DNA of 64,000 bases, taken from Hansschlegelia beijingensis. GTDB lineage: Bacteria; Pseudomonadota; Alphaproteobacteria; Rhizobiales; Methylopilaceae. Positions within the stretch are counted from its first letter, which is position 1; every line of letters begins with the position of its first letter. The stretch spans positions 620,001-684,000 of the forward strand of contig NZ_JACIDR010000002.1 of the NCBI RefSeq assembly GCF_014196425.1, written 5' to 3'. Made by a program: the position numbers and the translations under genes. Positions 1 through 64,000 of this stretch are shown in pieces. The notes under the pieces were generated by a model. That model did not search any database. It saw only the letters and a list, made by a program, of their open reading frames with translations, and was not told the DNA's origin.

Positions 1-385
1 CGAGCACCTGCTCCCGGCTGCCCCCGGCGGCGATCGTCGGGTCGAGCGTCGGCCAGTACTCGACCTCGACCGGCAGCCGCCGGGTGAGCTCGAGCGCCGC
101 GTGGTGGGCTTCCGGCGCGAGGCTGACGATCAGGTCGAAGTTGAGGTCTTCGAGATCCTCGAGCGTGTGCGGCTTGTGCTTGCCGAGCGTGAGGCCGACC
201 TCCTCGAGCGCCGCCTCCACGAACGGGTCGGGGTCGCCCGGACGCACGCCGGCGGAGGCGACGTAGAGCGAGCGGCCGAAATAATGCCGCGCCAAGGCCT
301 CTGCGACGGGCGACCGGATCACGTTCTGCCCGCACATGAAGAGCACCGACTGAGGGCGCTTGCCCTGATCGCCGCCCTCGTCCAC
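1..385 (-). CDS. Low-molecular-weight phosphotyrosine phosphatase family protein (partial)
   Basis: Cytosolic LMW protein tyrosine phosphatase / arsenate reductase family. The signature CX5R loop is visible as CGQNVIR (Cys18, Arg24) after a short beta strand, and the general-acid DP motif appears in YWPTLDPT near residue 115. About 128 residues are present and the C-terminus runs off the left edge; the family is usually 150-160 long. I place the start at a GTG, because an in-frame stop (that of the upstream gene) lies only 6 bp before it and the next ATG would fall just before the catalytic Cys. It is the last visible gene of the DUF2948-hisD-UPF0262 operon. The physiological substrate cannot be read from sequence. 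Confidence 0.85.
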   Translation of the reverse strand, partial: MDEGGDQGKRPQSVLFMCGQNVIRSPVAEALARHYFGRSLYVASAGVRPGDPDPFVEAALEEVGLTLGKHKPHTLEDLEDLNFDLIVSLAPEAHHAALELTRRLPVEVEYWPTLDPTIAAGGSREQVL

Positions 386-391
386 CCGAGG

Positions 392-877
392 TCAGCCCTT
401 CCAGCTCAGGGCGCAGATCAGCGTGAAAAGGCGCCGCGCGGTGTCGTGGTCGCAGGTTATCTTGCCCTTGAGCCGTTCGCTCAGGACCTGCGCGCCTTCG
501 TCGTGCAGGCCGCGGCGGCCCATGTCGATCGCCTCGATGTGCGATGGGCTCGCGGTCTTGATCGCCGTGCGATAGCTCTCGCAGATCAGGAAGTAGTCCT
601 TGAGGATCTTGAGGAACGGCGTCAGCGAGAGCAGGTGCGTGACGATCTCCTCGCCGGTCTCGCGCCGGATCTGCAGCGCGAGCTTGCGGTCCAGAAGCCC
701 GACATGGAGCGCGAAGGGGCCCTCCGCCTCCAGCCCCTGGGGAGCGAACTGGTTGTCCTCGACGAGATCGTAGATCGCCACCGCCCGCTCGTGCTCGACG
801 TCCGGCGACGCGCGCCCGATCGACTTCTCGTCGAGCGTGACCGCGACGAGTCTGTGCTTGGGATCGGGCGCTGGCAC
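392..877 (-). CDS. UPF0262 family protein
   Basis: A 161-residue cytosolic protein of the UPF0262 family, restricted largely to alphaproteobacteria and of unknown function. The family is recognisable from the YDLVEDNQF segment near residue 37 and the conserved C-terminus with [20 protein letters not shown]. It begins 12 bp after hisD ends and stops 6 bp before the phosphatase gene, so the three are almost certainly one transcript. The hisD-UPF0262-LMW phosphatase order is a conserved synteny block in Rhizobiales, which supports the call; it does not reveal a function. Confidence 0.88.
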
Positions 878-889
878 CGGGCCGCTCCC

Positions 890-2188
890 TCAGCCGCCCG
901 GGTTCATGCGGATCGCGACCGAGCGCGCATGCGCTTCCAGCCCCTCGGCCCGGCCGAGGGTGACGGCCGCGGGCCCGATCAGGCGCAGCTGCTCGGGGCC
1001 GCACCGCAGGATCGAGGTCCGCTTGAGGAAGTCGAGCACTCCGAGGCCGGAGGCGAAGCGCGCGGTGCGCGCGGTCGGCAGCACGTGGTTGGAGCCCCCG
1101 ACATAGTCGCCGATCGCCTCGGGCGTGTGGCCGCCGAGGAAGATCGCCCCGGCGTGACGGATCGCCTGCGCCAGCGCGTCGCCGTCCTCGGCGATGATCT
1201 CGAGGTGCTCGGCGGCGATGCGGTTGGCGAGCGGCGCGGCGGCGCCGATGTCCGGGACCACGATGATCGCCCCGTAGTCGCGCCAGCTGGCCGCGGCGAT
1301 GTCCTTGCGCGGCAGGGTGGTGAGCTGGCGCTCGACGGCGGCCTCGACCGCGTCGGCGAGCTCCGGATCGTCCGTGATGAGGATCGACTGCGCCGAGGCG
1401 TCGTGCTCGGCCTGCGCCAGCAGGTCGGCGGCGATCCAGTCCGGGTTGCCGGTATGGTCCGCGACGATCAGGACCTCGGACGGGCCCGCGATCATGTCGA
1501 TTCCGACCGTGCCGAACACCCGGCGCTTGGCGGCCGCCACATAGGCGTTGCCCGGCCCGACGATCTTGGCGACCGGCCGCACCGTCTCGGTGCCATAGGC
1601 GAGCGCCCCGACCGCCTGCGCGCCGCCGATCCGGAACACCTCATCGACGCCGGCGATCTCGGCGGCCGCGAGCACCAGCGGCGAAAGCGCGCCGTCCGGC
1701 GCGGGCACCACCATCGCGAGCCGCTCGACGCCCGCGACCTTGGCCGGAACCGCGTTCATCAGCACCGACGAAGGATAGGCGGCGGTGCCGCCCGGCACGT
1801 AAAGCCCGACCGAGTCCACCGGCGTCCAGCGATGCCCGAGTTCGACGCCGATCGGATCCACATAGCTTTCGTCGGCCGGCATCTGGCGGCGGTGATGCGC
1901 CTCGATCCGGTCGCGCGCCAGCGTCAGGGCGTCGAGCGCCTCGGCGTCGCAGGCCGCGCGGGCGGCGGCGATCTCGTCAGGCGCGACCCGGATGCCGACC
2001 GCCTCGAGGTCCACCCGGTCGAACCGGCGCGACAGGTCGATCAGGGCGGCGTCGCCGCGGGCCTTGACGTCGGCCAGGATCGCCGCGACGGCCTGGTCCA
2101 CGTCCTCGGAGACCTCGCGCTTCGTCGAAAGCAGGGCGTCGAAGCGCGCCGAGAAGTCATCGGCGGCGGCGGTCAGGCGGAGCGCCAT
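890..2188 (-). CDS. hisD: Histidinol dehydrogenase
   Basis: Catalyses the last two steps of histidine biosynthesis, the NAD-dependent four-electron oxidation of L-histidinol to L-histidine; zinc enzyme, cytosolic, dimeric. The 432-residue length is normal. Diagnostic stretches include VGLYVPGGTAAYPSSVLMN, IDMIAGPSEVLIVAD, the AAEHLEI segment carrying the catalytic Glu-His pair, and GSNHVLPTARTARFASGLGV near the C-terminus. It lies 6 bp downstream of the DUF2948 gene and 12 bp upstream of UPF0262. No other his gene is in the window, so this copy sits in a housekeeping operon and not in a full his cluster. Confidence 0.97.
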   Translation of the reverse strand: MALRLTAAADDFSARFDALLSTKREVSEDVDQAVAAILADVKARGDAALIDLSRRFDRVDLEAVGIRVAPDEIAAARAACDAEALDALTLARDRIEAHHRRQMPADESYVDPIGVELGHRWTPVDSVGLYVPGGTAAYPSSVLMNAVPAKVAGVERLAMVVPAPDGALSPLVLAAAEIAGVDEVFRIGGAQAVGALAYGTETVRPVAKIVGPGNAYVAAAKRRVFGTVGIDMIAGPSEVLIVADHTGNPDWIAADLLAQAEHDASAQSILITDDPELADAVEAAVERQLTTLPRKDIAAASWRDYGAIIVVPDIGAAAPLANRIAAEHLEIIAEDGDALAQAIRHAGAIFLGGHTPEAIGDYVGGSNHVLPTARTARFASGLGVLDFLKRTSILRCGPEQLRLIGPAAVTLGRAEGLEAHARSVAIRMNPGG

Positions 2189-2194
2189 TTCGGA

Positions 2195-2638
2195 TCAGGC
2201 CTCGTCGGCTTCGTGGAGGGGAGGGGCTTTGGCGGCCCAGACGGGCCCGAGATCGGCGACTTGCGCCTCGATGCATTCGACCTCAAGGCGCAGGCAGGCG
2301 CCGCCCGAAAACAGCAGGTCGATCGCCCCGGAGGGCGGATCGGCCGGGTCGAAGGCGATGGTCAAAAGATTCAGCACCGCCTCGGGATTGGAGCGGTCGA
2401 CGCCCTTCGCGCGGACGCGGGTGACCCGGTCGAAATGGGCCGCGGTGCGGCGGCGGCGGACCTCGCCCGGCGCCCGGCGGTCGGCGCGGTTGCCGACCAT
2501 CGCCAGCCGCTGCTCGCCCGGCAGGTAGACGAGGTCGCCGATCTTCAGCACGAAATCCTGCAGATGCGCGGCGAGGACCTCGAGGTCCTCCGCGTCGAGT
2601 GCGGCAAGCTTGAGCGGCGCGTCGGCGGAATCTGACAT
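2195..2638 (-). CDS. DUF2948 family protein
   Basis: A 147-residue cytosolic protein of the DUF2948 family, function unknown. The family is recognised from the N-terminal LAALDAEDLEVLAAHLQD motif, VGNRADRR, and the FDRVTRVRAKGVDR block. I start it at the ATG encoding MSDSADAP; the frame stays open 24 codons further upstream, but that extension is not family-like. Head gene of the minus-strand operon and 6 bp upstream of hisD. In relatives a murA gene often precedes it; here the upstream neighbour is a divergent transporter, so the promoter must lie in the 200 bp gap, where I see no clear sigma-70 boxes. Confidence 0.85.
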   Translation of the reverse strand: MSDSADAPLKLAALDAEDLEVLAAHLQDFVLKIGDLVYLPGEQRLAMVGNRADRRAPGEVRRRRTAAHFDRVTRVRAKGVDRSNPEAVLNLLTIAFDPADPPSGAIDLLFSGGACLRLEVECIEAQVADLGPVWAAKAPPLHEADEA

Positions 2639-2838
2639 CGGCTCGCAAGGGCTGATCGACCGGACGCGGTCGAGAGCGGGAGAGTTAGCGGGGCAAGGGG
2701 AGGCGGGCAAGCCACGCGCTGCGCCGTCGTCGGCTGGCAGGCTCGCGACTCGCCATGGCCTTCCGGACGATTGTGCGCCGGCCGGGATGGCGCTAAGGCC
2801 GTTGGTCTCTCCCGGAACCCGCCGAAAGCCAGTCGCCC

Positions 2839-4140
2839 GTGTCCGCGCCCGTCACAGCCGCCCCGGCGAACTCTCCCCGCCGCGTTCTGTTCGCGAGCCT
2901 GATCGGCACGACGATCGAGTTCTTCGACTTCTACATCTACGCGACCGCGGCCGTGCTGGTGTTCCCGAAGCTGTTCTTCCCGAGCAGCGACCCGACCTCA
3001 GCGGTGCTGCAGTCCTTCGCGACCTTCGCGATCGCCTTCCTGGCGCGTCCGATCGGCGCGGTGCTGTTCGGGCATTTCGGAGACCGTATCGGGCGCAAGG
3101 CGACGCTGGTCGCAGCCCTGATGACGATGGGGCTCTCGACCGTCGCGATCGGGCTGCTGCCGACCTATGCGTCGATCGGCGTCGCGGCGCCGTTGCTGCT
3201 CGCGCTGTTCCGGCTGGGCCAGGGGCTCGGACTCGGCGGCGAGTGGGGCGGCGCCGTGCTGCTCGCGACCGAGAACGCGCCTCCGGGCAAGGAAGCCTGG
3301 TACGGCATGTTTCCGCAGCTCGGCGCTCCGATCGGCTTCATCTGCTCCGCGGGCAGCTTCCTGCTCCTGGGCGCGCTGCTCACGGATGAGCAGTTCTTCT
3401 CCTATGGCTGGCGCATTCCCTTTGTGGCGAGCGCGCTGCTGGTGATCGTCGGCCTCTACGTCCGGCTCAAGATCACCGAGACGCCGGCCTTCCGCAAAGC
3501 GCTCGAGCGGCAGGAGCGGGTGCGGGTGCCGATGCTGACGGTGTTCCTCGAGCACACCGGGACGCTCATCCTCGGCACCGTCGCGGCGATCGCGACCTTC
3601 GTGATCTTCTACCTCATGACCGTGTTCGCGCTGAGCTGGGGCACCAGCGCGCTGGGCTACTCCAAGGGCGAGTTCCTGCCGCTCCAGATGCTGGGCGTGG
3701 TGTTCTTCGGCGTCACCATCCCGGTCGCGGCCAAGATCGCCGACCGGATCGGGACCGAACGCGCGCTGATCGGAGCGAGCCTCGCGATCTTCGCGTTCGG
3801 CTTCCTGTTCGAGCCGCTGTTCGGCTCGGGCGGCGTGATCGGCGTGCTGCTCTTCCTGTCGATCGGGCTCGGCCTGATGGGCTTCACCTACGGGCCGCTC
3901 AGCGCCGCCCTCTCGGAGCTGTTCCCGACGGCCGTGCGCTACACCGGCGCCTCGCTCGCCTTCACGCTCGCCGGCATCCTGGGCGCGTCGCCCGCGCCCT
4001 ACGCCGCGACCTATCTGGCGAGCGCCTACGGCCTCTCGGCGGTCGGCTACTACATGTCCGCGATGGCGCTCCTGAGCGCGGTCGCCTTCTGGCTCATCGG
4101 CCGCCGCCGGACCTTCCGGCTCGCAGTCGAGAACGCCTGA
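2839..4140 (+). CDS. MFS transporter, metabolite:H+ symporter (MHS) family
   Basis: A 433-residue inner-membrane permease with about 12 hydrophobic segments. The N-terminal FFDFYIYATAAVLVFP segment, the loop GHFGDRIGRKATL (MFS motif A, about residues 76-88) and RLGQGLGLGGEWGGA are typical of the MHS branch (ProP, ShiA and KgtP relatives), which imports small osmolytes or organic acids with protons. The substrate cannot be assigned. Translation starts at GTG. It is transcribed divergently from the hisD operon and followed after 14 bp by the convergent nth gene. Confidence 0.9.
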   Translation: MSAPVTAAPANSPRRVLFASLIGTTIEFFDFYIYATAAVLVFPKLFFPSSDPTSAVLQSFATFAIAFLARPIGAVLFGHFGDRIGRKATLVAALMTMGLSTVAIGLLPTYASIGVAAPLLLALFRLGQGLGLGGEWGGAVLLATENAPPGKEAWYGMFPQLGAPIGFICSAGSFLLLGALLTDEQFFSYGWRIPFVASALLVIVGLYVRLKITETPAFRKALERQERVRVPMLTVFLEHTGTLILGTVAAIATFVIFYLMTVFALSWGTSALGYSKGEFLPLQMLGVVFFGVTIPVAAKIADRIGTERALIGASLAIFAFGFLFEPLFGSGGVIGVLLFLSIGLGLMGFTYGPLSAALSELFPTAVRYTGASLAFTLAGILGASPAPYAATYLASAYGLSAVGYYMSAMALLSAVAFWLIGRRRTFRLAVENA

Positions 4141-4154
4141 ACGCCCCGTCCCGG

Positions 4155-4904
4155 CTATCCGCCGACCGCAGGGTCCCGCGGCGGCGGCGCAGGCTGGGTC
4201 TTCGGCTCGAACGGGCAGAGGTCATTGATCAGGCAGGCCGGGCACTCGGGCTTGCGCGCCTTGCAGACATAGCGGCCGTGCAGGATCAGCCAGTGGTGGG
4301 CGTGCCTCCGGTAACGCTCCGGCACCGTCTTCTCCAGGCCGAGCTCGACTTCGAGCGGCGTCTTCCCGGGCGCCAGGCGGGTGCGGTTCCCGACCCGGAA
4401 CAGATGCGTGTCGACCGCGATCGTCGGCTCTCCGAAAGCTGTGTTGAGCACCACGTTGGCGGTCTTGCGCCCGACGCCCGGCAGCATCTCCAGCGCCGTG
4501 CGTGACGGCGGCACCGCCCCGCCATGCTCGGCGATCAGCTTCTGCGAGAGCGCGACCACGTTCTTCGCCTTGGTGCGGTAGAGGCCGATCGTCCTGATCA
4601 GCTCCCGCACCCGATCCTCGCCGAGCGCGACCATCTTTTCCGGCGTGGGGGCTTCGGCGAACAGTCTTCGGGTCGCCTTGTTGACGCCGGCGTCAGTCGC
4701 CTGAGCGGACAGGACGACCGCCACGAGCAACGTGTAGGCGTCCACATGCTCGAGCTCGCCCTTGGGCTCGGGATCGCGGGCCTCGAACCGGCGGAATATT
4801 TCCTCGACGGTCGCAGGCGGCAGGCGCCGGGGCCGAGCCGTGCGCTTCCCTGCGCTCGCGGGCGCGGCCGGTTTTTTGCGGGGGGAGGACTGACGCTCTG
4901 GCAT
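4155..4904 (-). CDS. nth: Endonuclease III (DNA glycosylase/AP lyase)
   Basis: Base-excision repair enzyme that removes oxidised pyrimidines and cleaves the abasic site. The 249-residue protein has the helix-hairpin-helix LPGVGRKTANVVL with catalytic Lys147, catalytic Asp165 in VDTH, and a C-terminal 4Fe-4S cluster with C-X6-C-X2-C-X5-C spacing (Cys214, 221, 224, 230). A basic, proline-rich N-terminal tail of about 30 residues precedes the catalytic core. The ATG (MPERQSS) gives the normal length. Its start codon is only 21 bp from the divergent DUF2244 gene, so the two promoters must overlap each other or each other's coding sequence. Confidence 0.96.
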   Translation of the reverse strand: MPERQSSPRKKPAAPASAGKRTARPRRLPPATVEEIFRRFEARDPEPKGELEHVDAYTLLVAVVLSAQATDAGVNKATRRLFAEAPTPEKMVALGEDRVRELIRTIGLYRTKAKNVVALSQKLIAEHGGAVPPSRTALEMLPGVGRKTANVVLNTAFGEPTIAVDTHLFRVGNRTRLAPGKTPLEVELGLEKTVPERYRRHAHHWLILHGRYVCKARKPECPACLINDLCPFEPKTQPAPPPRDPAVGG

Positions 4905-4925
4905 CGCAAGTCCTATACTCGGCCC

Positions 4926-5435
4926 ATGAGCCGGGACGCCAGTCGCCCAGATCCCGAGAGCGAACTGTTCGCGGCGGTCATCACGCCGCACCGCTCGCTG
5001 GGGCGGCGCGGCTTCATCATCGTGATGGCCGCCTTCGCACTGCTCTCGACCGCCCTCAGCATCCCCTTCTATCTGATGGGGGCGTGGCCGGTCGTGGGTT
5101 TCTTCGGTCTCGACGTGCTGGCGCTGTGGATCGCCTTCCGGCTGAACTTCGCGGAGGCGCGCGCCTGCGAGCAGGTGGCGCTGAGCTATGTGGAGCTTCT
5201 GATCCGGCGCGTTCCGCCTCGCGGCCCGAGCGCCGAATGGCGCTTCAACCCGCTCTGGGTCCGGCTCGAGACCGAGACGGACGAGGACTTCGGGATGACG
5301 CGGCTCGCGGTCACGCAGCGCAATGATCGCATCGATGTCGGCGGCGCCCTGTCTCCGCATGAGCGGGCGGAATTCGCGGACGCGTTCGGCCGCGCGCTGG
5401 CCAACGCCAAGGCGGGGCCGCGAACGGCCCTTTAG
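4926..5435 (+). CDS. DUF2244 domain-containing membrane protein
   Basis: A 169-residue inner-membrane protein of the DUF2244 family, function unknown. Two closely spaced hydrophobic helices (about residues 35-52 and 59-76) are followed by a cytoplasmic-looking beta-rich domain ending ALSPHERAEFADAFGRAL, the typical family C-terminus. Divergent from nth, with the ATG 21 bp away. DUF2244 genes next to nth are common in alphaproteobacteria, which supports the call without explaining the role. Confidence 0.85.
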   Translation: MSRDASRPDPESELFAAVITPHRSLGRRGFIIVMAAFALLSTALSIPFYLMGAWPVVGFFGLDVLALWIAFRLNFAEARACEQVALSYVELLIRRVPPRGPSAEWRFNPLWVRLETETDEDFGMTRLAVTQRNDRIDVGGALSPHERAEFADAFGRALANAKAGPRTAL

Positions 5436-5563
5436 ACCAAGGAAGACATTCCGGAACGGATTCCGCGGCCGGGCGTTTTCACGTCACGACGGCGCGTAAT
5501 CGGGAGCGAGCCGACGTTTCCCACCCAACCCCGAATAGTTCTCGCCGCAAAGGATGACGAGAA

Positions 5564-5728
5564 ATGGAAGGGCCACTCATCGGCATTCTGATCACCATTC
5601 TGGTGATCTTCTTGGTTCTCTATCTCATCGGAATGCTGCCGATCGACGGCCGGGCGAAGCAGATCATCCGGATCATCGTCATCATCATCGGCATCATCTC
5701 GCTGCTGAAATATCTCGCAGTATTCTGA
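5564..5728 (+). CDS. Small hydrophobic membrane protein (Thivi_2564-like)
   Basis: A 54-residue protein with two predicted transmembrane helices, an N-terminal one rich in Ile/Leu (residues 5-22) and a C-terminal one (residues 32-51), joined by a short polar hinge containing PIDGRAKQ. Size and helix-PxDxxxK-helix layout resemble the small Thivi_2564 family of inner-membrane proteins, whose role is unknown. An AAAGGA sequence lies about 10 nt before the ATG. Codons fit a real gene rather than chance, and the frame is not antisense to anything. The 128 bp between the DUF2244 gene and this start contains no other recognisable feature. Confidence 0.7.
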   Translation: MEGPLIGILITILVIFLVLYLIGMLPIDGRAKQIIRIIVIIIGIISLLKYLAVF

Positions 5729-5747
5729 TCCGCGAACTTCGCAGCAC

Positions 5748-6764
5748 TCAGGCGCGTCCGCTCGATAGCCAGGAGCGGCGCGCCTCGTCGCTCCACCAGA
5801 ACTGCTCCCACCGCAGCGCGTCGCCGACGATCAGATCGAGGTCCGCGCGCTGCGGCCGCCAGCCCAGGATGTCCTGGATCAGGCTGGCGTCGGCCACCGA
5901 GACGTAGGGGTCTCCGTCGCGCGGCGGCCTCTCCGTCACCGGGAACTCGTTTCCCGAAACGCGCCGCACCGCCTCCACGACCTGCCGGACAGAATAGCCC
6001 CAGCCGTAGCCGCAATTGAGCGTCTGGCTCGCTCCGCCGTCGCGCAGGTGCCGGAGCGCGGCCAGATGCGCCTCGGCGAGATCGGAGACATGGATGTAGT
6101 CGCGCACGCCCGTGCCATCGGGCGTCGGCAGGTCGGTCCCGAAGATCGACAGGCCCTCGTTCAGCCCGAGCGCGGCCCGGGTGGCGACGGTGATGAGGTT
6201 CGATGCGCCGGGCGAGCGCTGGCCCGACCGCAGTTGATGATCGGCGCCCGCGACGTTGAAATAGCGCAGCGCGACATAGGACAGGCCATGCGCCGCCGCC
6301 CCGTCGCGCAACACGCGCTCGGACATCAGCTTCGAAGCCCCATACGGGGAAGCCGGGTCCGTTGGGGCGGTCTCGGAGGTCGGCGTCGGCGGCGCCAGCC
6401 CGTAAACCGCCGCGGTGGATGAGAAGATCACGCGACGCACGCCCGCGTCGGTGAGCGCCGCCAGCAGCGAAGTCGTCTTGGCGGTGTTGGCGGCGTAGTA
6501 GCCGAACGGATCGCGCACCGACTCCGGCGCCGAGATCCGGGCTGCGAAATGCACCACCGCGTCGATGGCGTGGGTCGCCGCCAGCCCCAGCACGAGCGCC
6601 CGGTCCGCGACGTCTCCGACCACTAGCGGCACGTCCGCCGGCACGGCTTCGCGGAAGCCCGTCGAAAGGTCGTCCAGCACCACCACCGACTCGCCCGCGT
6701 CGCGCAGGGCGAGAACCATATGCGAGCCGATATAGCCGGCGCCGCCGGTGATGAGCACCGTCAT
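5748..6764 (-). CDS. galE: UDP-glucose 4-epimerase
   Basis: NAD-dependent extended SDR that interconverts UDP-glucose and UDP-galactose, supplying galactosyl donors for surface polysaccharide. The 338-residue protein has the nucleotide-binding GGAGYIGSH (residues 7-15), the substrate-loop Ser/Thr in SSTAAVYG (about 115-122), and the catalytic YxxxK pair Tyr141/Lys145 in YGASK. It is monocistronic as far as visible, convergent with the small membrane-protein gene 19 bp away, and divergent from the phosphodiesterase gene across 191 bp. UDP-glucuronate epimerase or another UDP-sugar epimerase cannot be excluded, but the GalE-type YFNVAGAD segment favours galE. Confidence 0.92.
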   Translation of the reverse strand: MTVLITGGAGYIGSHMVLALRDAGESVVVLDDLSTGFREAVPADVPLVVGDVADRALVLGLAATHAIDAVVHFAARISAPESVRDPFGYYAANTAKTTSLLAALTDAGVRRVIFSSTAAVYGLAPPTPTSETAPTDPASPYGASKLMSERVLRDGAAAHGLSYVALRYFNVAGADHQLRSGQRSPGASNLITVATRAALGLNEGLSIFGTDLPTPDGTGVRDYIHVSDLAEAHLAALRHLRDGGASQTLNCGYGWGYSVRQVVEAVRRVSGNEFPVTERPPRDGDPYVSVADASLIQDILGWRPQRADLDLIVGDALRWEQFWWSDEARRSWLSSGRA

Positions 6765-6955
6765 GTCGTCCCCTCCACGAGCCGAGCCCCCAGCGTCGCA
6801 CCTTAGCGCGACGCCATTTCCATTTCATTGCGACGATCACCGGGGACACCGGAGCGTCCGGGCTTCGGGGCCGTTAGCGATCGACGATAACGATTGATTC
6901 ACGATGCTGGCGGTATTTTCTCCTGAGGTTCGCGACGCCGAGGAGCGCAGGGCGC

Positions 6956-9079
6956 ATGCCATACGCCAACCGGCCCGGCGCCGGCGGTTCTGAAGATCGC
7001 TGGTGGCGGGGCCTGGCGGCGCGCTCGACTCTCTTCCTGGGCGGGGCTCTCACGCTGGTCGCGGCCGCCGCCATCATCACGAGCGGGCTCTATCTCCGCG
7101 ACGCGGCGATCTCGTCGATCGAGCGAGACCTCGCGGCCGCGGCCCAGCGGCTCGCGACCGCGATCGGGCAGGACGTGACGCCCGCGCGGTTCAGCCAGCT
7201 CAGCGAAGCCGCATTCCTCGACTACGGCTATGTGGTCGGCTCCGACGGCGCGATTCTCGCCGGAGCGCCGCCTTCGGCCCCGGCGCCTGACACGCTTTCC
7301 GACTCCCTCCAGGCTGGCGCGGCGGCGCTGACAGTGGAGCGCGGCTTCGCCCATGCGGCGGCTCCCGCCATGTTGTCCGACGGAAGCCCCGTCACCGTTC
7401 ACGTCGGGCGCTCCCTGAGCGAGGCCTACGCCGCGATGCGCGGGATGATCGCGCGGGCCGCGCTCGCCGCGCTCGCTCTGCTCGCCGTGCTTCTCCCGCT
7501 CGCGGCGTTGCTGATCGACCGTGTCGCGGCCCCGCTGCGCGCGCTGACGCGCGCCGTGACGCGTCCCGGCGCGGCCGAAGACGAGTTGCGGCGCGCCGGC
7601 GAGCGGCGGGACGAGATCGGAGCGCTTGCGAGGGCCCATCTGTCGATCGCCCGCAACCTCGCCGAGAACGCGGATGCGCTGCACCGGCTGACCTTCGATG
7701 ATCCCCTGACCCGCCTGCCGAACCGCGGCAGCCTGACGAGCCGTCTGACCGCGGCGTTGCAGGTCGGACGCAAGCTGGCGCTGCTGCGGGTCGAGGTGGT
7801 GGGTCTCGCCCGCGTCGCCGCCGGACTGGGCCAGCAGCGCGGCGACGACGCGATCCTTGGCGCAGCCGACAGGCTGCGGATGGCGTCCGCCGGATGGGCG
7901 CATGCCGGTCTCGCCCAGGCGGGCGCGGACTCGGTGTTCCTCGCCCGCATCTCGGACTCGGGATTCGCCATGCTCGCGCTCGGAGCCGACGGCGAGGCCG
8001 CCGAGCAGCTTGCGCGGCGCGCCGTCGAGGCTTTCGAGGCGCCGATGCCGGTCGGCGAGCATTTCGTGACCCTGAGCCTCGCGATCGGGATCGCGATCGG
8101 CCCCGACGACGGGGATGAAGCCGATGGCCTGCTGCGCAGCGCCTCCGCGGCGCTGTCGGCGGCGCGGTCGGCCGGCCCGCAAAGCGTGCGCGCCGCCGAC
8201 GCCGGCCTGAACCAGCTCGCCTATGGCCGGCTCAGGCTCGAGGAGGACCTGCGCCGCGCGCTCGACCAGAACGAGCTCGAGGTCCACTTCCAGCCGCAGA
8301 TCGCGCTCAAGCCGGGGGTCGTCTCCGGGGCGGAAGCGCTCGTGCGGTGGCGGCACCCGATCCGGGGCCTGGTGCCCCCGACGGAGTTCGTGACGCTCGC
8401 CGAGGAGTGCGGCCTGGTCGAGCAGCTGGGACGCTTCGTGCTCGCCGAGGCGAGCCGGGTCTGCGCCGGCTGGACCGCCCGCGGCATGCCGCTCCGGGTG
8501 GCGGTCAACGTCTCGACCCTGCAGTTCCGCAACCCCCGCTTCGGCGAAAGCGCGCTCGAGATCATCCGCGCGGCCGGGGCCGACCCGTCCCGCATCGAGC
8601 TCGAGATCACCGAGAGCGCCGCGATGGGCGATCCCGAGCACGCCGCCCGCGAACTCGCGCCGCTCAAGGCGGCCGGGGTGCGGATCGCGATCGACGATTT
8701 CGGGACCGGCTACTCCAACCTCGCGACGCTCACTCAGCTGCCGTTCGACGTGCTGAAGATCGACCGAGCCTTCGTGCTCGACGCGCTGAACGCGCCGGCC
8801 GCCCGCGTCGTGGTCGGCACCGTCATCGGCATGGCGGACAATCTCGGCGTCGAGACCGTCGCGGAGGGCGTCGAGACTGAGGAACAGCTGGACTTCGTCG
8901 TAAGCCACGGCTGCACCTATGCGCAGGGCTATTTGTTCGGCCGGCCGATGTCGGCGGACGCCTTCGAGGCCTGGTACGCGAACCGCCTGGTCGCGGAGCT
9001 GCGCGCGCTCGCGGACCGCGCGGCGCCGGGGCCTTCCGCCGTCCCGCACTGGGGCGTCGGCGCCCTGATGGCGAGCTGA
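6956..9079 (+). CDS. Membrane c-di-GMP phosphodiesterase with degenerate GGDEF (HAMP-GGDEF*-EAL)
   Basis: A 707-residue inner-membrane signalling protein. TM helices lie at about 26-46 and 167-187 and bracket a periplasmic sensor of about 120 residues; a HAMP-like linker follows (188-240), then a GGDEF domain (about 245-415) and an EAL domain (about 425-680). The GGDEF signature reads SDSGF at residues 333-337, so cyclase activity is not expected. The EAL domain keeps the residues needed for hydrolysis: Glu460 (EAL), Asn518, Glu550, Asp580-Asp581 (DDFGTGYS), Lys601 (LKID) and the VAEGVET loop. It should therefore lower c-di-GMP, perhaps under sensory control. Divergent from galE. Confidence 0.9.
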   Translation: MPYANRPGAGGSEDRWWRGLAARSTLFLGGALTLVAAAAIITSGLYLRDAAISSIERDLAAAAQRLATAIGQDVTPARFSQLSEAAFLDYGYVVGSDGAILAGAPPSAPAPDTLSDSLQAGAAALTVERGFAHAAAPAMLSDGSPVTVHVGRSLSEAYAAMRGMIARAALAALALLAVLLPLAALLIDRVAAPLRALTRAVTRPGAAEDELRRAGERRDEIGALARAHLSIARNLAENADALHRLTFDDPLTRLPNRGSLTSRLTAALQVGRKLALLRVEVVGLARVAAGLGQQRGDDAILGAADRLRMASAGWAHAGLAQAGADSVFLARISDSGFAMLALGADGEAAEQLARRAVEAFEAPMPVGEHFVTLSLAIGIAIGPDDGDEADGLLRSASAALSAARSAGPQSVRAADAGLNQLAYGRLRLEEDLRRALDQNELEVHFQPQIALKPGVVSGAEALVRWRHPIRGLVPPTEFVTLAEECGLVEQLGRFVLAEASRVCAGWTARGMPLRVAVNVSTLQFRNPRFGESALEIIRAAGADPSRIELEITESAAMGDPEHAARELAPLKAAGVRIAIDDFGTGYSNLATLTQLPFDVLKIDRAFVLDALNAPAARVVVGTVIGMADNLGVETVAEGVETEEQLDFVVSHGCTYAQGYLFGRPMSADAFEAWYANRLVAELRALADRAAPGPSAVPHWGVGALMAS

Positions 9080-9152
9080 AACGCCGGGCCTCATTGAGGC
9101 GTCGCGCCGAAGCGTCTAGAACGCCCGCCGGCCCCATAGCCCGAGCGAGCCG

Positions 9153-10049
9153 ATGACCGCCAGCGTCCCTGATCCGCACGACACCGCGCGCATCCTCGTC
9201 GAGGCGCTGCCCTACATGCAGCGCTACGACGCGGCGACCGTCGTGGTGAAGTATGGCGGCAACGCCATGGGCGACGCCAACGCGGCGCGCTGGTTCGCGC
9301 AGGACGTGGCGATCCTCAAGGAGGTCGGCATCAACCCGGTCGTGGTCCATGGCGGCGGGCCACAGATCGGCGGCATGCTGGACCGGCTCGGCATCAAGAG
9401 CGAGTTCAAGGCCGGCCTGCGGGTGACCGACAGGGACACGGTCGACATCGTCGAGATGATCCTCGCCGGCTCGATCAACAAGCAGATCGTGGCGTCGATC
9501 AACGCTGAAGGCGGCCGGGCCATCGGTCTCTCGGGCAAGGACGGCGGCATGGTGGCGGCCCGCAAGGTGAGCCGCACGATCATCAATCCGGCCACCGGCC
9601 AGGAGGAGGTGGTGGATCTCGGCTTCGTGGGCGAGCCGGAGCGCGTGGACCGCACGGTGCTCGACTGGGTGATCGCCTCGGATTTCATTCCGGTCGTCGC
9701 GCCGGTGGCGACGGCGACCGACGGTCCCCAGACCTACAACGTCAACGCGGACACCTTCGCTGGCGCGATCGCAGGCGCCGTGAAAGCCAAGCGCCTGCTG
9801 ATGCTGACGGATGTGCCGGGGGTGCTCGATCGGGACAAGAACCTGATCCACGAGCTCTCGGTCGAGGAGGCGCGGCGGCTGATCGCCGACGGCACCATCT
9901 CGGGCGGCATGATCCCGAAGGTCGAGACCTGCATCTATGCGGTCGAGCGCGGCGTCGAGGGCGTGGTCATCCTCGACGGCAAGCAGCCTCACGCGGTGCT
10001 GATCGAACTGCTGACGCCGGGCGGCGCCGGCACGCTCGTCACGCGCTGA
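9153..10049 (+). CDS. argB: Acetylglutamate kinase
   Basis: Second enzyme of arginine biosynthesis; phosphorylates N-acetyl-L-glutamate with ATP. The 298-residue protein shows the amino-acid-kinase fold signatures: KYGGNAMG with catalytic Lys33, the glycine-rich [10 protein letters not shown] (about 64-73), [13 protein letters not shown], and the late [10 protein letters not shown] segment. It follows the phosphodiesterase gene by 73 bp and may form a transcription unit with the small membrane-protein gene 8 bp downstream. No other arg gene is nearby. Confidence 0.97.
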
Positions 10050-10057
10050 GCCGCCTC

Positions 10058-10378
10058 ATGTCGGTCGTCCCCTTCAAGCGACCCGCCGCTCCGGACGCCC
10101 AGCCCCGGCGTCGCTCGGTCGCGGAGTTCGCGACCGCGATGGCGGGCGTCGGCCTCGCGCTCTTTCTGCTGCCCTCGCTCTGGTCAGGCGTGCCGCAGAA
10201 CCTGCTCGCGGTCGTCCACCTGCTGGTCGCGGTGGTCTACTTCCAGCAGGGGCCGAGGATCGTGGCGGGTCTCTGGATCGCGCTTTCGCTGGTTCTGCTG
10301 GTCCTGACAGGCGCGCCCTCGCCGGTGAGCTACGCGCTCGCGGTCGCGGTAGGGTATGCGGATCTGGCGCTCCGCTGA
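10058..10378 (+). CDS. Small hypothetical membrane protein
   Basis: A 106-residue protein that I do not recognise. It has a polar, basic N-terminus (about 22 residues) and then three hydrophobic segments at about 25-42, 46-63 and 68-86, suggesting a small polytopic inner-membrane protein. It starts 8 bp after argB ends, which suggests co-transcription; in several alphaproteobacteria small unnamed membrane proteins occupy this spot after argB. No catalytic motif is visible. Confidence 0.65.
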   Translation: MSVVPFKRPAAPDAQPRRRSVAEFATAMAGVGLALFLLPSLWSGVPQNLLAVVHLLVAVVYFQQGPRIVAGLWIALSLVLLVLTGAPSPVSYALAVAVGYADLALR

Positions 10379-10483
10379 GCCTTCTGCGCGGCCCTGGAAA
10401 AGCCGCTGCGTCGCGACAACATGTTCGTCATACAGCGCGCCCAGACTGCAGGGACGGACATCGCTGAAAGACGCCAGCCATTC

Positions 10484-11245
10484 ATGAACCGCATTCCCGA
10501 TCCGGATTCCTTCGCCGCTCTGAAGGAGCACGCGCTCCGGGCCGAGGCGAAGGGCTTCGACCATGTCGAGACCTGGGTCTTCGACCTGGACAACACGCTC
10601 TATCCGGCCTCGTCGCGGCTGTTCGACCAGATCGACGCGAAGATCACCGCCTATATCGCGCATCACTACGACATCGACGGCCTGTCGGCGCGCGCGCTGC
10701 AGAAGCATTACTACCGCAAGCACGGCACCACGCTGCGCGGCCTGATGGCCGAGGAAGGCCTCGACCCGGCCGACTTCCTCGCCTTCGTGCATGACATCGA
10801 CCATTCGGTGCTCGTCCCGGCCCCGGAGCTTGCGGCCGGGATCGCGCGGCTGCCGGGGCGGCGTTTCGTTCTCACCAACGGCTCGAGACGGCACGCCGAG
10901 AGCGTCATCGCCCGGCTCGGCGTCGCGGACCTGTTCGAGGACGTCTTCGACATCGCCGCCGCGGGCTTCGTGCCGAAGCCAGAGCATGCGGCCTACGACG
11001 CCTTCCTGAAGCTGCATGGCGTCGTTCCGGACAGGGCCGCGATGTTCGAGGACCTGTCGACGAATCTGGTGGTCCCCCATAGCCTCGGGATGCGGACGGT
11101 GCTGGTCACGCCGAGGGGCGGCGAACCCGAAGGCCTGGAGCGGCTCACCGCCTCCGACGACGCGTCGCCGGCGCCGCATGTCGATCACATGACCGACGAT
11201 CTCCCGGGCTTCCTCACCGCGCTCGCGATCGTGGCCTCGGAGTAG
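10484..11245 (+). CDS. HAD-family pyrimidine 5'-nucleotidase
   Basis: A 253-residue cytosolic HAD phosphatase of the Sdt1/PpnN-like pyrimidine 5'-nucleotidase group. Motif I is FDLDNTLYP with nucleophile Asp34 and Asp36; motif II is VLTNGSRRHA; motif III/IV is visible as PKPEHAAYDAF and FEDLSTNLVVPHSLGM. The likely reaction is dephosphorylation of UMP/CMP-type nucleotides. I chose the ATG encoding MNRIPDPD; an in-frame ATG 63 bp upstream would add a tail unlike the family. It stands 105 bp after the small membrane protein and is convergent with the next gene, 3 bp away. Confidence 0.82.
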   Translation: MNRIPDPDSFAALKEHALRAEAKGFDHVETWVFDLDNTLYPASSRLFDQIDAKITAYIAHHYDIDGLSARALQKHYYRKHGTTLRGLMAEEGLDPADFLAFVHDIDHSVLVPAPELAAGIARLPGRRFVLTNGSRRHAESVIARLGVADLFEDVFDIAAAGFVPKPEHAAYDAFLKLHGVVPDRAAMFEDLSTNLVVPHSLGMRTVLVTPRGGEPEGLERLTASDDASPAPHVDHMTDDLPGFLTALAIVASE

Positions 11246-11248
11246 GCG

Positions 11249-12919
11249 TCAGCGTCCGGCCGCCCTGGCGGCGCTCCGCACGCCCTCGAGCGTCGCGGTC
11301 GGTGACAGCGCGTCCGGGTCCAGCCGGACATGCACCAGCGCCGGCCCGGAGCAGGCGCGCGCCTCAGCGAACGCGTCGGCGAACGCGCCGCGCGCCGAGA
11401 CCGTGAACCCCGCGGCGCCGCATGCCCGCGCCAGCGCGGCGAAGTCCGGGCTGTGCAGCCCGGTGGCGAACGGGCGGCCGGGGAACTCCCGCTCCTGATG
11501 CATCCGGATCGTGCCGTACTGGCCGTTGTCTATGACCAGGACGATGACCGCGAGGCCGTGCTGCACGGCGGTCGCGAGCTCCTGGCAGGTCATCATGAAG
11601 CAGCCGTCGCCCGCGACCGCCACGACCTCGCGCTCCGGAAAGAGCCGCTTGGCGGCGATCGCGGCCGGCAGGCCGTAACCCATCGAGCCCGAGGCCGGGG
11701 CGGCCTGCGTTCCGTAGCCGTTGAAGCGCCGGAAGCGATGAAGCCAGCCCGCGTAATTGCCGGCGCCGTTGGTCAGGACCGCGTCGCGCGGCAGGGCGTT
11801 CAGGGCCGCGACGACCTCCGCCATCTGGACCGCGCCGGGATGCTCCGGAACCGCGCCGGACCATTCGAGGTACTCGTCATGCGCGACCGCCGTCAGCTGC
11901 GACCATGGCAGGCTCTGCGGCGGCTGGAGAGCTTCGAGGGCGGACGCGAACGCGATCGGCGAGGCGTTGATGGCGAGCGCCGGCTGGTACACCCGCCCGA
12001 GCTCCTCGGGGTCCGGGTGGACGTGGACCAGCGTCTGCCGGGGGAAGGGGACCTCCAGAAGGTCGTAGGACTGGCTCGGAACCTCGCTGAGCCGGCCGCC
12101 GATCAGCAGCACGAGATCCGCCTCGCGCACCCGCGCGACGAGCTTCGGATTCGGCGCGATGCCGAGGTCTCCGGCGAAGCACGGGTGATCGGCCGCGAAC
12201 AGCATCTGCCGCCGGAAGGTGACGGCCGCCGGCAGGCGGAAGCGCTCGGCGAACCGCGCGAGGCTCGCGACCGCGGCCGCCGACCAGCGCGAGCCGCCGA
12301 TCAGCGCGACCGGTCGCTCCGCCGCCCATAGCATCTTCTGCAGCCGCGCCATGTCGGCGAGGCCGGGCCAGGTCTCCGCGGGCGCCACCGGGGGCGCGTC
12401 GGCGACCGCCGCGGCCTCCGCCAGCATGTCTTCCGGCAGCCCGATCACCACGGGTCCGGGACGGCCCTGACAGGCCGTGCGGACCGCGCGCGCCACGAAT
12501 TCAGGGACCCGGGCGGGGTCGTCGATCTCGATGGCCCACTTCGCCATCGACCCGAAGACCGCGCGCACGTCCAGCTCCTGGAACGCCTCCCGGCCCCGGA
12601 AGCCGCGCGCGACCTGGCCGACGAACAGGATGAGCGGCGTCGAATCCTGGCTTGCGACATGGAGGCCGCTCATGGCGTTCGCCGCGCCGGGCCCGCGGGT
12701 GACGAAGCAGAGCCCCGGCTTGCCGGTCAGCCGTCCGGCCGCGTCCGCCATCATGGCCGCGCCGCCTTCCTGCCGGCAGACCACGAAGTCGAAGGCCCGG
12801 GCGCGCATCGCCTCGAGCACGCCGAGATAGCTCTCGCCCGGCACGCCGAAGCCCGTCGACAGGCCGTTCGCGAGCAGCGCGTTCACCAGGATTTCGGCGC
12901 CGGTATGGAGAGCCGCCAT
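11249..12919 (-). CDS. Thiamine-diphosphate-dependent enzyme, acetolactate synthase large-subunit-like
   Basis: A 556-residue ThDP enzyme of the acetolactate synthase/oxalyl-CoA decarboxylase/benzoylformate decarboxylase superfamily. The activating Glu51 lies in CRQEGGAAM. The ThDP/Mg motif begins GDGCFMM at 437-439 and ends with Asp464-Asn465 (IDNGQYG). The middle domain (about 185-330) is of the FAD/ADP-binding fold. No adjacent ilvH-type regulatory subunit is present and the gene is not in an ilv setting, so classical branched-chain synthesis is unlikely; the decarboxylation or carboligation substrate is unknown. It follows the SDR gene by 5 bp and that gene overlaps the KpsS-like gene, which hints at a role in surface-sugar or lipid metabolism. 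This is inference. Confidence 0.8.
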   Translation of the reverse strand: MAALHTGAEILVNALLANGLSTGFGVPGESYLGVLEAMRARAFDFVVCRQEGGAAMMADAAGRLTGKPGLCFVTRGPGAANAMSGLHVASQDSTPLILFVGQVARGFRGREAFQELDVRAVFGSMAKWAIEIDDPARVPEFVARAVRTACQGRPGPVVIGLPEDMLAEAAAVADAPPVAPAETWPGLADMARLQKMLWAAERPVALIGGSRWSAAAVASLARFAERFRLPAAVTFRRQMLFAADHPCFAGDLGIAPNPKLVARVREADLVLLIGGRLSEVPSQSYDLLEVPFPRQTLVHVHPDPEELGRVYQPALAINASPIAFASALEALQPPQSLPWSQLTAVAHDEYLEWSGAVPEHPGAVQMAEVVAALNALPRDAVLTNGAGNYAGWLHRFRRFNGYGTQAAPASGSMGYGLPAAIAAKRLFPEREVVAVAGDGCFMMTCQELATAVQHGLAVIVLVIDNGQYGTIRMHQEREFPGRPFATGLHSPDFAALARACGAAGFTVSARGAFADAFAEARACSGPALVHVRLDPDALSPTATLEGVRSAARAAGR

Positions 12920-12924
12920 CGGCC

Positions 12925-13716
12925 TCAACCGTATTTGTCGGCCGCGATCGTGACCGGCACGCGACCCAGGATGTACCTCAGCAGCCTGCGCGGCAGCAGG
13001 CGGCCGACGCGGATCGCCGCCACCATCTGCCAGGGGAACGCGATCAGCTCATGTCCCCGGGCGAGCCGGCGGCGGATCAGCGCCGCCGCGTCATCCGCGG
13101 ACATCTCGAACGGCTTCGGCCCCAGATAGCGCGCGCTCATGTCGCTCGTGACGAAGCCGGGGCAGACCACGCTCACGCCGACGCCGTCGGCGGCCAGGAA
13201 GTCGGCCAGCGCCTCGCCCCAGACCAGGATGCCGGCCTTCGAGGCCGAATAGGCTGCGGTGTCGCCGATCGGCTGCAGCGCAGCGAGCGAGCTCATCAGA
13301 ACGATCTGGCCCCGCCGGCGCGCCCGCATCGGCTCGATCAGCGGCGTCGCGGTGGCGACCGCGCCCTCGAGATTCACCCTGATCTGGCGCTGAGCGCTCT
13401 GGAAGGTCTCCATGCGGCGGTCGTCCTGCAGGCCGCCCGAAACTCCCGCGTTGGCGATCAGCAGGTCGACCGGATGGGCGGCGTCGAACGCCAGCAGAAC
13501 CCTGGCGAGCCCTTCCGCGTCGATCACGTCGACCGCCGCGGTCTCGACCGCAGCGCCCTGGGCGCGGCATTCCGCGGCGGTTCCGGCGAGCCGTTCCGCA
13601 TCCCGCCCGATCAGCAGGAGGGCGACCCCCGGAGCGGCGTAGGCGCGCGCCAGCGCAGCGCCGATCCCGCGGCCCCCTCCGGTGACCACGACAGACTGCG
13701 GAGACGCCTGAATCAC
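12925..13716 (-). CDS. Short-chain dehydrogenase/reductase
   Basis: A 263-residue classical SDR. Cofactor motif TGGGRGIG (residues 12-19), NAG at 89-91, catalytic Ser142/143, Tyr156 and Lys160 (YSASK). A GTG start overlaps the stop of the KpsS-like gene (GTGA), giving translational coupling, and 5 bp separate it from the ThDP enzyme. A basic hydrophobic C-terminus with a run of Arg/Leu (about 235-255) may associate with the membrane, as in some lipid-modifying SDRs. The substrate is unknown; oxidoreduction of a sugar or acyl intermediate in the polysaccharide pathway is a guess from context. Confidence 0.82.
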   Translation of the reverse strand: MIQASPQSVVVTGGGRGIGAALARAYAAPGVALLLIGRDAERLAGTAAECRAQGAAVETAAVDVIDAEGLARVLLAFDAAHPVDLLIANAGVSGGLQDDRRMETFQSAQRQIRVNLEGAVATATPLIEPMRARRRGQIVLMSSLAALQPIGDTAAYSASKAGILVWGEALADFLAADGVGVSVVCPGFVTSDMSARYLGPKPFEMSADDAAALIRRRLARGHELIAFPWQMVAAIRVGRLLPRRLLRYILGRVPVTIAADKYG

Positions 13717-15017
13717 TCGCCAGGTACCGGAGCGCCAGCTTCGCGGAAGGCGTTCTCGCTCGTCCAGGCGAGCGACACGGCGGGCGCGGGCCCCACCAAC
13801 CGGGCCATGGCGTTGGCGACGGCGATCTCGATGGCTTCGCGCGAGTAGAAGCCGCCGTTGATCTGCGTCCGCGCGGCGACGACCTTGCGGAAGGCCGCCG
13901 CGAACTCGAGGTCCGGAGGGGTGGGGTCGCGCCAGAAGCTTTCGAGCGAGCCCTGATGGGTGAGCCCCGGGAGGTCGTAGATCGCCTGACCGAGCGCGAT
14001 GGTCGGCCGCCCGCGCTCGATCGCGAGCGTGCCCATCGTGCTGTTCACCACCACCACGCCGCTCGCGCCGTCGATCAGCCGCGGATTGTTGCCGCCGTCC
14101 ACGTAGACGAGGCGGTCGCCAAGACCCGTGCGCTGCGCCGTGATGTGCGTCGCGCGCCGCCGGTTGACGAGGCCGTTGTCGAGAGGGTGCAGCTTGACGA
14201 CCAGATGGGCGTCCGGGGCGGCGTGCGCGGCGAACGACCGGGCGACGAAGTCGACGACCTCGGTCATCGCGCTGAACGGCGAATGCAGGCGGATCTGGTA
14301 GTCGCTGTCGAGCTGCAGCGGCAGCATGAAATAGCGCTGGCCATTGGCCGTCAGCGCAGCTTGCGCGGCCGCCGCGCGGCGCGCTTCCGCCTTGCGGCGC
14401 ATCAGGCGCCCGATCCAGCCTGCATACTCCACCAGCGGGTGGTTCGGCCGATAGCGCCGATAGCCGGGATACAGGTACGGGAAGCCCATATTGGCGCTGT
14501 TGTAGACCACGTCCCACAGCGAGCGGGTCGGCATGCTTCCCTGGATAGGGCGCGGTCGAGGCGGATCGGGCAGTTCCGCGGCGAGGCGGCGGATGGTCTC
14601 CGGATCCCGCGGAAGGCTCGAGAAGCCGTTCACGCCTCCCGCCTCCATGGTGATCCAGTTCGGGCGGAAATAGCCTTCCTCGAAGACATGGACGTCGACG
14701 CCGCGCAGCTGCGCGGTGGCGATGGCGACGCGGTGATACGGCCGCCCGTCGCCGAACAGCACGAGATCGGTGACGCCGCGCGTGTCCATGAAGGCCGAAA
14801 GGAAGCCGCGCCAGCCCTCGAAGCGACCACGATAGTCGACCGAACCGGGCATGCCCCAGAACAGCCTGTCGCCGAGATTGAGATTGATGCGCTCGACGCC
14901 GTAGCCCTGCTGCTTCAGGGCCTTGCCGAGACGCTTGAAGAACGGCGACGCGAGTCCCTGCAGGAACAGGAACGTGCGCTGCGGCCGCCTCCGAACGTCG
15001 TTCCCGCCGTCGATCAT
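13713..15017 (-). CDS. KpsS-like capsular polysaccharide biosynthesis/export protein
   Basis: A 434-residue member of the KpsS/LipB (capsule polysaccharide synthesis) family, cytosolic face of the inner membrane. In group-2 capsule systems KpsS adds the first Kdo to lysophosphatidylglycerol. Family segments seen here are FLFLQGLASPFFKRLGKAL at the start, FGDGRPYH, the EEGYFRPNWITME loop, LVVKLHPLDNG, and VVVNSTMGTLAIE with the HxxPLD/STMG nucleotide-sugar residues. The start is uncertain: I use the ATG of MIDGGND, preceded by a GGGCAGG-type site; GTG and TTG codons further upstream (to 15101) would lengthen it by up to 28 residues. Divergent from the KpsC-like gene. Confidence 0.85.
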   Translation of the reverse strand: MIDGGNDVRRRPQRTFLFLQGLASPFFKRLGKALKQQGYGVERINLNLGDRLFWGMPGSVDYRGRFEGWRGFLSAFMDTRGVTDLVLFGDGRPYHRVAIATAQLRGVDVHVFEEGYFRPNWITMEAGGVNGFSSLPRDPETIRRLAAELPDPPRPRPIQGSMPTRSLWDVVYNSANMGFPYLYPGYRRYRPNHPLVEYAGWIGRLMRRKAEARRAAAAQAALTANGQRYFMLPLQLDSDYQIRLHSPFSAMTEVVDFVARSFAAHAAPDAHLVVKLHPLDNGLVNRRRATHITAQRTGLGDRLVYVDGGNNPRLIDGASGVVVVNSTMGTLAIERGRPTIALGQAIYDLPGLTHQGSLESFWRDPTPPDLEFAAAFRKVVAARTQINGGFYSREAIEIAVANAMARLVGPAPAVSLAWTSENAFREAGAPVPGE

Positions 15018-15223
15018 CGGTCGCCTGCCCGGAGCGTTCCGCAAAACGCGCGTCGCCCCGTCCTTATCGCTGCCCCACACCCGTCGTTTCTCTTTTCGCA
15101 AATGCGAAGGCGTCCCTTGTAGGTCGGCGCCGGGGAAACCTCAGATTGCCCGTTGCAACGCCACGGCCGGACCGGTAGCGCTGGAGCAACCATCAGAAGC
15201 TAGAGAGACGTCGGACTCGCCAT

Positions 15224-16797
<1,574 letters not shown>

Positions 16798-16801
<4 letters not shown>

Positions 16802-18267
16802 CCGGATTCCTGTTCGCTTTCGTCGCGTCCTTCCTGGCGTCGCTCGTCGTCGAGACGTGGCCGCCGAGCCTCGCCTCGTTCAGGGCGCCGGCGCGCGCCC
16901 TGGCGTTCCGCCTGGCGCTTCACGCCGTGCTGTTTCTTGCGGCGTTCTCGCTGTCCTGGCGGCCATGGCACGCGGCCTTCGTGACCGTCACCGTCTGCGG
17001 CCTGTTCGGGGCCGGCTCCGCGATCAAGCGGCGCATCCTGGGCGAGCCGCTGATCTTCTCCGACTTCGCGCTGGTGCGGAACGCGATCCGGCATCCGCGG
17101 CTCTACTACGCGGAGCGGCTCGCGGAGCCGCGCGCGCTCGCCGGCTTCGCGGCCCTGATCGCCGCGACGGCCGCCTGGTTTGCGGTCGAGCCCTCGATCC
17201 TGCCGAGCGGCGGAGCCATCCTGGCGCTCGGACCCGCCGTGCTGACCGCGCTGCTTCTTGTCGCGCTGTTGAGCGCCCCGGTCGCCCGCGCAGCGGAGCC
17301 GCTCGTGCCGGCCGCGCCCGACCCGGCCACCGAAGAAGCGCGCCTCGGGCTCGGGGCCAGCATGTTGGCGCATTGGCTCGTCTGGCGCCGGAAGCAGCGG
17401 CCGTCGCAGCAGGCCCGGGATGCGATCCTCTCTGCGCCCGCGGTCACGCCGGCCCGCGCCGGCCCGCCGCTGATCGTCGCGATCCAGTGTGAGAGCTTCG
17501 TCGACCTGGCGTCGCGCGGGCTGCCGGGACCGGCCCTGCCGGGCTACCGGCAGCTCACGGAGCGGAGCCTCGCCTGGGGCCGATGCGAGGTGCCGGCCGA
17601 GGGCGCCTATACGATGCGGAGCGAATTCGCGTTCCTCACCGGTCTGCCACGCCCGGCGCTCGGCCTCGACGCCTACGATCCCTACCTCACCGCGGAGGCT
17701 TACGCGGACGCCTCGCTCGCGCGCCGCTACGCGGCGGCCGGGCGGCGCACGGTGTTCATGCACCCTTACGACCGCCGCTTCTTCGACCGTGACAGGCTCA
17801 TGCCGGCGCTCGGCTTCGAGCGCTTCGTCGACCGCGAGGCCTTCGCGGGGGCGGCGCGATTCGGGCCCTATGTGGCGGACGCCGCGGTCGCGGAGGCTGT
17901 GGCGGCCGAGATCAAGGCCGCGCGCGCACCGACCTTCCTGTTCGTCGTCACGATGGAGAACCACGGGCCATGGGGGCCGGGGCGGCTCGCAGGGCTGCCC
18001 GACCCGGCGCAGCAATATGCGCGGCACCTGGAGAACGCCGACCGCATGATCGCCGACGTCGCCCGGGCGCTCTCGAATCGGCCCGGCGGAGGTCTGCTCT
18101 GCGTCTACGGAGACCATGCGCCGGCCCGGACGCTCCATCCCGAGATGCCGGACAGGCGCTGTTCGGATTATGTCCTCTGGGATTCCCGGGCCGCCTCCAT
18201 CGGAGGCGGCGAACGCCAAGATACGAGCATCGAGGCCCTGAGCCGGCTTCTTCTTGCTCAAAGTTGA
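16798..18267 (+). CDS. LTA-synthase-like sulfatase-fold phosphoglycerol transferase
   Basis: A 489-residue membrane protein with about four N-terminal TM helices (within 1-165) and a periplasmic alkaline-phosphatase/sulfatase-superfamily domain (about 222-489). Metal and catalytic residues of the LtaS/OpgB group are visible: Glu232 (QCESFVD), nucleophile Thr272 (EGAYTMRSEF), the MENHGPWGP His, and YGDHAP near the end. The family transfers phosphoglycerol or phosphoethanolamine to glycans. A GTG start overlaps the KpsC-like stop (GTGA), so it is translationally coupled to a capsule gene; decoration of the exported polysaccharide is the simplest reading, and osmoregulated glucan is the alternative. 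Confidence 0.85.
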
Positions 18268-18300
18268 GGCTGAGTCCTCGGGCTGTTGCCAAAACATCTC

Positions 18301-18321
18301 ACGCAGCTCGCCAAGCTGCGT
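18301..18321. repeat. Perfect inverted repeat before the Wza-type gene
   Basis: Arms ACGCAGCT and AGCTGCGT (8 bp) flank a 5-nt loop. It lies 34 bp after the phosphoglycerol-transferase stop and about 100 bp before the export lipoprotein ATG. There is no T-run on either side, so it is not a textbook terminator; an operator or an RNA processing hairpin is as likely. Confidence 0.4.
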
Positions 18322-18421
18322 CATCAATGTGGCGAAGGGCCAAGGCCGCTCCGCGTTAGTTGGCAGGCAACTTCTTCGATGCTAACCCGAGGCTCGGGGT
18401 TGCATCTAATTGCGAGGACTA

Positions 18422-19567
18422 ATGCGGTCCAGGCTCGTCTCCGGCTTGGCGGCCATCGCCTCCGCCGGCCTACTCGCGGGGTGCTCTACGCTGCCCGCCG
18501 CTGGACCGACGGCGCAGCAGATCGATCCGCCGAGCGTCAACAAGAACGCCATCAAGGATTACGTGCTGGTCGATTTGAACCAGCAGGTCGTGGACATCCT
18601 CTCGCAGTATCGCGTCGCGCCGTTCGCCAAGCGCTTCGCCGCGCCGCAGCCGGCGCCGGGGCAGATCGTCGGTCTGGGCGATCAGCTGTCGATCACGCTG
18701 TTCGAAGCCGGCCAGGGCGGCCTGTTCGCGAGCGACTACGGCGCCCGCGTGACTCTCAACCAGCGCGTCGACAGCGACGGCTCGATCACGGTGCCTTACG
18801 GCGGCAAGATCCAGGCGGCCGGCGTGTCCCCGCAGGTCGTCGAGAGGCGAATCGTGGCCGCGCTCGAAGGGCGTGCGATCCAGCCCCAGGCGATCGTTCA
18901 GGTGACCGAGACGGTCAGCCGCAGCTTCGTCGTCAACGGCGAGGTCGGAAGGTCCGGCCGGTATCCGATCACGGGCGCGGGGGACCGGGTGCTCGACGCG
19001 CTCGCGGTCGCGGGCGGTCCGCGCCAGGAGGCGTTCGAGACGCGCGTGACGCTGCAGCGCGGCTCCGCGCAGGGTTCGGCGATCATGAAGGACATGATCG
19101 AGAACCCGTCCGAGAACGTCTTCGTTCAGCCGAACGACCGGATCTACGTCACCAAGGATCCCGAGATCTTCCTGGCGTTCGGCGCGGTTCCCAATCCGGG
19201 CCCGATTCCGTTCGGTCTCGACAAGATCTCCCTGCTCGAGGCGGTCGGCAAAGCCGGCGGCCTGATCGACCAGCGGTCCGATCCGGGCGCGTTCTTCCTG
19301 TTCCGCTACGAGCCGGCGTCCGCGGTGCGGTCGATGCGGCCGGACTACAACGGACATCTCGGCGACAAGGTGCCGGTCGTGTACCGCGTCAACCTGCGCG
19401 ACCCGAGGGCCTACTTCTACGCCAAGTCCTTCGCGGTGCGTGATCGCGACGTGCTCTACGTGGCCAACGCCCAGCTCACGGAGCTCCAGAAGTTCCTGGA
19501 GATCCTGGCGACCGCCCGCAACGTGGCGTCGACCGCCCGCACCGTGCAGAAGATCGGCGGGTTCTGA
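18422..19567 (+). CDS. Polysaccharide export outer-membrane lipoprotein (Wza family)
   Basis: A 381-residue lipoprotein. The signal peptide ends in a lipobox LLAGC with lipidated Cys21. A Poly_export domain (about 80-170, containing GLGDQLSITLFEAG and GSITVPYGGKI) is followed by two SLBB-like repeats (about 172-250 and 255-345). Wza-type octamers form the outer-membrane channel for capsule or exopolysaccharide. The ATG at 18422 has a GAGG site about 8 nt upstream. Its place behind the KpsC-like gene and the transferase ties it to that pathway, although a Wza-type channel is more typical of group 1/4 systems; KpsD-like function is possible. No Wzc or KpsMT gene is in the window. Confidence 0.88.
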   Translation: MRSRLVSGLAAIASAGLLAGCSTLPAAGPTAQQIDPPSVNKNAIKDYVLVDLNQQVVDILSQYRVAPFAKRFAAPQPAPGQIVGLGDQLSITLFEAGQGGLFASDYGARVTLNQRVDSDGSITVPYGGKIQAAGVSPQVVERRIVAALEGRAIQPQAIVQVTETVSRSFVVNGEVGRSGRYPITGAGDRVLDALAVAGGPRQEAFETRVTLQRGSAQGSAIMKDMIENPSENVFVQPNDRIYVTKDPEIFLAFGAVPNPGPIPFGLDKISLLEAVGKAGGLIDQRSDPGAFFLFRYEPASAVRSMRPDYNGHLGDKVPVVYRVNLRDPRAYFYAKSFAVRDRDVLYVANAQLTELQKFLEILATARNVASTARTVQKIGGF

Positions 19568-20739
19568 GCACCGAGGGCCCCGATCCGCGCGCCTCAGCCG
19601 TCGCCGAGCAGGCGACGGCGTGGCGGCGCGACCTGCACGCACATCCCGAGCTGATGTACGACCTGCCGCGCACGGCGCGCTTCGTCGCCGAGCGGCTGTC
19701 CGAGTTCGGCTGCGACCGGATCGAGACCGGCATCGGCCGCACCGGCGTGGTGGCGACCATCGTCGGCCGGCGCGGCGACAGCGATCATGTGGTGGGTCTG
19801 CGCTCCGACATGGACGCGCTGCCGATCGAGGAGGCGACCGGCGCCCCTTACGCCTCGCGGACGCCGGGCCAGATGCACGCCTGCGGCCATGACGGCCACA
19901 TGGCGATGCTCCTCGCCGCAGCGAAATGCCTTGCCGAGGACCGCGACTTCGCCGGCACGGTGGCGCTCGTGTTCCAACCCGCCGAGGAAGGCGGCGCAGG
20001 CGCCAAGGCGATGCTCGACGACGGACTCGTCGGCCGCTTCGGGGTCCGCGAGATCTACGGCATGCACAATCTGCCGGGGCTCGGGCTCGGGGAGTTCGGG
20101 ATCCGTCCGGGCCCGATCATGGCCGCGGCCGACCGGGTGGACATAAGGATCGAGGGCCGCGGCGGCCACGCCGGTCGCCCCGCGCTGGTGGTCGACCCGG
20201 TGGTGGCGGCCTCCCATGTCGTCCTGGGGCTGCAGACGATCGTGTCGCGCAACGTCGATCCGATGGAATCCGGCGTGCTTTCGATCACGCAGATCCGGGC
20301 GGGAGCGGCCGACAACATCGTGGACGACGCAGCCGTCCTGTCCGGCACTGTCCGCACGCTGACGCCGCATGTCCGCGACCTGATCGAGCGGCGCATCGGC
20401 GAGATCGCCTCGGGAATCGCGGGAGGTCTGGGGGCGCGCGCCGTCACGAGCTATCGCCGCGGCTATCCGGTGACCGTGAACGCGCCTGAGGCTGCAGGCT
20501 TCGCCGCGCAGGCGGCGTCGACCGTCGTGGGCGCCGGCGCGGTCGCCATGGACCATCCGCCGCTGATGGTGGCGGAAGACTTCGCCTACTTCCTGGAGGA
20601 GCTGCCGGGCGCCTTCATCTTCATGGGGAACGGCGACAGCGGCGGCCTGCACAGCCCCGGCTATGATTTCGACGACAGCGCGATTCCGAACGGCGTGTCG
20701 TACTGGCTGCGGCTCGTGGAGCGCCGCCTCGCGGCCTAG
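19564..20739 (+). CDS. M20D amidohydrolase (hippurate/N-acyl-amino-acid hydrolase type)
   Basis: Metal-dependent amidohydrolase of the M20D family. Visible motifs: [11 protein letters not shown] at the N-terminus, [23 protein letters not shown] with metal-binding Cys and His, PAEEGGAGA with the catalytic Glu, GRGGHAGRP, and MVAEDFAYF. The N-terminal [11 protein letters not shown] motif lies upstream of the first in-frame ATG (19654), and the frame back to the preceding stop holds no ATG, GTG or TTG near it. I therefore place the start at a CTG overlapping the Wza stop (CTGA), giving 391 residues; ATG at 19654 would truncate a conserved motif. The stop TAG overlaps the opposing bioZ stop. Substrate unknown. 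Confidence 0.85.
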
Positions 20740-21719
20740 GTCCGGAACACCGCCGCGCCGCCGGTGAGGCCAGCGCCCGCTGCGGCCATCAGCAAAATCT
20801 CCCCTTCCCGCAACGGTCTGGCCTGGTGCGACAGGCTCAGCGAAAGCGGCACGGTCGCGGCGGAGGAGTTGCCGTACTCGGCCACGGTGTTGACGGTGAT
20901 CGCCTCCGGCACGCCGACGCGCCGGCCGACGGCGGAGAAGATCCGCGAGTTCGCCTGATGCGGCACGAAGCGGTCGACCTGGTCCGGGCCCACGCCTGCT
21001 TCGCCGAGCGCATCGAGCGAGCAGTCGGCCATCATGGCGACCGCCCCGGAGAACAGGGCACGGCCGTCCGCGAGGGTCATCAGCGTCTCGCTCTCGGCGA
21101 TGTCGGCGCCGAACGGCTTGGCGCTGCCGCCGGCCGGAATGCCGATGAGCCCATAGCCGCCGCCGTCGGAGGCGAGCGACTGGCCGAGCAGACCCCGGCC
21201 TTCCTCGGCCGGCCCGATCAGGACCGCGCCGGCGGCGTCGCCGAACAGGACTGAGCTCGCGCGTTCCGCCGGGTTGATGCGGCGGCTCAGCAGGTTCGCG
21301 GCGATCACCAGCGCCGGACGCCCATGAGCGCGCACCTGAGCGTCCGCGAGCGCGAGAGCATAGAGGAAGCCCGCGCACGCGCCGGCGAGGTCGAGCGCCC
21401 CGGCGCGGCCGAGGCCGAGGCGGTGGGCGACGAGCGGGCCTGTCGGCGGCAGAAGCTGGTCGGGCGTCGAGGTCGCGAGCAGCAGCAGCGCCACCTCGCC
21501 GCGGTCCAGCCCGGCGGACGCCAGAGCATGCTCGCCCGCCGCGGTCGCGAGCGCCGAAAGCGTCTCGTCCGGGCGCGCCCAGCGCCGCTCGCGCACGCCG
21601 GTGCGCCGCTCGATCCAGCCCGCTTCCAGCCCGAGCCTCTCCTCGATCTCGGCGTTGAGCACCCGCCGTTCCGGAACGGCATGGCCGAGGCCGAGGATAC
21701 GGGTCCCGGCCGCCTTCAT
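20736..21719 (-). CDS. bioZ: 3-oxoacyl-ACP synthase III family enzyme, BioZ type
   Basis: A 327-residue KAS III with the Cys115-His254-Asn284 triad (GACAGF, PHQANSR, EYGNSS). As the last gene of a bioBFDAZ operon it matches alphaproteobacterial BioZ, which makes a pimeloyl-ACP precursor by condensing glutaryl-CoA with malonyl-ACP, bypassing BioC/BioH. The ATG overlaps the bioA stop (ATGA), giving tight coupling. The alternative, a housekeeping FabH, is unlikely here because it lacks the usual plsX/ihfA neighbours. The 3' end shares a CTAG with the convergent amidohydrolase. Confidence 0.88.
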
Positions 21720-23050
21720 CGTGCGAGCTCCAGCGCGTCCGGCGCTTCGGCGATCGCATCGTAGAGCGCGTCGAGCTCGGACTCGGTCACGCAATAGGGC
21801 GGCATCAGGTAGATGACGTCCCCAAGCGGCCGCACGAGCAGGCCGCGCGCCAGGAAGAAGGCGCGCAGCTTCGGTCCGACCTCGGCGAGATAGCCGATGT
21901 CCGCCGACCGCAGGTCGAGCGCCGTGATCGTGCCGCAGGACCGGACGTTCGCGAAGCGCGGATCGCGCCGGAAGCCCTCGACCCTCCGCGCCTGCCCGGC
22001 GGCGAGGGTGGCGACCCGCTCCCGCACCGGCTCGTCGCGCCAGACGCCGACATTGGCGAGGGCGGCCGCGCAGGCGATCGGATTGGCGGTGAAGGAGGAG
22101 GAGTGGAAGAAGGTCTTGGCGCGGTCGGTCGACCAGTGCGCCTCGAAGATCGCCGCCGTGGCGAGCGTCGCCGCAAGCGGGATCGCGCCGCCGGTCAGGC
22201 CCTTGGAGGTGCAGAGAATATCCGGCGAGACGTCCGCCTGTTCGCACGCGAACAGCGTGCCGGTGCGTCCCCAGCCGGTCATCACCTCGTCGGCGATGAA
22301 CAGCGCGCCGGCGGCGCGCGCGACGCGGGCGAGTTCGGCCAGCACGGCGGCCGGGTACATCAGCATGCCGCCTGCGCCGAGGATCAGCGGCTCGACCAGC
22401 AGCGCCGCGAGTTCGCCGCTCCGGCCGGCGGCTTCCAGCGCGTCGATCGTCGCCTGCTCGCGGCCCGCCGCCGGGAACGGGATCCGCTCGACGTCGAACA
22501 GCAGCGGCTCATAGGGCGCATTGAACACGCCGCGCGCGCCGACGCTCATCGCGCCGATCGTGTCGCCGTGATAGGCGCCCTCCATCACGGCGATCTTCGC
22601 GCGCGCCTCTCCCCGATTGCGGAAGAAGCCCAGCGCCATCTTGAGGGCGACCTCGACGGAGGTTGAGCCGGAATCGGAGAAGAAGACGTGCGCGAGCCCG
22701 GTCGGCGCGAGGCCGACAAGTTCCCGCGCCAGCGCCTCGGCCGGTTCATGCGTCAGCCCGGCGAAGATGATCTGGTCGAGGCTCTCGGTCGCCTCCCGCA
22801 TCGCCGCCATGATCGCCGGATGGCGGTGGCCATGGGTGGTCACCCACCAGGAGGAGATCGCGTCCAGGATGCGCTCGCCGCCATCCGTCTCCAGCCATGC
22901 GCCCTCGGCCCGCACGATCCTGGGCGGCGTCGGCTCGACGGCGTGCTGGGTGAAGGGGCGCCAGAGGGGGGAGGTGGGCATGCGAGGCGTTGGCGTTCCA
23001 GTGCGCCGGAGTGGTCGCGCGCTTGGCGTCCGGCTTGATGGGCGACCCAT
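21716..23050 (-). CDS. bioA: Adenosylmethionine-8-amino-7-oxononanoate aminotransferase
   Basis: PLP class-III aminotransferase converting KAPA to DAPA with S-adenosylmethionine as amino donor. The core begins [48 protein letters not shown] (PLP-binding Asp254) and SKGLTGG (Schiff-base Lys283) follow. Two starts are possible. The ATG used here (444 residues) has a GGAAGGG site about 5 nt upstream; an ATG at 22981 (421 residues) gives a more usual N-terminus but has no visible ribosome-binding site. It is 29 bp downstream of bioD with the longer start, and its stop overlaps the bioZ ATG. Confidence 0.95.
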
Positions 23051-23079
23051 AGACCCTTCCGCTCCCTAACGGAACGCGG

Positions 23080-23709
23080 TCAACGGGCGAGGCTGGAGAG
23101 ATCGAAGCCGGCCGCGAAGGCCTCGGTGAGGCGCTCGGGCGTCAGCTCAGGCAGGATCGGCAGCCGCCCGAGGACGGGCGCGCCGGAGAATTCCGCGATG
23201 GCCCGGGCGTTGTCCGGATGCTCGTCGCCGACGAACGCCACCCCGGCCACCGGCACGCCTCTCGCGCGGAGAGCCTCGAGCGACAGGAGCGTGTGGTTGA
23301 TCGTGCCGAGAGCCGTGCGGGCGACCAGCACGACCGGCAGGCCCCAGCGCGCGAACAGGTCGACGGTGAGCACCCGGCGGGTCAGAGGCACGAGCAGGCC
23401 GCCCGCGCCCTCGATGACGAGGGGGCCGGCGACGTCAGGCGGGTTGAGGGCGTCGGGGTCGATCGCCACCCCGTCGAGCTCCGCGGCGAGGTGCGGCGAG
23501 GCGGGCGTCCTCAGCCGCCAGGCTTCCGGGATCACGCGTTCCGCGGACAGGCGCGCGAGCCGCGTCACTGTCTCGCTGTCGGTCTCCTCCTCGAGTCCCG
23601 ACTGAACAGGCTTCCAGTAGGAGGCGCCGAGAGCCGCCGTCAGGCCGGCGGCGAACACCGTCTTGCCGATGCCGGTGTCCGTGCCGGTGACGACCAGCCG
23701 CAGGCTCAC
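23080..23709 (-). CDS. bioD: Dethiobiotin synthetase
   Basis: ATP-dependent carboxylation and ring closure of DAPA to dethiobiotin. The 209-residue protein has the P-loop GTDTGIGKT with Lys16, the YWKPVQSG substrate segment, and [10 protein letters not shown]. It starts with GTG overlapping the bioF stop (GTGA). Normal length for the family. Confidence 0.96.
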
Positions 23710-24842
23710 GCCGCGGCCTCCGCCATCCGTTCCGCGATGGCGTCGATCAGGGCCGCCACGGTCGCTTCGTCGACGTTGAGCGTGAGCGAGATCCGCAGCC
23801 GCGCTGTTCCCTCCGGCACCGTCGGCGGACGGATGGCGCGGCAGTCGAAGCCGCCCGCCTGGAGGCTGGCCGCCAGCGCGGCGGCGCGGGCGTTCTGGCC
23901 GAGGATCACGGGCTGGATCTGCGAGCTCGACGCCGGCAGGCCAAGCCGCGCCAGTCGCTCGCCCGCAAAGGCGACGAGGCCGTGCAGGCGGGCGCGACGA
24001 TCCGGCTCGTCGGCGACGATCTGCAGCGCTTCGCGCACCGCTGCGGCCATCAGGGGGGACGGCGCCGTTGCGTAGACGAAGGGTTTCGCGCGGTTGATCA
24101 GAGTGTCGACGATGGGCGCCGGCCCCGTGACCAGCGCGCCCGAGGCGCCGAGCGCCTTGCCGCAGGTGTGGACGGCGATCAGCGCGTCAGAGCCTTCCAG
24201 CGCTTCGCCCAGGCCGCGGCCTCCGGCGCCGAAGACGCCGGTCGCATGGGCCTCGTCAAGGATCAGGAAGCCGTCATGTCGCTCGGCGAGCCCAAGCAGA
24301 TCGCCGGCCGGCGCGCGATCGCCGTCCATGGAGTAGAGGCTCTCGGCGACGATGAAGGGCTGCCCGCGGCCGCCGCGCGCCCGCCACGCCGCGATGGCGT
24401 CGGCGACCGCCTCGGCGTCGTTGTGCGCGGCGAACGCCACCTCGGCCTTGGCGTCCCGCAGGCCGTCATGGACGCTTGCGTGCACCAGCGCGTCGCAGAC
24501 GACCAGATCGCCCCGCTGCGGCAGGGTCGAGACCAGCGCGACGTTCGCCGCGTAGCCCGCGCCCATGTAGAGCGCGCGCCCGGCGCCGAAGAAGGCGGCG
24601 GCCTCGGCCTCGAGCGCCTCATGTTCCGGATGGTTGCCCCGCAGCAGCCGGGAGCCGGCGGCGCCCACCGGAACGCCGCGCTCCAGCGCGTCCGCCACGG
24701 CGGCCTTCAGGCGCGGGGAAACGGCGAGCCCCAGATAGTCGTTGGAGGCGAAGTCCGCGCCCTGCCGTGGCGCGAGCCGCCGTCTGCGGCTCCTGCGTTC
24801 AAGGCCCTGAAGCGCGGCCTCGAAGCGCGCGGCGCGGCTCAT
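23706..24842 (-). CDS. bioF: 8-amino-7-oxononanoate synthase
   Basis: PLP alpha-oxoamine synthase that joins pimeloyl-ACP (or -CoA) with L-alanine, releasing CO2. The 378-residue protein shows [27 protein letters not shown] with Asp196/His199, and the PLP lysine Lys229 in HTCGKALG. The ATG overlaps the bioB stop (ATGA) and the stop overlaps the bioD GTG. A second, longer enzyme of the same superfamily occurs at 40.2-41.6 kb next to the PKS; that one has a different context and N-terminal extension. Confidence 0.96.
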
Positions 24843-25837
24843 CCGAGCGGATCCAGCTCCTCCGGCTCGATCCCAAGGCGCCGGAACAGCTTCGCGTCGT
24901 GGTCCTCGCCCGGATTGTCGGCGGTGAGCAGGGTCTCGCCGCAGAAGATCGAGTTCGCGCCGGCGAGGAAGCACAGCGCCTGGGTTTCGTCCGACATCTC
25001 GGTCCGCCCGGCCGACAGCCGCACATGGCTCTCGGGCATCATGATGCGGGCGAGCGCGATGGTGCGGACGAAGTCCAGCGCGTCGATGGTCTCGGCGTTC
25101 TCGAGCTTGGTGCCGGGAATCGGGATCAGCATGTTGATCGGCACGCTCTCCGGCGCCTCGTCCATGTTGGCGAGGGTGACCAGCATGTCGATGCGGTCGT
25201 CGACCGTCTCGCCCATGCCCAGGATGCCGCCCGCGCAGACCTTCATGCCGGCCGAGCGGACGTTGTCGAGCGTCTCAAGCCGGTCCGCGAACGTGCGCGT
25301 GGTGATTATCTCGGAGTAGTAGCGCTCCGAGGTGTCGAGGTTGTGGTTGTAGTAGTCGAGACCGGCGTCCTTGAGCCGCAGCGCCTGCTCGGGGCTCAGC
25401 ATGCCGAGCGTCATGCAGGTCTCCATGCCGAGCGCCTTCACGCCCTCCACCATGGCGACGACCATATCCATGTCGCGCTCTTTCGGGGACCGCCAGGCCG
25501 CGCCCATGCAATAACGCGTGGCCCCGCCCTCCTTCGCCTTGCGGGCCTCGGCGAGCACCCGCTCGACCTCCATGAGCTTGGACGCCTTGAGCTTCTCGCC
25601 GGGCATGCGGGCGGACTGGCTGCAATAGCCGCAGTCCTCCGGGCAGCCGCCCGTCTTGATCGACAGCAGCTTGGACATCTGCACGCGGTTCGGGTCGAAG
25701 GTGCGGCGGTGGACGGTCTGCGCCTCGAACATCAGGTCCGCGAACGGCAGATCGTAGATCCGCCGCGCGTCCTCGCGCGTCCAGAGGGTCCGTGCCGGCG
25801 CGCGTCCCGCCGCCTGAGCCAGATCGATAAGCGCCAT
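24839..25837 (-). CDS. bioB: Biotin synthase
   Basis: Radical-SAM enzyme inserting sulfur into dethiobiotin. The 332-residue protein has the CxxxCxxC cluster motif (Cys65, 69, 72 in [10 protein letters not shown]) and downstream conserved Cys and Arg residues of the 2Fe-2S cluster ([15 protein letters not shown]). First gene of bioBFDAZ. Upstream there is a 116 bp gap to the pirin gene; I looked for a BioR palindrome (TTAT-N2-ATAA type) in it and found none, so regulation is not apparent. Confidence 0.97.
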
Positions 25838-25953
25838 CCGCCGCCCGTTTCAGAGGTTCCTGCAGGCGGCCATCGCTTACACAGATCGCGCTGCGCTGCA
25901 AACCCGCTCAAGGTCGAGGCTCCTGCGCGTCGGCCGCGCAGCGACGTCGCCGC

Positions 25954-26886
25954 TCAGGGCAGCGGGATGAACTCGCCCCGGTCGTCCGGCGGCAGGTCGA
26001 ACAGGCCGTTGCCCCAGGCGCCGCGCCGCCAGTCTTCCTTCGCGGCCTCGATCCGCTCCCGGCTCGAGGACACGAAGTTCCACCAGATGTAGCGCGGCTT
26101 GCCCATCGTCGCGCCGCCGAGCGCCATCAGCCGGGCGCCGGCCTCCCCGGCCGCGACCGTGATCGGATCGCCCGGGCGGAACACCATCATCCGGCCCGGT
26201 TCGAAAGTCTGGCCGGCGATCGAGATCGAGCCCTCCAGCACATAGAGGCCGCGGTCCTCGTGGTCGTCCGGCAGAGGAAAGCGCGCGCCCGGTTGCAGCG
26301 CCACGTCGGCGTAGAAGGTCTCGGAGAAGACGCTGGCCGGAGCGGCCTCGCCATAGGCCCGGCCGAGGATCAACCGCAGTCTGACGCCTTCGGCCTCGAT
26401 CATCGGCAAGGCTTCCTTGCCGTGATGCTCGAAGCTCGGCGCGACCTCCTCGCGGTCTTCGGGCAGCGCCACCCAGGTCTGGATGCCGTAGAGGCTGTGC
26501 GGCGCCTGGCGGGTCTCGATGCTGGTGCGCTCCGAATGGGTGACGCCGCGCCCGGCGACCATCCAGTTGACCGCGCCGGGCAGGATCGTCTGGTGCGAGC
26601 CGAGGCTGTCGCGGTGCTGAAACTCGCCGCGGAAGAGGTAGGTCACCGTCGCGAGCCCGATATGCGGATGCGGCCGCACGTCGACGCCCTTGCCGGTCAG
26701 GAACTCGGCCGGTCCGGCCTGATCGAAGAAGATGAAGGGGCCGACCATCTGCCGCTTCGGCGCGGGCAGGGCGCGCCGCACCTCGAACCCGCCGAGATCG
26801 TGCGCCCGGGGGATGATCAGGGTCTCGATCGAGTCGAGATGCGCGGCGTCCGGGCAACCAGGCTCGAGGGCGGGATTCCAGCTCAT
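25954..26886 (-). CDS. Pirin family protein
   Basis: A 310-residue double-cupin protein. The metal site of pirins is preserved in the N-terminal cupin: His73 and His75 (RPHPHIG), His117 and Glu119 (GVTHSE). A C-terminal pirin domain (about 190-300) includes GRMMVFRPGD. Bacterial pirins have quercetinase activity or sense oxidative stress; the role here is unknown. The ATG (MSWNPALEP) has an AGGAGG site 4-5 nt upstream. It precedes the biotin operon by 116 bp on the same strand and might share its transcript. Confidence 0.9.
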   Translation of the reverse strand: MSWNPALEPGCPDAAHLDSIETLIIPRAHDLGGFEVRRALPAPKRQMVGPFIFFDQAGPAEFLTGKGVDVRPHPHIGLATVTYLFRGEFQHRDSLGSHQTILPGAVNWMVAGRGVTHSERTSIETRQAPHSLYGIQTWVALPEDREEVAPSFEHHGKEALPMIEAEGVRLRLILGRAYGEAAPASVFSETFYADVALQPGARFPLPDDHEDRGLYVLEGSISIAGQTFEPGRMMVFRPGDPITVAAGEAGARLMALGGATMGKPRYIWWNFVSSSRERIEAAKEDWRRGAWGNGLFDLPPDDRGEFIPLP

Positions 26887-26930
26887 GACGCCTCCTGTTC
26901 GGCGCACGTTACGCGACCGAAACCCTCCCG

Positions 26931-27491
26931 TCAGCGGCGCTGGGGCTCCAGCCGCACCAGCCGCTTGCGCAGCCAGTCCCGCAGCATCGCCTTCTCGTAG
27001 GCCAGCCGATCGCTCGAGGACCGGGCGGCGAGGTTCGACAGATAGTTCATGTCCGTCACGGTCTCCTCACCCTGCGCGATCGCGCGGCCGCGCTCGGTGA
27101 CCCTGTAGCGGAGCTTCACGCGCGGCGGCGTGGTGTCGCGGAGGACGCGGACACTGTCGCCGGGCGGAATGCGCCACGGCTCGAAGCGACCCGCCGGCTG
27201 GAGGTCGAGCAACTCGATGGAGGCGCTGCGCCCGGGCGGCAGCAGCTGGTCGCCGATCCGCTCGAGATAGCGCGCAAGCTCGCGGAACATGCTGTTGCGC
27301 TCCTGCGCGCTGCGGAAGTCCCAGCTGGAGACGGTCTTGGCGGGCGCGAACCGCACGGCGACGTCGGCGCTCGCGGCCGGAGGGGCGGCGGAGGCCGCCA
27401 GAACGAAAGCCAGCGCGCACAGCCCCGGCCTGATCGCGGCCCGGCAGAAAGGCCTCTGCTCCGCCGCCGTGACGATCTTCCCGCTCAACAT
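26931..27491 (-). CDS. DUF3016 domain-containing secreted protein
   Basis: A 186-residue protein with an N-terminal signal peptide (hydrophobic core about 20-38, cleavage near ASA-DV) and a DUF3016 domain covering most of the mature part: FAPAKTVSSWDF, LERIGDQLLPPG, LLDLQPAGRFEPW, PPRVKLRYRV and DMNYLS. Likely periplasmic; function unknown. The ATG is preceded by AGGAGAG. It lies 44 bp upstream of pirin on the same strand. Upstream of it a 367 bp region separates it from the divergent siderophore receptor. Confidence 0.85.
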   Translation of the reverse strand: MLSGKIVTAAEQRPFCRAAIRPGLCALAFVLAASAAPPAASADVAVRFAPAKTVSSWDFRSAQERNSMFRELARYLERIGDQLLPPGRSASIELLDLQPAGRFEPWRIPPGDSVRVLRDTTPPRVKLRYRVTERGRAIAQGEETVTDMNYLSNLAARSSSDRLAYEKAMLRDWLRKRLVRLEPQRR

Positions 27492-27777
27492 GGCCTCTCT
27501 CCTGATCCGCCCCTGACGCTCGCCGGCCGGCCGTCGTCTCCGGGCGAGCCGGAGCCAGTCGCTCCGCCAGAATTCACAGCCGCCCCGCATTCTAGTGGAG
27601 GATTAGTGGGGACCGGAAACCGTAAATCTTCCCGCCAGGGCGGCAAACACCGGCTTGATGTATCGTAATAAGGGGCGACCGTACGTTGCATCCGCGACAT
27701 TGATGCGCCGCATGGCTGCGAAAGATCCCGCTCATTAGAAAAACTATAATTCCAGATTAGAGTTATTATACTTCACA

Positions 27778-27799
27778 GGTGCAAATCAATTATTGCACC
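27778..27799. repeat. 22-bp operator-like palindrome in receptor leader
   Basis: Perfect 7-bp arms GGTGCAA and TTGCACC around an 8-nt AT-rich spacer, 59 bp before the receptor ATG. Symmetry and spacing suit a dimeric repressor site or a transcript hairpin. It abuts the next inverted repeat, sharing one C. Confidence 0.5.
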
Positions 27800-27846
27800 C
27801 CCGGAATATCTCGCGGTAACGAGCGGAAGACTGAGTGCTTCCGGGG
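27799..27846 (+). promoter_or_regulatory. Leader stem-loop that overlaps the receptor ribosome-binding site
   Basis: Arms CCCCGGAA (27799-27806) and TTCCGGGG (27839-27846) are perfectly complementary and enclose a small inner hairpin CTCG/CGAG (27810-27823). The 3' arm contains most of the GGGGAG ribosome-binding site located about 10 nt before the receptor ATG, so folding would hide it. This looks like a translational control element; ligand or trans-acting RNA is unknown. Confidence 0.45.
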
Positions 27847-27858
27847 AGATCTCGTTCC

Positions 27859-29994
27859 ATGTCCAGGCTGTCGTGCGCGCTTTCAGCTGCCGTGCCCTGC
27901 GCCGCGCTCCTGGCGGCCCAGCCCGCGCTGGGGCAGGACGCGACTCCGCTGCAGGAGATCACCGTCGAGGGCGCGGCTGGGGTTGGTTCTGGAACCGGCG
28001 GCGCGCCGGGCGTCGCCACCAATGACGGCTATGTCGCGAAGACCACGCGCACCGCGACCAAGACCGAGACGCCGGTCAACGAGGCGCCGGTCACGATCAA
28101 CACGGTGACGCAGCAGCAACTGCAGGACCGCCTTCCGCAGACCCTCGCGGATGCGCTGGCCTACACCCCGGGCGTCCGCGTGGGCGCCTATGGGTTCGAC
28201 GATCGCTTCGACAGCTTCACCATCCGGGGCGTGGACGTCACCTACACCGGCGTGTTCCGGGACGGGCTGCGGCAGTTCAACAGCCCGAGCGGCCTGTTCC
28301 GACTGGAGCCCTACGGGCTGGAGTCGATCTCGATCCTCAAGGGTCCCGCCTCGTCCATTTACGGCGCCAGCTCGTCGGTCGGCATCATCGACCTGATTTC
28401 GAAGCGGCCGACCGACTACAAGTTCGCCGAAATCGAGCTCCAGGGCGGCTCCTGGGACCGCAAGCAGTTCAACTTCGACCTCGGCGGACCGCTCAATGAG
28501 GAAGGGACCGTCCTTTTCCGGCTGACCGGGGTCGGTCGTGACGCGAACACGAACCTGCCGGGCGTGCCGGACGACCGCCTCTTCATTGCGCCGGCCGTGA
28601 CGTTCCAGCCGACCGAGGACACCAAGCTCACCATCCTGTCGGAGTTCATGGCTTCGACGCTGGGCGGCTCCACCGCCTACAACAACACCTATGCGCCTTA
28701 TGTCCTGAAGGACGGCACGGTCACCCAGCAGCCGACCGGGGCGATCAAGGAAATCCTGTTCAACCCTGACTACAACCAGTTCACGCAGCAGCAGGGCCGC
28801 GTCGGCTACGAGTTCGAGCATCGGTTCAACGACGCGGTCTCGGTCCATCAGAACGTGCGCTGGTCCGGGCTCTCGACCAACGAACGGTTCGGTGACGCCA
28901 GCGGGACCTATGTGGGCCAGGTCAAGGAGGAGGTCAGCGCCTTTGCGGCGGACACCTACCTGAAGACCCAGATCGCCACCGGTCCGGTGGGCCACACGAT
29001 CCTGACCGGCGTCGACTTCGGCCACCTCAACTACGATTCCAGGATCGGCTACAATTTCGCGGCGGCCGAGGATCCGGATCTGCCGGACCCGACCAAGCAG
29101 AAGCAGCGTCTGGTCGGCGTCTATGTCCAGGACGAGCTCAAGGCCGGCCCGTGGCGGTTGCTGCTCTCAGGCCGCCATGACTGGATGGACAGCACCTATC
29201 GCGTGCCTGGCGCCGCCTCCGCCAAGCAGAACGAAGGCGCCTTCACCGGCCGCGCCGGGCTGAGCTACGTCACCGACTTCGGCGTCACGCCCTTCGTCAG
29301 CTACGGCACGTCGTTCAACCCCAACTCCGGCACCGTGATCGATCCCGACGGAGCGGGCCCGCTGACGGGCGGCGTGGCCAAGCCCACCAAGGGCGAGGCG
29401 GCGGAGGCCGGCGTGAAGTACGCCGTGCCCGGCTACAACGCCAACATCAACGCCTCGGTCTTCTGGCTGAAGCAGAGGGACGGCATCGTCTACACGGTCG
29501 TCGACAGCATCAACCGGCAGACGCAGCTCGACTTCCGGTCGCGCGGCTTCGAGGTCGAAGCCACCGCGTCTCTCGCCAACGGGGTCAATCTGCTGGCGAG
29601 TTACAGCTACACCGACACCAAGATCCTGAAGCTGTCGCCCGACACTGTCGGCAACCAGGTGAACAGCGTCCCGAAGCACGCCTTCTCGATGTGGGCGGGC
29701 TACGAGGTCAAGCAGGGGGCGGCGAAAGGGCTCGGTCTGGGCGCCGGCGTCCGTTACACCGGCTCGAGCTTCGGCGATGACTACAATCGTGCGGTCATCA
29801 AGAACAAGCCGCGCGCCTTCGTCGATGCGATGCTGAGCTACGACTTCGAGGCCATAGATCCGAAGCTGAAGGGCGTCCGCGCGCAGCTGAACGCGACCAA
29901 TCTGCTCGACAAGGTCGAGCAGGTCTGCACGGCGAGCTATTGCTACTTCAACCAGGGCCGGAAGGTCATCGCGAGCCTGCGTTACCGGTGGTGA
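27859..29994 (+). CDS. TonB-dependent siderophore receptor
   Basis: A 711-residue outer-membrane receptor. A signal peptide (about 1-26) is followed by a TonB-box-like LQEITVEG, a plug domain (about 60-170, with APVTINTVTQQQL, TPGVRVGAYGFDDRFDSFTIRG and ILKGPASSIYG) and a 22-strand beta-barrel ending in the canonical C-terminal Trp of SLRYRW. The FhuA/FhuE/FpvA-type plug indicates a hydroxamate or mixed-type ferric siderophore. I start at the ATG at 27859; a GTG 24 bp upstream is less likely. The next gene overlaps its stop and encodes an MFS permease, consistent with a two-gene uptake unit. Confidence 0.93.
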   Translation: MSRLSCALSAAVPCAALLAAQPALGQDATPLQEITVEGAAGVGSGTGGAPGVATNDGYVAKTTRTATKTETPVNEAPVTINTVTQQQLQDRLPQTLADALAYTPGVRVGAYGFDDRFDSFTIRGVDVTYTGVFRDGLRQFNSPSGLFRLEPYGLESISILKGPASSIYGASSSVGIIDLISKRPTDYKFAEIELQGGSWDRKQFNFDLGGPLNEEGTVLFRLTGVGRDANTNLPGVPDDRLFIAPAVTFQPTEDTKLTILSEFMASTLGGSTAYNNTYAPYVLKDGTVTQQPTGAIKEILFNPDYNQFTQQQGRVGYEFEHRFNDAVSVHQNVRWSGLSTNERFGDASGTYVGQVKEEVSAFAADTYLKTQIATGPVGHTILTGVDFGHLNYDSRIGYNFAAAEDPDLPDPTKQKQRLVGVYVQDELKAGPWRLLLSGRHDWMDSTYRVPGAASAKQNEGAFTGRAGLSYVTDFGVTPFVSYGTSFNPNSGTVIDPDGAGPLTGGVAKPTKGEAAEAGVKYAVPGYNANINASVFWLKQRDGIVYTVVDSINRQTQLDFRSRGFEVEATASLANGVNLLASYSYTDTKILKLSPDTVGNQVNSVPKHAFSMWAGYEVKQGAAKGLGLGAGVRYTGSSFGDDYNRAVIKNKPRAFVDAMLSYDFEAIDPKLKGVRAQLNATNLLDKVEQVCTASYCYFNQGRKVIASLRYRW

Positions 29995-31253
29995 GCCTCG
30001 TTCGCGCGTCCACGGCGCCGCGCGAGCGGTCGATAGCTTCGCCCGCCACGATCATCGCCGGGCTCGGCGGGCTCTATGTCGCGCAGAGCGTGATCGGCGG
30101 GGTGGTCTTCACGGGCCTCCCCGCCGTGCTGCGCCAGAACGGCGCTTCGCTGAACGACATCGCGTTCATCCTGCTCACTGTCCTGCCGTGGTCGTTCAAG
30201 TTCGTCTGGTCGCCGGCGGTCGAGCGTTATCGCTCGCCGCGGTCCGGGCGGAGGCGATCGCGCGAGGTGGTCGCGATCGTCGGCGCCTTCGCGGTCGCCA
30301 TGATCGTCGCCTGCGCGCTCATCGGCCCCGGCGCGCTGCTCCCCCTCACCGTGGCGATGATGGCGGCTTCCTTCGCCTCGGCGACGCTCGACATCGCGTG
30401 CGACGGCCATGCGGTCGAAAGCCTGGCGGAGCGGAACCGGGGCTGGGGCAACGCCGCGCAGGTCGGAGGCGCCTATATGGGCGCCGCGATCGGCGGGGGC
30501 CTGTTCCTCGTCCTGATCGATCATCTTGGCTGGCAGCCGGCGACCCTCGTGATGGCCGGAGTGCTCGTCGCGCTCGGCCTCCCGTTCCTGCTGACGCCCG
30601 ACCGGCAGCGCGCCGCCCGCGAGGATCGTCCGCCGCAGTCGATCATGGCGGCGCTTCGTCGGCCCGAGATGCGGTCCGGCCTGCTGCTCGTGGCCGTTTA
30701 CGTTCTCGGGGCGAAATGGGCGTCGATCCTGATCAGCCCCTTCCTGATCGATTCAGGCCTCAGCCTGACCGCGCTCGGGACCCTCAACGGCATCGGAATC
30801 ACCGTCTCTGGCCTCGCGGGGGCTTTCGGGGGCGGCTGGCTCGTCCGCCGCTTCGGCGCCTTCCCGATCATGTCGGGCGCGCTGGCCCTGACCGCGTTGG
30901 GCCTCGCCGGCTTCGCGCTGGCGGCGGTGGCGGGGGTCAAGGCGCCCGCCGCGCTGGGGGCGCTGATGCTGCTCGGCTCGCTGTCGTTCTCGCTGGGCGT
31001 CGTCGCGCTCTATTCCGAGCTGATGGGCCGCGCCTCGCTGGATCAGGCCGGCGTCGACTTCACGCTGTTCCAGAGCATGGACGCGATCGTCAGCGTCGTC
31101 GGCTGGTGGCTCGTCAGCGCGGTCGGCGACCGGCTCGGCTTCGCGGTGTGCTTTGGCGCCGCGGCTATCCTGGGCCTCGCGGCGCTCGTCGCGCTGCCGT
31201 TTCTCGCGCGGCGGGAATCAGCCCGCGCGCGGGAGGCCCAGCAGGGCGCGTGA
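29991..31253 (+). CDS. MFS permease, RhtX/FptX-like siderophore importer
   Basis: A 420-residue inner-membrane protein with about 12 TM segments. Its GTG start overlaps the receptor stop (GTGA). Short, proton-driven permeases located directly behind TonB siderophore receptors are typical of the RhtX/FptX group (rhizobactin, pyochelin), which replace an ABC importer; the sequence also resembles AmpG-like carriers (ASATLDIACDGHAVESL segment). Import of the ferric siderophore handed over by the receptor is therefore inferred from context. Its last 36 bp overlap the convergent ftsY. Confidence 0.8.
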   Translation: MSLVRASTAPRERSIASPATIIAGLGGLYVAQSVIGGVVFTGLPAVLRQNGASLNDIAFILLTVLPWSFKFVWSPAVERYRSPRSGRRRSREVVAIVGAFAVAMIVACALIGPGALLPLTVAMMAASFASATLDIACDGHAVESLAERNRGWGNAAQVGGAYMGAAIGGGLFLVLIDHLGWQPATLVMAGVLVALGLPFLLTPDRQRAAREDRPPQSIMAALRRPEMRSGLLLVAVYVLGAKWASILISPFLIDSGLSLTALGTLNGIGITVSGLAGAFGGGWLVRRFGAFPIMSGALALTALGLAGFALAAVAGVKAPAALGALMLLGSLSFSLGVVALYSELMGRASLDQAGVDFTLFQSMDAIVSVVGWWLVSAVGDRLGFAVCFGAAAILGLAALVALPFLARRESARAREAQQGA

Positions 31254-32162
31254 GAATTCCTGCGGATCGAAGGGCTCGAGGTCGTCGACCCCTTCGCCGA
31301 CGCCGATGAAGTGCACCGGCAGCTTGTACTTCTCGGCGACCGCCACGAGGATGCCGCCGCGCGCCGTGCCGTCGAGCTTGGTCATCACCAGGCCGGTGAC
31401 GCCCGCAACCTTGCCGAACGCGTCGACCTGACCGAGCGCGTTCTGCCCGGTCGTGGCGTCGAGCACCAGCAGGCTGTCATGCGGCGCGGACGGGTCGAGC
31501 TTCTTCAGAACCCGCACGATCTTCTCGAGCTCGGCCATCAGGCCCGCCTTGTTCTGCAGCCGGCCGGCGGTGTCGATGATCAGCAGGTCGGCGTCCTCGG
31601 ACTTGGCCTTCTGCCACGCCTCATAGACCAGCGCCGCGGCGTCGGCGCCGGTCTCCTTCGAGACGAAGATCGCGTCGGCGCGTTTGGCCCAGACCGCCAA
31701 CTGCTCCACCGCCGCGGCGCGGAACGTGTCGCCGGCGGCGAGCACGACCTTGAGGCCGGCCGTGCGGTAGCTCTCGGCGATCTTGCCGATGGTCGTGGTC
31801 TTGCCGGAGCCGTTGACGCCGACGACTAGGATCACGGCCGGCCGCGCGCTCTCCGGAGGGTCGAGCGGCTTCGCCACCGGCTCCAGCACGCGCGCCACCT
31901 CCGCCGCCACGATCCCCCTGACGCTTTCGCCGTCGAGCGCCCGCGCGTGCCGCGCCCGGCCGACCGCCTCGGTGACGCGTTCGGCGGTCGCGATTCCGAG
32001 GTCGGAGCGGATCAGCAGGTCCTCGAGCTCGTCGAGCGTGGCGGCGTCGAGCTTCTCCTTGGTGAAGAGATCCGTGATGCCGCGCGTGAGCGACGATGAG
32101 GTCTTCGACAGCCCCTGGCGCAGCCGCGAAAACCAGCCGGAGGATTGGGACGTGTCAGTCAT
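31218..32162 (-). CDS. ftsY: Signal recognition particle receptor FtsY
   Basis: GTPase that docks SRP-ribosome complexes at the membrane. The 314-residue protein has an N domain (about 15-100), then a G domain with P-loop GVNGSGKT (115-122), AAGDTFRAAA, DTAGR, and TKLDGTARGG; the C-terminus has GVGEGVDDLEPF. The acidic A domain found in E. coli FtsY is nearly absent, as is common in alphaproteobacteria. Its partner ffh is 4 kb away on the other strand. It follows mtaB by 37 bp. Confidence 0.96.
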   Translation of the reverse strand: MTDTSQSSGWFSRLRQGLSKTSSSLTRGITDLFTKEKLDAATLDELEDLLIRSDLGIATAERVTEAVGRARHARALDGESVRGIVAAEVARVLEPVAKPLDPPESARPAVILVVGVNGSGKTTTIGKIAESYRTAGLKVVLAAGDTFRAAAVEQLAVWAKRADAIFVSKETGADAAALVYEAWQKAKSEDADLLIIDTAGRLQNKAGLMAELEKIVRVLKKLDPSAPHDSLLVLDATTGQNALGQVDAFGKVAGVTGLVMTKLDGTARGGILVAVAEKYKLPVHFIGVGEGVDDLEPFDPQEFSRALLGLPRAG

Positions 32163-32199
32163 GGCTCGATCTTCTCGGCGGAGAGAGGCGGTCTGATGG

Positions 32200-33438
32200 T
32201 CATGCGGCGCTCAGGGCGCGCCCGTCGTGGCCGGCGACGAGCACATTCAGGAAGGCGCCCTTCGGGGACACGGCTGCGAGCCGCACGGTCGAGAAGTCGG
32301 CGGCGCGCGCGATGAGGCCGCCTTCGGCGAGCACGTTGAGCCGCGCGCCGACATGGCGGTCGAGATGACGCGCCAGCCGTGACGCGGCCGCGGCCCGAAG
32401 GCGCGCCGCGCGCTCCTTCACGACGTCGGTCGGCAGCTGGGGCATGCGGGCGGCCGGCGTGCCCGGACGCGCCGAATAGGGGAAGACATGCGCATAGGCG
32501 ATGTCGCAAGCCTCGAGGATCGACAGCGAGTTCTCGAACATCGCCTCCGTCTCGGTCGGGAAGCCGGCTATGAGGTCCGCGCCGAAGGCCACGTCAGGCC
32601 GCGCGCGGCGCAGGCGCTCGCAGAGGCGTTCAGCGTCGGCGCGGGCGTGGCGCCGCTTCATGCGCTTGAGGATCATGTCGTCGCCGGACTGCAGCGAGAG
32701 ATGAAGGTGCGGCGCAAGCCGCTCCTCCTCGGTGAAGGCGCGGACCAGTTCGTCGTCGATCTCGACAGCGTCCAGCGACGACAGGCGGAGCCGCGGGAGC
32801 TCCGGGACCTCTCGGAGGATGCGCCTGACGAGTTCGCCGAAGCCTGGGCGGTCCGGCAGGTCCGCGCCCCAGGCGGTGACGTCCACGCCCGTCAGCACAG
32901 CCTCCTGGGCGCCGAGCGAGAGCACGCGGCGGACCTCCGCGACGACGATCTCAGGGGGCGTCGAGCGCGAGGCGCCGCGGCCGAACGGAATGACGCAGAA
33001 GGTGCAGCGGTGGTCGCAGCCGGTCTGGACCTGAACGAAGGCGCGCGGCCGCAGAATGTCGGCGTCGCGTGGCGGCGGCGAAACGTCCCGCGCCTCGAGC
33101 GCGTCCTCGACCTCCACGCGCGGAGCGTCCGCCCGGCGCGCCCAGGTCTCCGGCCGGGCGCGGGCAGAAAGGCCCACGACGCGCGCGACCTCCGGCATCG
33201 CCGCGAAGCGTTCCGGCTCGATCTGCGCCCCGCAGCCGGTCACGACGATCTCGGCCTCCGGCCGCTCGCGGGCGGCCCGCCGAACGGCCTGGCGGGCCTG
33301 GCGGCTCGCCTCCGCGGTCACGGCGCAGGCGTTGACCACGAACAGGTTCGCGGCGCCGCCTGCGCGCGCATGGGCGCGGATGGTCTCGCCATCAACGGCG
33401 TTGAGACGGCAGCCGAAGGTCAGGACGTCTACGGACAT
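32200..33438 (-). CDS. mtaB: tRNA (N6-threonylcarbamoyladenosine-37) methylthiotransferase MtaB
   Basis: Radical-SAM methylthiotransferase that adds a methylthio group to t6A37 of tRNAs. The 412-residue protein has the N-terminal cluster cysteines Cys10 (FGCRLN), Cys38 and Cys69, the radical-SAM CxxxCxxC (Cys141, 145, 148), and LHLSLQSGDD. The TRAM domain is short. The ATG of MSVDVLTFGC is the natural start. It lies upstream of ftsY on the same strand; in related genomes dapF-mtaB-ftsY is a continuous run, here interrupted by an opposing MFS gene. Confidence 0.93.
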   Translation of the reverse strand: MSVDVLTFGCRLNAVDGETIRAHARAGGAANLFVVNACAVTAEASRQARQAVRRAARERPEAEIVVTGCGAQIEPERFAAMPEVARVVGLSARARPETWARRADAPRVEVEDALEARDVSPPPRDADILRPRAFVQVQTGCDHRCTFCVIPFGRGASRSTPPEIVVAEVRRVLSLGAQEAVLTGVDVTAWGADLPDRPGFGELVRRILREVPELPRLRLSSLDAVEIDDELVRAFTEEERLAPHLHLSLQSGDDMILKRMKRRHARADAERLCERLRRARPDVAFGADLIAGFPTETEAMFENSLSILEACDIAYAHVFPYSARPGTPAARMPQLPTDVVKERAARLRAAAASRLARHLDRHVGARLNVLAEGGLIARAADFSTVRLAAVSPKGAFLNVLVAGHDGRALSAA

Positions 33439-33536
33439 GCGGCGGGGTATGCCCGAGGCTGGGCCAAAACGCCATGGCGCGCTCGACAGGCGCTGCTCGT
33501 GGCCGTAAGCCGAAGCGTCCCGCCCAAGGTTTCCGC

Positions 33537-34796
33537 ATGACATCGATCGGGTCCGACGCCCCGAGCCCCGCGAGCGGCGCGCCGGTCTCGCCGATCGCGT
33601 TCCGGCACCGGAACTTCGTGCTGTTCTGGCTCTGCCGCCTGTCCGGCACCTTCGCGATCCAGATCGTGTCGGTCGCCGTCGGCTGGCAGGTCTATGACCT
33701 GACGCGGGATCCGTTCGACCTCGGTCTCGTGGGCCTGTTCCAGTTCATGCCCGCCTTCGCGCTGGTGCTGGTCACCGGGCCGGCCGCGGACCGCTTTCCG
33801 CGCCGGCTCATCATGGCCGCGTGCTGCGCAGCCGAGGCGATCGGGGCGGCCGCGCTGATCTGGCTGACCCTCGCGGGGGACATCTCCACCGCGCCCATCT
33901 TCGGCGTGCTGCTGGTTTTCGGCGTCGCGCGCGCGTTCTTCGGCGCGGCGAGCTCGGCTGCGATCCCCAGCACGGTGCCGCGGGAGGCGCTCTCCAACGC
34001 CATCACCTGGGCGTCCTCGGCCTGGCAGTTCGCCTCCATCGTCGGCCCGGTGGCGGGCGGACTGCTCTACGGTCTGGGGCCGGAGATCGCCTATGGGGCG
34101 GCGTTCGCGCTGCTGATCTTCGCGACCGGCGCGGCCCTGCTGCTGAAGATCGTTCAGCACCGCCGCGCGCTCGAGGCCGGCTGGGCCGGGCTGGTGGCCG
34201 GCTTCGCCTATGTGTTCCGCGAGAAGATCGTGCTCGGCGCGATCACGCTCGACCTGTTCGCGGTTCTGCTCGGGGGCGCCGTCGGCCTGATGCCCGCCGT
34301 GGCGCGCGACGTGCTGGACGTGGGGCCGTGGGGGCTCGGCATGCTGCGCGCCGCCCCCGGGGTCGGCGCCATCGCGGTCGCCGTCATGCTCTCGCTCGTG
34401 CCGATCCGCGATCACGCCGGCCGGATCATGTTCGTGTGCGTCGGCCTTTTCGGCCTCGCGGGCGCGGTATTCGGGCTGTCGCACACGCTGTGGCTGTCGA
34501 TCGCCGCGCTGGTCGTGATGGGCGGGGCGGACATGGTGAGCGTGACGATCCGCGAGACGCTGATGCAGCTGTGGACGCCGGACGACGTGCGCGGCCGGGT
34601 CAACGCCGTGAACATGATGTTCGTCGGCGCCTCGAACGAGCTCGGGGAATTCCGCGCCGGCATGACGGCCGCGGTGATCGGCGTGATGCCGGCGATCGTC
34701 ACCGGCGGCGTGGGCGCGATGGCGGTCGCGGGGCTATGGGCCTACTGGTTCCCGGGCCTGCGGCTGGCCAGGTCGCTGGAGCGTCGGGAAGCGTAA
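33537..34796 (+). CDS. MFS transporter, EntS-like (DHA3 family)
   Basis: A 419-residue inner-membrane protein with 10-12 TM helices. FRHRNFVLFWLCRLSGTFAIQIVSVAVGWQVYDLT and the loop GPAADRFPRRL are typical of DHA3 exporters such as EntS. The substrate is not known. I chose the ATG with AAGG about 9 nt upstream; an ATG at 33474 is also open. It is on the opposite strand between dapF and mtaB and ends 5 bp before the convergent dapF stop. Confidence 0.85.
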   Translation: MTSIGSDAPSPASGAPVSPIAFRHRNFVLFWLCRLSGTFAIQIVSVAVGWQVYDLTRDPFDLGLVGLFQFMPAFALVLVTGPAADRFPRRLIMAACCAAEAIGAAALIWLTLAGDISTAPIFGVLLVFGVARAFFGAASSAAIPSTVPREALSNAITWASSAWQFASIVGPVAGGLLYGLGPEIAYGAAFALLIFATGAALLLKIVQHRRALEAGWAGLVAGFAYVFREKIVLGAITLDLFAVLLGGAVGLMPAVARDVLDVGPWGLGMLRAAPGVGAIAVAVMLSLVPIRDHAGRIMFVCVGLFGLAGAVFGLSHTLWLSIAALVVMGGADMVSVTIRETLMQLWTPDDVRGRVNAVNMMFVGASNELGEFRAGMTAAVIGVMPAIVTGGVGAMAVAGLWAYWFPGLRLARSLERREA

Positions 34797-34801
34797 GCAC
34801 G

Positions 34802-35665
34802 CTACGCCGCCCGGGGGAACATCTCCGCGGTGAGCCGGCCCTCATGCTCGAACGTGGCCGGTCCCGTCATCAGGATATGGTCGTCGTCGCGCCAGACGAT
34901 CCGGAGCGGGCCGCCCGGAAGCGTGACGGTCACGTCGCGCCCGGTGCGCCGGGTCCGGGCCGCGGAGACCGCGGCCGCGCAGGCGGCGGTGCCGCAGGCG
35001 AGCGTGAGGCCGGCGCCGCGCTCCCAGACCTTGAGGGTCAGCGCCTCGCGCGACGTGACCCGGGCGAGCGAGATGTTGGCGCGCTCCGGGAACATCGGGT
35101 GGTTCTCGAGCAGCGGGCCGGCGCGCGAAAGGTCGACCACGTCGAGATCGTCGACCCAGAAGATCGCGTGCGGATTGCCGACGTTGGCGACCGACGGCGA
35201 ATGGATCAGCGGCGCGTCGATCGGCCCGATCTGCAGCTCGATCGCGCGGGTGTCGGCGAATTCCTCCGACAGCGGAATCTCGGCCCAGCCGAAGCGCGGC
35301 CGGCCCATGTCGACCGTCACGCCCCCGCTTTCGACAACGCAGTTGAGCAGCCCGGCGGCCGTCTCGAGCGCGATCTCGCGCGCGCCCGTGTCGCGGGCGA
35401 GCAACGCCGCCACGCAGCGCGTGCCGTTGCCGCAGGCCGAGACCTCGGAGCCGTCGGCGTTGAGGATGCGCATGAAGGCGGCTGTTCCGGGCGTGCGCGG
35501 GTCGTGCAGCGCCATGAGCTGGTCGAAGCGCGTTTCGGGCCGGCGGGCGAGCGCGCGCGCATCCTCGGCCGACACCCGCGCGGTCGAACCGCGCAGGTCC
35601 ACCACCAGGATCTCGTTGCCGAGCCCGTTCATCTTCACGTATCGACGGTCGATCAGGGCGTTCAT
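34802..35665 (-). CDS. dapF: Diaminopimelate epimerase
   Basis: Converts LL- to meso-diaminopimelate for lysine and peptidoglycan. The 287-residue protein carries both catalytic cysteines, Cys78 in ACGNGTRC and Cys223 in LACGTAAC, plus KMNGLGNE at the N-terminus and GNPHAIFWV. The ATG ([14 protein letters not shown]) is chosen over an upstream in-frame codon because it gives the family-like N-terminus. It is followed by the convergent MFS gene rather than directly by mtaB. Confidence 0.96.
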
Positions 35666-35735
35666 GGCCGGGCCGCTAAAGGTTGCCGCCCACATATGCC
35701 CCTTCGCGGCGCTCTATGCGAGCGCCGGCTTCCGG

Positions 35736-35894
35736 TCAGCGTTCGGCGATCTCGATCGCTGAGCCGCCGGAGATCGAGACAGCCTCGGCGCCCCAACTGA
35801 GGGTGAGGGCCACCAGGGCCAGCGCCCCGATCCGGGATGGCCAGCAGAAGAATGCGCGGCCGACGCCGGCGCGGATATTGGATGTGGACGTCAT
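35736..35894 (-). CDS. Small hypothetical membrane protein (52 aa)
   Basis: A 52-residue open frame with a strong GGAGGGAG ribosome-binding site about 5-7 nt before the ATG. A basic N-terminal part (residues 1-20) is followed by one hydrophobic stretch (about 21-42) and a short acidic tail. I recognise no family. It sits 70 bp upstream of dapF on the same strand, so it could be the first gene of that transcript. Evidence is the ribosome-binding site and the transmembrane pattern only. Confidence 0.45.
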   Translation of the reverse strand: MTSTSNIRAGVGRAFFCWPSRIGALALVALTLSWGAEAVSISGGSAIEIAER

Positions 35895-36279
35895 GAGCTC
35901 CCTCCGCAGGTCGCAGCCCTGGACCGCGTGACGGTGACCTTGGAGCTCCGCCGGATGGAGGCTTCGGCTTGCGCCGAAGCGAAGTGGCGGGGTCGAACCG
36001 TTCGCGTACATCCAGGCGATGACGTGCTCAGATATAGTTCGCCGGGCGCCTCCCGCGCGAGCCGAAGCGCTGGCGCGCGACGCTCGGTCGCAACCTCCGC
36101 GGGCCCGCGATTGACGCAAAGCCCCTGTTTCTGTAGGTCATCGGCCATCTGACGAGGTCAGAAGTCCAATCAAGCCGCCCGTCCCAGTGAGTTCGGGGGG
36201 TCAACGTCCGCCGACGCGTCGCGTCCGCGGGCGCGATTTGCGTTGGGCCTGATCTCGGAACGGAAGGAACCGACGTCGC
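35895..36279. other. Intergenic region between the small membrane gene and ffh
   Basis: No convincing gene. It contains a perfect 8-bp hairpin with a TTGC loop at 35961-35980. The ffh end has a GGAAGGAA ribosome-binding site before the ffh ATG. Clear -35/-10 boxes are not visible in either direction, although both divergent promoters should lie here. Confidence 0.5.
35961..35980. repeat. Perfect hairpin, 8-bp stem and TTGC loop
   Basis: Arms GCTTCGGC and GCCGAAGC. On the minus strand it would be in the leader of the 52-residue gene, 67 nt before its ATG; on the plus strand it is about 300 bp before ffh. No adjacent T-run, so it is not a standard terminator. Confidence 0.45.
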
Positions 36280-37821
36280 ATGTTCGACGCGCTGACAGAC
36301 CGCCTGAGCGGCATTCTTGACCGGCTCACCCGCCGCGGCGCCCTCACCGAGGCCGACGTCGCGGAGGCGATGCGCGAGGTGCGTCGCGCGCTGCTCGAGG
36401 CTGACGTCGCCCTCGATGTCGCCCGTACGTTCATCGACCGCGTCAAGGAGCGGGCGGTCGGGGTCGACGTCGTCAAGTCCGTCACGCCCGGGCAGATGGT
36501 CGTCAAGATCGTCCATGACGAGCTCGTGGCGATGCTGGGGGCCGACGCCCAGACCATCAGCCTTGCGGCCGCAGCCCCGGTGCCGATCCTGATGGTCGGC
36601 CTGCAGGGCTCGGGCAAGACCACGTCGACGGCCAAGATCGCCTACCGGTTCACGAACCGCGACCGGCGCAAGGTCCTGATGGCCTCGCTCGACACGCGCC
36701 GTCCGGCCGCGATGGAGCAGCTCGCCACGCTCGGGACGCAGACCGGCGTCGCCACGCTGCCGATCGTGCCGGGCCAGTCCGCCGTGCAGATCGCGCGCCG
36801 CGCCATGGAGGCCGGAAGGCTCGGCGGCTACGACGTCGTGCTGCTCGACACCGCTGGCCGAACCACGCTGGACGAGGCCCTGATGGCCGAGGTCGCGGAG
36901 GTCAAGCGCGCGGTCGACCCGCACGAGGTGCTGCTGGTCGCCGACGCGCTGACCGGCCAGGACGCGGTCGTCACCGCCCGCGCCTTCGACGAGGCGCTCG
37001 GCGTCACCGGCATCGTGCTGACCCGTCTGGACGGCGACGGCCGCGGGGGCGCCGCGCTTTCCATGCGGGCCGTGACCGGCAAGCCGATCAAGCTGGTCGG
37101 CGTCGGCGAGAAGTTCGACGCGCTCGACGAGTTCGACCCGCAGCGCATCGCGAACCGCATCCTCGGCATGGGCGACGTGGTCGCGCTGGTTGAGAAGGCG
37201 GCCGCCTCGATCGACGCCGAGCAGGCCCAGAAGGCCGCCGAGCGCATGCGCAAGGGTCAGTTCGACCTGAACGACCTGAAGGAGCAGCTCGGCCAGATGC
37301 AGAAGCTCGGCGGCATGTCGGGCGTGATGTCGCTGATGCCGGGCGTCGCAAACCTCAAGAAGCAGCTCGCGGGCGCCAATCTCGACGAGAGCATGTTCAA
37401 GCGGCAGGCGGCGATCATCGACTCGATGACCAAGGCCGAGCGGCGCAATCCCGACCTCCTCAAGGCGAGCCGCAAGAAGCGCATCGCCGCCGGTTCGGGG
37501 ACCAAGGTCGAGGACGTCAACAAGCTCCTCAAGATGCACCGCCAGATGGCGGACATGATGAAGATGATGGGCAAGGGCGCGAAGTCCGGTCGCGGCCCGC
37601 TCGCTGGCCTCGGAGCGGCGCTCGGGTTCGGCGGCGGCGCCCCGCAGATTCCGCCGGAAGCGCTTGAGGATCTGAAGAAGGGCAAGATGCCGCAAGGCCT
37701 GCCGCCTGGTTTCCCGGGCGGCCCCGGCGGCGGGCTGCCGCCCGGTTTTCCGGGCATGGGCGGCGGACTGCCGAAATTGCCCGGCCTCGGCGGCTTCCCC
37801 GGCCTCGGCAAGAAGAAGTGA
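36280..37821 (+). CDS. ffh: Signal recognition particle protein Ffh
   Basis: GTPase subunit of SRP that binds signal peptides and 4.5S RNA. The 513-residue protein has an N domain, a G domain with GLQGSGKT (107-114), DTRRPAAMEQL and DTAGRT, and a methionine-rich M domain (about 320-455) including GSGTKVEDVNKLLK and MADMMKMMGKG. A glycine/proline-rich tail with repeated PGG/GLPPGFPG units (about 470-513) is longer than in E. coli. A GGAAGGAA ribosome-binding site precedes the ATG. First gene of the ffh-rpsP-rimM series. Confidence 0.97.
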   Translation: MFDALTDRLSGILDRLTRRGALTEADVAEAMREVRRALLEADVALDVARTFIDRVKERAVGVDVVKSVTPGQMVVKIVHDELVAMLGADAQTISLAAAAPVPILMVGLQGSGKTTSTAKIAYRFTNRDRRKVLMASLDTRRPAAMEQLATLGTQTGVATLPIVPGQSAVQIARRAMEAGRLGGYDVVLLDTAGRTTLDEALMAEVAEVKRAVDPHEVLLVADALTGQDAVVTARAFDEALGVTGIVLTRLDGDGRGGAALSMRAVTGKPIKLVGVGEKFDALDEFDPQRIANRILGMGDVVALVEKAAASIDAEQAQKAAERMRKGQFDLNDLKEQLGQMQKLGGMSGVMSLMPGVANLKKQLAGANLDESMFKRQAAIIDSMTKAERRNPDLLKASRKKRIAAGSGTKVEDVNKLLKMHRQMADMMKMMGKGAKSGRGPLAGLGAALGFGGGAPQIPPEALEDLKKGKMPQGLPPGFPGGPGGGLPPGFPGMGGGLPKLPGLGGFPGLGKKK

Positions 37822-37848
37822 ACTGAGCGCATCAACCACCGCCGTCAT

Positions 37849-37925
37849 GGTCCGGCTTGACCGGACCATCCACGCCGACGTCGCGCTCGACGTCGAGCCT
37901 GGGTCCTCCGGTCGAGCCGGAGGAC
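37849..37925. repeat. Double palindromic intergenic element between ffh and rpsP
   Basis: Two perfect hairpins in tandem: GGTCCGG/CCGGACC with loop CTTGA (37849-37867), and GTCCTCCGG/CCGGAGGAC with loop TCGAG (37903-37925). The layout and the GGCTTGACC / GTCGAGCC centres resemble the dispersed palindromic intergenic mosaics of Rhizobiales. It could fold into a strong RNA structure between two co-transcribed genes. Confidence 0.6.
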
Positions 37926-37965
37926 GACGTAGTTCTGAAATGTCTGACTGAAGGAATCGAAGACA

Positions 37966-38325
37966 ATGGCCCTCAAGATCCGTCTGGCGCGCGGCGGCGC
38001 CAAGAAGCGTCCGTTCTACCGCATCGTGATTGCGGACTCGCGCTACCCGCGCGACGGCCGCTTCATCGAGCGCATCGGTTCGTTCGACCCGCTGCTCGCC
38101 AAGGACCACGCCGACCGCGTCAAGCTCGACCTCGACAAGGCCAAGGAGTGGCTCGCCAAGGGCGCGACCCCGACCGACCGCGTGCACCGCTTCCTCGACG
38201 CCGCCGGCCTGCTGAAGCGCGACCCGCGCAACAACCCGAAGAAGGGCGAGCCGGGCAAGAAGGCCCAGGAGCGCGCCGAGGCCGCCAAGGCGGCCGCCGG
38301 CGGCGGCGACGAAGCCGCGGCGTAA
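37966..38325 (+). CDS. rpsP: 30S ribosomal protein S16
   Basis: Ribosomal assembly protein of the 30S body. The N-terminal 80 residues are canonical: [40 protein letters not shown], and [19 protein letters not shown]. The 119-residue length reflects an alanine/lysine-rich tail typical of alphaproteobacteria. A GAAGGAATC site lies about 13 nt upstream of the ATG. It is flanked on both sides by palindromic elements. Confidence 0.98.
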
Positions 38326-38502
38326 GCCGGAACCGACGTCGTCCCGGCCGAGGCTTCGCCGAGCGCCGGGAGCGTCTCCTGAACCCTGGTCCGTCGTGAT
38401 CCGGCTTCGCCGGGTCATCTGCGCCGGACCGGGGCCAAGGCCGCCGAGATCCGTCCTCCGGCTCGCCGGCGGACGGCGCGTCCCCTTACTGGCTTGAGAC
38501 TG
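38326..38502. repeat. Palindromic intergenic element between rpsP and rimM
   Basis: Several GC-rich inverted repeats occur here, the clearest at 38451-38476 (CCGTCC-T-CCGGC / GCCGG-C-GGACGG). A weaker hairpin lies at about 38399-38419. The composition and GGCTTCGCC-type centres resemble the element between ffh and rpsP. No gene is visible. Confidence 0.5.
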
Positions 38503-39039
38503 ATGGCCTCCCGCCTTGTTCAGATCGGCGTCTTCGGCGCGCCTCACGGCGTGCGCGGAGAGCTGCGCGTCAAGTCGTTCACGGCCGATCCGCAGGCGCT
38601 CGCCGGCTACCGGCCGCTGACGGACGAGGCGGGGGCGCGCCGCTTTGAAGTGGCCAGCGCCAGGCTTCTCAAGGACGACATGCTGGTCGTCCGGCTCAAG
38701 GACTTCGGGGACCGCGACGCCGCCGCGGCGCTGACTGGCGTCGGCCTGTTCGTTCCCCGCGAGGCCTTGCCTCCCGCCGAGGACGAGGACGAATTCTACT
38801 ACGCCGACCTCGTCGGCCTCCGGGCCGAGACGGTCGACGGCGCGCGCCTGGGCGAGGTGGTCGCAGTGACGAATTTCGGCGCCGACGACCTTCTGGAGAT
38901 ACGGCTCGATCGCGGCCGGCGCACGATCTACCTGCCGTTCACCAAGGCGGTCGCGCCGCTGGTCGACATCGCGGGCGGCCGCGTGGTTGTCCAGCCGCCC
39001 GAGGGCGCGCTCGACGAGCCGACCCCCGAGGGGCGCTAG
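38503..39039 (+). CDS. rimM: Ribosome maturation factor RimM
   Basis: Assists 30S head maturation by binding S19. The 178-residue protein has the N-terminal RimM barrel (VQIGVFGAPHGVRGELRVKSFT) and a C-terminal PRC-barrel-like domain (YYADLVGL, LGEVVAVTNFGADDLLEI, YLPFTKAVAPLVDI). ATG start. Usually trmD and rplS follow; here the next gene is the convergent GNAT gene, 4 bp away, so the conserved series ends at rimM. Confidence 0.96.
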   Translation: MASRLVQIGVFGAPHGVRGELRVKSFTADPQALAGYRPLTDEAGARRFEVASARLLKDDMLVVRLKDFGDRDAAAALTGVGLFVPREALPPAEDEDEFYYADLVGLRAETVDGARLGEVVAVTNFGADDLLEIRLDRGRRTIYLPFTKAVAPLVDIAGGRVVVQPPEGALDEPTPEGR

Positions 39040-39043
39040 CCTC

Positions 39044-40198
39044 TCAGATCTCCTTCTCGAAGATCCGCCATACCTTGGTCTTCTCGGCCGGCATGCTCCG
39101 GACGAGGTTGAGGATCGACCTGTTGTCCTCGAGCATCCAGCTCACCTCGAGGCGCCGGCAGCCAGCCTTCCTGGCCTTCTCGATCGCGTCCGCCAGCAGA
39201 ACGGCCGCCGCCATGGCCCCGACCCGGGTGCCGCGCCAGGCGCGGCGCACCCCGATGATCGGCACCCGCACGCGCGAAACGCCGGAGACCTTGAGCCGCC
39301 AGATCAGCTTCGCCCAGCCGAACGGCATGAGCTTGCCGCCGAGGTCATGGACCGCCTCGTTGAGGTCGGGCGCCATGCACAGGACGCCGATCGGCTCGCC
39401 GCGCCAGTCCGCCAGCGTCGTCCAGTCCGGCGGCACGATCTGCTGCGCGAGCTCGGCGAGGAACTTCGCCTCCTCGTACGACACCGGCGCCGAGCCCCAG
39501 TTCACAGACCAGGCGTCGTTGTAGACCTCGTTCAGCTCGCGGGCCGCGTTGGGTCCCTGCGCGCGCCGGAGCTTCAGGTCGTCGGACCCGGACCACCGGG
39601 CGCGCACGGCCGCGACGCGGCTCGGGAGCTGGCTCTCCGCGATCGACCCTTCGTAGCCGACGATGTCCTTGATAGGCCGGAAGCCGAGGCGCGCCAGCTG
39701 CCGCGCATAATAGGGCGGCGCGAAATTGGTATGGGTGGTCGAGGGCGTCTCATAGCCTTCGACCAGCAGCCCGCACTCATGGTTGACCGAGGCGCTGAAC
39801 GGCCCCGTCACCCGGCTCAGCCCGTGCGAGCGCAGGAAATCCGCCGCGACGGCGAACAGCGCGTCCCACACCGGGTCGTCGTCCACGGCCTCAAGGAAGC
39901 CGAAGTGCCCGGTGGCGTCGTGGTACTTGGCGAGGTGCGCGTTGTGCTTGACCGCGTAGATGCGGCCGACCGGCTCGCCGCCGCGGAAGGCCACCCAGGC
40001 CTGACCCTCGTTCTCGCGCGCGAACGGCGTCACGCGCGGGGTCAGGACGTCATAGGTCTCCTTGAGCAGCGGCGGCGCGTAGTTCGGCTCGTGGCCCTGC
40101 GCTTTCAGCGCGGCGCGCCAGAACGGCTTGACGTCAGCCCTGGTGGCGACAGGCCGGATCTCGACCGCGCCACCCGGGACCCTGGTCGCCGACGCCAA
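39044..40198 (-). CDS. GNAT-fold acyltransferase in the PKS-oxoamine synthase operon (ceramide-synthase-like role suspected)
   Basis: A 384-residue protein. The C-terminal part (about 240-380) shows GNAT-like features, VPIIGVRRAWRGTRVGAM followed by EVSWMLEDNRSILN, matching acyl-CoA-binding motif A and motif B. The N-terminal 200 residues form a second domain (IRPVATRADVKPFW, RIYAVKHNAHLAKY, GPFSASVNHECGLLVEG). No ATG is available; a TTG 5 bp after the oxoamine synthase stop is the likely start, and a CTG overlapping that stop is the alternative. Bacterial ceramide synthases of the Caulobacter type are GNAT-fold enzymes; together with the upstream PLP enzyme this suggests N-acylation of an amino-lipid. 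The family is recognised, the role is inferred. Confidence 0.7.
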   Translation of the reverse strand: MASATRVPGGAVEIRPVATRADVKPFWRAALKAQGHEPNYAPPLLKETYDVLTPRVTPFARENEGQAWVAFRGGEPVGRIYAVKHNAHLAKYHDATGHFGFLEAVDDDPVWDALFAVAADFLRSHGLSRVTGPFSASVNHECGLLVEGYETPSTTHTNFAPPYYARQLARLGFRPIKDIVGYEGSIAESQLPSRVAAVRARWSGSDDLKLRRAQGPNAARELNEVYNDAWSVNWGSAPVSYEEAKFLAELAQQIVPPDWTTLADWRGEPIGVLCMAPDLNEAVHDLGGKLMPFGWAKLIWRLKVSGVSRVRVPIIGVRRAWRGTRVGAMAAAVLLADAIEKARKAGCRRLEVSWMLEDNRSILNLVRSMPAEKTKVWRIFEKEI

Positions 40199-40203
40199 GC
40201 GGG

Positions 40204-41592
40204 TCAGCTCGGCCGGGTCGCTTTGGCCAGGGCTGCGGCCATCTTGATGCCGAACCCCGCCTTCGCCAGCTTCGCGTGCTCGTCGGCGGTGATCGCGACC
40301 GCCTCGTCTATCTGCTCCGGCGTGTGCTCGCTGGTGATGAAGAAGCGCAGCCGAGCCGAGCGCTCCGGCACCGCCGGATGGATGATCGGAAGCGCGTTCA
40401 CGCCGCGCTCCAGCAGCCTGTTGGACAGGTGGACGGCCCGCAGCGAGTCGCCGACCATCACGGGCACGATGGCGAGCCCGGTGCTGGAGCCGACGTCGAG
40501 ACCCGCCTCCTTGGCCTTCTCGACGAAGCGCACGCCGTTGGCGCGCAGCTGCGTCACCCGCTCCGGCTCCCGCTCCAGCAGGTCGAAGCAGGCGATCGCG
40601 GCGGCCGCGACCGCGGGCGGCATGCCGACCGAATAGACGAAGCCGGGGGCGGTGAACTTGAGGTATTCGACGAGCGCCGCCGAGCCGGCGATGAAGCCGC
40701 CGCAACCCGACAGCGTCTTGGACAGCGTGCCCATCCAGATGTCGACGTCGCGCGGGTCGACGCCGCATTCCTCGGCGACGCCGTGGCCGGTCTTGCCCAG
40801 AACGCCGAGCGAATGGGCCTCGTCGACCATCAGCCAGAAGCCGTAGCGGTCGCGCAGCGAGACCAGGCGCGCGAGATCCGGGAAGTCGCCGTCCATGCTG
40901 TAGAGGCCTTCCACGGCGACCAGCACGCGCTCATGCGAATGGGCCTGCTGGGCGAGGATCTCCTCCAGCGCGTCGAGGTCGTTGTGCGGAAACAGCCTGC
41001 GGGTGGCGCCCGACAGCGTCGCGCCGACCACGATCGAGTTGTGGGCGAGCGAGTCGTAGACGATGAGGTCCTTCGGACGCATCAGGTGGCCGATCGCGGC
41101 CACGTTGGTGGCGTGGCCGCTGACGAAGGCGATCGCGGCCTCGACGCCGTAGAAGTCCGCGATGCGGCGCTCGAGCTCCCGATGGATCGGGCGCTCGCCG
41201 GCGACGAGGCGGCTCGCCGAGACCGAGACGCCGTAGTGGTCGATCGCGGCCTTGGCCGCTGCGGCGACCTCCGGATGACCGTTCAGGCCGAGATAGTTGT
41301 AGGAGGCGAAGTTGATGTCGGTGCGGCCGTCGATATGCGTGGTCGCTCCCGCGACTCCGTCGTGGAGGCGGAAGAACGGGTTCGTCACCCCGAGCAGGTC
41401 GGTGACCGCCTGCTGGGTCTTGATGTCCTTCAGCTCCTGAAGGTCGGCGAAGCGGTCGTTGCGCTTGCGCGCCGGCCGCGCGGCGGCGGCCGTCTCGCCG
41501 CGCGCCTCCGGCTTCGGGGTCGCGCGCAGCGCGCCCAGGATGCCGTCCTTGGCCGAACGGGAGAGTGCGCCGATTCCGCGCCGGCCGCTCAT
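40204..41592 (-). CDS. Alpha-oxoamine synthase (serine palmitoyltransferase/FUM8-like PLP enzyme)
   Basis: A 462-residue fold-type-I PLP enzyme. Core motifs: NFASYNYLGLNGHP, SGHATNVAAI, VEGLYSMDGD, VDEAHSLG (Asp257, His260) and the Schiff-base Lys292 in GTLSKTLSGCGG. An N-terminal extension of about 50 residues, basic and Ala/Arg-rich, is absent from BioF of this genome. The superfamily joins an acyl thioester with an amino acid with loss of CO2. The ATG overlaps the PKS stop (ATGA), so the enzyme is translationally coupled to the PKS and is the obvious off-loading enzyme for its ACP-bound chain. The amino acid used (Ser, Ala or Gly) cannot be read. Confidence 0.85.
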   Translation of the reverse strand: MSGRRGIGALSRSAKDGILGALRATPKPEARGETAAAARPARKRNDRFADLQELKDIKTQQAVTDLLGVTNPFFRLHDGVAGATTHIDGRTDINFASYNYLGLNGHPEVAAAAKAAIDHYGVSVSASRLVAGERPIHRELERRIADFYGVEAAIAFVSGHATNVAAIGHLMRPKDLIVYDSLAHNSIVVGATLSGATRRLFPHNDLDALEEILAQQAHSHERVLVAVEGLYSMDGDFPDLARLVSLRDRYGFWLMVDEAHSLGVLGKTGHGVAEECGVDPRDVDIWMGTLSKTLSGCGGFIAGSAALVEYLKFTAPGFVYSVGMPPAVAAAAIACFDLLEREPERVTQLRANGVRFVEKAKEAGLDVGSSTGLAIVPVMVGDSLRAVHLSNRLLERGVNALPIIHPAVPERSARLRFFITSEHTPEQIDEAVAITADEHAKLAKAGFGIKMAAALAKATRPS

Positions 41593-44500
41593 CCGGTGAC
41601 GTGCCCGAGCGTCGCGCGGCGCGCTTCGACGGCTTCGCTGAACTCGGCGAGTTCCGCGTGAGCGACGTCGTCGCCGATGTGACGGTTGACGAGGTCGGCG
41701 TTGACCGAGCCCGCCTCGGCGCCCGCGTCCGGCTCATGGATGCGGCTGACGATCGACTGCGCGATCGTGGTCAGCGTCGTCGAGTCGCCGATCGCCACGA
41801 GCGGCAGCTCGATGTCGAAGCGACGTTCGACGCTCATCCGCAGCTCGAGGCCCATCAGCGAGTCCATCCCAAGTTCTGCGAGCGGCCGCTGCGGAGAAAT
41901 CTCCTTGGCCGGCAGCTTGAGGATGCGCCCGACCTCGCCGGCGAGGATCTCCGCCACGATGTCGCGCGCCTCGCGGGCGTCCTTGCCGCGGACGAGCGCG
42001 GCGAGGTCGATCGTCTCGACGGAGTCCTGCGGCCCCATCTCGGCGCCAGCCACCACCTGGGCGAACATCGGCGACGCCAGGAAGGCGAGATCGCGCCGCG
42101 CCGCGCCCCAGTCGAGCGGGGCGATCGTGATCACCGCGGTCTCGAGGCGGAGGTCGTCATGTGCGAGCACGCGGCCCAGTCCCTCCAGCGCCTCGGCGCC
42201 CGAGAGGGTCTGATAGCCGAGACGCTTCTGGATCTTCTCCTTCACCTCGCCGGTGCGGGCCAGGTAGCCCACGTCGCCGAGCGCGCCCCAGGCGATCGCG
42301 AGGCCCGGAAGCCCCTCGCGCCGACGCACGCGAACCAGCGACTCGAGCCACATGTTGGCCGCGACATAGTTCGACTGGCCCGGATTGCCGATCACCGTCG
42401 TGGCCGAGGAATAGACCACGAACTGCTTTACCGGGTCCTGGCGCGTCAGCTTGTCGAGCGCATGCGCGCCGTCGATCTTCGGCCGCAGCACGGCCTCGAA
42501 CCGCGCCTCGTCGAGATTGGCGAGCAGCGCGTCGTCGAGCACCATGGCCACGTGCCAGACCCCGCCGATCGGACCGAGGTCGCGGCGGGTCTCGTCGAGC
42601 GCCTTCTCCAGAGCGGCGGCGTCCGCGGCGTCGCAGGCGAACACCTTGACCTTGGCGCCGGCCGCCTCGACGCGGGCGACGCCGTCTCGGGCCGCCTGGG
42701 TGGAGGCGCCGGAGCGGCCGATCAGGGCGATCCTGTCGGCTCCGTTGGCGACCAGCCATTCGGCGGTCGCGAGCCCGAACCCGCCGAGGCCGCCGACCAG
42801 CACATGCGCGCCCTCGGCCGCGCGGAACGCGGGCGGCGTGGTCTCGCCGAGCTGGGCCGGGTCGAGCGGCCGCACCACGATCTTGCCGACATGGCCGGAC
42901 TGCTGCATCAGCCGGAAGGCGTCGCCGATGTCGTTCGCCTCATAGGCCCGGTAGGGCAGCGGCGCGAACACGCCCTTGTCGAACAGCTTCATGCACTCGC
43001 CGAACAGGCGCTGGCCGAGATCCCCGCGGTGGATCAGCAGCTGATCGGCGTCGATGCCGAAATAGCTGATGTTGCGGCGGAACGGACGGAGCCCGAGACG
43101 GCTGTTGGCGTAGTAGTCGCGCTTGCCGAGCTCGAGGAAGCGGCCGAACGGGCGCAGCACGCTCAGGGAGCGCTCCATCGCCTCGCCGAACAGCGAATTC
43201 AGCACCACGTCGACGCCTTCGCCGCCGGTGAGCTTCTTCACCTCGTCGACGAACTCGAGGCTGCGGCTCGACAGAACGTGCGTCGCGCCGAGCGCGCGCA
43301 GCAGGTCCCGCTTCTCGTCGGAGCCGGCCGTCGCGATGACCTTGGCGCCCTTCCAGAGCGCGATCTGCAGCGCCGCAAGTCCGACGCCTCCGGCGCCGCC
43401 ATGGATCAGCACCCACTCGCCGCGCCGAAGCTGGGCGAGATGCTGGAGCGCATAATAGGCGGTGAGGAAGCACACCGGGATCGTCGCGCCTTCCTCGAAA
43501 TTGATCGAGTCCGGCAGCGGGGCCACGGCGGTTTCAGACGTCACGACGCGCGACGCGAAGGCCCCGGAGGCGAACGCCACGACGCGGTCGCCGACCCGGT
43601 AGCGCTTCACGCCCGGCCCGACGGCGGTCACGACGCCGGCGCATTCGATGCCAAGCCCGGGACCGGCGAAGCCGTCCTCGAGCGCTTCTTCGGGCAGAAG
43701 GCCGAGAGCCCACATCACGTCGCGGAAGTTCAGGCCGACGGCGGAGACATCGATCGCGACCTCGCCCTCGGCAGGGTCGAGGGCCGGCGCGGCGACCCAG
43801 GACAGGTCGTCGAGGCCGCCGTCGCGGCCGGATTCGAGCGCCGCGACGCGAGCGCCCTCGGCGTCGGAGGCGGCGACCGGGAATTCCGGCAGGCCGGGCC
43901 GGAGCCGCGGGGCCAGAACGCCCTCGGAGGTGATCGCGAGTTCGACGTCATCCTTGGGCGCGGCGAGTTCGGCCGCCACGGCGCGAGCCGCATCGTCCAG
44001 GCTGAGCTGCGAGGACACGTCCAGCAGACGGATGTCCACGCCGCGCAGCTCGTTGCGCACGACGCGAAGGAAACCGGTCAGCGCGGCCTGTTCCGGACGA
44101 TCCTCTCCCGCGCCAAGGCCGCCCGCGAGCGCGCCGGGCGCGACCACCCAGAGGCGCGCCGACACGTCATGCACCGCGCGGGCGAGCGACAGCAGCCGTC
44201 CCGCCCGGTCCGCGGTCGCGGCCGACAGCGCGCCTTCGGCCGCGTCGAACACAGCGATCACGTCGGCCGAGGCCCCGGTCGCTCCCTTGGCGGGGGCCCG
44301 CAGCCCGAGCTCGGCCGCCGGGGCCCAGCCCTGCTCGGCATGGGCATGGCCATTGGTCTTGCCGTTCGAGCGCCCAGCGCCGGCGGGCGCCTGATGCACA
44401 GTGACCGGTCGGCCGAGACCTTCGATCGCACGCGCGATCGCGAGCGAAAGCCCTTCGGCCGCGCCGGGGGTCTCGGCCACGAGCACGAGCGGCGCGACAT

Positions 44501-47500
44501 GCGCGGCCGCTTCGACGGCCGCGGTCGCGCGCCGCCGCTTGGCGGCGAGCACGAGCGAGATCGGCGAGCGCGCGCCCGCGACAGGGGCGATCGCCTGATC
44601 GGGAAGCCGGGCGTCGCCGAGGTCGGCCGTCCAGTCCGCCGAGGACCTCGCGCCGCCGACCGGGAATTCCGGCGAGGCGGAGCGCTCGAACCAGCCGGCC
44701 TGCACGCCGAACACGACGTCCAGGAACGGGGTGGGCTCCAGAGCCGCCAGCACGAGCCGTCCGCCGTCCGCGATCCGGGCGCCGAGACGGCGCATGGCGT
44801 CGGACGCAGCGACCGTGGCGCCCCAGCCGAGCGAGCCGACCACGAGGTCGAACCTGCCGACATCCGCGCCGTCGGCGGCGAGGTCGAACTGCTCGACCGT
44901 GACGTTTGGCTCGCCCGCGAAGGCGAAGCGCAGCCGCTCCGCCGCGGTCGCGTCCGGATCCGTCACCACCAGGGTGACGCGTGGATCGCGCGCGAGCGGG
45001 GCGAGCCGGCGGGTCAGCGCGCCGGAGCCGGCGCCGATCTCGAGGATGCGGATAGGCTGGCCGGCGGGGCTCTGCGCGACCAGGTCGGCGGCCGTCTCGG
45101 CCACGGCCGTGACGCCGGCGGAGACCAGCGGCGCCGCGCTGCCGGCGTGGGCCAGCGTGGAGGCGCCATAGGGCGACGCGAGCGGGCCGTCCCTGAGGGC
45201 CTTCGGCAGCAGGACCGCGGCGCGCGTCGCGAACACGCATTCGGCGCCGCGATCGGGGAAGTCGGCGATGATCGTGCGGATGATCTCGGCCGACGGCGGC
45301 AGGCCGGTCTTGGCCACGAGCGTCCAGACGTCGCCCTGGGCCGTCGCGTGACCCTGATGCTCCAGCAGCCCGAGCAGGCTGTAGGCGAGCGGCGCAGAGG
45401 CGGCGGCCAGCCGGCCTCGCTTGATGAGGTCCGCGATCGCGCCCTGGCGCTTTCGGCCAAAGATCGCCGACAGGCTTTCATGCGCGGCCGCGACCGCGAA
45501 GGCTTCCAGAAGAAGGTCGTCTTCCGGCCGCTCGACGTCGCCCGTCGCGGTCAGGCCGAGAGCCGCCGCCCTTGCGGCGAGCTCCTCGCCGGTCGGGGCC
45601 GGGGCCGAGGCCCCCTCGGAGGCCCCCACAAGCGCCGGAGCGTAATGGTAGGACAGCCGCCCGAGCGGCGTACGCCGGGACAGCGTGACCGCGCGGAAGC
45701 GCGCGTCCGCCAGCACCGCGACGATCTCGCCGTCGGCGCCCAGGATCGTGAAGGTCGCGTCGATCGAGCGCGGGCTGAGGCGGCGCACCACGATTTCCGC
45801 GCCCGCGATGGCCGCGCCCGGCTTGAGCAGCCGCAGCGAGCCGAAACGCATCGGCAGGTACGTCACGTCCGGCCGGTCGCCATGAACGCCGAACAGCGTC
45901 AGCAGGGCGTGGAAGCAGGAGTCGAAATCGGCCGGGTGCAGGCCGTAGCGCGCGTCGCGCTCGCCCTTGCGGTCGCCCTCCGGACGGAGGCGGACGGACA
46001 GGCGGTCGGGCCCATAGCGAACCACGTGATCGACGACCTGGAACGCCGGGCCGAAGTCGAGGCCGTGGGCCTCGGCGCGGGCGTAGAGGTCCGCGGCGCG
46101 GAAGATCTCGCCGTCATGCGCAGGGGTCGACGGCGTCTGCGCGGCGACGGTCGGCGGGGCGGAGACCCGGCCGGTGGCATGCAGCACCCAGCCGTCGTCT
46201 CGCAGGCGCGGACGGCTAAGGATCTCGACGGTCCGGCTCTCGGGAGACACGCGGGTGCGGATTTCCGACATGGAGTCGGGTTCAAGCGTCAGCGCGTGCG
46301 GGATTTCGAAGTCCGCAAGCTCCACCACGTCGGCCTTGAGCCAGCCGCGGCCTGCCGCGAGCGCCATCTCGGCAAGCGCCGCGCCGGGCACGATCACGCG
46401 GCCCGAGACCTTGTGGTCCCCGAGAAGCGGGACGACGGCGGCGTCGAGATGAGCAGTCCACTCGTCCGAATCCGCGCGCAGTCGCGAGCCGATCAGCGGA
46501 TGCGGGTCGAAGCCCCGGTAGAAGGACTGCGCCTCCGCGGTCGCGCCGACCGCGAAACGGGTGTTCTGCCACGGGTAAGTGGGCAGGCGGACCGCCGAGC
46601 CGTCGAGCTTCCCGAAGGCCAGCTCGCGGTCGACCCGGCCGCCCTTGGCGATGACGCGGGCCACCGCGCGGCGGAGCGGATCATGCTCGCCGGCGCCGTG
46701 GTCGTCGCAGGACAGCACGCCGCCGGTCACTTCCGCGGCCGCGAGGCAGTCGCTCAGATAGGTCTGAAGCACCGGCCGCGGACCGATCTCCACGAACACC
46801 CGCGCGCCTTCTTCGACCGCGGCCGCGACCGCATCGGCGAAGCGCACAGGCCGGCGAACGTTCTCCCACCAGTAGTCGGCGCCGAGCTCGGCTCCGTCGA
46901 TCACCGCGCCCGTGACGCTCGACACGAAGGTGCGCTGGGTGGCGCCCGGCTGCAGGCCGGCGAGATCGGCCAGCAGCGGCTCCTTCACGGCGTCGATCAG
47001 GCCGGTGTGGAACGGATAGTCGATGTCGAGCACGCGCACCGGCACGCGCCGGGTGCGGGCGAAGCGGCTGAGCTCCTTGATCTCGGACTCCGGCCCCGAG
47101 ATCGTGATCGAGCGCTCGCTGTTGATCGCCGCGATCTCGACATTGGCGAAACCGCCGTCGCGCAGCAGCGCGCTGACTTCCTGCGCCGGCAGCAGAACGG
47201 CGGCCATCGTGCCGTTCTTCCAGGCGATCTCCTGGTGAACGCTGCGCGAATGAACGACCGCCACAGCCTGGTCGAGCGTCAAGGCGCCGGAGGCGGCGGC
47301 GGCCGCGACCTCGCCCACCGAATGGCCGAGCACGATATCCGGCGTCAGCCCCTCGGCGGCGAGCGCCGCGGTGGTCGCCACCTGCACAGCGAACATCAGC
47401 GGCTGCGCGGTCTCGGCGCGGCGCAGACGGTCGGGAAGGTCGTCGGCGAACAGCGCGTCCGCGATCGACCATTTGGCGAGCGCGGCGAAGCGCGCGTCGA

Positions 47501-49199
47501 TCTCGGAGATCTTCTGCCGGAAGGTCGCGTTGTGGGCGTGAAGCCTGCGGCCCATGCCGGCCCATTGCGAGCCGTTGCCCGAGAACGCGAAAGCGACCGG
47601 CGCGTCGCGGCCGACCGCGCCGTCGATCGCGACGTCCTTGGCCTCGCCGCCTTCGGCGACCGCGGCGAGCGTCGCCGCCCAGGTCGAGGGATCGTCGCTC
47701 TCCAGCACCAGCCTGCGGGGCAGCAGGTCGCGGGTCGCGGCCACGCTCTTCGCGATGTGGCGGGCGGCCGCGGGGTCGCGGCCCTCGAGCAGCTTGGCGT
47801 AGCTCCCGGCCACCGCCGAGAGCGCCTCCCGGGTGCGGGCCGAGAGCGCGAGGACCGGAGTGCGGCCTTCCGCCTCGACGACCCGCGGCGCGGAGCGGCC
47901 GGACCGGTCCTCGGGCGTCGGATCGCAGACGATGACGTGGGCGTTGGTGCCGCCGAAGCCGAAGGAGTTCACTCCGGCGTAGCGCGGCGCGGAGCCGCGC
48001 GGCAGCGGAACCGCGCTCGTGGCGACGTGCAGCTTCAGCGCGTCGAACGGAATGTCCGGGTTGAGCTCGGTGACGTGCAGGCTCGCGGGCAGCAGATCGT
48101 GCTCGAGAGCGAGGTCCGTCTTGAGCAGGCCCACCAGGCCGGAGGCCGGCTCGAGGTGGCCGACATTGGTCTTCACCGAGCCGATCGGGAGCGGCCCGAC
48201 CGTGCGGCGCTTCACGGCCGCGCCGATCGCGTTGGCCTCCGCCGGGTCGCCGACCCGCGTGCCGGTGCCGTGCGCCTCGATGAAGGCGATGCTGTCGGGA
48301 TCGACGCCGGCCTCTTCGTAGACGCGCTCCAGCAGGCTGAGCTGGGCCTCGGAGGAGGGCAGCGACATGCCGACCGTGCGGCCGTCCGAGTTGACCGCCG
48401 AGGCGGCGATCATCAGGCGCATGGGGCGCTTGGCGGCGCGCGCGACATCGGCGCGCTCCAGCACGATCGCGACGCCGCCCTCGGAGCGGACATAGCCGTC
48501 GCCGCTGGCGTCGAACGCATGGCAGCGGCCGCGCGGCGAGAGCATCGTCGCCTGCGCGAAGGTGATGAACGGGAAGGGGCTCGCCAGGATCGAGACGCCG
48601 ACCACGATGGCGCGCTCGATGCGTCCGGCCCGAAGCGCCGCGACAGCCTCGTTCAGCGCGACGAGCGAGGACGAGCAGGCGGTGTCGACCGTGAAGCTCG
48701 GCCCATGCAGATCGTAAATGTACGAAATACGATTTGATACGATCGATAGCGTATTGCCGGTCGCGAAATAGGCGTCCGCGGACGCCGGATCGAAAATGAT
48801 GCGGTTGCCGTAGTCGAGCGAGGACGTGCCGACATAGACGCCGGTCTCGGATCCGGCCACCGAGGAGGGCGGAATGCCTGCGTCCTCGAGCGCCTCCCAG
48901 ACCAGCTGCAGCGACAGGCGCTGCTGCGGGTCCATCTGTTCCGCTTCACGCGGCGAGATGCCGAAGGCCGCAGGGTCGAAGCCCCAGATGTCGTCCAGCA
49001 CGCCGGCCGCGAACGTGTAGGTCTTGCCTGGCTCGCCCTTGCGCGGGTGCAGGTAGCGCGCGTGATTCCAGCGGTCTTCGCCGACGGTCGTGACGGAGCA
49101 CCGGCCTTCGGCCAGCAGCGACCAGAAGGCGTCGACGTCGTTTGCGCCGGGCAGCCGGCAGGAGCGGCCGACGATCGCGAGGGAAGGCGTCTTCCTCAT
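41589..49199 (-). CDS. Type I polyketide synthase, single highly reducing module (KS-AT-DH-MT-ER-KR-ACP)
   Basis: A 2536-residue multifunctional enzyme. KS about 5-430 (Cys175 in DTACSSSL, His310 in EAHGTGT, His348 in GHLEPASG). AT 535-830 (Ser627 in GHSVGE, specificity loop YPFH 728-731). DH 895-1175 (HKVSGRVIVP with His929; Asp1093 in FDSCFHA). C-methyltransferase-like 1230-1500 (LEIGAGSG 1386-1393). ER 1795-2110 (GGAGGVGLAA). KR 2130-2330 (GGLGGFG, LDD 2221-2223 suggesting B-type, Tyr2278, Asn2282). ACP 2410-2480 (Ser2447 in LGMDSLMG). There is no thioesterase or docking domain; about 55 residues follow the ACP. The domain order is that of fungal highly reducing iterative PKSs. The stop overlaps the oxoamine synthase start. 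Confidence 0.93.
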   Translation of the reverse strand: MRKTPSLAIVGRSCRLPGANDVDAFWSLLAEGRCSVTTVGEDRWNHARYLHPRKGEPGKTYTFAAGVLDDIWGFDPAAFGISPREAEQMDPQQRLSLQLVWEALEDAGIPPSSVAGSETGVYVGTSSLDYGNRIIFDPASADAYFATGNTLSIVSNRISYIYDLHGPSFTVDTACSSSLVALNEAVAALRAGRIERAIVVGVSILASPFPFITFAQATMLSPRGRCHAFDASGDGYVRSEGGVAIVLERADVARAAKRPMRLMIAASAVNSDGRTVGMSLPSSEAQLSLLERVYEEAGVDPDSIAFIEAHGTGTRVGDPAEANAIGAAVKRRTVGPLPIGSVKTNVGHLEPASGLVGLLKTDLALEHDLLPASLHVTELNPDIPFDALKLHVATSAVPLPRGSAPRYAGVNSFGFGGTNAHVIVCDPTPEDRSGRSAPRVVEAEGRTPVLALSARTREALSAVAGSYAKLLEGRDPAAARHIAKSVAATRDLLPRRLVLESDDPSTWAATLAAVAEGGEAKDVAIDGAVGRDAPVAFAFSGNGSQWAGMGRRLHAHNATFRQKISEIDARFAALAKWSIADALFADDLPDRLRRAETAQPLMFAVQVATTAALAAEGLTPDIVLGHSVGEVAAAAASGALTLDQAVAVVHSRSVHQEIAWKNGTMAAVLLPAQEVSALLRDGGFANVEIAAINSERSITISGPESEIKELSRFARTRRVPVRVLDIDYPFHTGLIDAVKEPLLADLAGLQPGATQRTFVSSVTGAVIDGAELGADYWWENVRRPVRFADAVAAAVEEGARVFVEIGPRPVLQTYLSDCLAAAEVTGGVLSCDDHGAGEHDPLRRAVARVIAKGGRVDRELAFGKLDGSAVRLPTYPWQNTRFAVGATAEAQSFYRGFDPHPLIGSRLRADSDEWTAHLDAAVVPLLGDHKVSGRVIVPGAALAEMALAAGRGWLKADVVELADFEIPHALTLEPDSMSEIRTRVSPESRTVEILSRPRLRDDGWVLHATGRVSAPPTVAAQTPSTPAHDGEIFRAADLYARAEAHGLDFGPAFQVVDHVVRYGPDRLSVRLRPEGDRKGERDARYGLHPADFDSCFHALLTLFGVHGDRPDVTYLPMRFGSLRLLKPGAAIAGAEIVVRRLSPRSIDATFTILGADGEIVAVLADARFRAVTLSRRTPLGRLSYHYAPALVGASEGASAPAPTGEELAARAAALGLTATGDVERPEDDLLLEAFAVAAAHESLSAIFGRKRQGAIADLIKRGRLAAASAPLAYSLLGLLEHQGHATAQGDVWTLVAKTGLPPSAEIIRTIIADFPDRGAECVFATRAAVLLPKALRDGPLASPYGASTLAHAGSAAPLVSAGVTAVAETAADLVAQSPAGQPIRILEIGAGSGALTRRLAPLARDPRVTLVVTDPDATAAERLRFAFAGEPNVTVEQFDLAADGADVGRFDLVVGSLGWGATVAASDAMRRLGARIADGGRLVLAALEPTPFLDVVFGVQAGWFERSASPEFPVGGARSSADWTADLGDARLPDQAIAPVAGARSPISLVLAAKRRRATAAVEAAAHVAPLVLVAETPGAAEGLSLAIARAIEGLGRPVTVHQAPAGAGRSNGKTNGHAHAEQGWAPAAELGLRAPAKGATGASADVIAVFDAAEGALSAATADRAGRLLSLARAVHDVSARLWVVAPGALAGGLGAGEDRPEQAALTGFLRVVRNELRGVDIRLLDVSSQLSLDDAARAVAAELAAPKDDVELAITSEGVLAPRLRPGLPEFPVAASDAEGARVAALESGRDGGLDDLSWVAAPALDPAEGEVAIDVSAVGLNFRDVMWALGLLPEEALEDGFAGPGLGIECAGVVTAVGPGVKRYRVGDRVVAFASGAFASRVVTSETAVAPLPDSINFEEGATIPVCFLTAYYALQHLAQLRRGEWVLIHGGAGGVGLAALQIALWKGAKVIATAGSDEKRDLLRALGATHVLSSRSLEFVDEVKKLTGGEGVDVVLNSLFGEAMERSLSVLRPFGRFLELGKRDYYANSRLGLRPFRRNISYFGIDADQLLIHRGDLGQRLFGECMKLFDKGVFAPLPYRAYEANDIGDAFRLMQQSGHVGKIVVRPLDPAQLGETTPPAFRAAEGAHVLVGGLGGFGLATAEWLVANGADRIALIGRSGASTQAARDGVARVEAAGAKVKVFACDAADAAALEKALDETRRDLGPIGGVWHVAMVLDDALLANLDEARFEAVLRPKIDGAHALDKLTRQDPVKQFVVYSSATTVIGNPGQSNYVAANMWLESLVRVRRREGLPGLAIAWGALGDVGYLARTGEVKEKIQKRLGYQTLSGAEALEGLGRVLAHDDLRLETAVITIAPLDWGAARRDLAFLASPMFAQVVAGAEMGPQDSVETIDLAALVRGKDAREARDIVAEILAGEVGRILKLPAKEISPQRPLAELGMDSLMGLELRMSVERRFDIELPLVAIGDSTTLTTIAQSIVSRIHEPDAGAEAGSVNADLVNRHIGDDVAHAELAEFSEAVEARRATLGHVTG

Positions 49200-49524
49200 G
49201 AGCTGCGACGCAGCCCCGCGACGCGCGACGCGCGCGGCAAATCAATGGGACGACTATCGGCCGGCGCGAAAACAGACATGAACCCGGGCTCCGGGGCAGC
49301 CCGGCTCGCCGGGCAGGACGACGTTCGTTTGGGGGCTTCGGCCGTCTATCGAGGCTTTACGAAAAGGTGTCAAGCGCGCCCCCTGCGCCGAACCGCGGCC
49401 GTCTGGGGCGTCTATCGGGGGCCGTTCAGGGGTGTCGGAATACCCGCATCAGTCGCGAAAGGCCGCCAGCCCGCGCCCTCGGTTGATGAGCCGCGCCCTG
49501 CAAGTCGAATCGGCCAGGCCGGCC
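49200..49524. other. Region upstream of the PKS gene
   Basis: No gene seen. It contains the candidate promoter, its imperfect upstream copy (49409-49436), and a leader hairpin GCCCGG/CCGGGC with loop CTCG (about 49299-49314). No divergent gene or regulator gene is present. Confidence 0.5.
49345..49373 (-). promoter_or_regulatory. Candidate sigma-70 promoter of the PKS operon
   Basis: Reading on the minus strand: TTGACA (49373-49368), a 17-bp spacer, and GATAGA (49350-49345). The predicted start would give a leader of about 140 nt before the PKS ATG. The same arrangement recurs 65 bp upstream in weaker form. Confidence 0.5.
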
Positions 49525-49878
49525 TCAACGGCGTTTCGCCAGGCGGCGCGCGTTCGCGCGCACGGCGCGGTTGACCGGCGCCAGCGCCGCCTCGCCGGCG
49601 GCGACCATCAGGCCGGCGGCCGCGACCGGGCCCGCAGCCGTCGCGAGGCCTCCGAGGACCTGGCCTGCCGCGAAGGTCGCTTCGACGCTCGCCGTAAGCT
49701 TCTCCGTGATCATGCGGTAGTTCTCCTGCGCGCCGCGCGCCGTCGGGCTCCCGGCCTCGGCCACCATGCTGCCCAGCCGGTTGGCGACGACAAAGCCGGC
49801 GAACGGCGCCATGGCCGCATAGCCGGTGGCGAGGGCGGCCTGCCGGCGCCACAAATCGAGAAGCTCGAACGGGTCCAT
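49525..49878 (-). CDS. Hypothetical small alpha-helical protein (phasin-like pattern)
   Basis: A 117-residue protein with a predicted helical, amphipathic sequence: MDPFELLDLWRRQAALATGYAAM at the start, a central NYRMITEKLTASVEATFAAGQV helix, an Ala/Gly/Val-rich hydrophobic segment (about 75-97) and a basic tail. Length and helical pattern recall small phasin-like proteins, but the resemblance is weak and I do not assign a function. It ends 325 bp upstream of the PKS on the same strand; co-transcription is possible but a PKS promoter lies between. Confidence 0.55.
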   Translation of the reverse strand: MDPFELLDLWRRQAALATGYAAMAPFAGFVVANRLGSMVAEAGSPTARGAQENYRMITEKLTASVEATFAAGQVLGGLATAAGPVAAAGLMVAAGEAALAPVNRAVRANARRLAKRR

Positions 49879-50054
49879 ACTCGGTCCTGCCTGCGCTGGC
49901 GCCTGAGCGATCATCGCTGCGCTGCAGCAACCTAACACTCGGAGCCCGGCGAACGTTCATGCGTGGGGGGAAGGTCGGCGTTGCGCGCCCGCGCGTTGAC
50001 CGGTTTCGGCCGAAGCTGCCATAGCGCACGCTCCCCCAGGGCCGGCAGAGCTCC

Positions 50055-50987
50055 ATGGTCAGCATTCTGGAACGCATCGGATCGAGCCTGTTCCAGCGGC
50101 CTTACCTGCTGCTGTCGCTGACCTCGCTGTTCTGGGCCGGCAATCTGGTGCTCGGACGCTTCGTGGCCGGCCACGTGCCGCCCGTGACGCTGGCGTTCGC
50201 ACGTTGGACAGGGGCCTTCACGCTGCTCATCGGCTTCGCGCTGCCCCATCTGCGGCGAGACTGGCCGGCGATCCGCGCCAATCTCGGGCGGCTGTCCCTG
50301 ATGGCGCTCACCGGCATCGGCGCCTACAACACGCTCTCCTACTGGGGATTGCAGAGCACCGAGGCGCTGAACGCGCTGCTCATCCAGTCGACCGGCCCGC
50401 TTCTGATCGGCGTCTGGACGGCGCTGCTGTTCCGCGACCTGATGAGCCGCGCTCAGCTGCTCGGCGTTCTGGCGTCGCTCGCGGGGGTCGCGGTGATCGT
50501 CAGCCGAGGCGATCTGGCGGCGCTCGCCCGCATTCATCTGAACGTTGGCGATGTCGCGATCCTGGTCGCGATGGTGATCTACGGGCTCTATTCGGCGCTG
50601 CTCAGGCTGAAGCCCGCCATGCACTGGTTGTCGTTCCTGACGGCCACCATAGGCATTGGCGCGGTGTTCCTGCTTCCGCTGCTGGCCGCGGAGCTTGCCT
50701 CCGGCCGCACGCCCACGCTGGACGCGACCACGGCCGGCGCGATCGCCTATGTGGCGATCTTCCCGTCGACGCTCGCCTACCTGTTCTTCATCCGCGGCGT
50801 GGAGTTGATCGGCGCGAACCGCGCCGGTCCCTTCTTCCATCTGATGCCGCTGTTCGGGGCGCTCATGGCGATCGCCTTCCTGGGGGAGCGTCCGCAGCCG
50901 TTCCACGCGGTCGGCTTCGCGCTGATCCTCGTCGGCGTCGCGATCGCGGCGCGAGGACGGGCGCCGGCGATCGCCCAGCAGGCGTGA
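50055..50987 (+). CDS. EamA/DMT-family permease
   Basis: A 310-residue inner-membrane protein with ten hydrophobic helices and two EamA repeats (about 18-145 and 160-300). LSLTSLFWAGNLVLGRF, FPSTLAYLFFIRGVELIGANRAG and PLFGALMAIAFLGERP are typical of the drug/metabolite transporter superfamily. Substrate unknown. Divergent from the 117-residue gene and convergent with fhs, 31 bp away. Confidence 0.9.
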   Translation: MVSILERIGSSLFQRPYLLLSLTSLFWAGNLVLGRFVAGHVPPVTLAFARWTGAFTLLIGFALPHLRRDWPAIRANLGRLSLMALTGIGAYNTLSYWGLQSTEALNALLIQSTGPLLIGVWTALLFRDLMSRAQLLGVLASLAGVAVIVSRGDLAALARIHLNVGDVAILVAMVIYGLYSALLRLKPAMHWLSFLTATIGIGAVFLLPLLAAELASGRTPTLDATTAGAIAYVAIFPSTLAYLFFIRGVELIGANRAGPFFHLMPLFGALMAIAFLGERPQPFHAVGFALILVGVAIAARGRAPAIAQQA

Positions 50988-51018
50988 CGCGGCCGGGCGG
51001 GCCGGCCGCGTCGCGCGG

Positions 51019-52692
51019 TCAGGCGATGCCGTCGATGGTGCCGTCCGGCAGCAGCTTGATGTTCGCCGACGCGGGCACCTTCGGCAGGCCCGGCATGGTC
51101 ATCAGGTCGCCGCAGATCACCACCACGAAGCCTGCGCCGGCCGACAGCCGGACCTCGCGGATCGGCAGGGTGTGGCCGGTCGGAGCACCATAGGCGGTCG
51201 GGTCGGCCGAGAAGGAGTTCTGGGTCTTGGCGATGCAGACCGGGAACTTGCCGTAGCCTGCCTCTTCCCACTCCTTGAGCTGCTTCTTGATCGCCGCGGA
51301 GGCCTGCACCTTGTCGGCGCGGTAGATCTCCTTGGCGATGGTCTCGACCTTCTGCAGCAGCGGCATGTCGTCGGGATAAAGCGGCTTGAAGTCGGCCGAC
51401 TGCTCGTTCGCGACCCGCACGACCTCACGCGCCAGCGCTTCGGCGCCCTTGCCGCCGTCCGCCCAGTGCCGGCAGACCACGGCCTCTACGCCGAAGTCGC
51501 GCCGCACCGCCGTCTGAAGCGCCTCGATCTCCGCGTCGGTGTCGGCCACGAAGTGGTTGATCGCCACCACGACCGGGACGCCGAACTTCTTCACGTTCTC
51601 GATGTGGCGGCCAAGATTGGCGAGACCGGCCTTGAGAGCGTCGACGTTCTCGGTCTTGAGATCGTTCTTCGCCATGCCGCCGTGCATCTTGAGCGCGCGC
51701 ACGGTCGCGACGATCACGACCACGTCCGGCGACAGCCCGGAGAAGCGGCACTTGATGTCCATGAACTTCTCGGCGCCGAGGTCCGCGCCGAAGCCGGCCT
51801 CCGTCACCGTCCAGTCCGCGAGCTTCATCGCCGTCGAGGTGGCGATCACCGAGTTGCAGCCATGCGCGATGTTGGCGAACGGGCCGCCATGGATGAAGAC
51901 CGGGGAGCCCTCGATCGACTGCACCATGTTGGGGCGCAGCGCGTCGCGCAGCAGCACGCCGAGCGAACCCTGAGCGTCGACGTCCTTCGCGGTGATCGGC
52001 TTCCGGTCCGGCGTGTAGGCGACGACGATGCGGCTGATCCGCTCCTCGAGGTCGTGGAGGTCCTTGGCCAGGCAGAAGATCGCCATGATCTCGGAGGCGA
52101 CCGTGATGTCGAAGCCGGCCTCGCGAGTGTAGCCGTTGGTGGGCGCGCCGACGCCCGAGATGATGGAGCGCAGCGTCCGGTCGTTCATGTCGAGCACGCG
52201 GCGGAACACGATGCGGCGCGGGTCGATGTTGAGCGGGTTGCCCCAGTAGAGCGAGTTGTCGACGAGCGCGGCGAGCAGGTTGTTCGCGCTGGTGATGGCG
52301 TGGAAGTCGCCCGTGAAGTGCAGGTTGATCTGCTCCATCGGGACCACCTGGGCCTTGCCGCCGCCGGCCGCCCCGCCCTTCACGCCGAACACCGGGCCGA
52401 GCGACGGCTCGCGCAGGCACATGATGGCCTTCTCGCCGATCAGGTTGAGCGCGTCGCCGAGCCCCACGGTCGTGGTCGTCTTGCCCTCGCCGGCCGGCGT
52501 CGGGCTGATCGCGGTGACGAGCACCAGCTTGGCGTTCGGCTTGGCCGGAAGCTCGGCGATGAACCGATCATCCACCTTGGCGATGTGCTTGCCGTAATTG
52601 TGGAGCGCGTCCTCGGGGACGCCGACCTTGGCTGCGATCTCGACGATCGGCTTCAGTTCGGCCGCGCGGGCGATCTCGATGTCGGTCGGCAT
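51019..52692 (-). CDS. fhs: Formate--tetrahydrofolate ligase
   Basis: ATP-dependent synthesis of 10-formyl-THF from formate, feeding one-carbon units; in methylotrophs it links formate to the serine cycle. The 557-residue protein has the nucleotide-binding [11 protein letters not shown] (64-74), [27 protein letters not shown] and [12 protein letters not shown]. Length is normal. Upstream, on the same strand, lie a 16-bp perfect palindrome and a 54-residue membrane gene. No other C1 gene is nearby. Confidence 0.97.
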
Positions 52693-52750
52693 TCAGCAAC
52701 GGCTCCAGCGAAAAGGACTTGAGCCCGGAGGGCCGGGCGCCGCTGTTTTG

Positions 52751-52766
52751 GCCCGCCCGGGCGGGC
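52751..52766. repeat. Perfect 16-bp GC palindrome upstream of fhs
   Basis: Sequence GCCCGCCCGGGCGGGC, centred about 66 bp before the fhs ATG. On the minus strand it is followed by CAAAACAG rather than T, so it is not a terminator for either direction. A shorter GCCCGG/CCGGGC hairpin (52721-52736) lies between it and fhs. Confidence 0.45.
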
Positions 52767-52865
52767 GCCGCAAGCCGATGGCTCGTCGCAGCCCGCGGGC
52801 GCACGACGAAGGTATGATGAAAGCGCCTGGCGACCGGCTAAGAGTTTCGCCGGAGGAAATAATTT

Positions 52866-53030
52866 CTACTGACCGAGCCCGATAAGCTGGAGCAGGTCGC
52901 CCGCCAGGGTCAGGAAGGCGGCGTCGAATATCGCGAAGCCCAACGCGAGCGCCGGGAAGGTGGCCACCGAGCTCCGCGCCGGCTGCCGGCGGCGGCTCGA
53001 CGATTGGAGGCGAGGAGACTGAATGCGCAT
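52866..53030 (-). CDS. Small hypothetical membrane protein (54 aa)
   Basis: A 54-residue open frame. An Arg/Ser-rich, strongly basic first half (residues 1-22) is followed by a hydrophobic helix (about 23-43) and a short amphipathic end LLQLIGLGQ. A GAGGG site lies about 8 nt before the ATG. It is 173 bp upstream of fhs on the same strand. I recognise no family. It could be a real small inner-membrane protein or a leader peptide. Confidence 0.4.
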   Translation of the reverse strand: MRIQSPRLQSSSRRRQPARSSVATFPALALGFAIFDAAFLTLAGDLLQLIGLGQ

Positions 53031-53351
53031 GCGGCTGCCCTCGCTTCGCTAGCGCCCAGAGCCGCTGGGCCGTTCGTGCAGGCTGCGCGCCCAATTATTG
53101 ACAAAGGATGACCAGGGCCGACTGCGCCGGATCGGACGGCGGCGCTTTTCCCCCGGGATTTCCGCCCTACCATCAAGGCAGACGTGATCAGCTGATAAAC
53201 AGTTCGACTCTATTCAAAATGTTCGGGTTGTCGATTTACGTAATCGCAAGGTCGGGCAGGTAACGTCGAAATGTTCCCCGCGAGCCGACGACATCCAGAG
53301 ACGCGCGACCGGGGGAGCTGTCGTCATTTCCGCGGGTAAGGAGTGTTTCGC
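53031..53351. promoter_or_regulatory. Region upstream of flp1
   Basis: Non-coding, lower in GC than its surroundings after 53170. It contains a perfect 10-bp palindrome ATCAGCTGAT (53187-53196) and an inverted repeat CGATT/AATCG with 5-bp centre (53232-53246), about 105 bp before the flp1 ATG. A TTGACA at 53098 has no matching -10 box. An AAGGAG site precedes flp1. Confidence 0.45.
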
Positions 53352-53513
53352 ATGAGCATCATCAAGCCTTTCGCGAAGGATGAGTCCGGCGCCACGGCGA
53401 TCGAGTATGGCCTGATCGCGGTCGGGATCGCGATCACCATCATCGCGGTCGTCAGGGGCGTGGGCGGTTCGCTGAACAGCGCCTTCAGCAACGTCAACAC
53501 GGGCCTGAAGTAA
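53352..53513 (+). CDS. flp: Flp/Fap-type pilin (first copy)
   Basis: A 53-residue Flp prepilin. A basic leader (MSIIKPFAKDESG) is followed by the processing motif G-ATAIEYGLIA, with Glu and Tyr at the conserved +5 and +6 positions, and a hydrophobic helix; the C-terminus is SAFSNVNTGLK. Cleavage by CpaA after Gly13 is expected. It is too short for many gene callers. It differs from the second copy at few positions. AAGGAG ribosome-binding site. A bidirectional terminator follows. Confidence 0.93.
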   Translation: MSIIKPFAKDESGATAIEYGLIAVGIAITIIAVVRGVGGSLNSAFSNVNTGLK

Positions 53514-53544
53514 GATCGCCGAAAACGGTCTTATCGTCTTTCCT

Positions 53545-53575
53545 CGGCCGCCCCGGAGAGCTCCGCGGGCGGCCG
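53545..53575. terminator. Bidirectional terminator-like hairpin between flp1 and the convergent gene
   Basis: Arms CGGCCGCCC and GGGCGGCCG (9 bp), with an inner CGGAG/CTCCG stem, followed on the plus side by GTTTCC and on the minus side by a purine-rich tract. It lies exactly between two convergent genes. Confidence 0.6.
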
Positions 53576-53588
53576 AACTGTTTCCTGG

Positions 53589-54062
53589 CTATTGCGGCCG
53601 CGCGCTCGACATTCCGTTGCGCTGGGTGATCTGGGTCGCGGTCGCCGCGAAGGCCTCGGCGTTGTCGCCGATGGAGAGCACCGGCTCGCAGCGCGGATTG
53701 CAGGCGAAGCTCTCGCGCTTGGCGCCCTTCTGAACCACGACCGTTCCATCTGACGGGCGGCCGACATTGACGATCGTCTCGCTCAGCACGGCGCCGGCGC
53801 CGTCGAGCAGCATGATGTTCGTCGAGCCGAAGCTCTTGCCGGTGACGACCAGGACGCCGTTCCGCTGCGTGGTCGCGTCCGCGATCAGCGGATTGCCGAT
53901 GATCACCGTGGCGGTTCCCTCCGGCGCGCGCATGATGCTCGCCCGGTCGACGGCCACGTCCAGAGAGTCCTGCGCGGCGAATGCAGGCTGAGTAAGCATT
54001 CCTACGGATAGCGCGCCGAAGAGGCCGCCGATGCGCAGCATGGCCGCAAGAGACGAGGTCAT
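53589..54062 (-). CDS. Stand-alone pilus-assembly N-terminal (secretin N0-like) domain protein
   Basis: A 157-residue exported protein with a signal peptide ending near AFA-AQD. The mature part resembles the N-terminal domain of RcpA/CpaC-type secretins: DVAVDRASIMRAPEGTATVIIGNPLIADAT, VTGKSFGSTNIMLLDGAG; compare LPRDAKEVFVADPTVANAVV and GAGPGQTDVKFLD in the window's CpaC. A C-terminal extension carries a CNPRC pair. It has no secretin barrel. I use the ATG with a GGGGA site; an ATG 18 bp upstream is possible. It is transcribed against the two flp genes and probably acts in the Tad pilus periplasm. Confidence 0.8.
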   Translation of the reverse strand: MTSSLAAMLRIGGLFGALSVGMLTQPAFAAQDSLDVAVDRASIMRAPEGTATVIIGNPLIADATTQRNGVLVVTGKSFGSTNIMLLDGAGAVLSETIVNVGRPSDGTVVVQKGAKRESFACNPRCEPVLSIGDNAEAFAATATQITQRNGMSSARPQ

Positions 54063-54453
54063 GAGGTCGTTCCCCAACATTCGTGCGCGCCAGTAAAGGG
54101 GAATTGGGTGAATGAATCCCTAAAACCCCCTGGGCTCCTTCGCAGCTGGCCAGATGTGAAGCCGGCTTCATCGCCTTCTCGGCCGGCGCTGTTCGCCGGC
54201 GCCTGTCAAAAGAATTTCGCCAAATGGCAAACTAAATCTTATGTATTCCAGATATAAATTCCAAATGTTTTCGATTATTTCCGCAACGATGCCTTAACCG
54301 CGTTTAACAGCATTTTGAATCACATAATAATCGCATTTCGGATTAACCCAATTGCAACTGCGGGCGGATACCTCTCGAAACGTTCCCGACGGCCGGACGA
54401 TGGCGGGAGAGGGACAGGAGCAGTCGCAACCTTCGGCAACAAAGGGATCTGTC
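54063..54453. promoter_or_regulatory. Divergent region between the N-domain gene and flp2
   Basis: The most AT-rich intergenic stretch in the window (about 54200-54350). It contains a CtrA-like box (54294-54308) and further TTAA elements, for example at 54343. It should carry both divergent promoters; I cannot fix their -35/-10 boxes confidently. Confidence 0.5.
54294..54308. promoter_or_regulatory. Candidate CtrA-binding site upstream of flp2
   Basis: TTAA-N6-TTAAC, close to the CtrA consensus TTAA-N7-TTAA(C), 146 bp before the flp2 ATG. In Caulobacter the pilA promoter is CtrA-activated, which makes the location meaningful. Confidence 0.4.
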
Positions 54454-54615
54454 ATGAGCATCATCAAGCGCTTCGCGAAGGACCAGTCCGGCGCCACCGC
54501 GATCGAGTACGGTCTGATCGCCGTCGGCATCGCGATCACGATCATCGCTGTCGTTCGCGGCGTCGGCGGTTCGCTGAACACCGCCTTCACGAACGTCAAC
54601 AGCAACCTTCAGTAA
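54454..54615 (+). CDS. flp: Flp/Fap-type pilin (second copy)
   Basis: A 53-residue Flp prepilin, nearly identical to the first copy through the processing site and hydrophobic helix (GATAIEYGLIAVGIAI), with differences at residues 6 (Arg for Pro) and 11 (Gln for Glu) and a C-terminus TAFTNVNSNLQ. A longer upstream frame exists but the ATG of MSIIKRF matches copy one. Likely the main or alternative pilus subunit. Followed by strong hairpins and then cpaA. Confidence 0.94.
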   Translation: MSIIKRFAKDQSGATAIEYGLIAVGIAITIIAVVRGVGGSLNTAFTNVNSNLQ

Positions 54616-54650
54616 TCGCCGGCCCGTCGGAGGTCTGCTCGACGCTCCTC

Positions 54651-54727
54651 GGTCGGGACCCCGCGCAAGCGTGGTCCCGACCCGTGGCGGACGGGACCTT
54701 TCGACCGGGCGGGCCGCGTTCGGCCCG
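54651..54727. terminator. Hairpins after flp2
   Basis: A 10-bp stem GGTCGGGACC/GGTCCCGACC (54651-54682, with an inner GCAA-capped extension) and a 7-bp stem CGGGCCG/CGGCCCG (54710-54727). They may cap the abundant flp transcript; there is no good T-run, so termination might be partial and allow read-through to cpaA. Confidence 0.5.
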
Positions 54728-54800
54728 TCCCCGAGCGGCGTTCGGCCCTTGTTAGCGATTTCGCCGTATCAACGGCACGCTTTCGCGACAGGGCGACGCC

Positions 54801-55301
54801 ATGCTTGAAATCTTCGTCGTCGTGGTCCTGCCGGCGCTCGTGGTGGTGGCGGCGGTCTCCGACCTGATGACCATGACGATTCCGAACGCGCTGGTCCTGG
54901 TGGTCGTCGCCGCGTTCGCGGCGGCCGCGCCGCTTGCGGGGCTCGGACTGGCCGAGATAGGCGCTCACCTGGCGGCGGCCGCGCTCGTCCTCGTGGTCGG
55001 GCTTCTGCTGTTCATTCCCGGCTGGATCGGCGGCGGCGACGCGAAGCTCGCCGCGGCCCTCGCGCTGTGGCTGGGCTTCGATCCGCTGCTGACATGGTTC
55101 GTGCTGTTCGCGCTGTTCGGCGGCGCGTTGACGCTCGCCACGCTCTACTACCGGTCCACGCCCTTGCCGCGGCGGCTCACCAGGGTGGACTGGCTCGCGC
55201 GGTTGCACCATCCGAAGTCCGGCGTCCCCTACGGGGTGGCGCTCGCCGCCGGCACTCTCGCCCTGTGGCCGGAGACGAACTGGTTCGCCGGGCTCGGATG
55301 A
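54801..55301 (+). CDS. cpaA: Prepilin peptidase CpaA (A24 family)
   Basis: A 166-residue inner-membrane aspartic peptidase that cleaves the Flp leader. Catalytic Asp21 (SDLMTMTIPN) and Asp80 (GGGDAKL) are in place. Several TM helices; the methyltransferase domain of type IV PilD enzymes is absent, as expected for CpaA/TadV. It follows flp2 by 185 bp. Confidence 0.95.
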   Translation: MLEIFVVVVLPALVVVAAVSDLMTMTIPNALVLVVVAAFAAAAPLAGLGLAEIGAHLAAAALVLVVGLLLFIPGWIGGGDAKLAAALALWLGFDPLLTWFVLFALFGGALTLATLYYRSTPLPRRLTRVDWLARLHHPKSGVPYGVALAAGTLALWPETNWFAGLG

Positions 55302-55376
55302 TCCTTCCCGGCAGCTTAGCCGGCCAGCCAAGAGATCGCGGCGCGCGCCGTAATCCGGCTAATAGCTTTCTCTCCG

Positions 55377-55391
55377 TTAACCATGAATTGA
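55377..55391. promoter_or_regulatory. Candidate CtrA-binding site upstream of cpaB
   Basis: TTAACCAT followed by TTGA with 7-bp spacing (TTAA-N7-TTGA), 70 bp before the cpaB ATG. One mismatch from the TTAA-N7-TTAA consensus; TTAACCAT is a common CtrA half-site. Confidence 0.4.
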
Positions 55392-55461
55392 CGTTTGCCT
55401 GCTTAGCTCGACCCAAGAAATCAGGCGCTTCGCAGCCCGCCTTGATCCTCGGGGGACGATC

Positions 55462-56244
55462 ATGACAGCCGCACGTCTCGTGGTCCTCGCGATAGCGCTG
55501 GTTGCCGCCGCGGGGGCCGCGATGCTGGCCGGCGGGTCCGGAAACGACGCCCCACCCCAGGCTCAGGCGCCGCTCGAGACGGTCGACGTGCTGGTCGCCG
55601 CGAACGACATCGGAATGGGCGCGGCGGTCCGCGCCGAGGACGTCCGCTGGCAGGCCTGGCCGAAGAACGCCGCGAACCCGGCCTTCGTGGAGAAGTCCAC
55701 GGCCCCGGACGCGATTCAGGACACCAGCGGCTCGATCGCCCGGGCGCCCTTCGTGGCCGGCGAGCCGATCCGCCCCGACAAGCTGATCAAGGGCAGCGGC
55801 TCGGGCTATATGGCCGCGATCCTTCCCGCAGGCATGCGCGCGATCTCGATCGAGATCTCCCCGGAGACGGGCGCGGGCGGCTTCATCCTGCCGAACGACC
55901 GGGTCGACGTGATCCTCACCCGCAAGATCTCGGGGCCGAACGGGCAGGACGAGTCATACTCCGAGACCCTGTGCCGGAACGTCCGCGTGCTGGCGATCGA
56001 CCAGACCGTCGAGGACAAGGACGGCCAGAAGGTGGTGGTCGGCAAGACCGCCACGCTTGAGCTTTCGCCGATGCAGACCGAACAGCTGGCGCTCAGCCGC
56101 CAGCAGGGCGCCATCGCGCTCGCCCTGCGCTCGCTGGTCGACTCCGGCGAGCAGGTCGACGCCTCCGGCGAGCCCACTCAGGACCGGGGCGGCAAGGTCA
56201 CCGTCGTTCGCTACGGCGTCGCGAGCGGCGGAGGCGGTCGGTGA
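55462..56244 (+). CDS. cpaB: Flp pilus assembly protein CpaB
   Basis: A 260-residue periplasmic protein anchored by an N-terminal hydrophobic segment (about 5-22). It contains an SAF domain (VDVLVAANDIGMGAAVRAEDVRWQAWP) and the RcpC/CpaB domain (MRAISIEISPETGAGGFILPNDRVDVILTR). It is thought to stabilise or gate the CpaC secretin. Its stop overlaps the GTG of cpaC. Confidence 0.95.
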   Translation: MTAARLVVLAIALVAAAGAAMLAGGSGNDAPPQAQAPLETVDVLVAANDIGMGAAVRAEDVRWQAWPKNAANPAFVEKSTAPDAIQDTSGSIARAPFVAGEPIRPDKLIKGSGSGYMAAILPAGMRAISIEISPETGAGGFILPNDRVDVILTRKISGPNGQDESYSETLCRNVRVLAIDQTVEDKDGQKVVVGKTATLELSPMQTEQLALSRQQGAIALALRSLVDSGEQVDASGEPTQDRGGKVTVVRYGVASGGGGR

Positions 56245-57773
56245 TCGAACACTCCGCCTCTGCCCGCCGCTCAGCCATGCCCGAAGCGAAGAGTCTCGCG
56301 ATGCCCATCGACAGCCGCATCCGCATGACCGGCCTCGTGAAGCGGGCGCTGCGCGCCCTGCTTGTGGCGACCAGCACGCTTGCGCTCGCGACGCCGCAGG
56401 CCGCCTTCGCAGCCGACCCGGCCTATCTGGACAGCGGCGCCTACGGCGCGCGCGACAGCCGGATCGATCTCGGCATCGGCAAATCCTATGTCGTGACGCT
56501 GCCGCGTGACGCGAAGGAAGTCTTCGTGGCCGACCCCACGGTCGCCAACGCCGTCGTGCGCTCCGCCCGCAAGGCCTATCTGATCGGCGCCGGCCCCGGA
56601 CAGACAGACGTCAAGTTCCTCGACAGCGAGGGGCGCGAGATCGCGTCCTACGAGGTTTCCGTGTCTCGCGACGTGGCCTCGATCCGTTCCTCGATCAGCC
56701 GCTCGATCGACGGCGGCAATGTTCGGGTCGAGGGCGTCGGCGACGGCGTGGTGGTGACCGGCTCGGTCAAGTCGGCTCAGGAAGCCCAGACCGCGATCGA
56801 CATCGCCGGCGGCTATATGGCCGACCCGAAGAAGGTCGTGAACGCGCTGCGCATCGAGAACCAGGACCAGGTCATGCTGAAGGTCAAGGTCGTCGAGATG
56901 CAGCGCGACGTCCTGAAGCAACTCGGGATCGATTACGCGGCCAACGGCCTCGACATCTTCGGCGCGAAGGTGGTCGGCGCGACGCTGTTCCCCTTCAGCG
57001 CGACCGGAACCGTGCCCAGCAACCTGTTCAACCCGCTGTTGAACGGCGGCAAGGGCACGATCACCAATCCCGCCGTCGGCTTCTTCAACAAGAACAACAC
57101 CTTCGGCACCCAGTTGCAGGCGCTCGAGCGCAACGGCGTGTCCCGGACGCTGGCGGAGCCGACCCTGACGGCGATCTCCGGCGAGAGCGCGAAGTTCCTG
57201 GTCGGCGGCGAATTCCCGATCATCACCGGCATCGACGCCGACACCCGCACCGCGACCGTCACCTTCAAGGAGTTCGGCGTCGGGCTGAACTTCACGCCGG
57301 TGGTTCTCTCGGGCGGGAGGATCAGCCTCAAGGTCGCGACCGAAGTCAGCGAGATCGACAACAGCACGTCGGTGACGATGTCGGGCACCACGATCCCCGG
57401 CCTCAAGACCCGCCGCGCGGACTCCACGATGGAGATCCCGTCCGGCGGCTCGCTCGTGATGGCGGGGCTCATCCAGCAGCAGACCAAGCGGGCCGTGAAC
57501 GGCCTGCCCGGACTGATGAAGCTGCCGGTTCTGGGGCAGCTGTTCCGCTCCAACGACTATCAGAAGAACGAGACCGAGCTTGCGATCTTCGTCACGCCGT
57601 ACATCGCCAAGGCGACGGCGCCCCAGAAGCTCGCCAGCCCCGATGACGGCTTCGCGGAGCCGACCGATCAATCGAACCTGCTGCTCGGCCGCCTGAACCG
57701 CCTCTACGGGATCCCAGGCGAGATCGATCCGAGGACCGTCAGCCATCATCACGGCGGCTTCATCCTCGACTGA
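56241..57773 (+). CDS. cpaC: Type II/III secretin CpaC (RcpA)
   Basis: Outer-membrane secretin of the Tad pilus, 510 residues from the GTG. A signal peptide ends at about AAFA; an N-domain (LGIGKSYVVTLPRDAKEVFVAD), a BON-like segment (about 150-200), and the secretin core (VMLKVKVVEMQRDVLKQLG ... GGEFPIITG, GVGLNFTPVV, GGSLVMAGLIQQQTK, GLPGLMKLPVLGQLFRS) follow. The start is uncertain: the GTG overlaps the cpaB stop and has GGAGG 6 nt upstream, but ATGs at 56301 and 56325 would give more usual signal peptides. Confidence 0.94.
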   Translation: MIEHSASARRSAMPEAKSLAMPIDSRIRMTGLVKRALRALLVATSTLALATPQAAFAADPAYLDSGAYGARDSRIDLGIGKSYVVTLPRDAKEVFVADPTVANAVVRSARKAYLIGAGPGQTDVKFLDSEGREIASYEVSVSRDVASIRSSISRSIDGGNVRVEGVGDGVVVTGSVKSAQEAQTAIDIAGGYMADPKKVVNALRIENQDQVMLKVKVVEMQRDVLKQLGIDYAANGLDIFGAKVVGATLFPFSATGTVPSNLFNPLLNGGKGTITNPAVGFFNKNNTFGTQLQALERNGVSRTLAEPTLTAISGESAKFLVGGEFPIITGIDADTRTATVTFKEFGVGLNFTPVVLSGGRISLKVATEVSEIDNSTSVTMSGTTIPGLKTRRADSTMEIPSGGSLVMAGLIQQQTKRAVNGLPGLMKLPVLGQLFRSNDYQKNETELAIFVTPYIAKATAPQKLASPDDGFAEPTDQSNLLLGRLNRLYGIPGEIDPRTVSHHHGGFILD

Positions 57774-57796
57774 GCCACGCCGAACGGAGTTCCCGA

Positions 57797-58534
57797 ATGA
57801 CTTCCTTGCGTCACTCTCCGTTCCGTGCGGCGCTGGCGGCTGGCGCGGTCGCCGCTTCCGCCCTGACGCTGGCTGGCTGCCACGGCGACCGGATCGTCGC
57901 CGACTCCTATCCGCAGACTTACGCGCAGCGTCACCCGATCGTGCTCGCCGAGGGCGCCGCGAGGCTTGATCTGCCGGTCGGCGGCGGCCGGAGGGGGCTG
58001 ACGGACCGCCAGAGAGACGACATCCGCGCCTTCGCGGCGGACTGGCGGAAGAACGGGCGCGGGCCGGTCGGCATGCTGGTGCCGGCGGGGGGAGCGAGCG
58101 CTGGGGCGGCCGACTACGCCCTGCCGGCGATCCGCACCACGCTCGCTGCGGCCGGCGTGCCTGCAACCTCGATCGTCAGCCAGCGTTATCCGGCTGATGG
58201 CGCTGGCGTCGCGCCGGTCAAGCTCGGCTTCGTGAAGCTGAAGGCGAAGGTGCCGCATCCCTGCGGTCTCTGGCCGGAAGATCTCGGCTATGGCGGCGGC
58301 GATCTCTACGGCGAGACGCAGAACCGGGAGTACTGGAACTTCGGCTGCGCCGCGCAACAGAACCTGGCCGCCCAGGTGGCCGATCCGGAAGATCTTGCAA
58401 GGCCGCGCACCGAGACCCCGGTATACGCGGCGCGCCGTCAGACGGTCATGGAGAAATACCGGGCCGGGACCGACACGACGACCGACTATCGGCAGTCGGA
58501 CGTCCAGGTCAGCACCATCGGCGGCGGCAACTAA
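57797..58534 (+). CDS. cpaD: CpaD-family pilus lipoprotein
   Basis: A 245-residue lipoprotein with lipobox LTLAGC (Cys28). The CpaD family is recognised from the RHPIVLAEG segment, DIRAFAADWRKNGRGP and the NFGCAAQQNLAAQVADPEDL block. In Caulobacter CpaD supports outer-membrane localisation of the CpaC secretin. 23 bp after cpaC. Confidence 0.93.
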   Translation: MTSLRHSPFRAALAAGAVAASALTLAGCHGDRIVADSYPQTYAQRHPIVLAEGAARLDLPVGGGRRGLTDRQRDDIRAFAADWRKNGRGPVGMLVPAGGASAGAADYALPAIRTTLAAAGVPATSIVSQRYPADGAGVAPVKLGFVKLKAKVPHPCGLWPEDLGYGGGDLYGETQNREYWNFGCAAQQNLAAQVADPEDLARPRTETPVYAARRQTVMEKYRAGTDTTTDYRQSDVQVSTIGGGN

Positions 58535-58543
58535 GCGGGACGC

Positions 58544-59836
58544 ATGATGATCAAGCACGTCCAAGAGCAGGCCGGCGGGTTCGGAAGCCAGGCGGATGGG
58601 TCCGGCGGGGCCGCAGCCCAGGTGATCGCGCCGCTTCCCCGCGTGTCCATCCAGGCGTTCTGCGAGACGCCGGAGATCGCGCGGCTGATCGAGCAGTCGA
58701 CCTCCGACCGCCGCATGGAGAAGGCGCACGTCAAGGTCCAGATGGGCGGCGGCCTCGCCGCCTCCGAGGCCTACAAGAACGCGCCGACGCCGAACGTCAT
58801 CGTCATCGAGGGCGACGCGCATCGCGAGCGTCTGCTCGAGACGCTCGATCGGCTGGCGGAGGTCTGCGACAACGACACCAAGGTCGTCGTGGTGGGTCAG
58901 GTCAACGACGTCCTGCTGTATCGCGAGCTGATGCGCCTCGGCGTCAGCGACTATCTGGTTCCGCCTTTCGGCGTCGTGGACCTGGTGCGCTCCCTTTCGG
59001 AGATCTTCCGCGCGCCGGGCGCGGACCCTGTCGGGCGGACAGTGGCGTTCGTGGGGGCGAAGGGCGGCGTCGGCGCCTCGACGGTCGCGCACAACGTGTC
59101 TTGGGCGATCGCGCGCCAGCTGAAGCTCGACTGCGTGGTCGTGGACCTCGATCTCGCGTTCGGCACGGCGGGGCTCGACTTCAATCAGGATCCGCCCCAG
59201 GGCGTGGCCGAAGTGGTGTTCGCGCCGGACCGGCTCGACGCGGCGCTGGTCGACCGGCTGCTCTCGAAGTGCACCGAGCAGCTGAGCCTGCTCGCCGCGC
59301 CTGCGACGCTCGACCGTGTGTACGATTTCCACGAGGACGTGTTCGACCCGCTGCTCGAGATCCTGCGCTCGAACGTGCCGTGCGCGGTGCTCGACATCCC
59401 GCATGTCTGGACCGCGTGGTCGAAGCGCACCCTGATCGCGGCGGACGAAGTCGTGCTGGTGGCGAGCCCCGACCTCGCCAACCTCCGCAACGCCAAGAAC
59501 ATCATCGACCTGCTGCGCAGCGCGCGGCCCAACGACGCCGCGCCGCGCCTGGTGCTCAATCAAGTGAACGTGCCGAAGCGGGCCGAGATCAAGCCGAACG
59601 ACTTCGCCAAGGCCCTCGACCTGCAGCCGTCGGCGATCGTGGCGTTCGATCCGCAGTTGTTCGGAACCGCCGCCAACAACGGCCAGATGATCGCCGAGAC
59701 GGCGCCGTCCAACAAGGTCAACGACGCCTTCCTCGAGCTGGCGAAGAAGCTAACCGGCAAGAGCGAGGCGCGCCGCGTCAAGAAGACGATGCTCGATCCG
59801 ATCATGGCGCGCATCAACTGGAAGAAGGCTGGCTGA
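58544..59836 (+). CDS. cpaE: Pilus assembly ATPase CpaE (ParA/MinD-like, receiver-like N-terminus)
   Basis: A 430-residue protein. An N-terminal receiver-like domain (about 35-155) is followed by a MinD/ParA-type ATPase with deviant Walker A GAKGGVGAST (171-180), VVDLDLAFGTAGLDFNQDP and VVLVASPDLANLRNAKNIID. CpaE directs polar assembly of the pilus machine in Caulobacter. The start could be either of two adjacent ATGs. It follows cpaD by 9 bp. Confidence 0.95.
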   Translation: MMIKHVQEQAGGFGSQADGSGGAAAQVIAPLPRVSIQAFCETPEIARLIEQSTSDRRMEKAHVKVQMGGGLAASEAYKNAPTPNVIVIEGDAHRERLLETLDRLAEVCDNDTKVVVVGQVNDVLLYRELMRLGVSDYLVPPFGVVDLVRSLSEIFRAPGADPVGRTVAFVGAKGGVGASTVAHNVSWAIARQLKLDCVVVDLDLAFGTAGLDFNQDPPQGVAEVVFAPDRLDAALVDRLLSKCTEQLSLLAAPATLDRVYDFHEDVFDPLLEILRSNVPCAVLDIPHVWTAWSKRTLIAADEVVLVASPDLANLRNAKNIIDLLRSARPNDAAPRLVLNQVNVPKRAEIKPNDFAKALDLQPSAIVAFDPQLFGTAANNGQMIAETAPSNKVNDAFLELAKKLTGKSEARRVKKTMLDPIMARINWKKAG

Positions 59837-59860
59837 CGCCGGCCGCGAGCGGAGCGAACG

Positions 59861-61339
59861 ATGTTCGGAAAGCGTGGGTCCACGGTCACGCCTCCAGCGG
59901 GCGGCTTCGGCCGCACCTCTGGCAATGGCGAGTTCGGCGCGCCCCTGATCCCCGTCGCCCCGATCGCGCCGGCTCCGGCAGTGGCGCAGCAGCCGGACCC
60001 GCGATCGGCGCCGCCGCCGCCTTCGCCGTCCGAGGCGAGGCGCTCGGACGACTACTTTCAGACGAAGAGCAGGATCTTCGGCGCGCTGATCGAGGCGATC
60101 GACCTCGCGCAGCTCGCGCGGCTCGACACCGAAAGCGCGCGCGAGGAAATCCGCGACATCGTCAACGAGATCATCGCGATCCGAAACGTCGTGATGTCGA
60201 TCGCCGAGCAGGAGGAGCTGCTCGAGGACATCTGCAACGACGTCCTCGGCTACGGGCCGCTCGAGCCGCTGCTGGCGCGCGACGACATCGCCGACATCAT
60301 GGTGAACGGCGCGGAGCGGACCTACATCGAGGTCCAGGGCAAGGTGCAGAACACCCATGTCCGGTTCCGCGACAACGCGCAGCTGCTGAACATCTGCCAG
60401 CGCATCGTCAGCCAGGTCGGCCGGCGCGTGGACGAAAGCTCGCCGATCTGCGACGCGCGCCTGCCGGACGGCTCCCGCGTCAACGTCATCGTCGGGCCGC
60501 TCGCGCTCGACGGGCCGACGCTCACCATCCGCAAGTTCAAGAAGGACAAGCTGACGCTCGACCAGCTCGTCCGGTTCGGCTCGATCAGCCCGGAAGGCGC
60601 CGAGATCCTCAAGATCATCGGCCGGGTTCGCTGCAACGTGCTGATCTCGGGCGGCACCGGCTCCGGTAAGACGACGCTGCTCAACTGCCTGACGCGCTAC
60701 ATCGACGAGGACGAGCGCATCATCACCTGCGAGGACGCGGCCGAGCTCCAGCTGCAGCAGCCGCACGTGGTGCGCCTCGAGACACGGCCGCCGAACCTCG
60801 AAGGCGAGGGGCAGGTCACGATGCGCGATCTCGTCAAGAACTGCCTGCGCATGCGTCCGGAACGGATCATCGTGGGCGAAGTGCGCGGACCGGAGGCGTT
60901 CGACCTTCTGCAGGCGATGAACACCGGCCACGACGGCTCGATGGGCACGCTGCACGCGAACTCGCCGCGCGAGGCCCTGTCGCGTCTCGAAAGCATGATC
61001 ACGATGGGCGGCTATTCGCTGCCTTCGAGGACCATCCGGGAGATGATCACGACCTCCGTGGACGTGGTGATCCAGGCCTCCCGTCTGCGCGACGGCTCGC
61101 GCCGCATCACGCATGTCACCGAGGTGATGGGGATGGAGGGCGACGTCATCATCACCCAGGACATCATGCTCTACGACATCCTCGGCGAGGACTCGAACAA
61201 GCGGCTGATCGGCCGGCACCGCTCGACGGGCATCGGTCGCCCCCGGTTCTGGGAGCGCGCGCGCTATTTCGGCGAGGAGAACAGGCTGGCCGCCGCCATC
61301 GACGCGATGGACGCCGACGCCGCGACACGCGTCGCATGA
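59861..61339 (+). CDS. cpaF: Tad pilus secretion ATPase CpaF (TadA)
   Basis: Hexameric ATPase driving Flp pilus polymerisation (and perhaps retraction), 492 residues. A proline-rich N-terminus (about 30-60) is followed by the helical NTD and the catalytic domain with Walker [10 protein letters not shown] (264-272), Asp box ([19 protein letters not shown]), Walker B ([14 protein letters not shown]) and His box ([14 protein letters not shown]). 24 bp after cpaE. Confidence 0.97.
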
Positions 61340-61361
61340 CGCCGCCGAGGGACGCCGCGCG

Positions 61362-62342
61362 ATGATGATCCCGTCCAATCTCGCCGTCATCCTGCTCGCC
61401 GGCATCGCTGCCGCCGGAGCGGCTTACGCGCTGCTCTACCCTTATCTCTCCGGCGCGGCCCGGCTCGAGAAGCGCCAGAAGATGGTCGGGCTCGACCGTC
61501 GGCGCAGCGTTTCGCCGGCGGTGGCCGCGGACAGTCTGCGGCGCGGTCAGGTCGCGGACAGTCTGAAGGCGCTCGACGAGCGGCAGAAGCGGATCAACAG
61601 GCCGTCGCTCGAGATGCGCATCGCGCAGTCCGGGCTGAGCTGGTCCAAGGAGCGGTTCTACATTTTGAGCGCCGCGACAGGCGCCGCTCTGGCGTTCGGG
61701 GCGCTCATGGCCACCGCGGACTGGCGGATCGCCGCGGCGCTCGGCTTCGTCGGCGGCCTCGGCGCGCCGCGCTGGATGCTGTCGTTCCTCAAGAAGCGGC
61801 GCATCAACAAGTTCCTCAACGAGCTTCCGAACGGCGTCGAGGTCATCCTGCGCGGCCTGAAGTCGGGCCTCCCGCTCGGCGACTGCATCCGCATCGTCGC
61901 CAACGAGGCGCAGGAGCCGGTGAAGTCGGAGTTCCGCAAGATCGTCGAGGAGCAGGCCGTCGGCATCCCGCTCGCGGACGCCGCCAGCAAGCTCTACGAG
62001 CGCATGCCGGTCTCCGAGGCCAACTTCTTCGGCATCGTGATCGCGATCCAGTCGAAGGCCGGCGGCAGTCTCTCGGACGCGCTCGGCAACCTCTCGAAGG
62101 TGCTGCGCGACCGCAAGAGGATGAAGCAGAAGATCCAGGCGCTCAGCATGGAGGCGAAGGCCTCCGCGTCGATCATCGGCGCGCTGCCGCTGATCACCAT
62201 CGGGGCGATCTCCTACACCAGCCCGAGCTACATGGAGCTGATGTGGAACACCGGGATCGGCCGCGCGATGCTCGTGCTGTCCGCCGCCTGGATGCTGGCC
62301 GGCATCCTGGTCATGCGGAAGATGATCAACTTCGACTTCTAG
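61362..62342 (+). CDS. tadB: Inner-membrane platform protein TadB (CpaG)
   Basis: A 326-residue polytopic protein with a type II secretion F-domain (about 160-290, NGVEVILRGLKSGLPLGDCI; IVIAIQSKAGGSLSDALGNLS). TM helices lie at the N-terminus, at about residues 102-135, and near the C-terminus. It forms the pilus platform with TadC and interacts with CpaF. 22 bp after cpaF. Confidence 0.95.
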   Translation: MMIPSNLAVILLAGIAAAGAAYALLYPYLSGAARLEKRQKMVGLDRRRSVSPAVAADSLRRGQVADSLKALDERQKRINRPSLEMRIAQSGLSWSKERFYILSAATGAALAFGALMATADWRIAAALGFVGGLGAPRWMLSFLKKRRINKFLNELPNGVEVILRGLKSGLPLGDCIRIVANEAQEPVKSEFRKIVEEQAVGIPLADAASKLYERMPVSEANFFGIVIAIQSKAGGSLSDALGNLSKVLRDRKRMKQKIQALSMEAKASASIIGALPLITIGAISYTSPSYMELMWNTGIGRAMLVLSAAWMLAGILVMRKMINFDF

Positions 62343-62388
62343 GCCGCCATCGGCGGATAACGGCGCGGCGCGCAACGGGGACCGGCAG

Positions 62389-63363
62389 ATGGTCGAGCAG
62401 ATCTTCAGGACCATTAACGATCCGCACGCGATGGCCGCGCTGCTCGCCGCCGTCGCCGCCATCGCGACGGTGCTGACCTTCGCGATGCCGCTGCTGGCCG
62501 GCAACCCGCTCGACAAGCGCATGAAGGCCGTCGCGACGGAGCGCTCGAAGATCCGGGCGCGCGAGCGCGAGCGGCTTGCCCGCGGCGAACGCCGGAGCCT
62601 GAAGCGCGAGCCGAAGGCCTACATGCAGAACATCGTCAGCCAGTTCAATCTGGCGAAGCATCTTGGCACGGAGGACGCCAAGGAGCGGCTGCAGACGGCC
62701 GGCTATCGCGGGCAGAGCGCGATGGTGGCCTTCCTGTTCTTCCGCCTGGTGGCGCCGCTCGTCTTCCTGGCCGTCGCGCTGTTTTATCTCTTCGTCGTGA
62801 ACGACTTCGGCCTTTCGCCGCTGCTCCGCGTCGGCGGCGTCGTGTTCGCGACCTATCTGGGCGTCAAGGCGCCGGAGCTGTTCCTCAAGAACCAGACGCA
62901 GAAGCGCCAGAGCTCGATCAAGAAGGCGTTTCCGGACGCGCTCGACCTGATGCTGATCTGCGTCGAGTCCGGCATGTCGATCGAGGCGGCGTTCCGCAAG
63001 GTGGCGGACGAGATCGGCTCCCAATCGGTGCCGCTCGCCGAGGAGCTGACGCTCGCCATGGCCGAGATGGCCTATCTGCAGGATCGCCGGCTGGCCTATG
63101 AGAATCTCGGCCTGCGCACCGGACTCGACAACGTCAAGGCGGTCGGCACGGCGCTGATCCAGGCCGACAAATACGGCACGCCGATCGGGCAGGCGCTTCG
63201 CGTCCTCGCCCAGGACAGCCGCGACACCCGCATGGCGGACGCCGAGAAGAAGGCGGCCGGTCTGCCGCCGAAGCTCACGGTCCCGATGATCGTGTTCTTC
63301 CTGCCCGTGATCTTCATCGTGATCCTCGGGCCCGCCTACATCCAGGTGATGGCGGTCAAGTAG
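62389..63363 (+). CDS. tadC: Inner-membrane platform protein TadC (CpaH)
   Basis: A 324-residue polytopic protein with a type II secretion F-domain (about 180-310, FPDALDLMLICVESGMSIEAAFRKV) and typical end VPMIVFFLPVIFIVILGPAYIQVM. It pairs with TadB. 46 bp after tadB; last Tad gene in the window, with no tadD, tadE/F or tadG visible. Convergent with the M42 peptidase gene. Confidence 0.95.
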   Translation: MVEQIFRTINDPHAMAALLAAVAAIATVLTFAMPLLAGNPLDKRMKAVATERSKIRARERERLARGERRSLKREPKAYMQNIVSQFNLAKHLGTEDAKERLQTAGYRGQSAMVAFLFFRLVAPLVFLAVALFYLFVVNDFGLSPLLRVGGVVFATYLGVKAPELFLKNQTQKRQSSIKKAFPDALDLMLICVESGMSIEAAFRKVADEIGSQSVPLAEELTLAMAEMAYLQDRRLAYENLGLRTGLDNVKAVGTALIQADKYGTPIGQALRVLAQDSRDTRMADAEKKAAGLPPKLTVPMIVFFLPVIFIVILGPAYIQVMAVK

Positions 63364-63371
63364 CCGGAACG

Positions 63372-64000
63372 CTACTCGCGCGGCGGAAGCTCTTCGGCGG
63401 GCTCGATGTCCGGCTCGGCCGGCGCGGTGGGCTGGTGCGGGAAGCCTTCGATCGAACCGAGGGGCTTGGCGTCGCGCTTGATCTCGATCGGGCTCGTCAC
63501 CCAGGCGGTCATCAGCTCCGCGAGCGAGCGCAGCGCATGCATGTGGATGCGCTCATAGCCGTGGCTCGCGTCGACGCCGAAGGTGGCGAGCGCCGTCCGC
63601 ACGTCGGCCCCGGCCTCGATGGCTGAGGCGCTGTCGGAGCGGTAGTAGCGGAACACGTCGCGCTGGTGGCGGATGTCGTGCTCGCGCGCCAGCCGGATCA
63701 GGTCATGCGTCAGGTGGTAGTCGAAGGGGCCGGTCTGGTCCGCCATCGCGATCGTGACGCCGAACTCATCGCTCGCCTGCCCCGGAGCGGTCGTGCCGTT
63801 GTCGATGGTCACCATAGCGGCGACGTCATTCGGCAGCACCGCGGAGGCGCCGACGCCGACCTCCTCGGCGATGGAGAGCACCCACCAGGTGTCGACCGGC
63901 GGCTTCACGCCCGACTCGATCACGGCTTTCAGCGTCGCCAGCAGAATGGCGACCCCGGCCTTGTCGTCGAGATGGCGCGAGACGATGAAGCCATTGTCGA
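63372..64000 (-). CDS. M42-type metallopeptidase (partial, N-terminus off the window)
   Basis: About 209 residues of an M42/M20-clan di-zinc peptidase; the 5' part is beyond the right edge. A bridging-metal Asp is visible in SRHLDDKAGV, the catalytic Glu pair in SIAEEVGVGAS, and the downstream TIDNGTTAP and HASHGYERIH-type His segments. M42 enzymes act as aminopeptidases on peptides; the specific substrate is unknown. It ends 8 bp after tadC on the opposite strand. A Pro/Glu-rich tail (about the last 25 residues) is unusual. Confidence 0.78.
   Translation of the reverse strand, partial: DNGFIVSRHLDDKAGVAILLATLKAVIESGVKPPVDTWWVLSIAEEVGVGASAVLPNDVAAMVTIDNGTTAPGQASDEFGVTIAMADQTGPFDYHLTHDLIRLAREHDIRHQRDVFRYYRSDSASAIEAGADVRTALATFGVDASHGYERIHMHALRSLAELMTAWVTSPIEIKRDAKPLGSIEGFPHQPTAPAEPDIEPAEELPPRE

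Follow-up and report, generated by a model that had tools for sequence, protein, structure and literature searches.

A polyketide synthase, an alpha-oxoamine synthase and a ceramide-synthase-family acyltransferase in one candidate operon of Hansschlegelia beijingensis: a possible source of lipid for an rkp-1-like capsule

Organization of the locus

The window analyzed here, a 64,000-nucleotide stretch of the Hansschlegelia beijingensis genome (contig NZ_JACIDR010000002.1, positions 620,001 to 684,000), carries three closely packed genes encoding a polyketide synthase (PKS), an alpha-oxoamine synthase (AOS), and an N-acyltransferase of the GNAT fold (hereafter, the trio; Table 1). The start of the AOS gene overlaps the stop of the PKS gene (ATGA), and the GNAT gene begins with a TTG codon 5 bp past the AOS stop; most simply, the operon consists of these three genes. 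Downstream of the trio, rimM and ffh lie on the opposite strand. Upstream of the PKS gene there is a short reverse-strand frame (49525-49938) without an assigned family, a longer frame that overlaps it giving zero Pfam matches, and farther upstream are found an EamA transporter gene on the forward strand and then a formate-tetrahydrofolate ligase gene. At approximately position 49373, 5' of the PKS start, TTGACA and GATAGA elements with a 17-base spacing were spotted by eye, and represent a candidate, unscored promoter.

Table 1. Genes of the trio and of the capsule block in the window, and the canonical serine palmitoyltransferase (SPT) cluster located elsewhere in the genome
Feature	Position	Strand	Size and basis
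PKS, RkpA/SgaA-like, iterative-type, single-module	41589..49199	(-)	2536 aa; KS-AT-DH-MT-ER-KR-ACP; Pfam and motifs
AOS, RkpG-like	40204..41592	(-)	462 aa; PKS-linked AOS group in tree
GNAT-fold N-acyltransferase, bacterial ceramide synthase family	39044..40198	(-)	384 aa; tree and invariant columns
SDR reductase, RkpH-like; candidate 3-ketosphinganine reductase	12925..13716	(-)	35% identity to RkpH
KpsS-like capsule protein, RkpJ-like; putative Kdo transferase	13713..15101	(-)	Pfam Capsule_synth, 290.7 bits; 45% identity to RkpJ
KpsC-like Kdo transferase	15224..16801	(+)	Match to solved KpsC 6mgd_A, E 1.7e-63
Membrane protein with sulfatase-fold domain, RkpI-like; candidate phosphoglycerol transferase	16798..18267	(+)	Pfam Sulfatase; 33% identity to RkpI
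Polysaccharide export protein, RkpU-like	18410..19567	(+)	Pfam Poly_export/SLBB; 33% identity to RkpU
Canonical SPT cluster	contig C7, L041:5061-15861		AMP-binding enzyme, ACP, SPT, CDP-alcohol phosphatidyltransferase-like, LptF/G-like, ceramide-synthase-family GNAT

The polyketide synthase and the alpha-oxoamine synthase

Pfam matches to the PKS at E<=0.001 cover KS, AT, DH, methyltransferase, ER, KR, and ACP domains and include no thioesterase, and all of the active-site motifs that were looked for, as consensus patterns, are present. A preliminary description of this DNA had reported a single-module PKS that lacks a thioesterase, an AOS whose start overlaps the PKS stop, and a GNAT following a 5 bp gap, and this picture holds. 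The protein is 41% identical to RkpA of Sinorhizobium meliloti over nearly the full length of the latter. Its methyltransferase motif I looks intact (EIGAGSG; region 44754-45044), but the GxGxG pattern, kept in the same-genus PKSs of loci L045 and L046, is lost in those of L043, L044, and L085 (3 of 5) and is gone from 12 of the 13 wider relatives aligned; the domain is thus possibly a remnant, and the idea that it signals a branched chain was dropped, since the motif decays in relatives. Across RkpA-type PKSs, motif I ranges from intact to lost, resembling a domain that is decaying into a structural remnant.

The AOS displays 60% identity to S. meliloti RkpG. It matches BioF, KBL, and SPT models while remaining below the cut-off for all 17 families listed, and it fails all three NCBIfam SPT cut-offs (307.4 bits against 640 for the best SPT model), which places it outside the canonical bacterial serine palmitoyltransferases as defined by the curated model. 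Identification as BioF was rejected, the window having its own BioF-like gene within a biotin cluster at 21.7-25.8 kb, as was identification as the canonical SPT, which in this genome sits on contig C7. In a tree of 56 AOS rows, from which duplicate or overlapping loci were dropped and among which SgaB does not figure, 45 rows of the PKS-linked type, including S. meliloti RkpG and an AOS from a Pseudomonas plasmid, fall together on the same side of a branch (support 95/98), and nine canonical SPT rows form a separate branch (100/100). An RkpA-type PKS adjoins most of these 45 enzymes; in one of their loci (L058) a PKS match was looked for and none was found. The PKS-linked group is characterized by motifs such as NFASYNYLGL, HNSI, WMGTLSKT, and PAVPE.ARLRFF, with variants, whose counterparts in canonical SPTs are GTNNYLGL, HASIYD, GTFSKS, and PPATP. 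The window thus holds a pair of the RkpA/RkpG (SgaA/SgaB) kind: a single-module reducing PKS without thioesterase, adjoining an AOS that groups with PKS-linked enzymes and apart from canonical SPTs.

The GNAT and a canonical SPT cluster elsewhere in the genome

The GNAT fold of the third protein is recognized through weak Pfam matches (Acetyltransf_1 scores 26.8 bits, its cut-off being 20.7), and a search of the PDB for sequence relatives yielded none at E<=10. By homology, its family is clearly that of the bacterial ceramide synthases (CerS/bCerS): it aligns over its full length with GNATs from SPT clusters, through which the placement was made, the CerS sequence of Caulobacter crescentus lying outside the comparison, and 24 columns are invariant among 55 aligned GNATs that span the trio and SPT-cluster groups. 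A tree of 68 sequences was built without duplicate loci and without the trio copy of genome G142; the GNATs of the named Hansschlegelia, Methylopila, and Chelatococcus records, identical to those of genomes G157, G161, and G160, were entered once. The trio GNATs form a clade of 14 rows (100/100) that comprises 12 same-genus trio copies, the Aquibaculum protein, and the GNAT of L089, where the operon is truncated. This clade sits beside GNATs from SPT clusters on a long branch, with 29-38% identity to the other aligned family members over nearly the full length.

The trio GNAT is not the sole protein of the ceramide synthase family in the genome, a possibility ruled out by a second copy on contig C7 that is 31% identical to it. 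The 13 second copies found in the genus constitute another clade (100/100), close to GNATs of Caulobacteraceae SPT loci. Since the two sets of copies occupy separate, fully supported clades (100/100 each) and share the 24 invariant columns, the trio GNAT is, on sequence grounds, a paralogue within the family rather than a recent duplicate of the C7 gene. The second copy belongs to a canonical SPT cluster (Table 1) whose AOS passes the curated SPT model with 676.1 bits (cut-off, 500); no CerR was identified in the C7 stretch. The cluster resembles SPT clusters described in the accessible text of PMC9386255 and PMC11324152 (CerS = CC_1154). Because this cluster is present in addition to the trio, the organism seems to possess two separate sphingolipid pathways.

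Distribution of the trio

The order PKS-AOS-GNAT is found in all 13 same-genus genomes searched, that of the window included, with the PKS match being split into five pieces in one of them (G156). Within the family of the window (18 genomes), both the trio GNAT and the second copy occur in 13/13 genomes of the genus and neither occurs in the five genomes of two other genera (0/5). Among named genomes, Hansschlegelia plantiphila (L085; Methylopilaceae, Hyphomicrobiales) gives the closest match, with identities of 83% for the GNAT, 89% for the AOS, and 84% for the PKS. A pattern-based search of a named genome collection returned 18 GNAT loci, of which four hold a full trio, one is cut at a contig end, eight have a canonical-type SPT near the GNAT, and five show neither arrangement. 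The full trios are those of H. plantiphila, a Methylopila metagenome bin, a strain filed as Chelatococcus sambhunathii, and Aquibaculum arenosum, which belongs to another order, Rhodospirillales, and keeps the trio order. As the first three correspond, by identical GNATs, to genomes G157, G161, and G160 of the genus, Aquibaculum is the only independent complete trio outside the genus among the loci searched. Among 385 genomes of the class, 50 encode a member of the GNAT family at E<=1e-20, while a close one (at least 49% identity) is present only in the genome of the window and in G320, whose copy is the Aquibaculum gene. The conservation of the gene order in 13/13 same-genus genomes and in A. 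arenosum is more than would be expected by chance.

The trees are divided over a single origin of the trio: the GNATs form one clade, yet monophyly of the 14 trio AOSs is disfavored in a constrained tree (p-AU 0.016). The operon may have arisen by two separate assemblies, or its GNAT gene may have been passed on by transfer. In a Lysobacterales metagenome bin (L093, 3289-11119), a ceramide-synthase-family GNAT directly follows sequences resembling a ketosynthase and an enoyl reductase, and no AOS match was obtained in this stretch; this is perhaps another arrangement that combines fatty acid or polyketide synthesis with such a GNAT.

A putative rkp-1-like capsule block in the window

A search of the window with six rkp-1 proteins of S. 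meliloti gave a match for each of them (6/6), RkpA and RkpG at the trio and RkpH, RkpJ, RkpI, and RkpU at 13.1-19.5 kb; the queries came from a plasmid record (L132) that carries product names only, so that Rkp names were assigned from the published gene order, and the RkpI query is an unannotated frame chosen in that record. Homologues of RkpH, RkpI, RkpJ, and RkpU, together with a KpsC, form an rkp-1-like capsule gene set in the window (12.9-19.6 kb). Compared to rkp-1 of Sinorhizobium (rkpU-rkpA-rkpG-rkpH-rkpI-rkpJ), to which the synthesis or modification of a capsule lipid carrier is ascribed (PMC3557214, PMC4881576), the PKS-AOS pair is shared and the other four proteins have homologues, but in the window the genes are separated into two blocks approximately 20 kb apart, and a ceramide-synthase-family GNAT after the AOS and a KpsC are added, neither of which is present in the 21 kb S. 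meliloti stretch.

The SDR is 43% identical to an SDR near the Pseudomonas PKS-AOS pair and 54% identical to the one beside the Aquibaculum trio. The KpsS-like protein scores 236.5 bits with the NCBIfam KpsS model, under its cut-off of 600. The RkpI-like protein has four hydrophobic segments within residues 1-158, and its best solved relatives are the phosphoglycerol transferase GacH (E 7.6e-6) and an LTA primase (E 1.8e-3), enzymes that are matched better by its relatives from S. meliloti (GacH-type, E 4.1e-9) and from the Pseudomonas plasmid (LTA primase, E 8.9e-14). As for a capsule transporter, the genome offers only distant KpsM-like matches (26-28%). A TPP enzyme at 11249-12928 was rejected as a pathway member, being matchless in the other PKS-AOS loci searched.

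Capsule genes and PKS-AOS pairs in other genomes

In Methylobacterium bullatum (L134, and also the near-identical locus L052 of genome G117) the two blocks occur together, the AOS-PKS pair adjoining a capsule set whose order (export protein, phosphoglycerol-transferase-like protein, KpsC, KpsS, SDR) is that of the second block of the window, and in Aquibaculum an SDR and a KpsS directly adjoin the trio. Among 14 AOS loci (20 kb each) taken from the other families in the order, ten carry at least one of KpsS, KpsC, and the export protein, and four carry none (L047, L054, L058, L060); the corresponding figure for four canonical SPT loci is 0. A search of a plasmid collection (704 records, 30 of them listed) provided six hand-picked loci (H1, H2, H6, H9, H10, H14), five of which, including the source of the rkp-1 queries, contain capsule genes, the exception being that of Planktothrix. 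Within the stretches examined, no trio-like GNAT was present in the 14 AOS loci or in the six plasmid loci.

The association extends to whole genomes. With PKS-type AOSs defined at E<=1e-120, a threshold set after viewing the list, and KpsS homologues at E<=1e-40, 28 of the 33 genomes of the order with a PKS-type AOS have a KpsS homologue, against 13/117 of those without, 150 genomes being compared (Fisher 1.3e-15, kinship ignored); a looser AOS set of 37 gives 29/37 against 12/113, kinship again being ignored, and counting by families gives 11/14 against 8/38 (p 2.5e-4, with kinship equally left aside). In the family of the window, KpsS occurs in the same 13/13 genomes of the genus as the trio GNAT, and either of them in 0/5 of the others, a pattern that may reflect one event.

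These observations bear on a capsule-independent alternative, the one proposed in the preliminary description, in which the trio makes a free N-acylated sphingolipid that serves as a membrane lipid or a secreted metabolite. The products of the Pseudomonas pair SgaAB were found as free sphinganines, and the main text of that report contains no words starting with "capsul" (PMC12134224). Linkage in the genus is also loose, the trio and KpsS lying on the same contig in 5/13 genomes (approximately 24, 36, 594, 622, and 945 kb apart) and on different contigs in 8/13, such that in 11/13 they are on different contigs or more than 590 kb apart. The co-occurrence of KpsS (13/13 against 0/5; 28/33 against 13/117) nevertheless speaks against a free product, as does the proximity of capsule genes to PKS-AOS genes in records of Aquibaculum, Methylobacterium, Sinorhizobium, Shinella, Pseudomonas, and Caballeronia, and we consider this alternative unlikely.

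A candidate pathway to a capsule lipid

On balance, we lean slightly towards a model in which the trio supplies the lipid moiety of an rkp-1-like capsule, an N-acylated polyketide sphingoid that would act as the acceptor of a Kdo-linked capsule. The chemical steps, their order, the specificity for serine, and the use of the product in capsule export would be as follows. The PKS would work iteratively, with the long chain held on its own ACP, and the AOS would release this chain by decarboxylative condensation, most likely with serine by analogy with SgaB (PMC12134224), generating 3-ketosphinganine. The SDR at 12925-13716 would then reduce the ketone, and the GNAT would N-acylate the amine, before or after this reduction, leading to a dihydroceramide-type lipid; the order of N-acylation and reduction is itself debated in Caulobacter, according to the accessible text of PMC11087976 and PMC11324152. 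The RkpI-like phosphoglycerol-transferase homologue is a candidate for the formation of a phosphoglycerol or other lipid derivative, on which the KpsS/KpsC-like enzymes would place a Kdo linker, the glycan being eventually exported on the lipid. The known acceptor for this type of capsule export is phosphatidylglycerol, to which the Kdo linker is added by KpsS and KpsC (PMC11041684, in the text available); a phosphoglycerol sphingoid would mimic lyso-phosphatidylglycerol, and its N-acylated form, phosphatidylglycerol.

The model is favored by the kinship of the AOS and PKS with RkpG and RkpA (60% and 41%) together with the presence of all six rkp-1 matches in the window, by the adjoining blocks of Methylobacterium and the SDR and KpsS beside the Aquibaculum trio, by the co-occurrence of KpsS, and by the position of the trio GNATs beside those of SPT clusters. 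It is favored also by the match of RkpI-type proteins to phosphoglycerol transferases and LTA primase, and by the reported yield of sphinganines and probable phosphoglycerol-sphinganines from SgaAB, SgaB preferring serine. Against it stand the five of 33 PKS-AOS genomes without KpsS and the 13/117 genomes that have KpsS and no PKS-type AOS; the AOS scores below SPT cut-offs, the mostly unlinked trio and KpsS in the genus, and the distant relationship of the KpsM-like transporters found; and the lack of capsule genes at 4/14 AOS loci and at the Planktothrix plasmid locus, along with the disfavored monophyly of the trio AOSs. Kdo is transferred in the cytoplasm, and the site of action of LTA-synthase-type enzymes is outside the inner membrane. 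A phosphoglycerol-lipid acceptor would therefore have to flip back, which is a weak point of the model.

Since the genome contains a canonical SPT cluster with its own GNAT, N-acylation need not be the role of the trio GNAT, which could instead acylate another acceptor, such as a capsule amino sugar or a hydroxyl, or have drifted in role. The long branch of its clade, with 29-38% identity to other aligned members, is consistent with this, as are the un-acylated sphinganines described in the available text of the SgaAB report; the tight coupling of the GNAT to the AOS in two orders and the 24 columns shared with SPT-cluster GNATs argue against it, and we regard it as quite improbable. It is very doubtful that alanine or glycine is the amino acid that the AOS joins to the chain, with a 1-deoxysphingoid or aminoketone as the product capped by the GNAT: although the AOS lacks canonical SPT signatures, falls under every SPT equivalog cut-off, and FUM8 uses alanine according to the preliminary description, SgaB, a PKS-paired AOS whose activity has been tested, takes serine almost exclusively in the text available, and the AOS motif set is common, with some variation, to the PKS-linked group that includes the Pseudomonas plasmid enzyme.

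Relation to known systems

The capsule-lipid model connects two sets of observations. In the available text of PMC3557214 and PMC4881576, the product of the rkp-1 PKS genes goes no further than the name of lipid carrier or anchor, the latter paper also citing a study which, by its title, reports a phospholipidic anchor on S. meliloti poly-Kdo; this neither proves nor excludes a phosphosphingolipid. In Pseudomonas fluorescens MYb115, the PKS SgaA and the AOS SgaB make C24-C28 sphinganines, accompanied by products that are heavier by 154 Da and most likely represent phosphoglycerol sphingolipids, and the presumed ketoreductase is an SDR (Peters et al. 2025, PMC12134224, in its accessible text). 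The window shares with this system a single PKS, an AOS, and such an SDR, the sphinganine product having been shown there, whereas in that text neither an N-acyltransferase step is reported nor a link to capsules drawn. Joining the rkp-1 lipid to SgaAB chemistry suggests a concrete structure for the acceptor of the capsule, namely a sphingoid that is made by a PKS and, in some lineages, N-acylated. More tentatively, and with chances somewhat short of even, rkp-1-type capsules may be built on polyketide-derived sphingolipids, the added ceramide synthase paralogue here yielding a phosphoglycerol-ceramide anchor that mimics phosphatidylglycerol, in place of a glycerophospholipid. If so, bacterial sphingolipids, treated apart in the accessible literature, would be connected with capsule export, the Pseudomonas SgaAB sphingolipids would be capsule-anchor lipids or precursors thereof, and sphingolipids would be worth seeking wherever a PKS-AOS pair adjoins capsule genes.

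The Caulobacter-type SPT/CerS pathway employs a GNAT of the same family, and this genome has such a cluster on contig C7; however, canonical SPT makes use of a stand-alone ACP and an acyl-ACP synthetase, and no PKS (PMC9386255, in the text available), and both the AOS and the GNAT of the trio fall outside the Caulobacter-type clades. The likeness to fungal FUM1/FUM8, whose product is a mycotoxin, concerns domain order and AOS release and is an analogy, drawn in the preliminary description. Membership in the swf family of sponges was rejected, the swf PKS being accompanied by reductase/sulfotransferase and radical SAM genes in the accessible text of PMC3908369.

The core proposal of the preliminary description, a PKS chain released by the AOS as a sphingoid and then N-acylated, fits both SgaAB and the family of the GNAT, although the capsule genes of the window had been overlooked; a free sphingoid or ceramide as the end product, by contrast, is judged less likely than a capsule lipid. 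The genome search that it called for located the trio in 13/13 same-genus genomes and in Aquibaculum, and the phylogenies that it suggested place the AOS apart from canonical SPTs and the GNAT inside the ceramide synthase family. It had left open whether the combination was described in alphaproteobacteria: the PKS-AOS pair is already known (rkpA-rkpG; SgaAB), and the GNAT within such an operon may be new. The literature searched, which was sparse in subscription journals, yielded neither a PKS-AOS operon with a GNAT of the ceramide synthase family nor an identification of the rkp-1 lipid with a sphingolipid.

Two plasmid loci present further features. In the cyanobacterial Planktothrix plasmid (L137:3518-11137), capsule queries are matchless nearby, and the annotated PKS gene spans most of the AOS match, so the PKS and AOS may be fused. 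In the Pseudomonas plasmid (L133), the AOS is followed by a dioxygenase, a KpsC-like protein, a small GNAT, an LTA-synthase-like protein, and an SDR; the locus tags given in the accessible text of PMC12134224 (SgaA RS19805, SgaB RS19800, SgaC RS19775) allow for four genes in the interval from SgaB to the SDR, the arrangement of this plasmid, which is only suggestive. The dioxygenase (a phytanoyl-CoA dioxygenase family protein, L133:11183-12226) and the small GNAT (14342-14944), located amid the capsule genes, could point to lipid tailoring.
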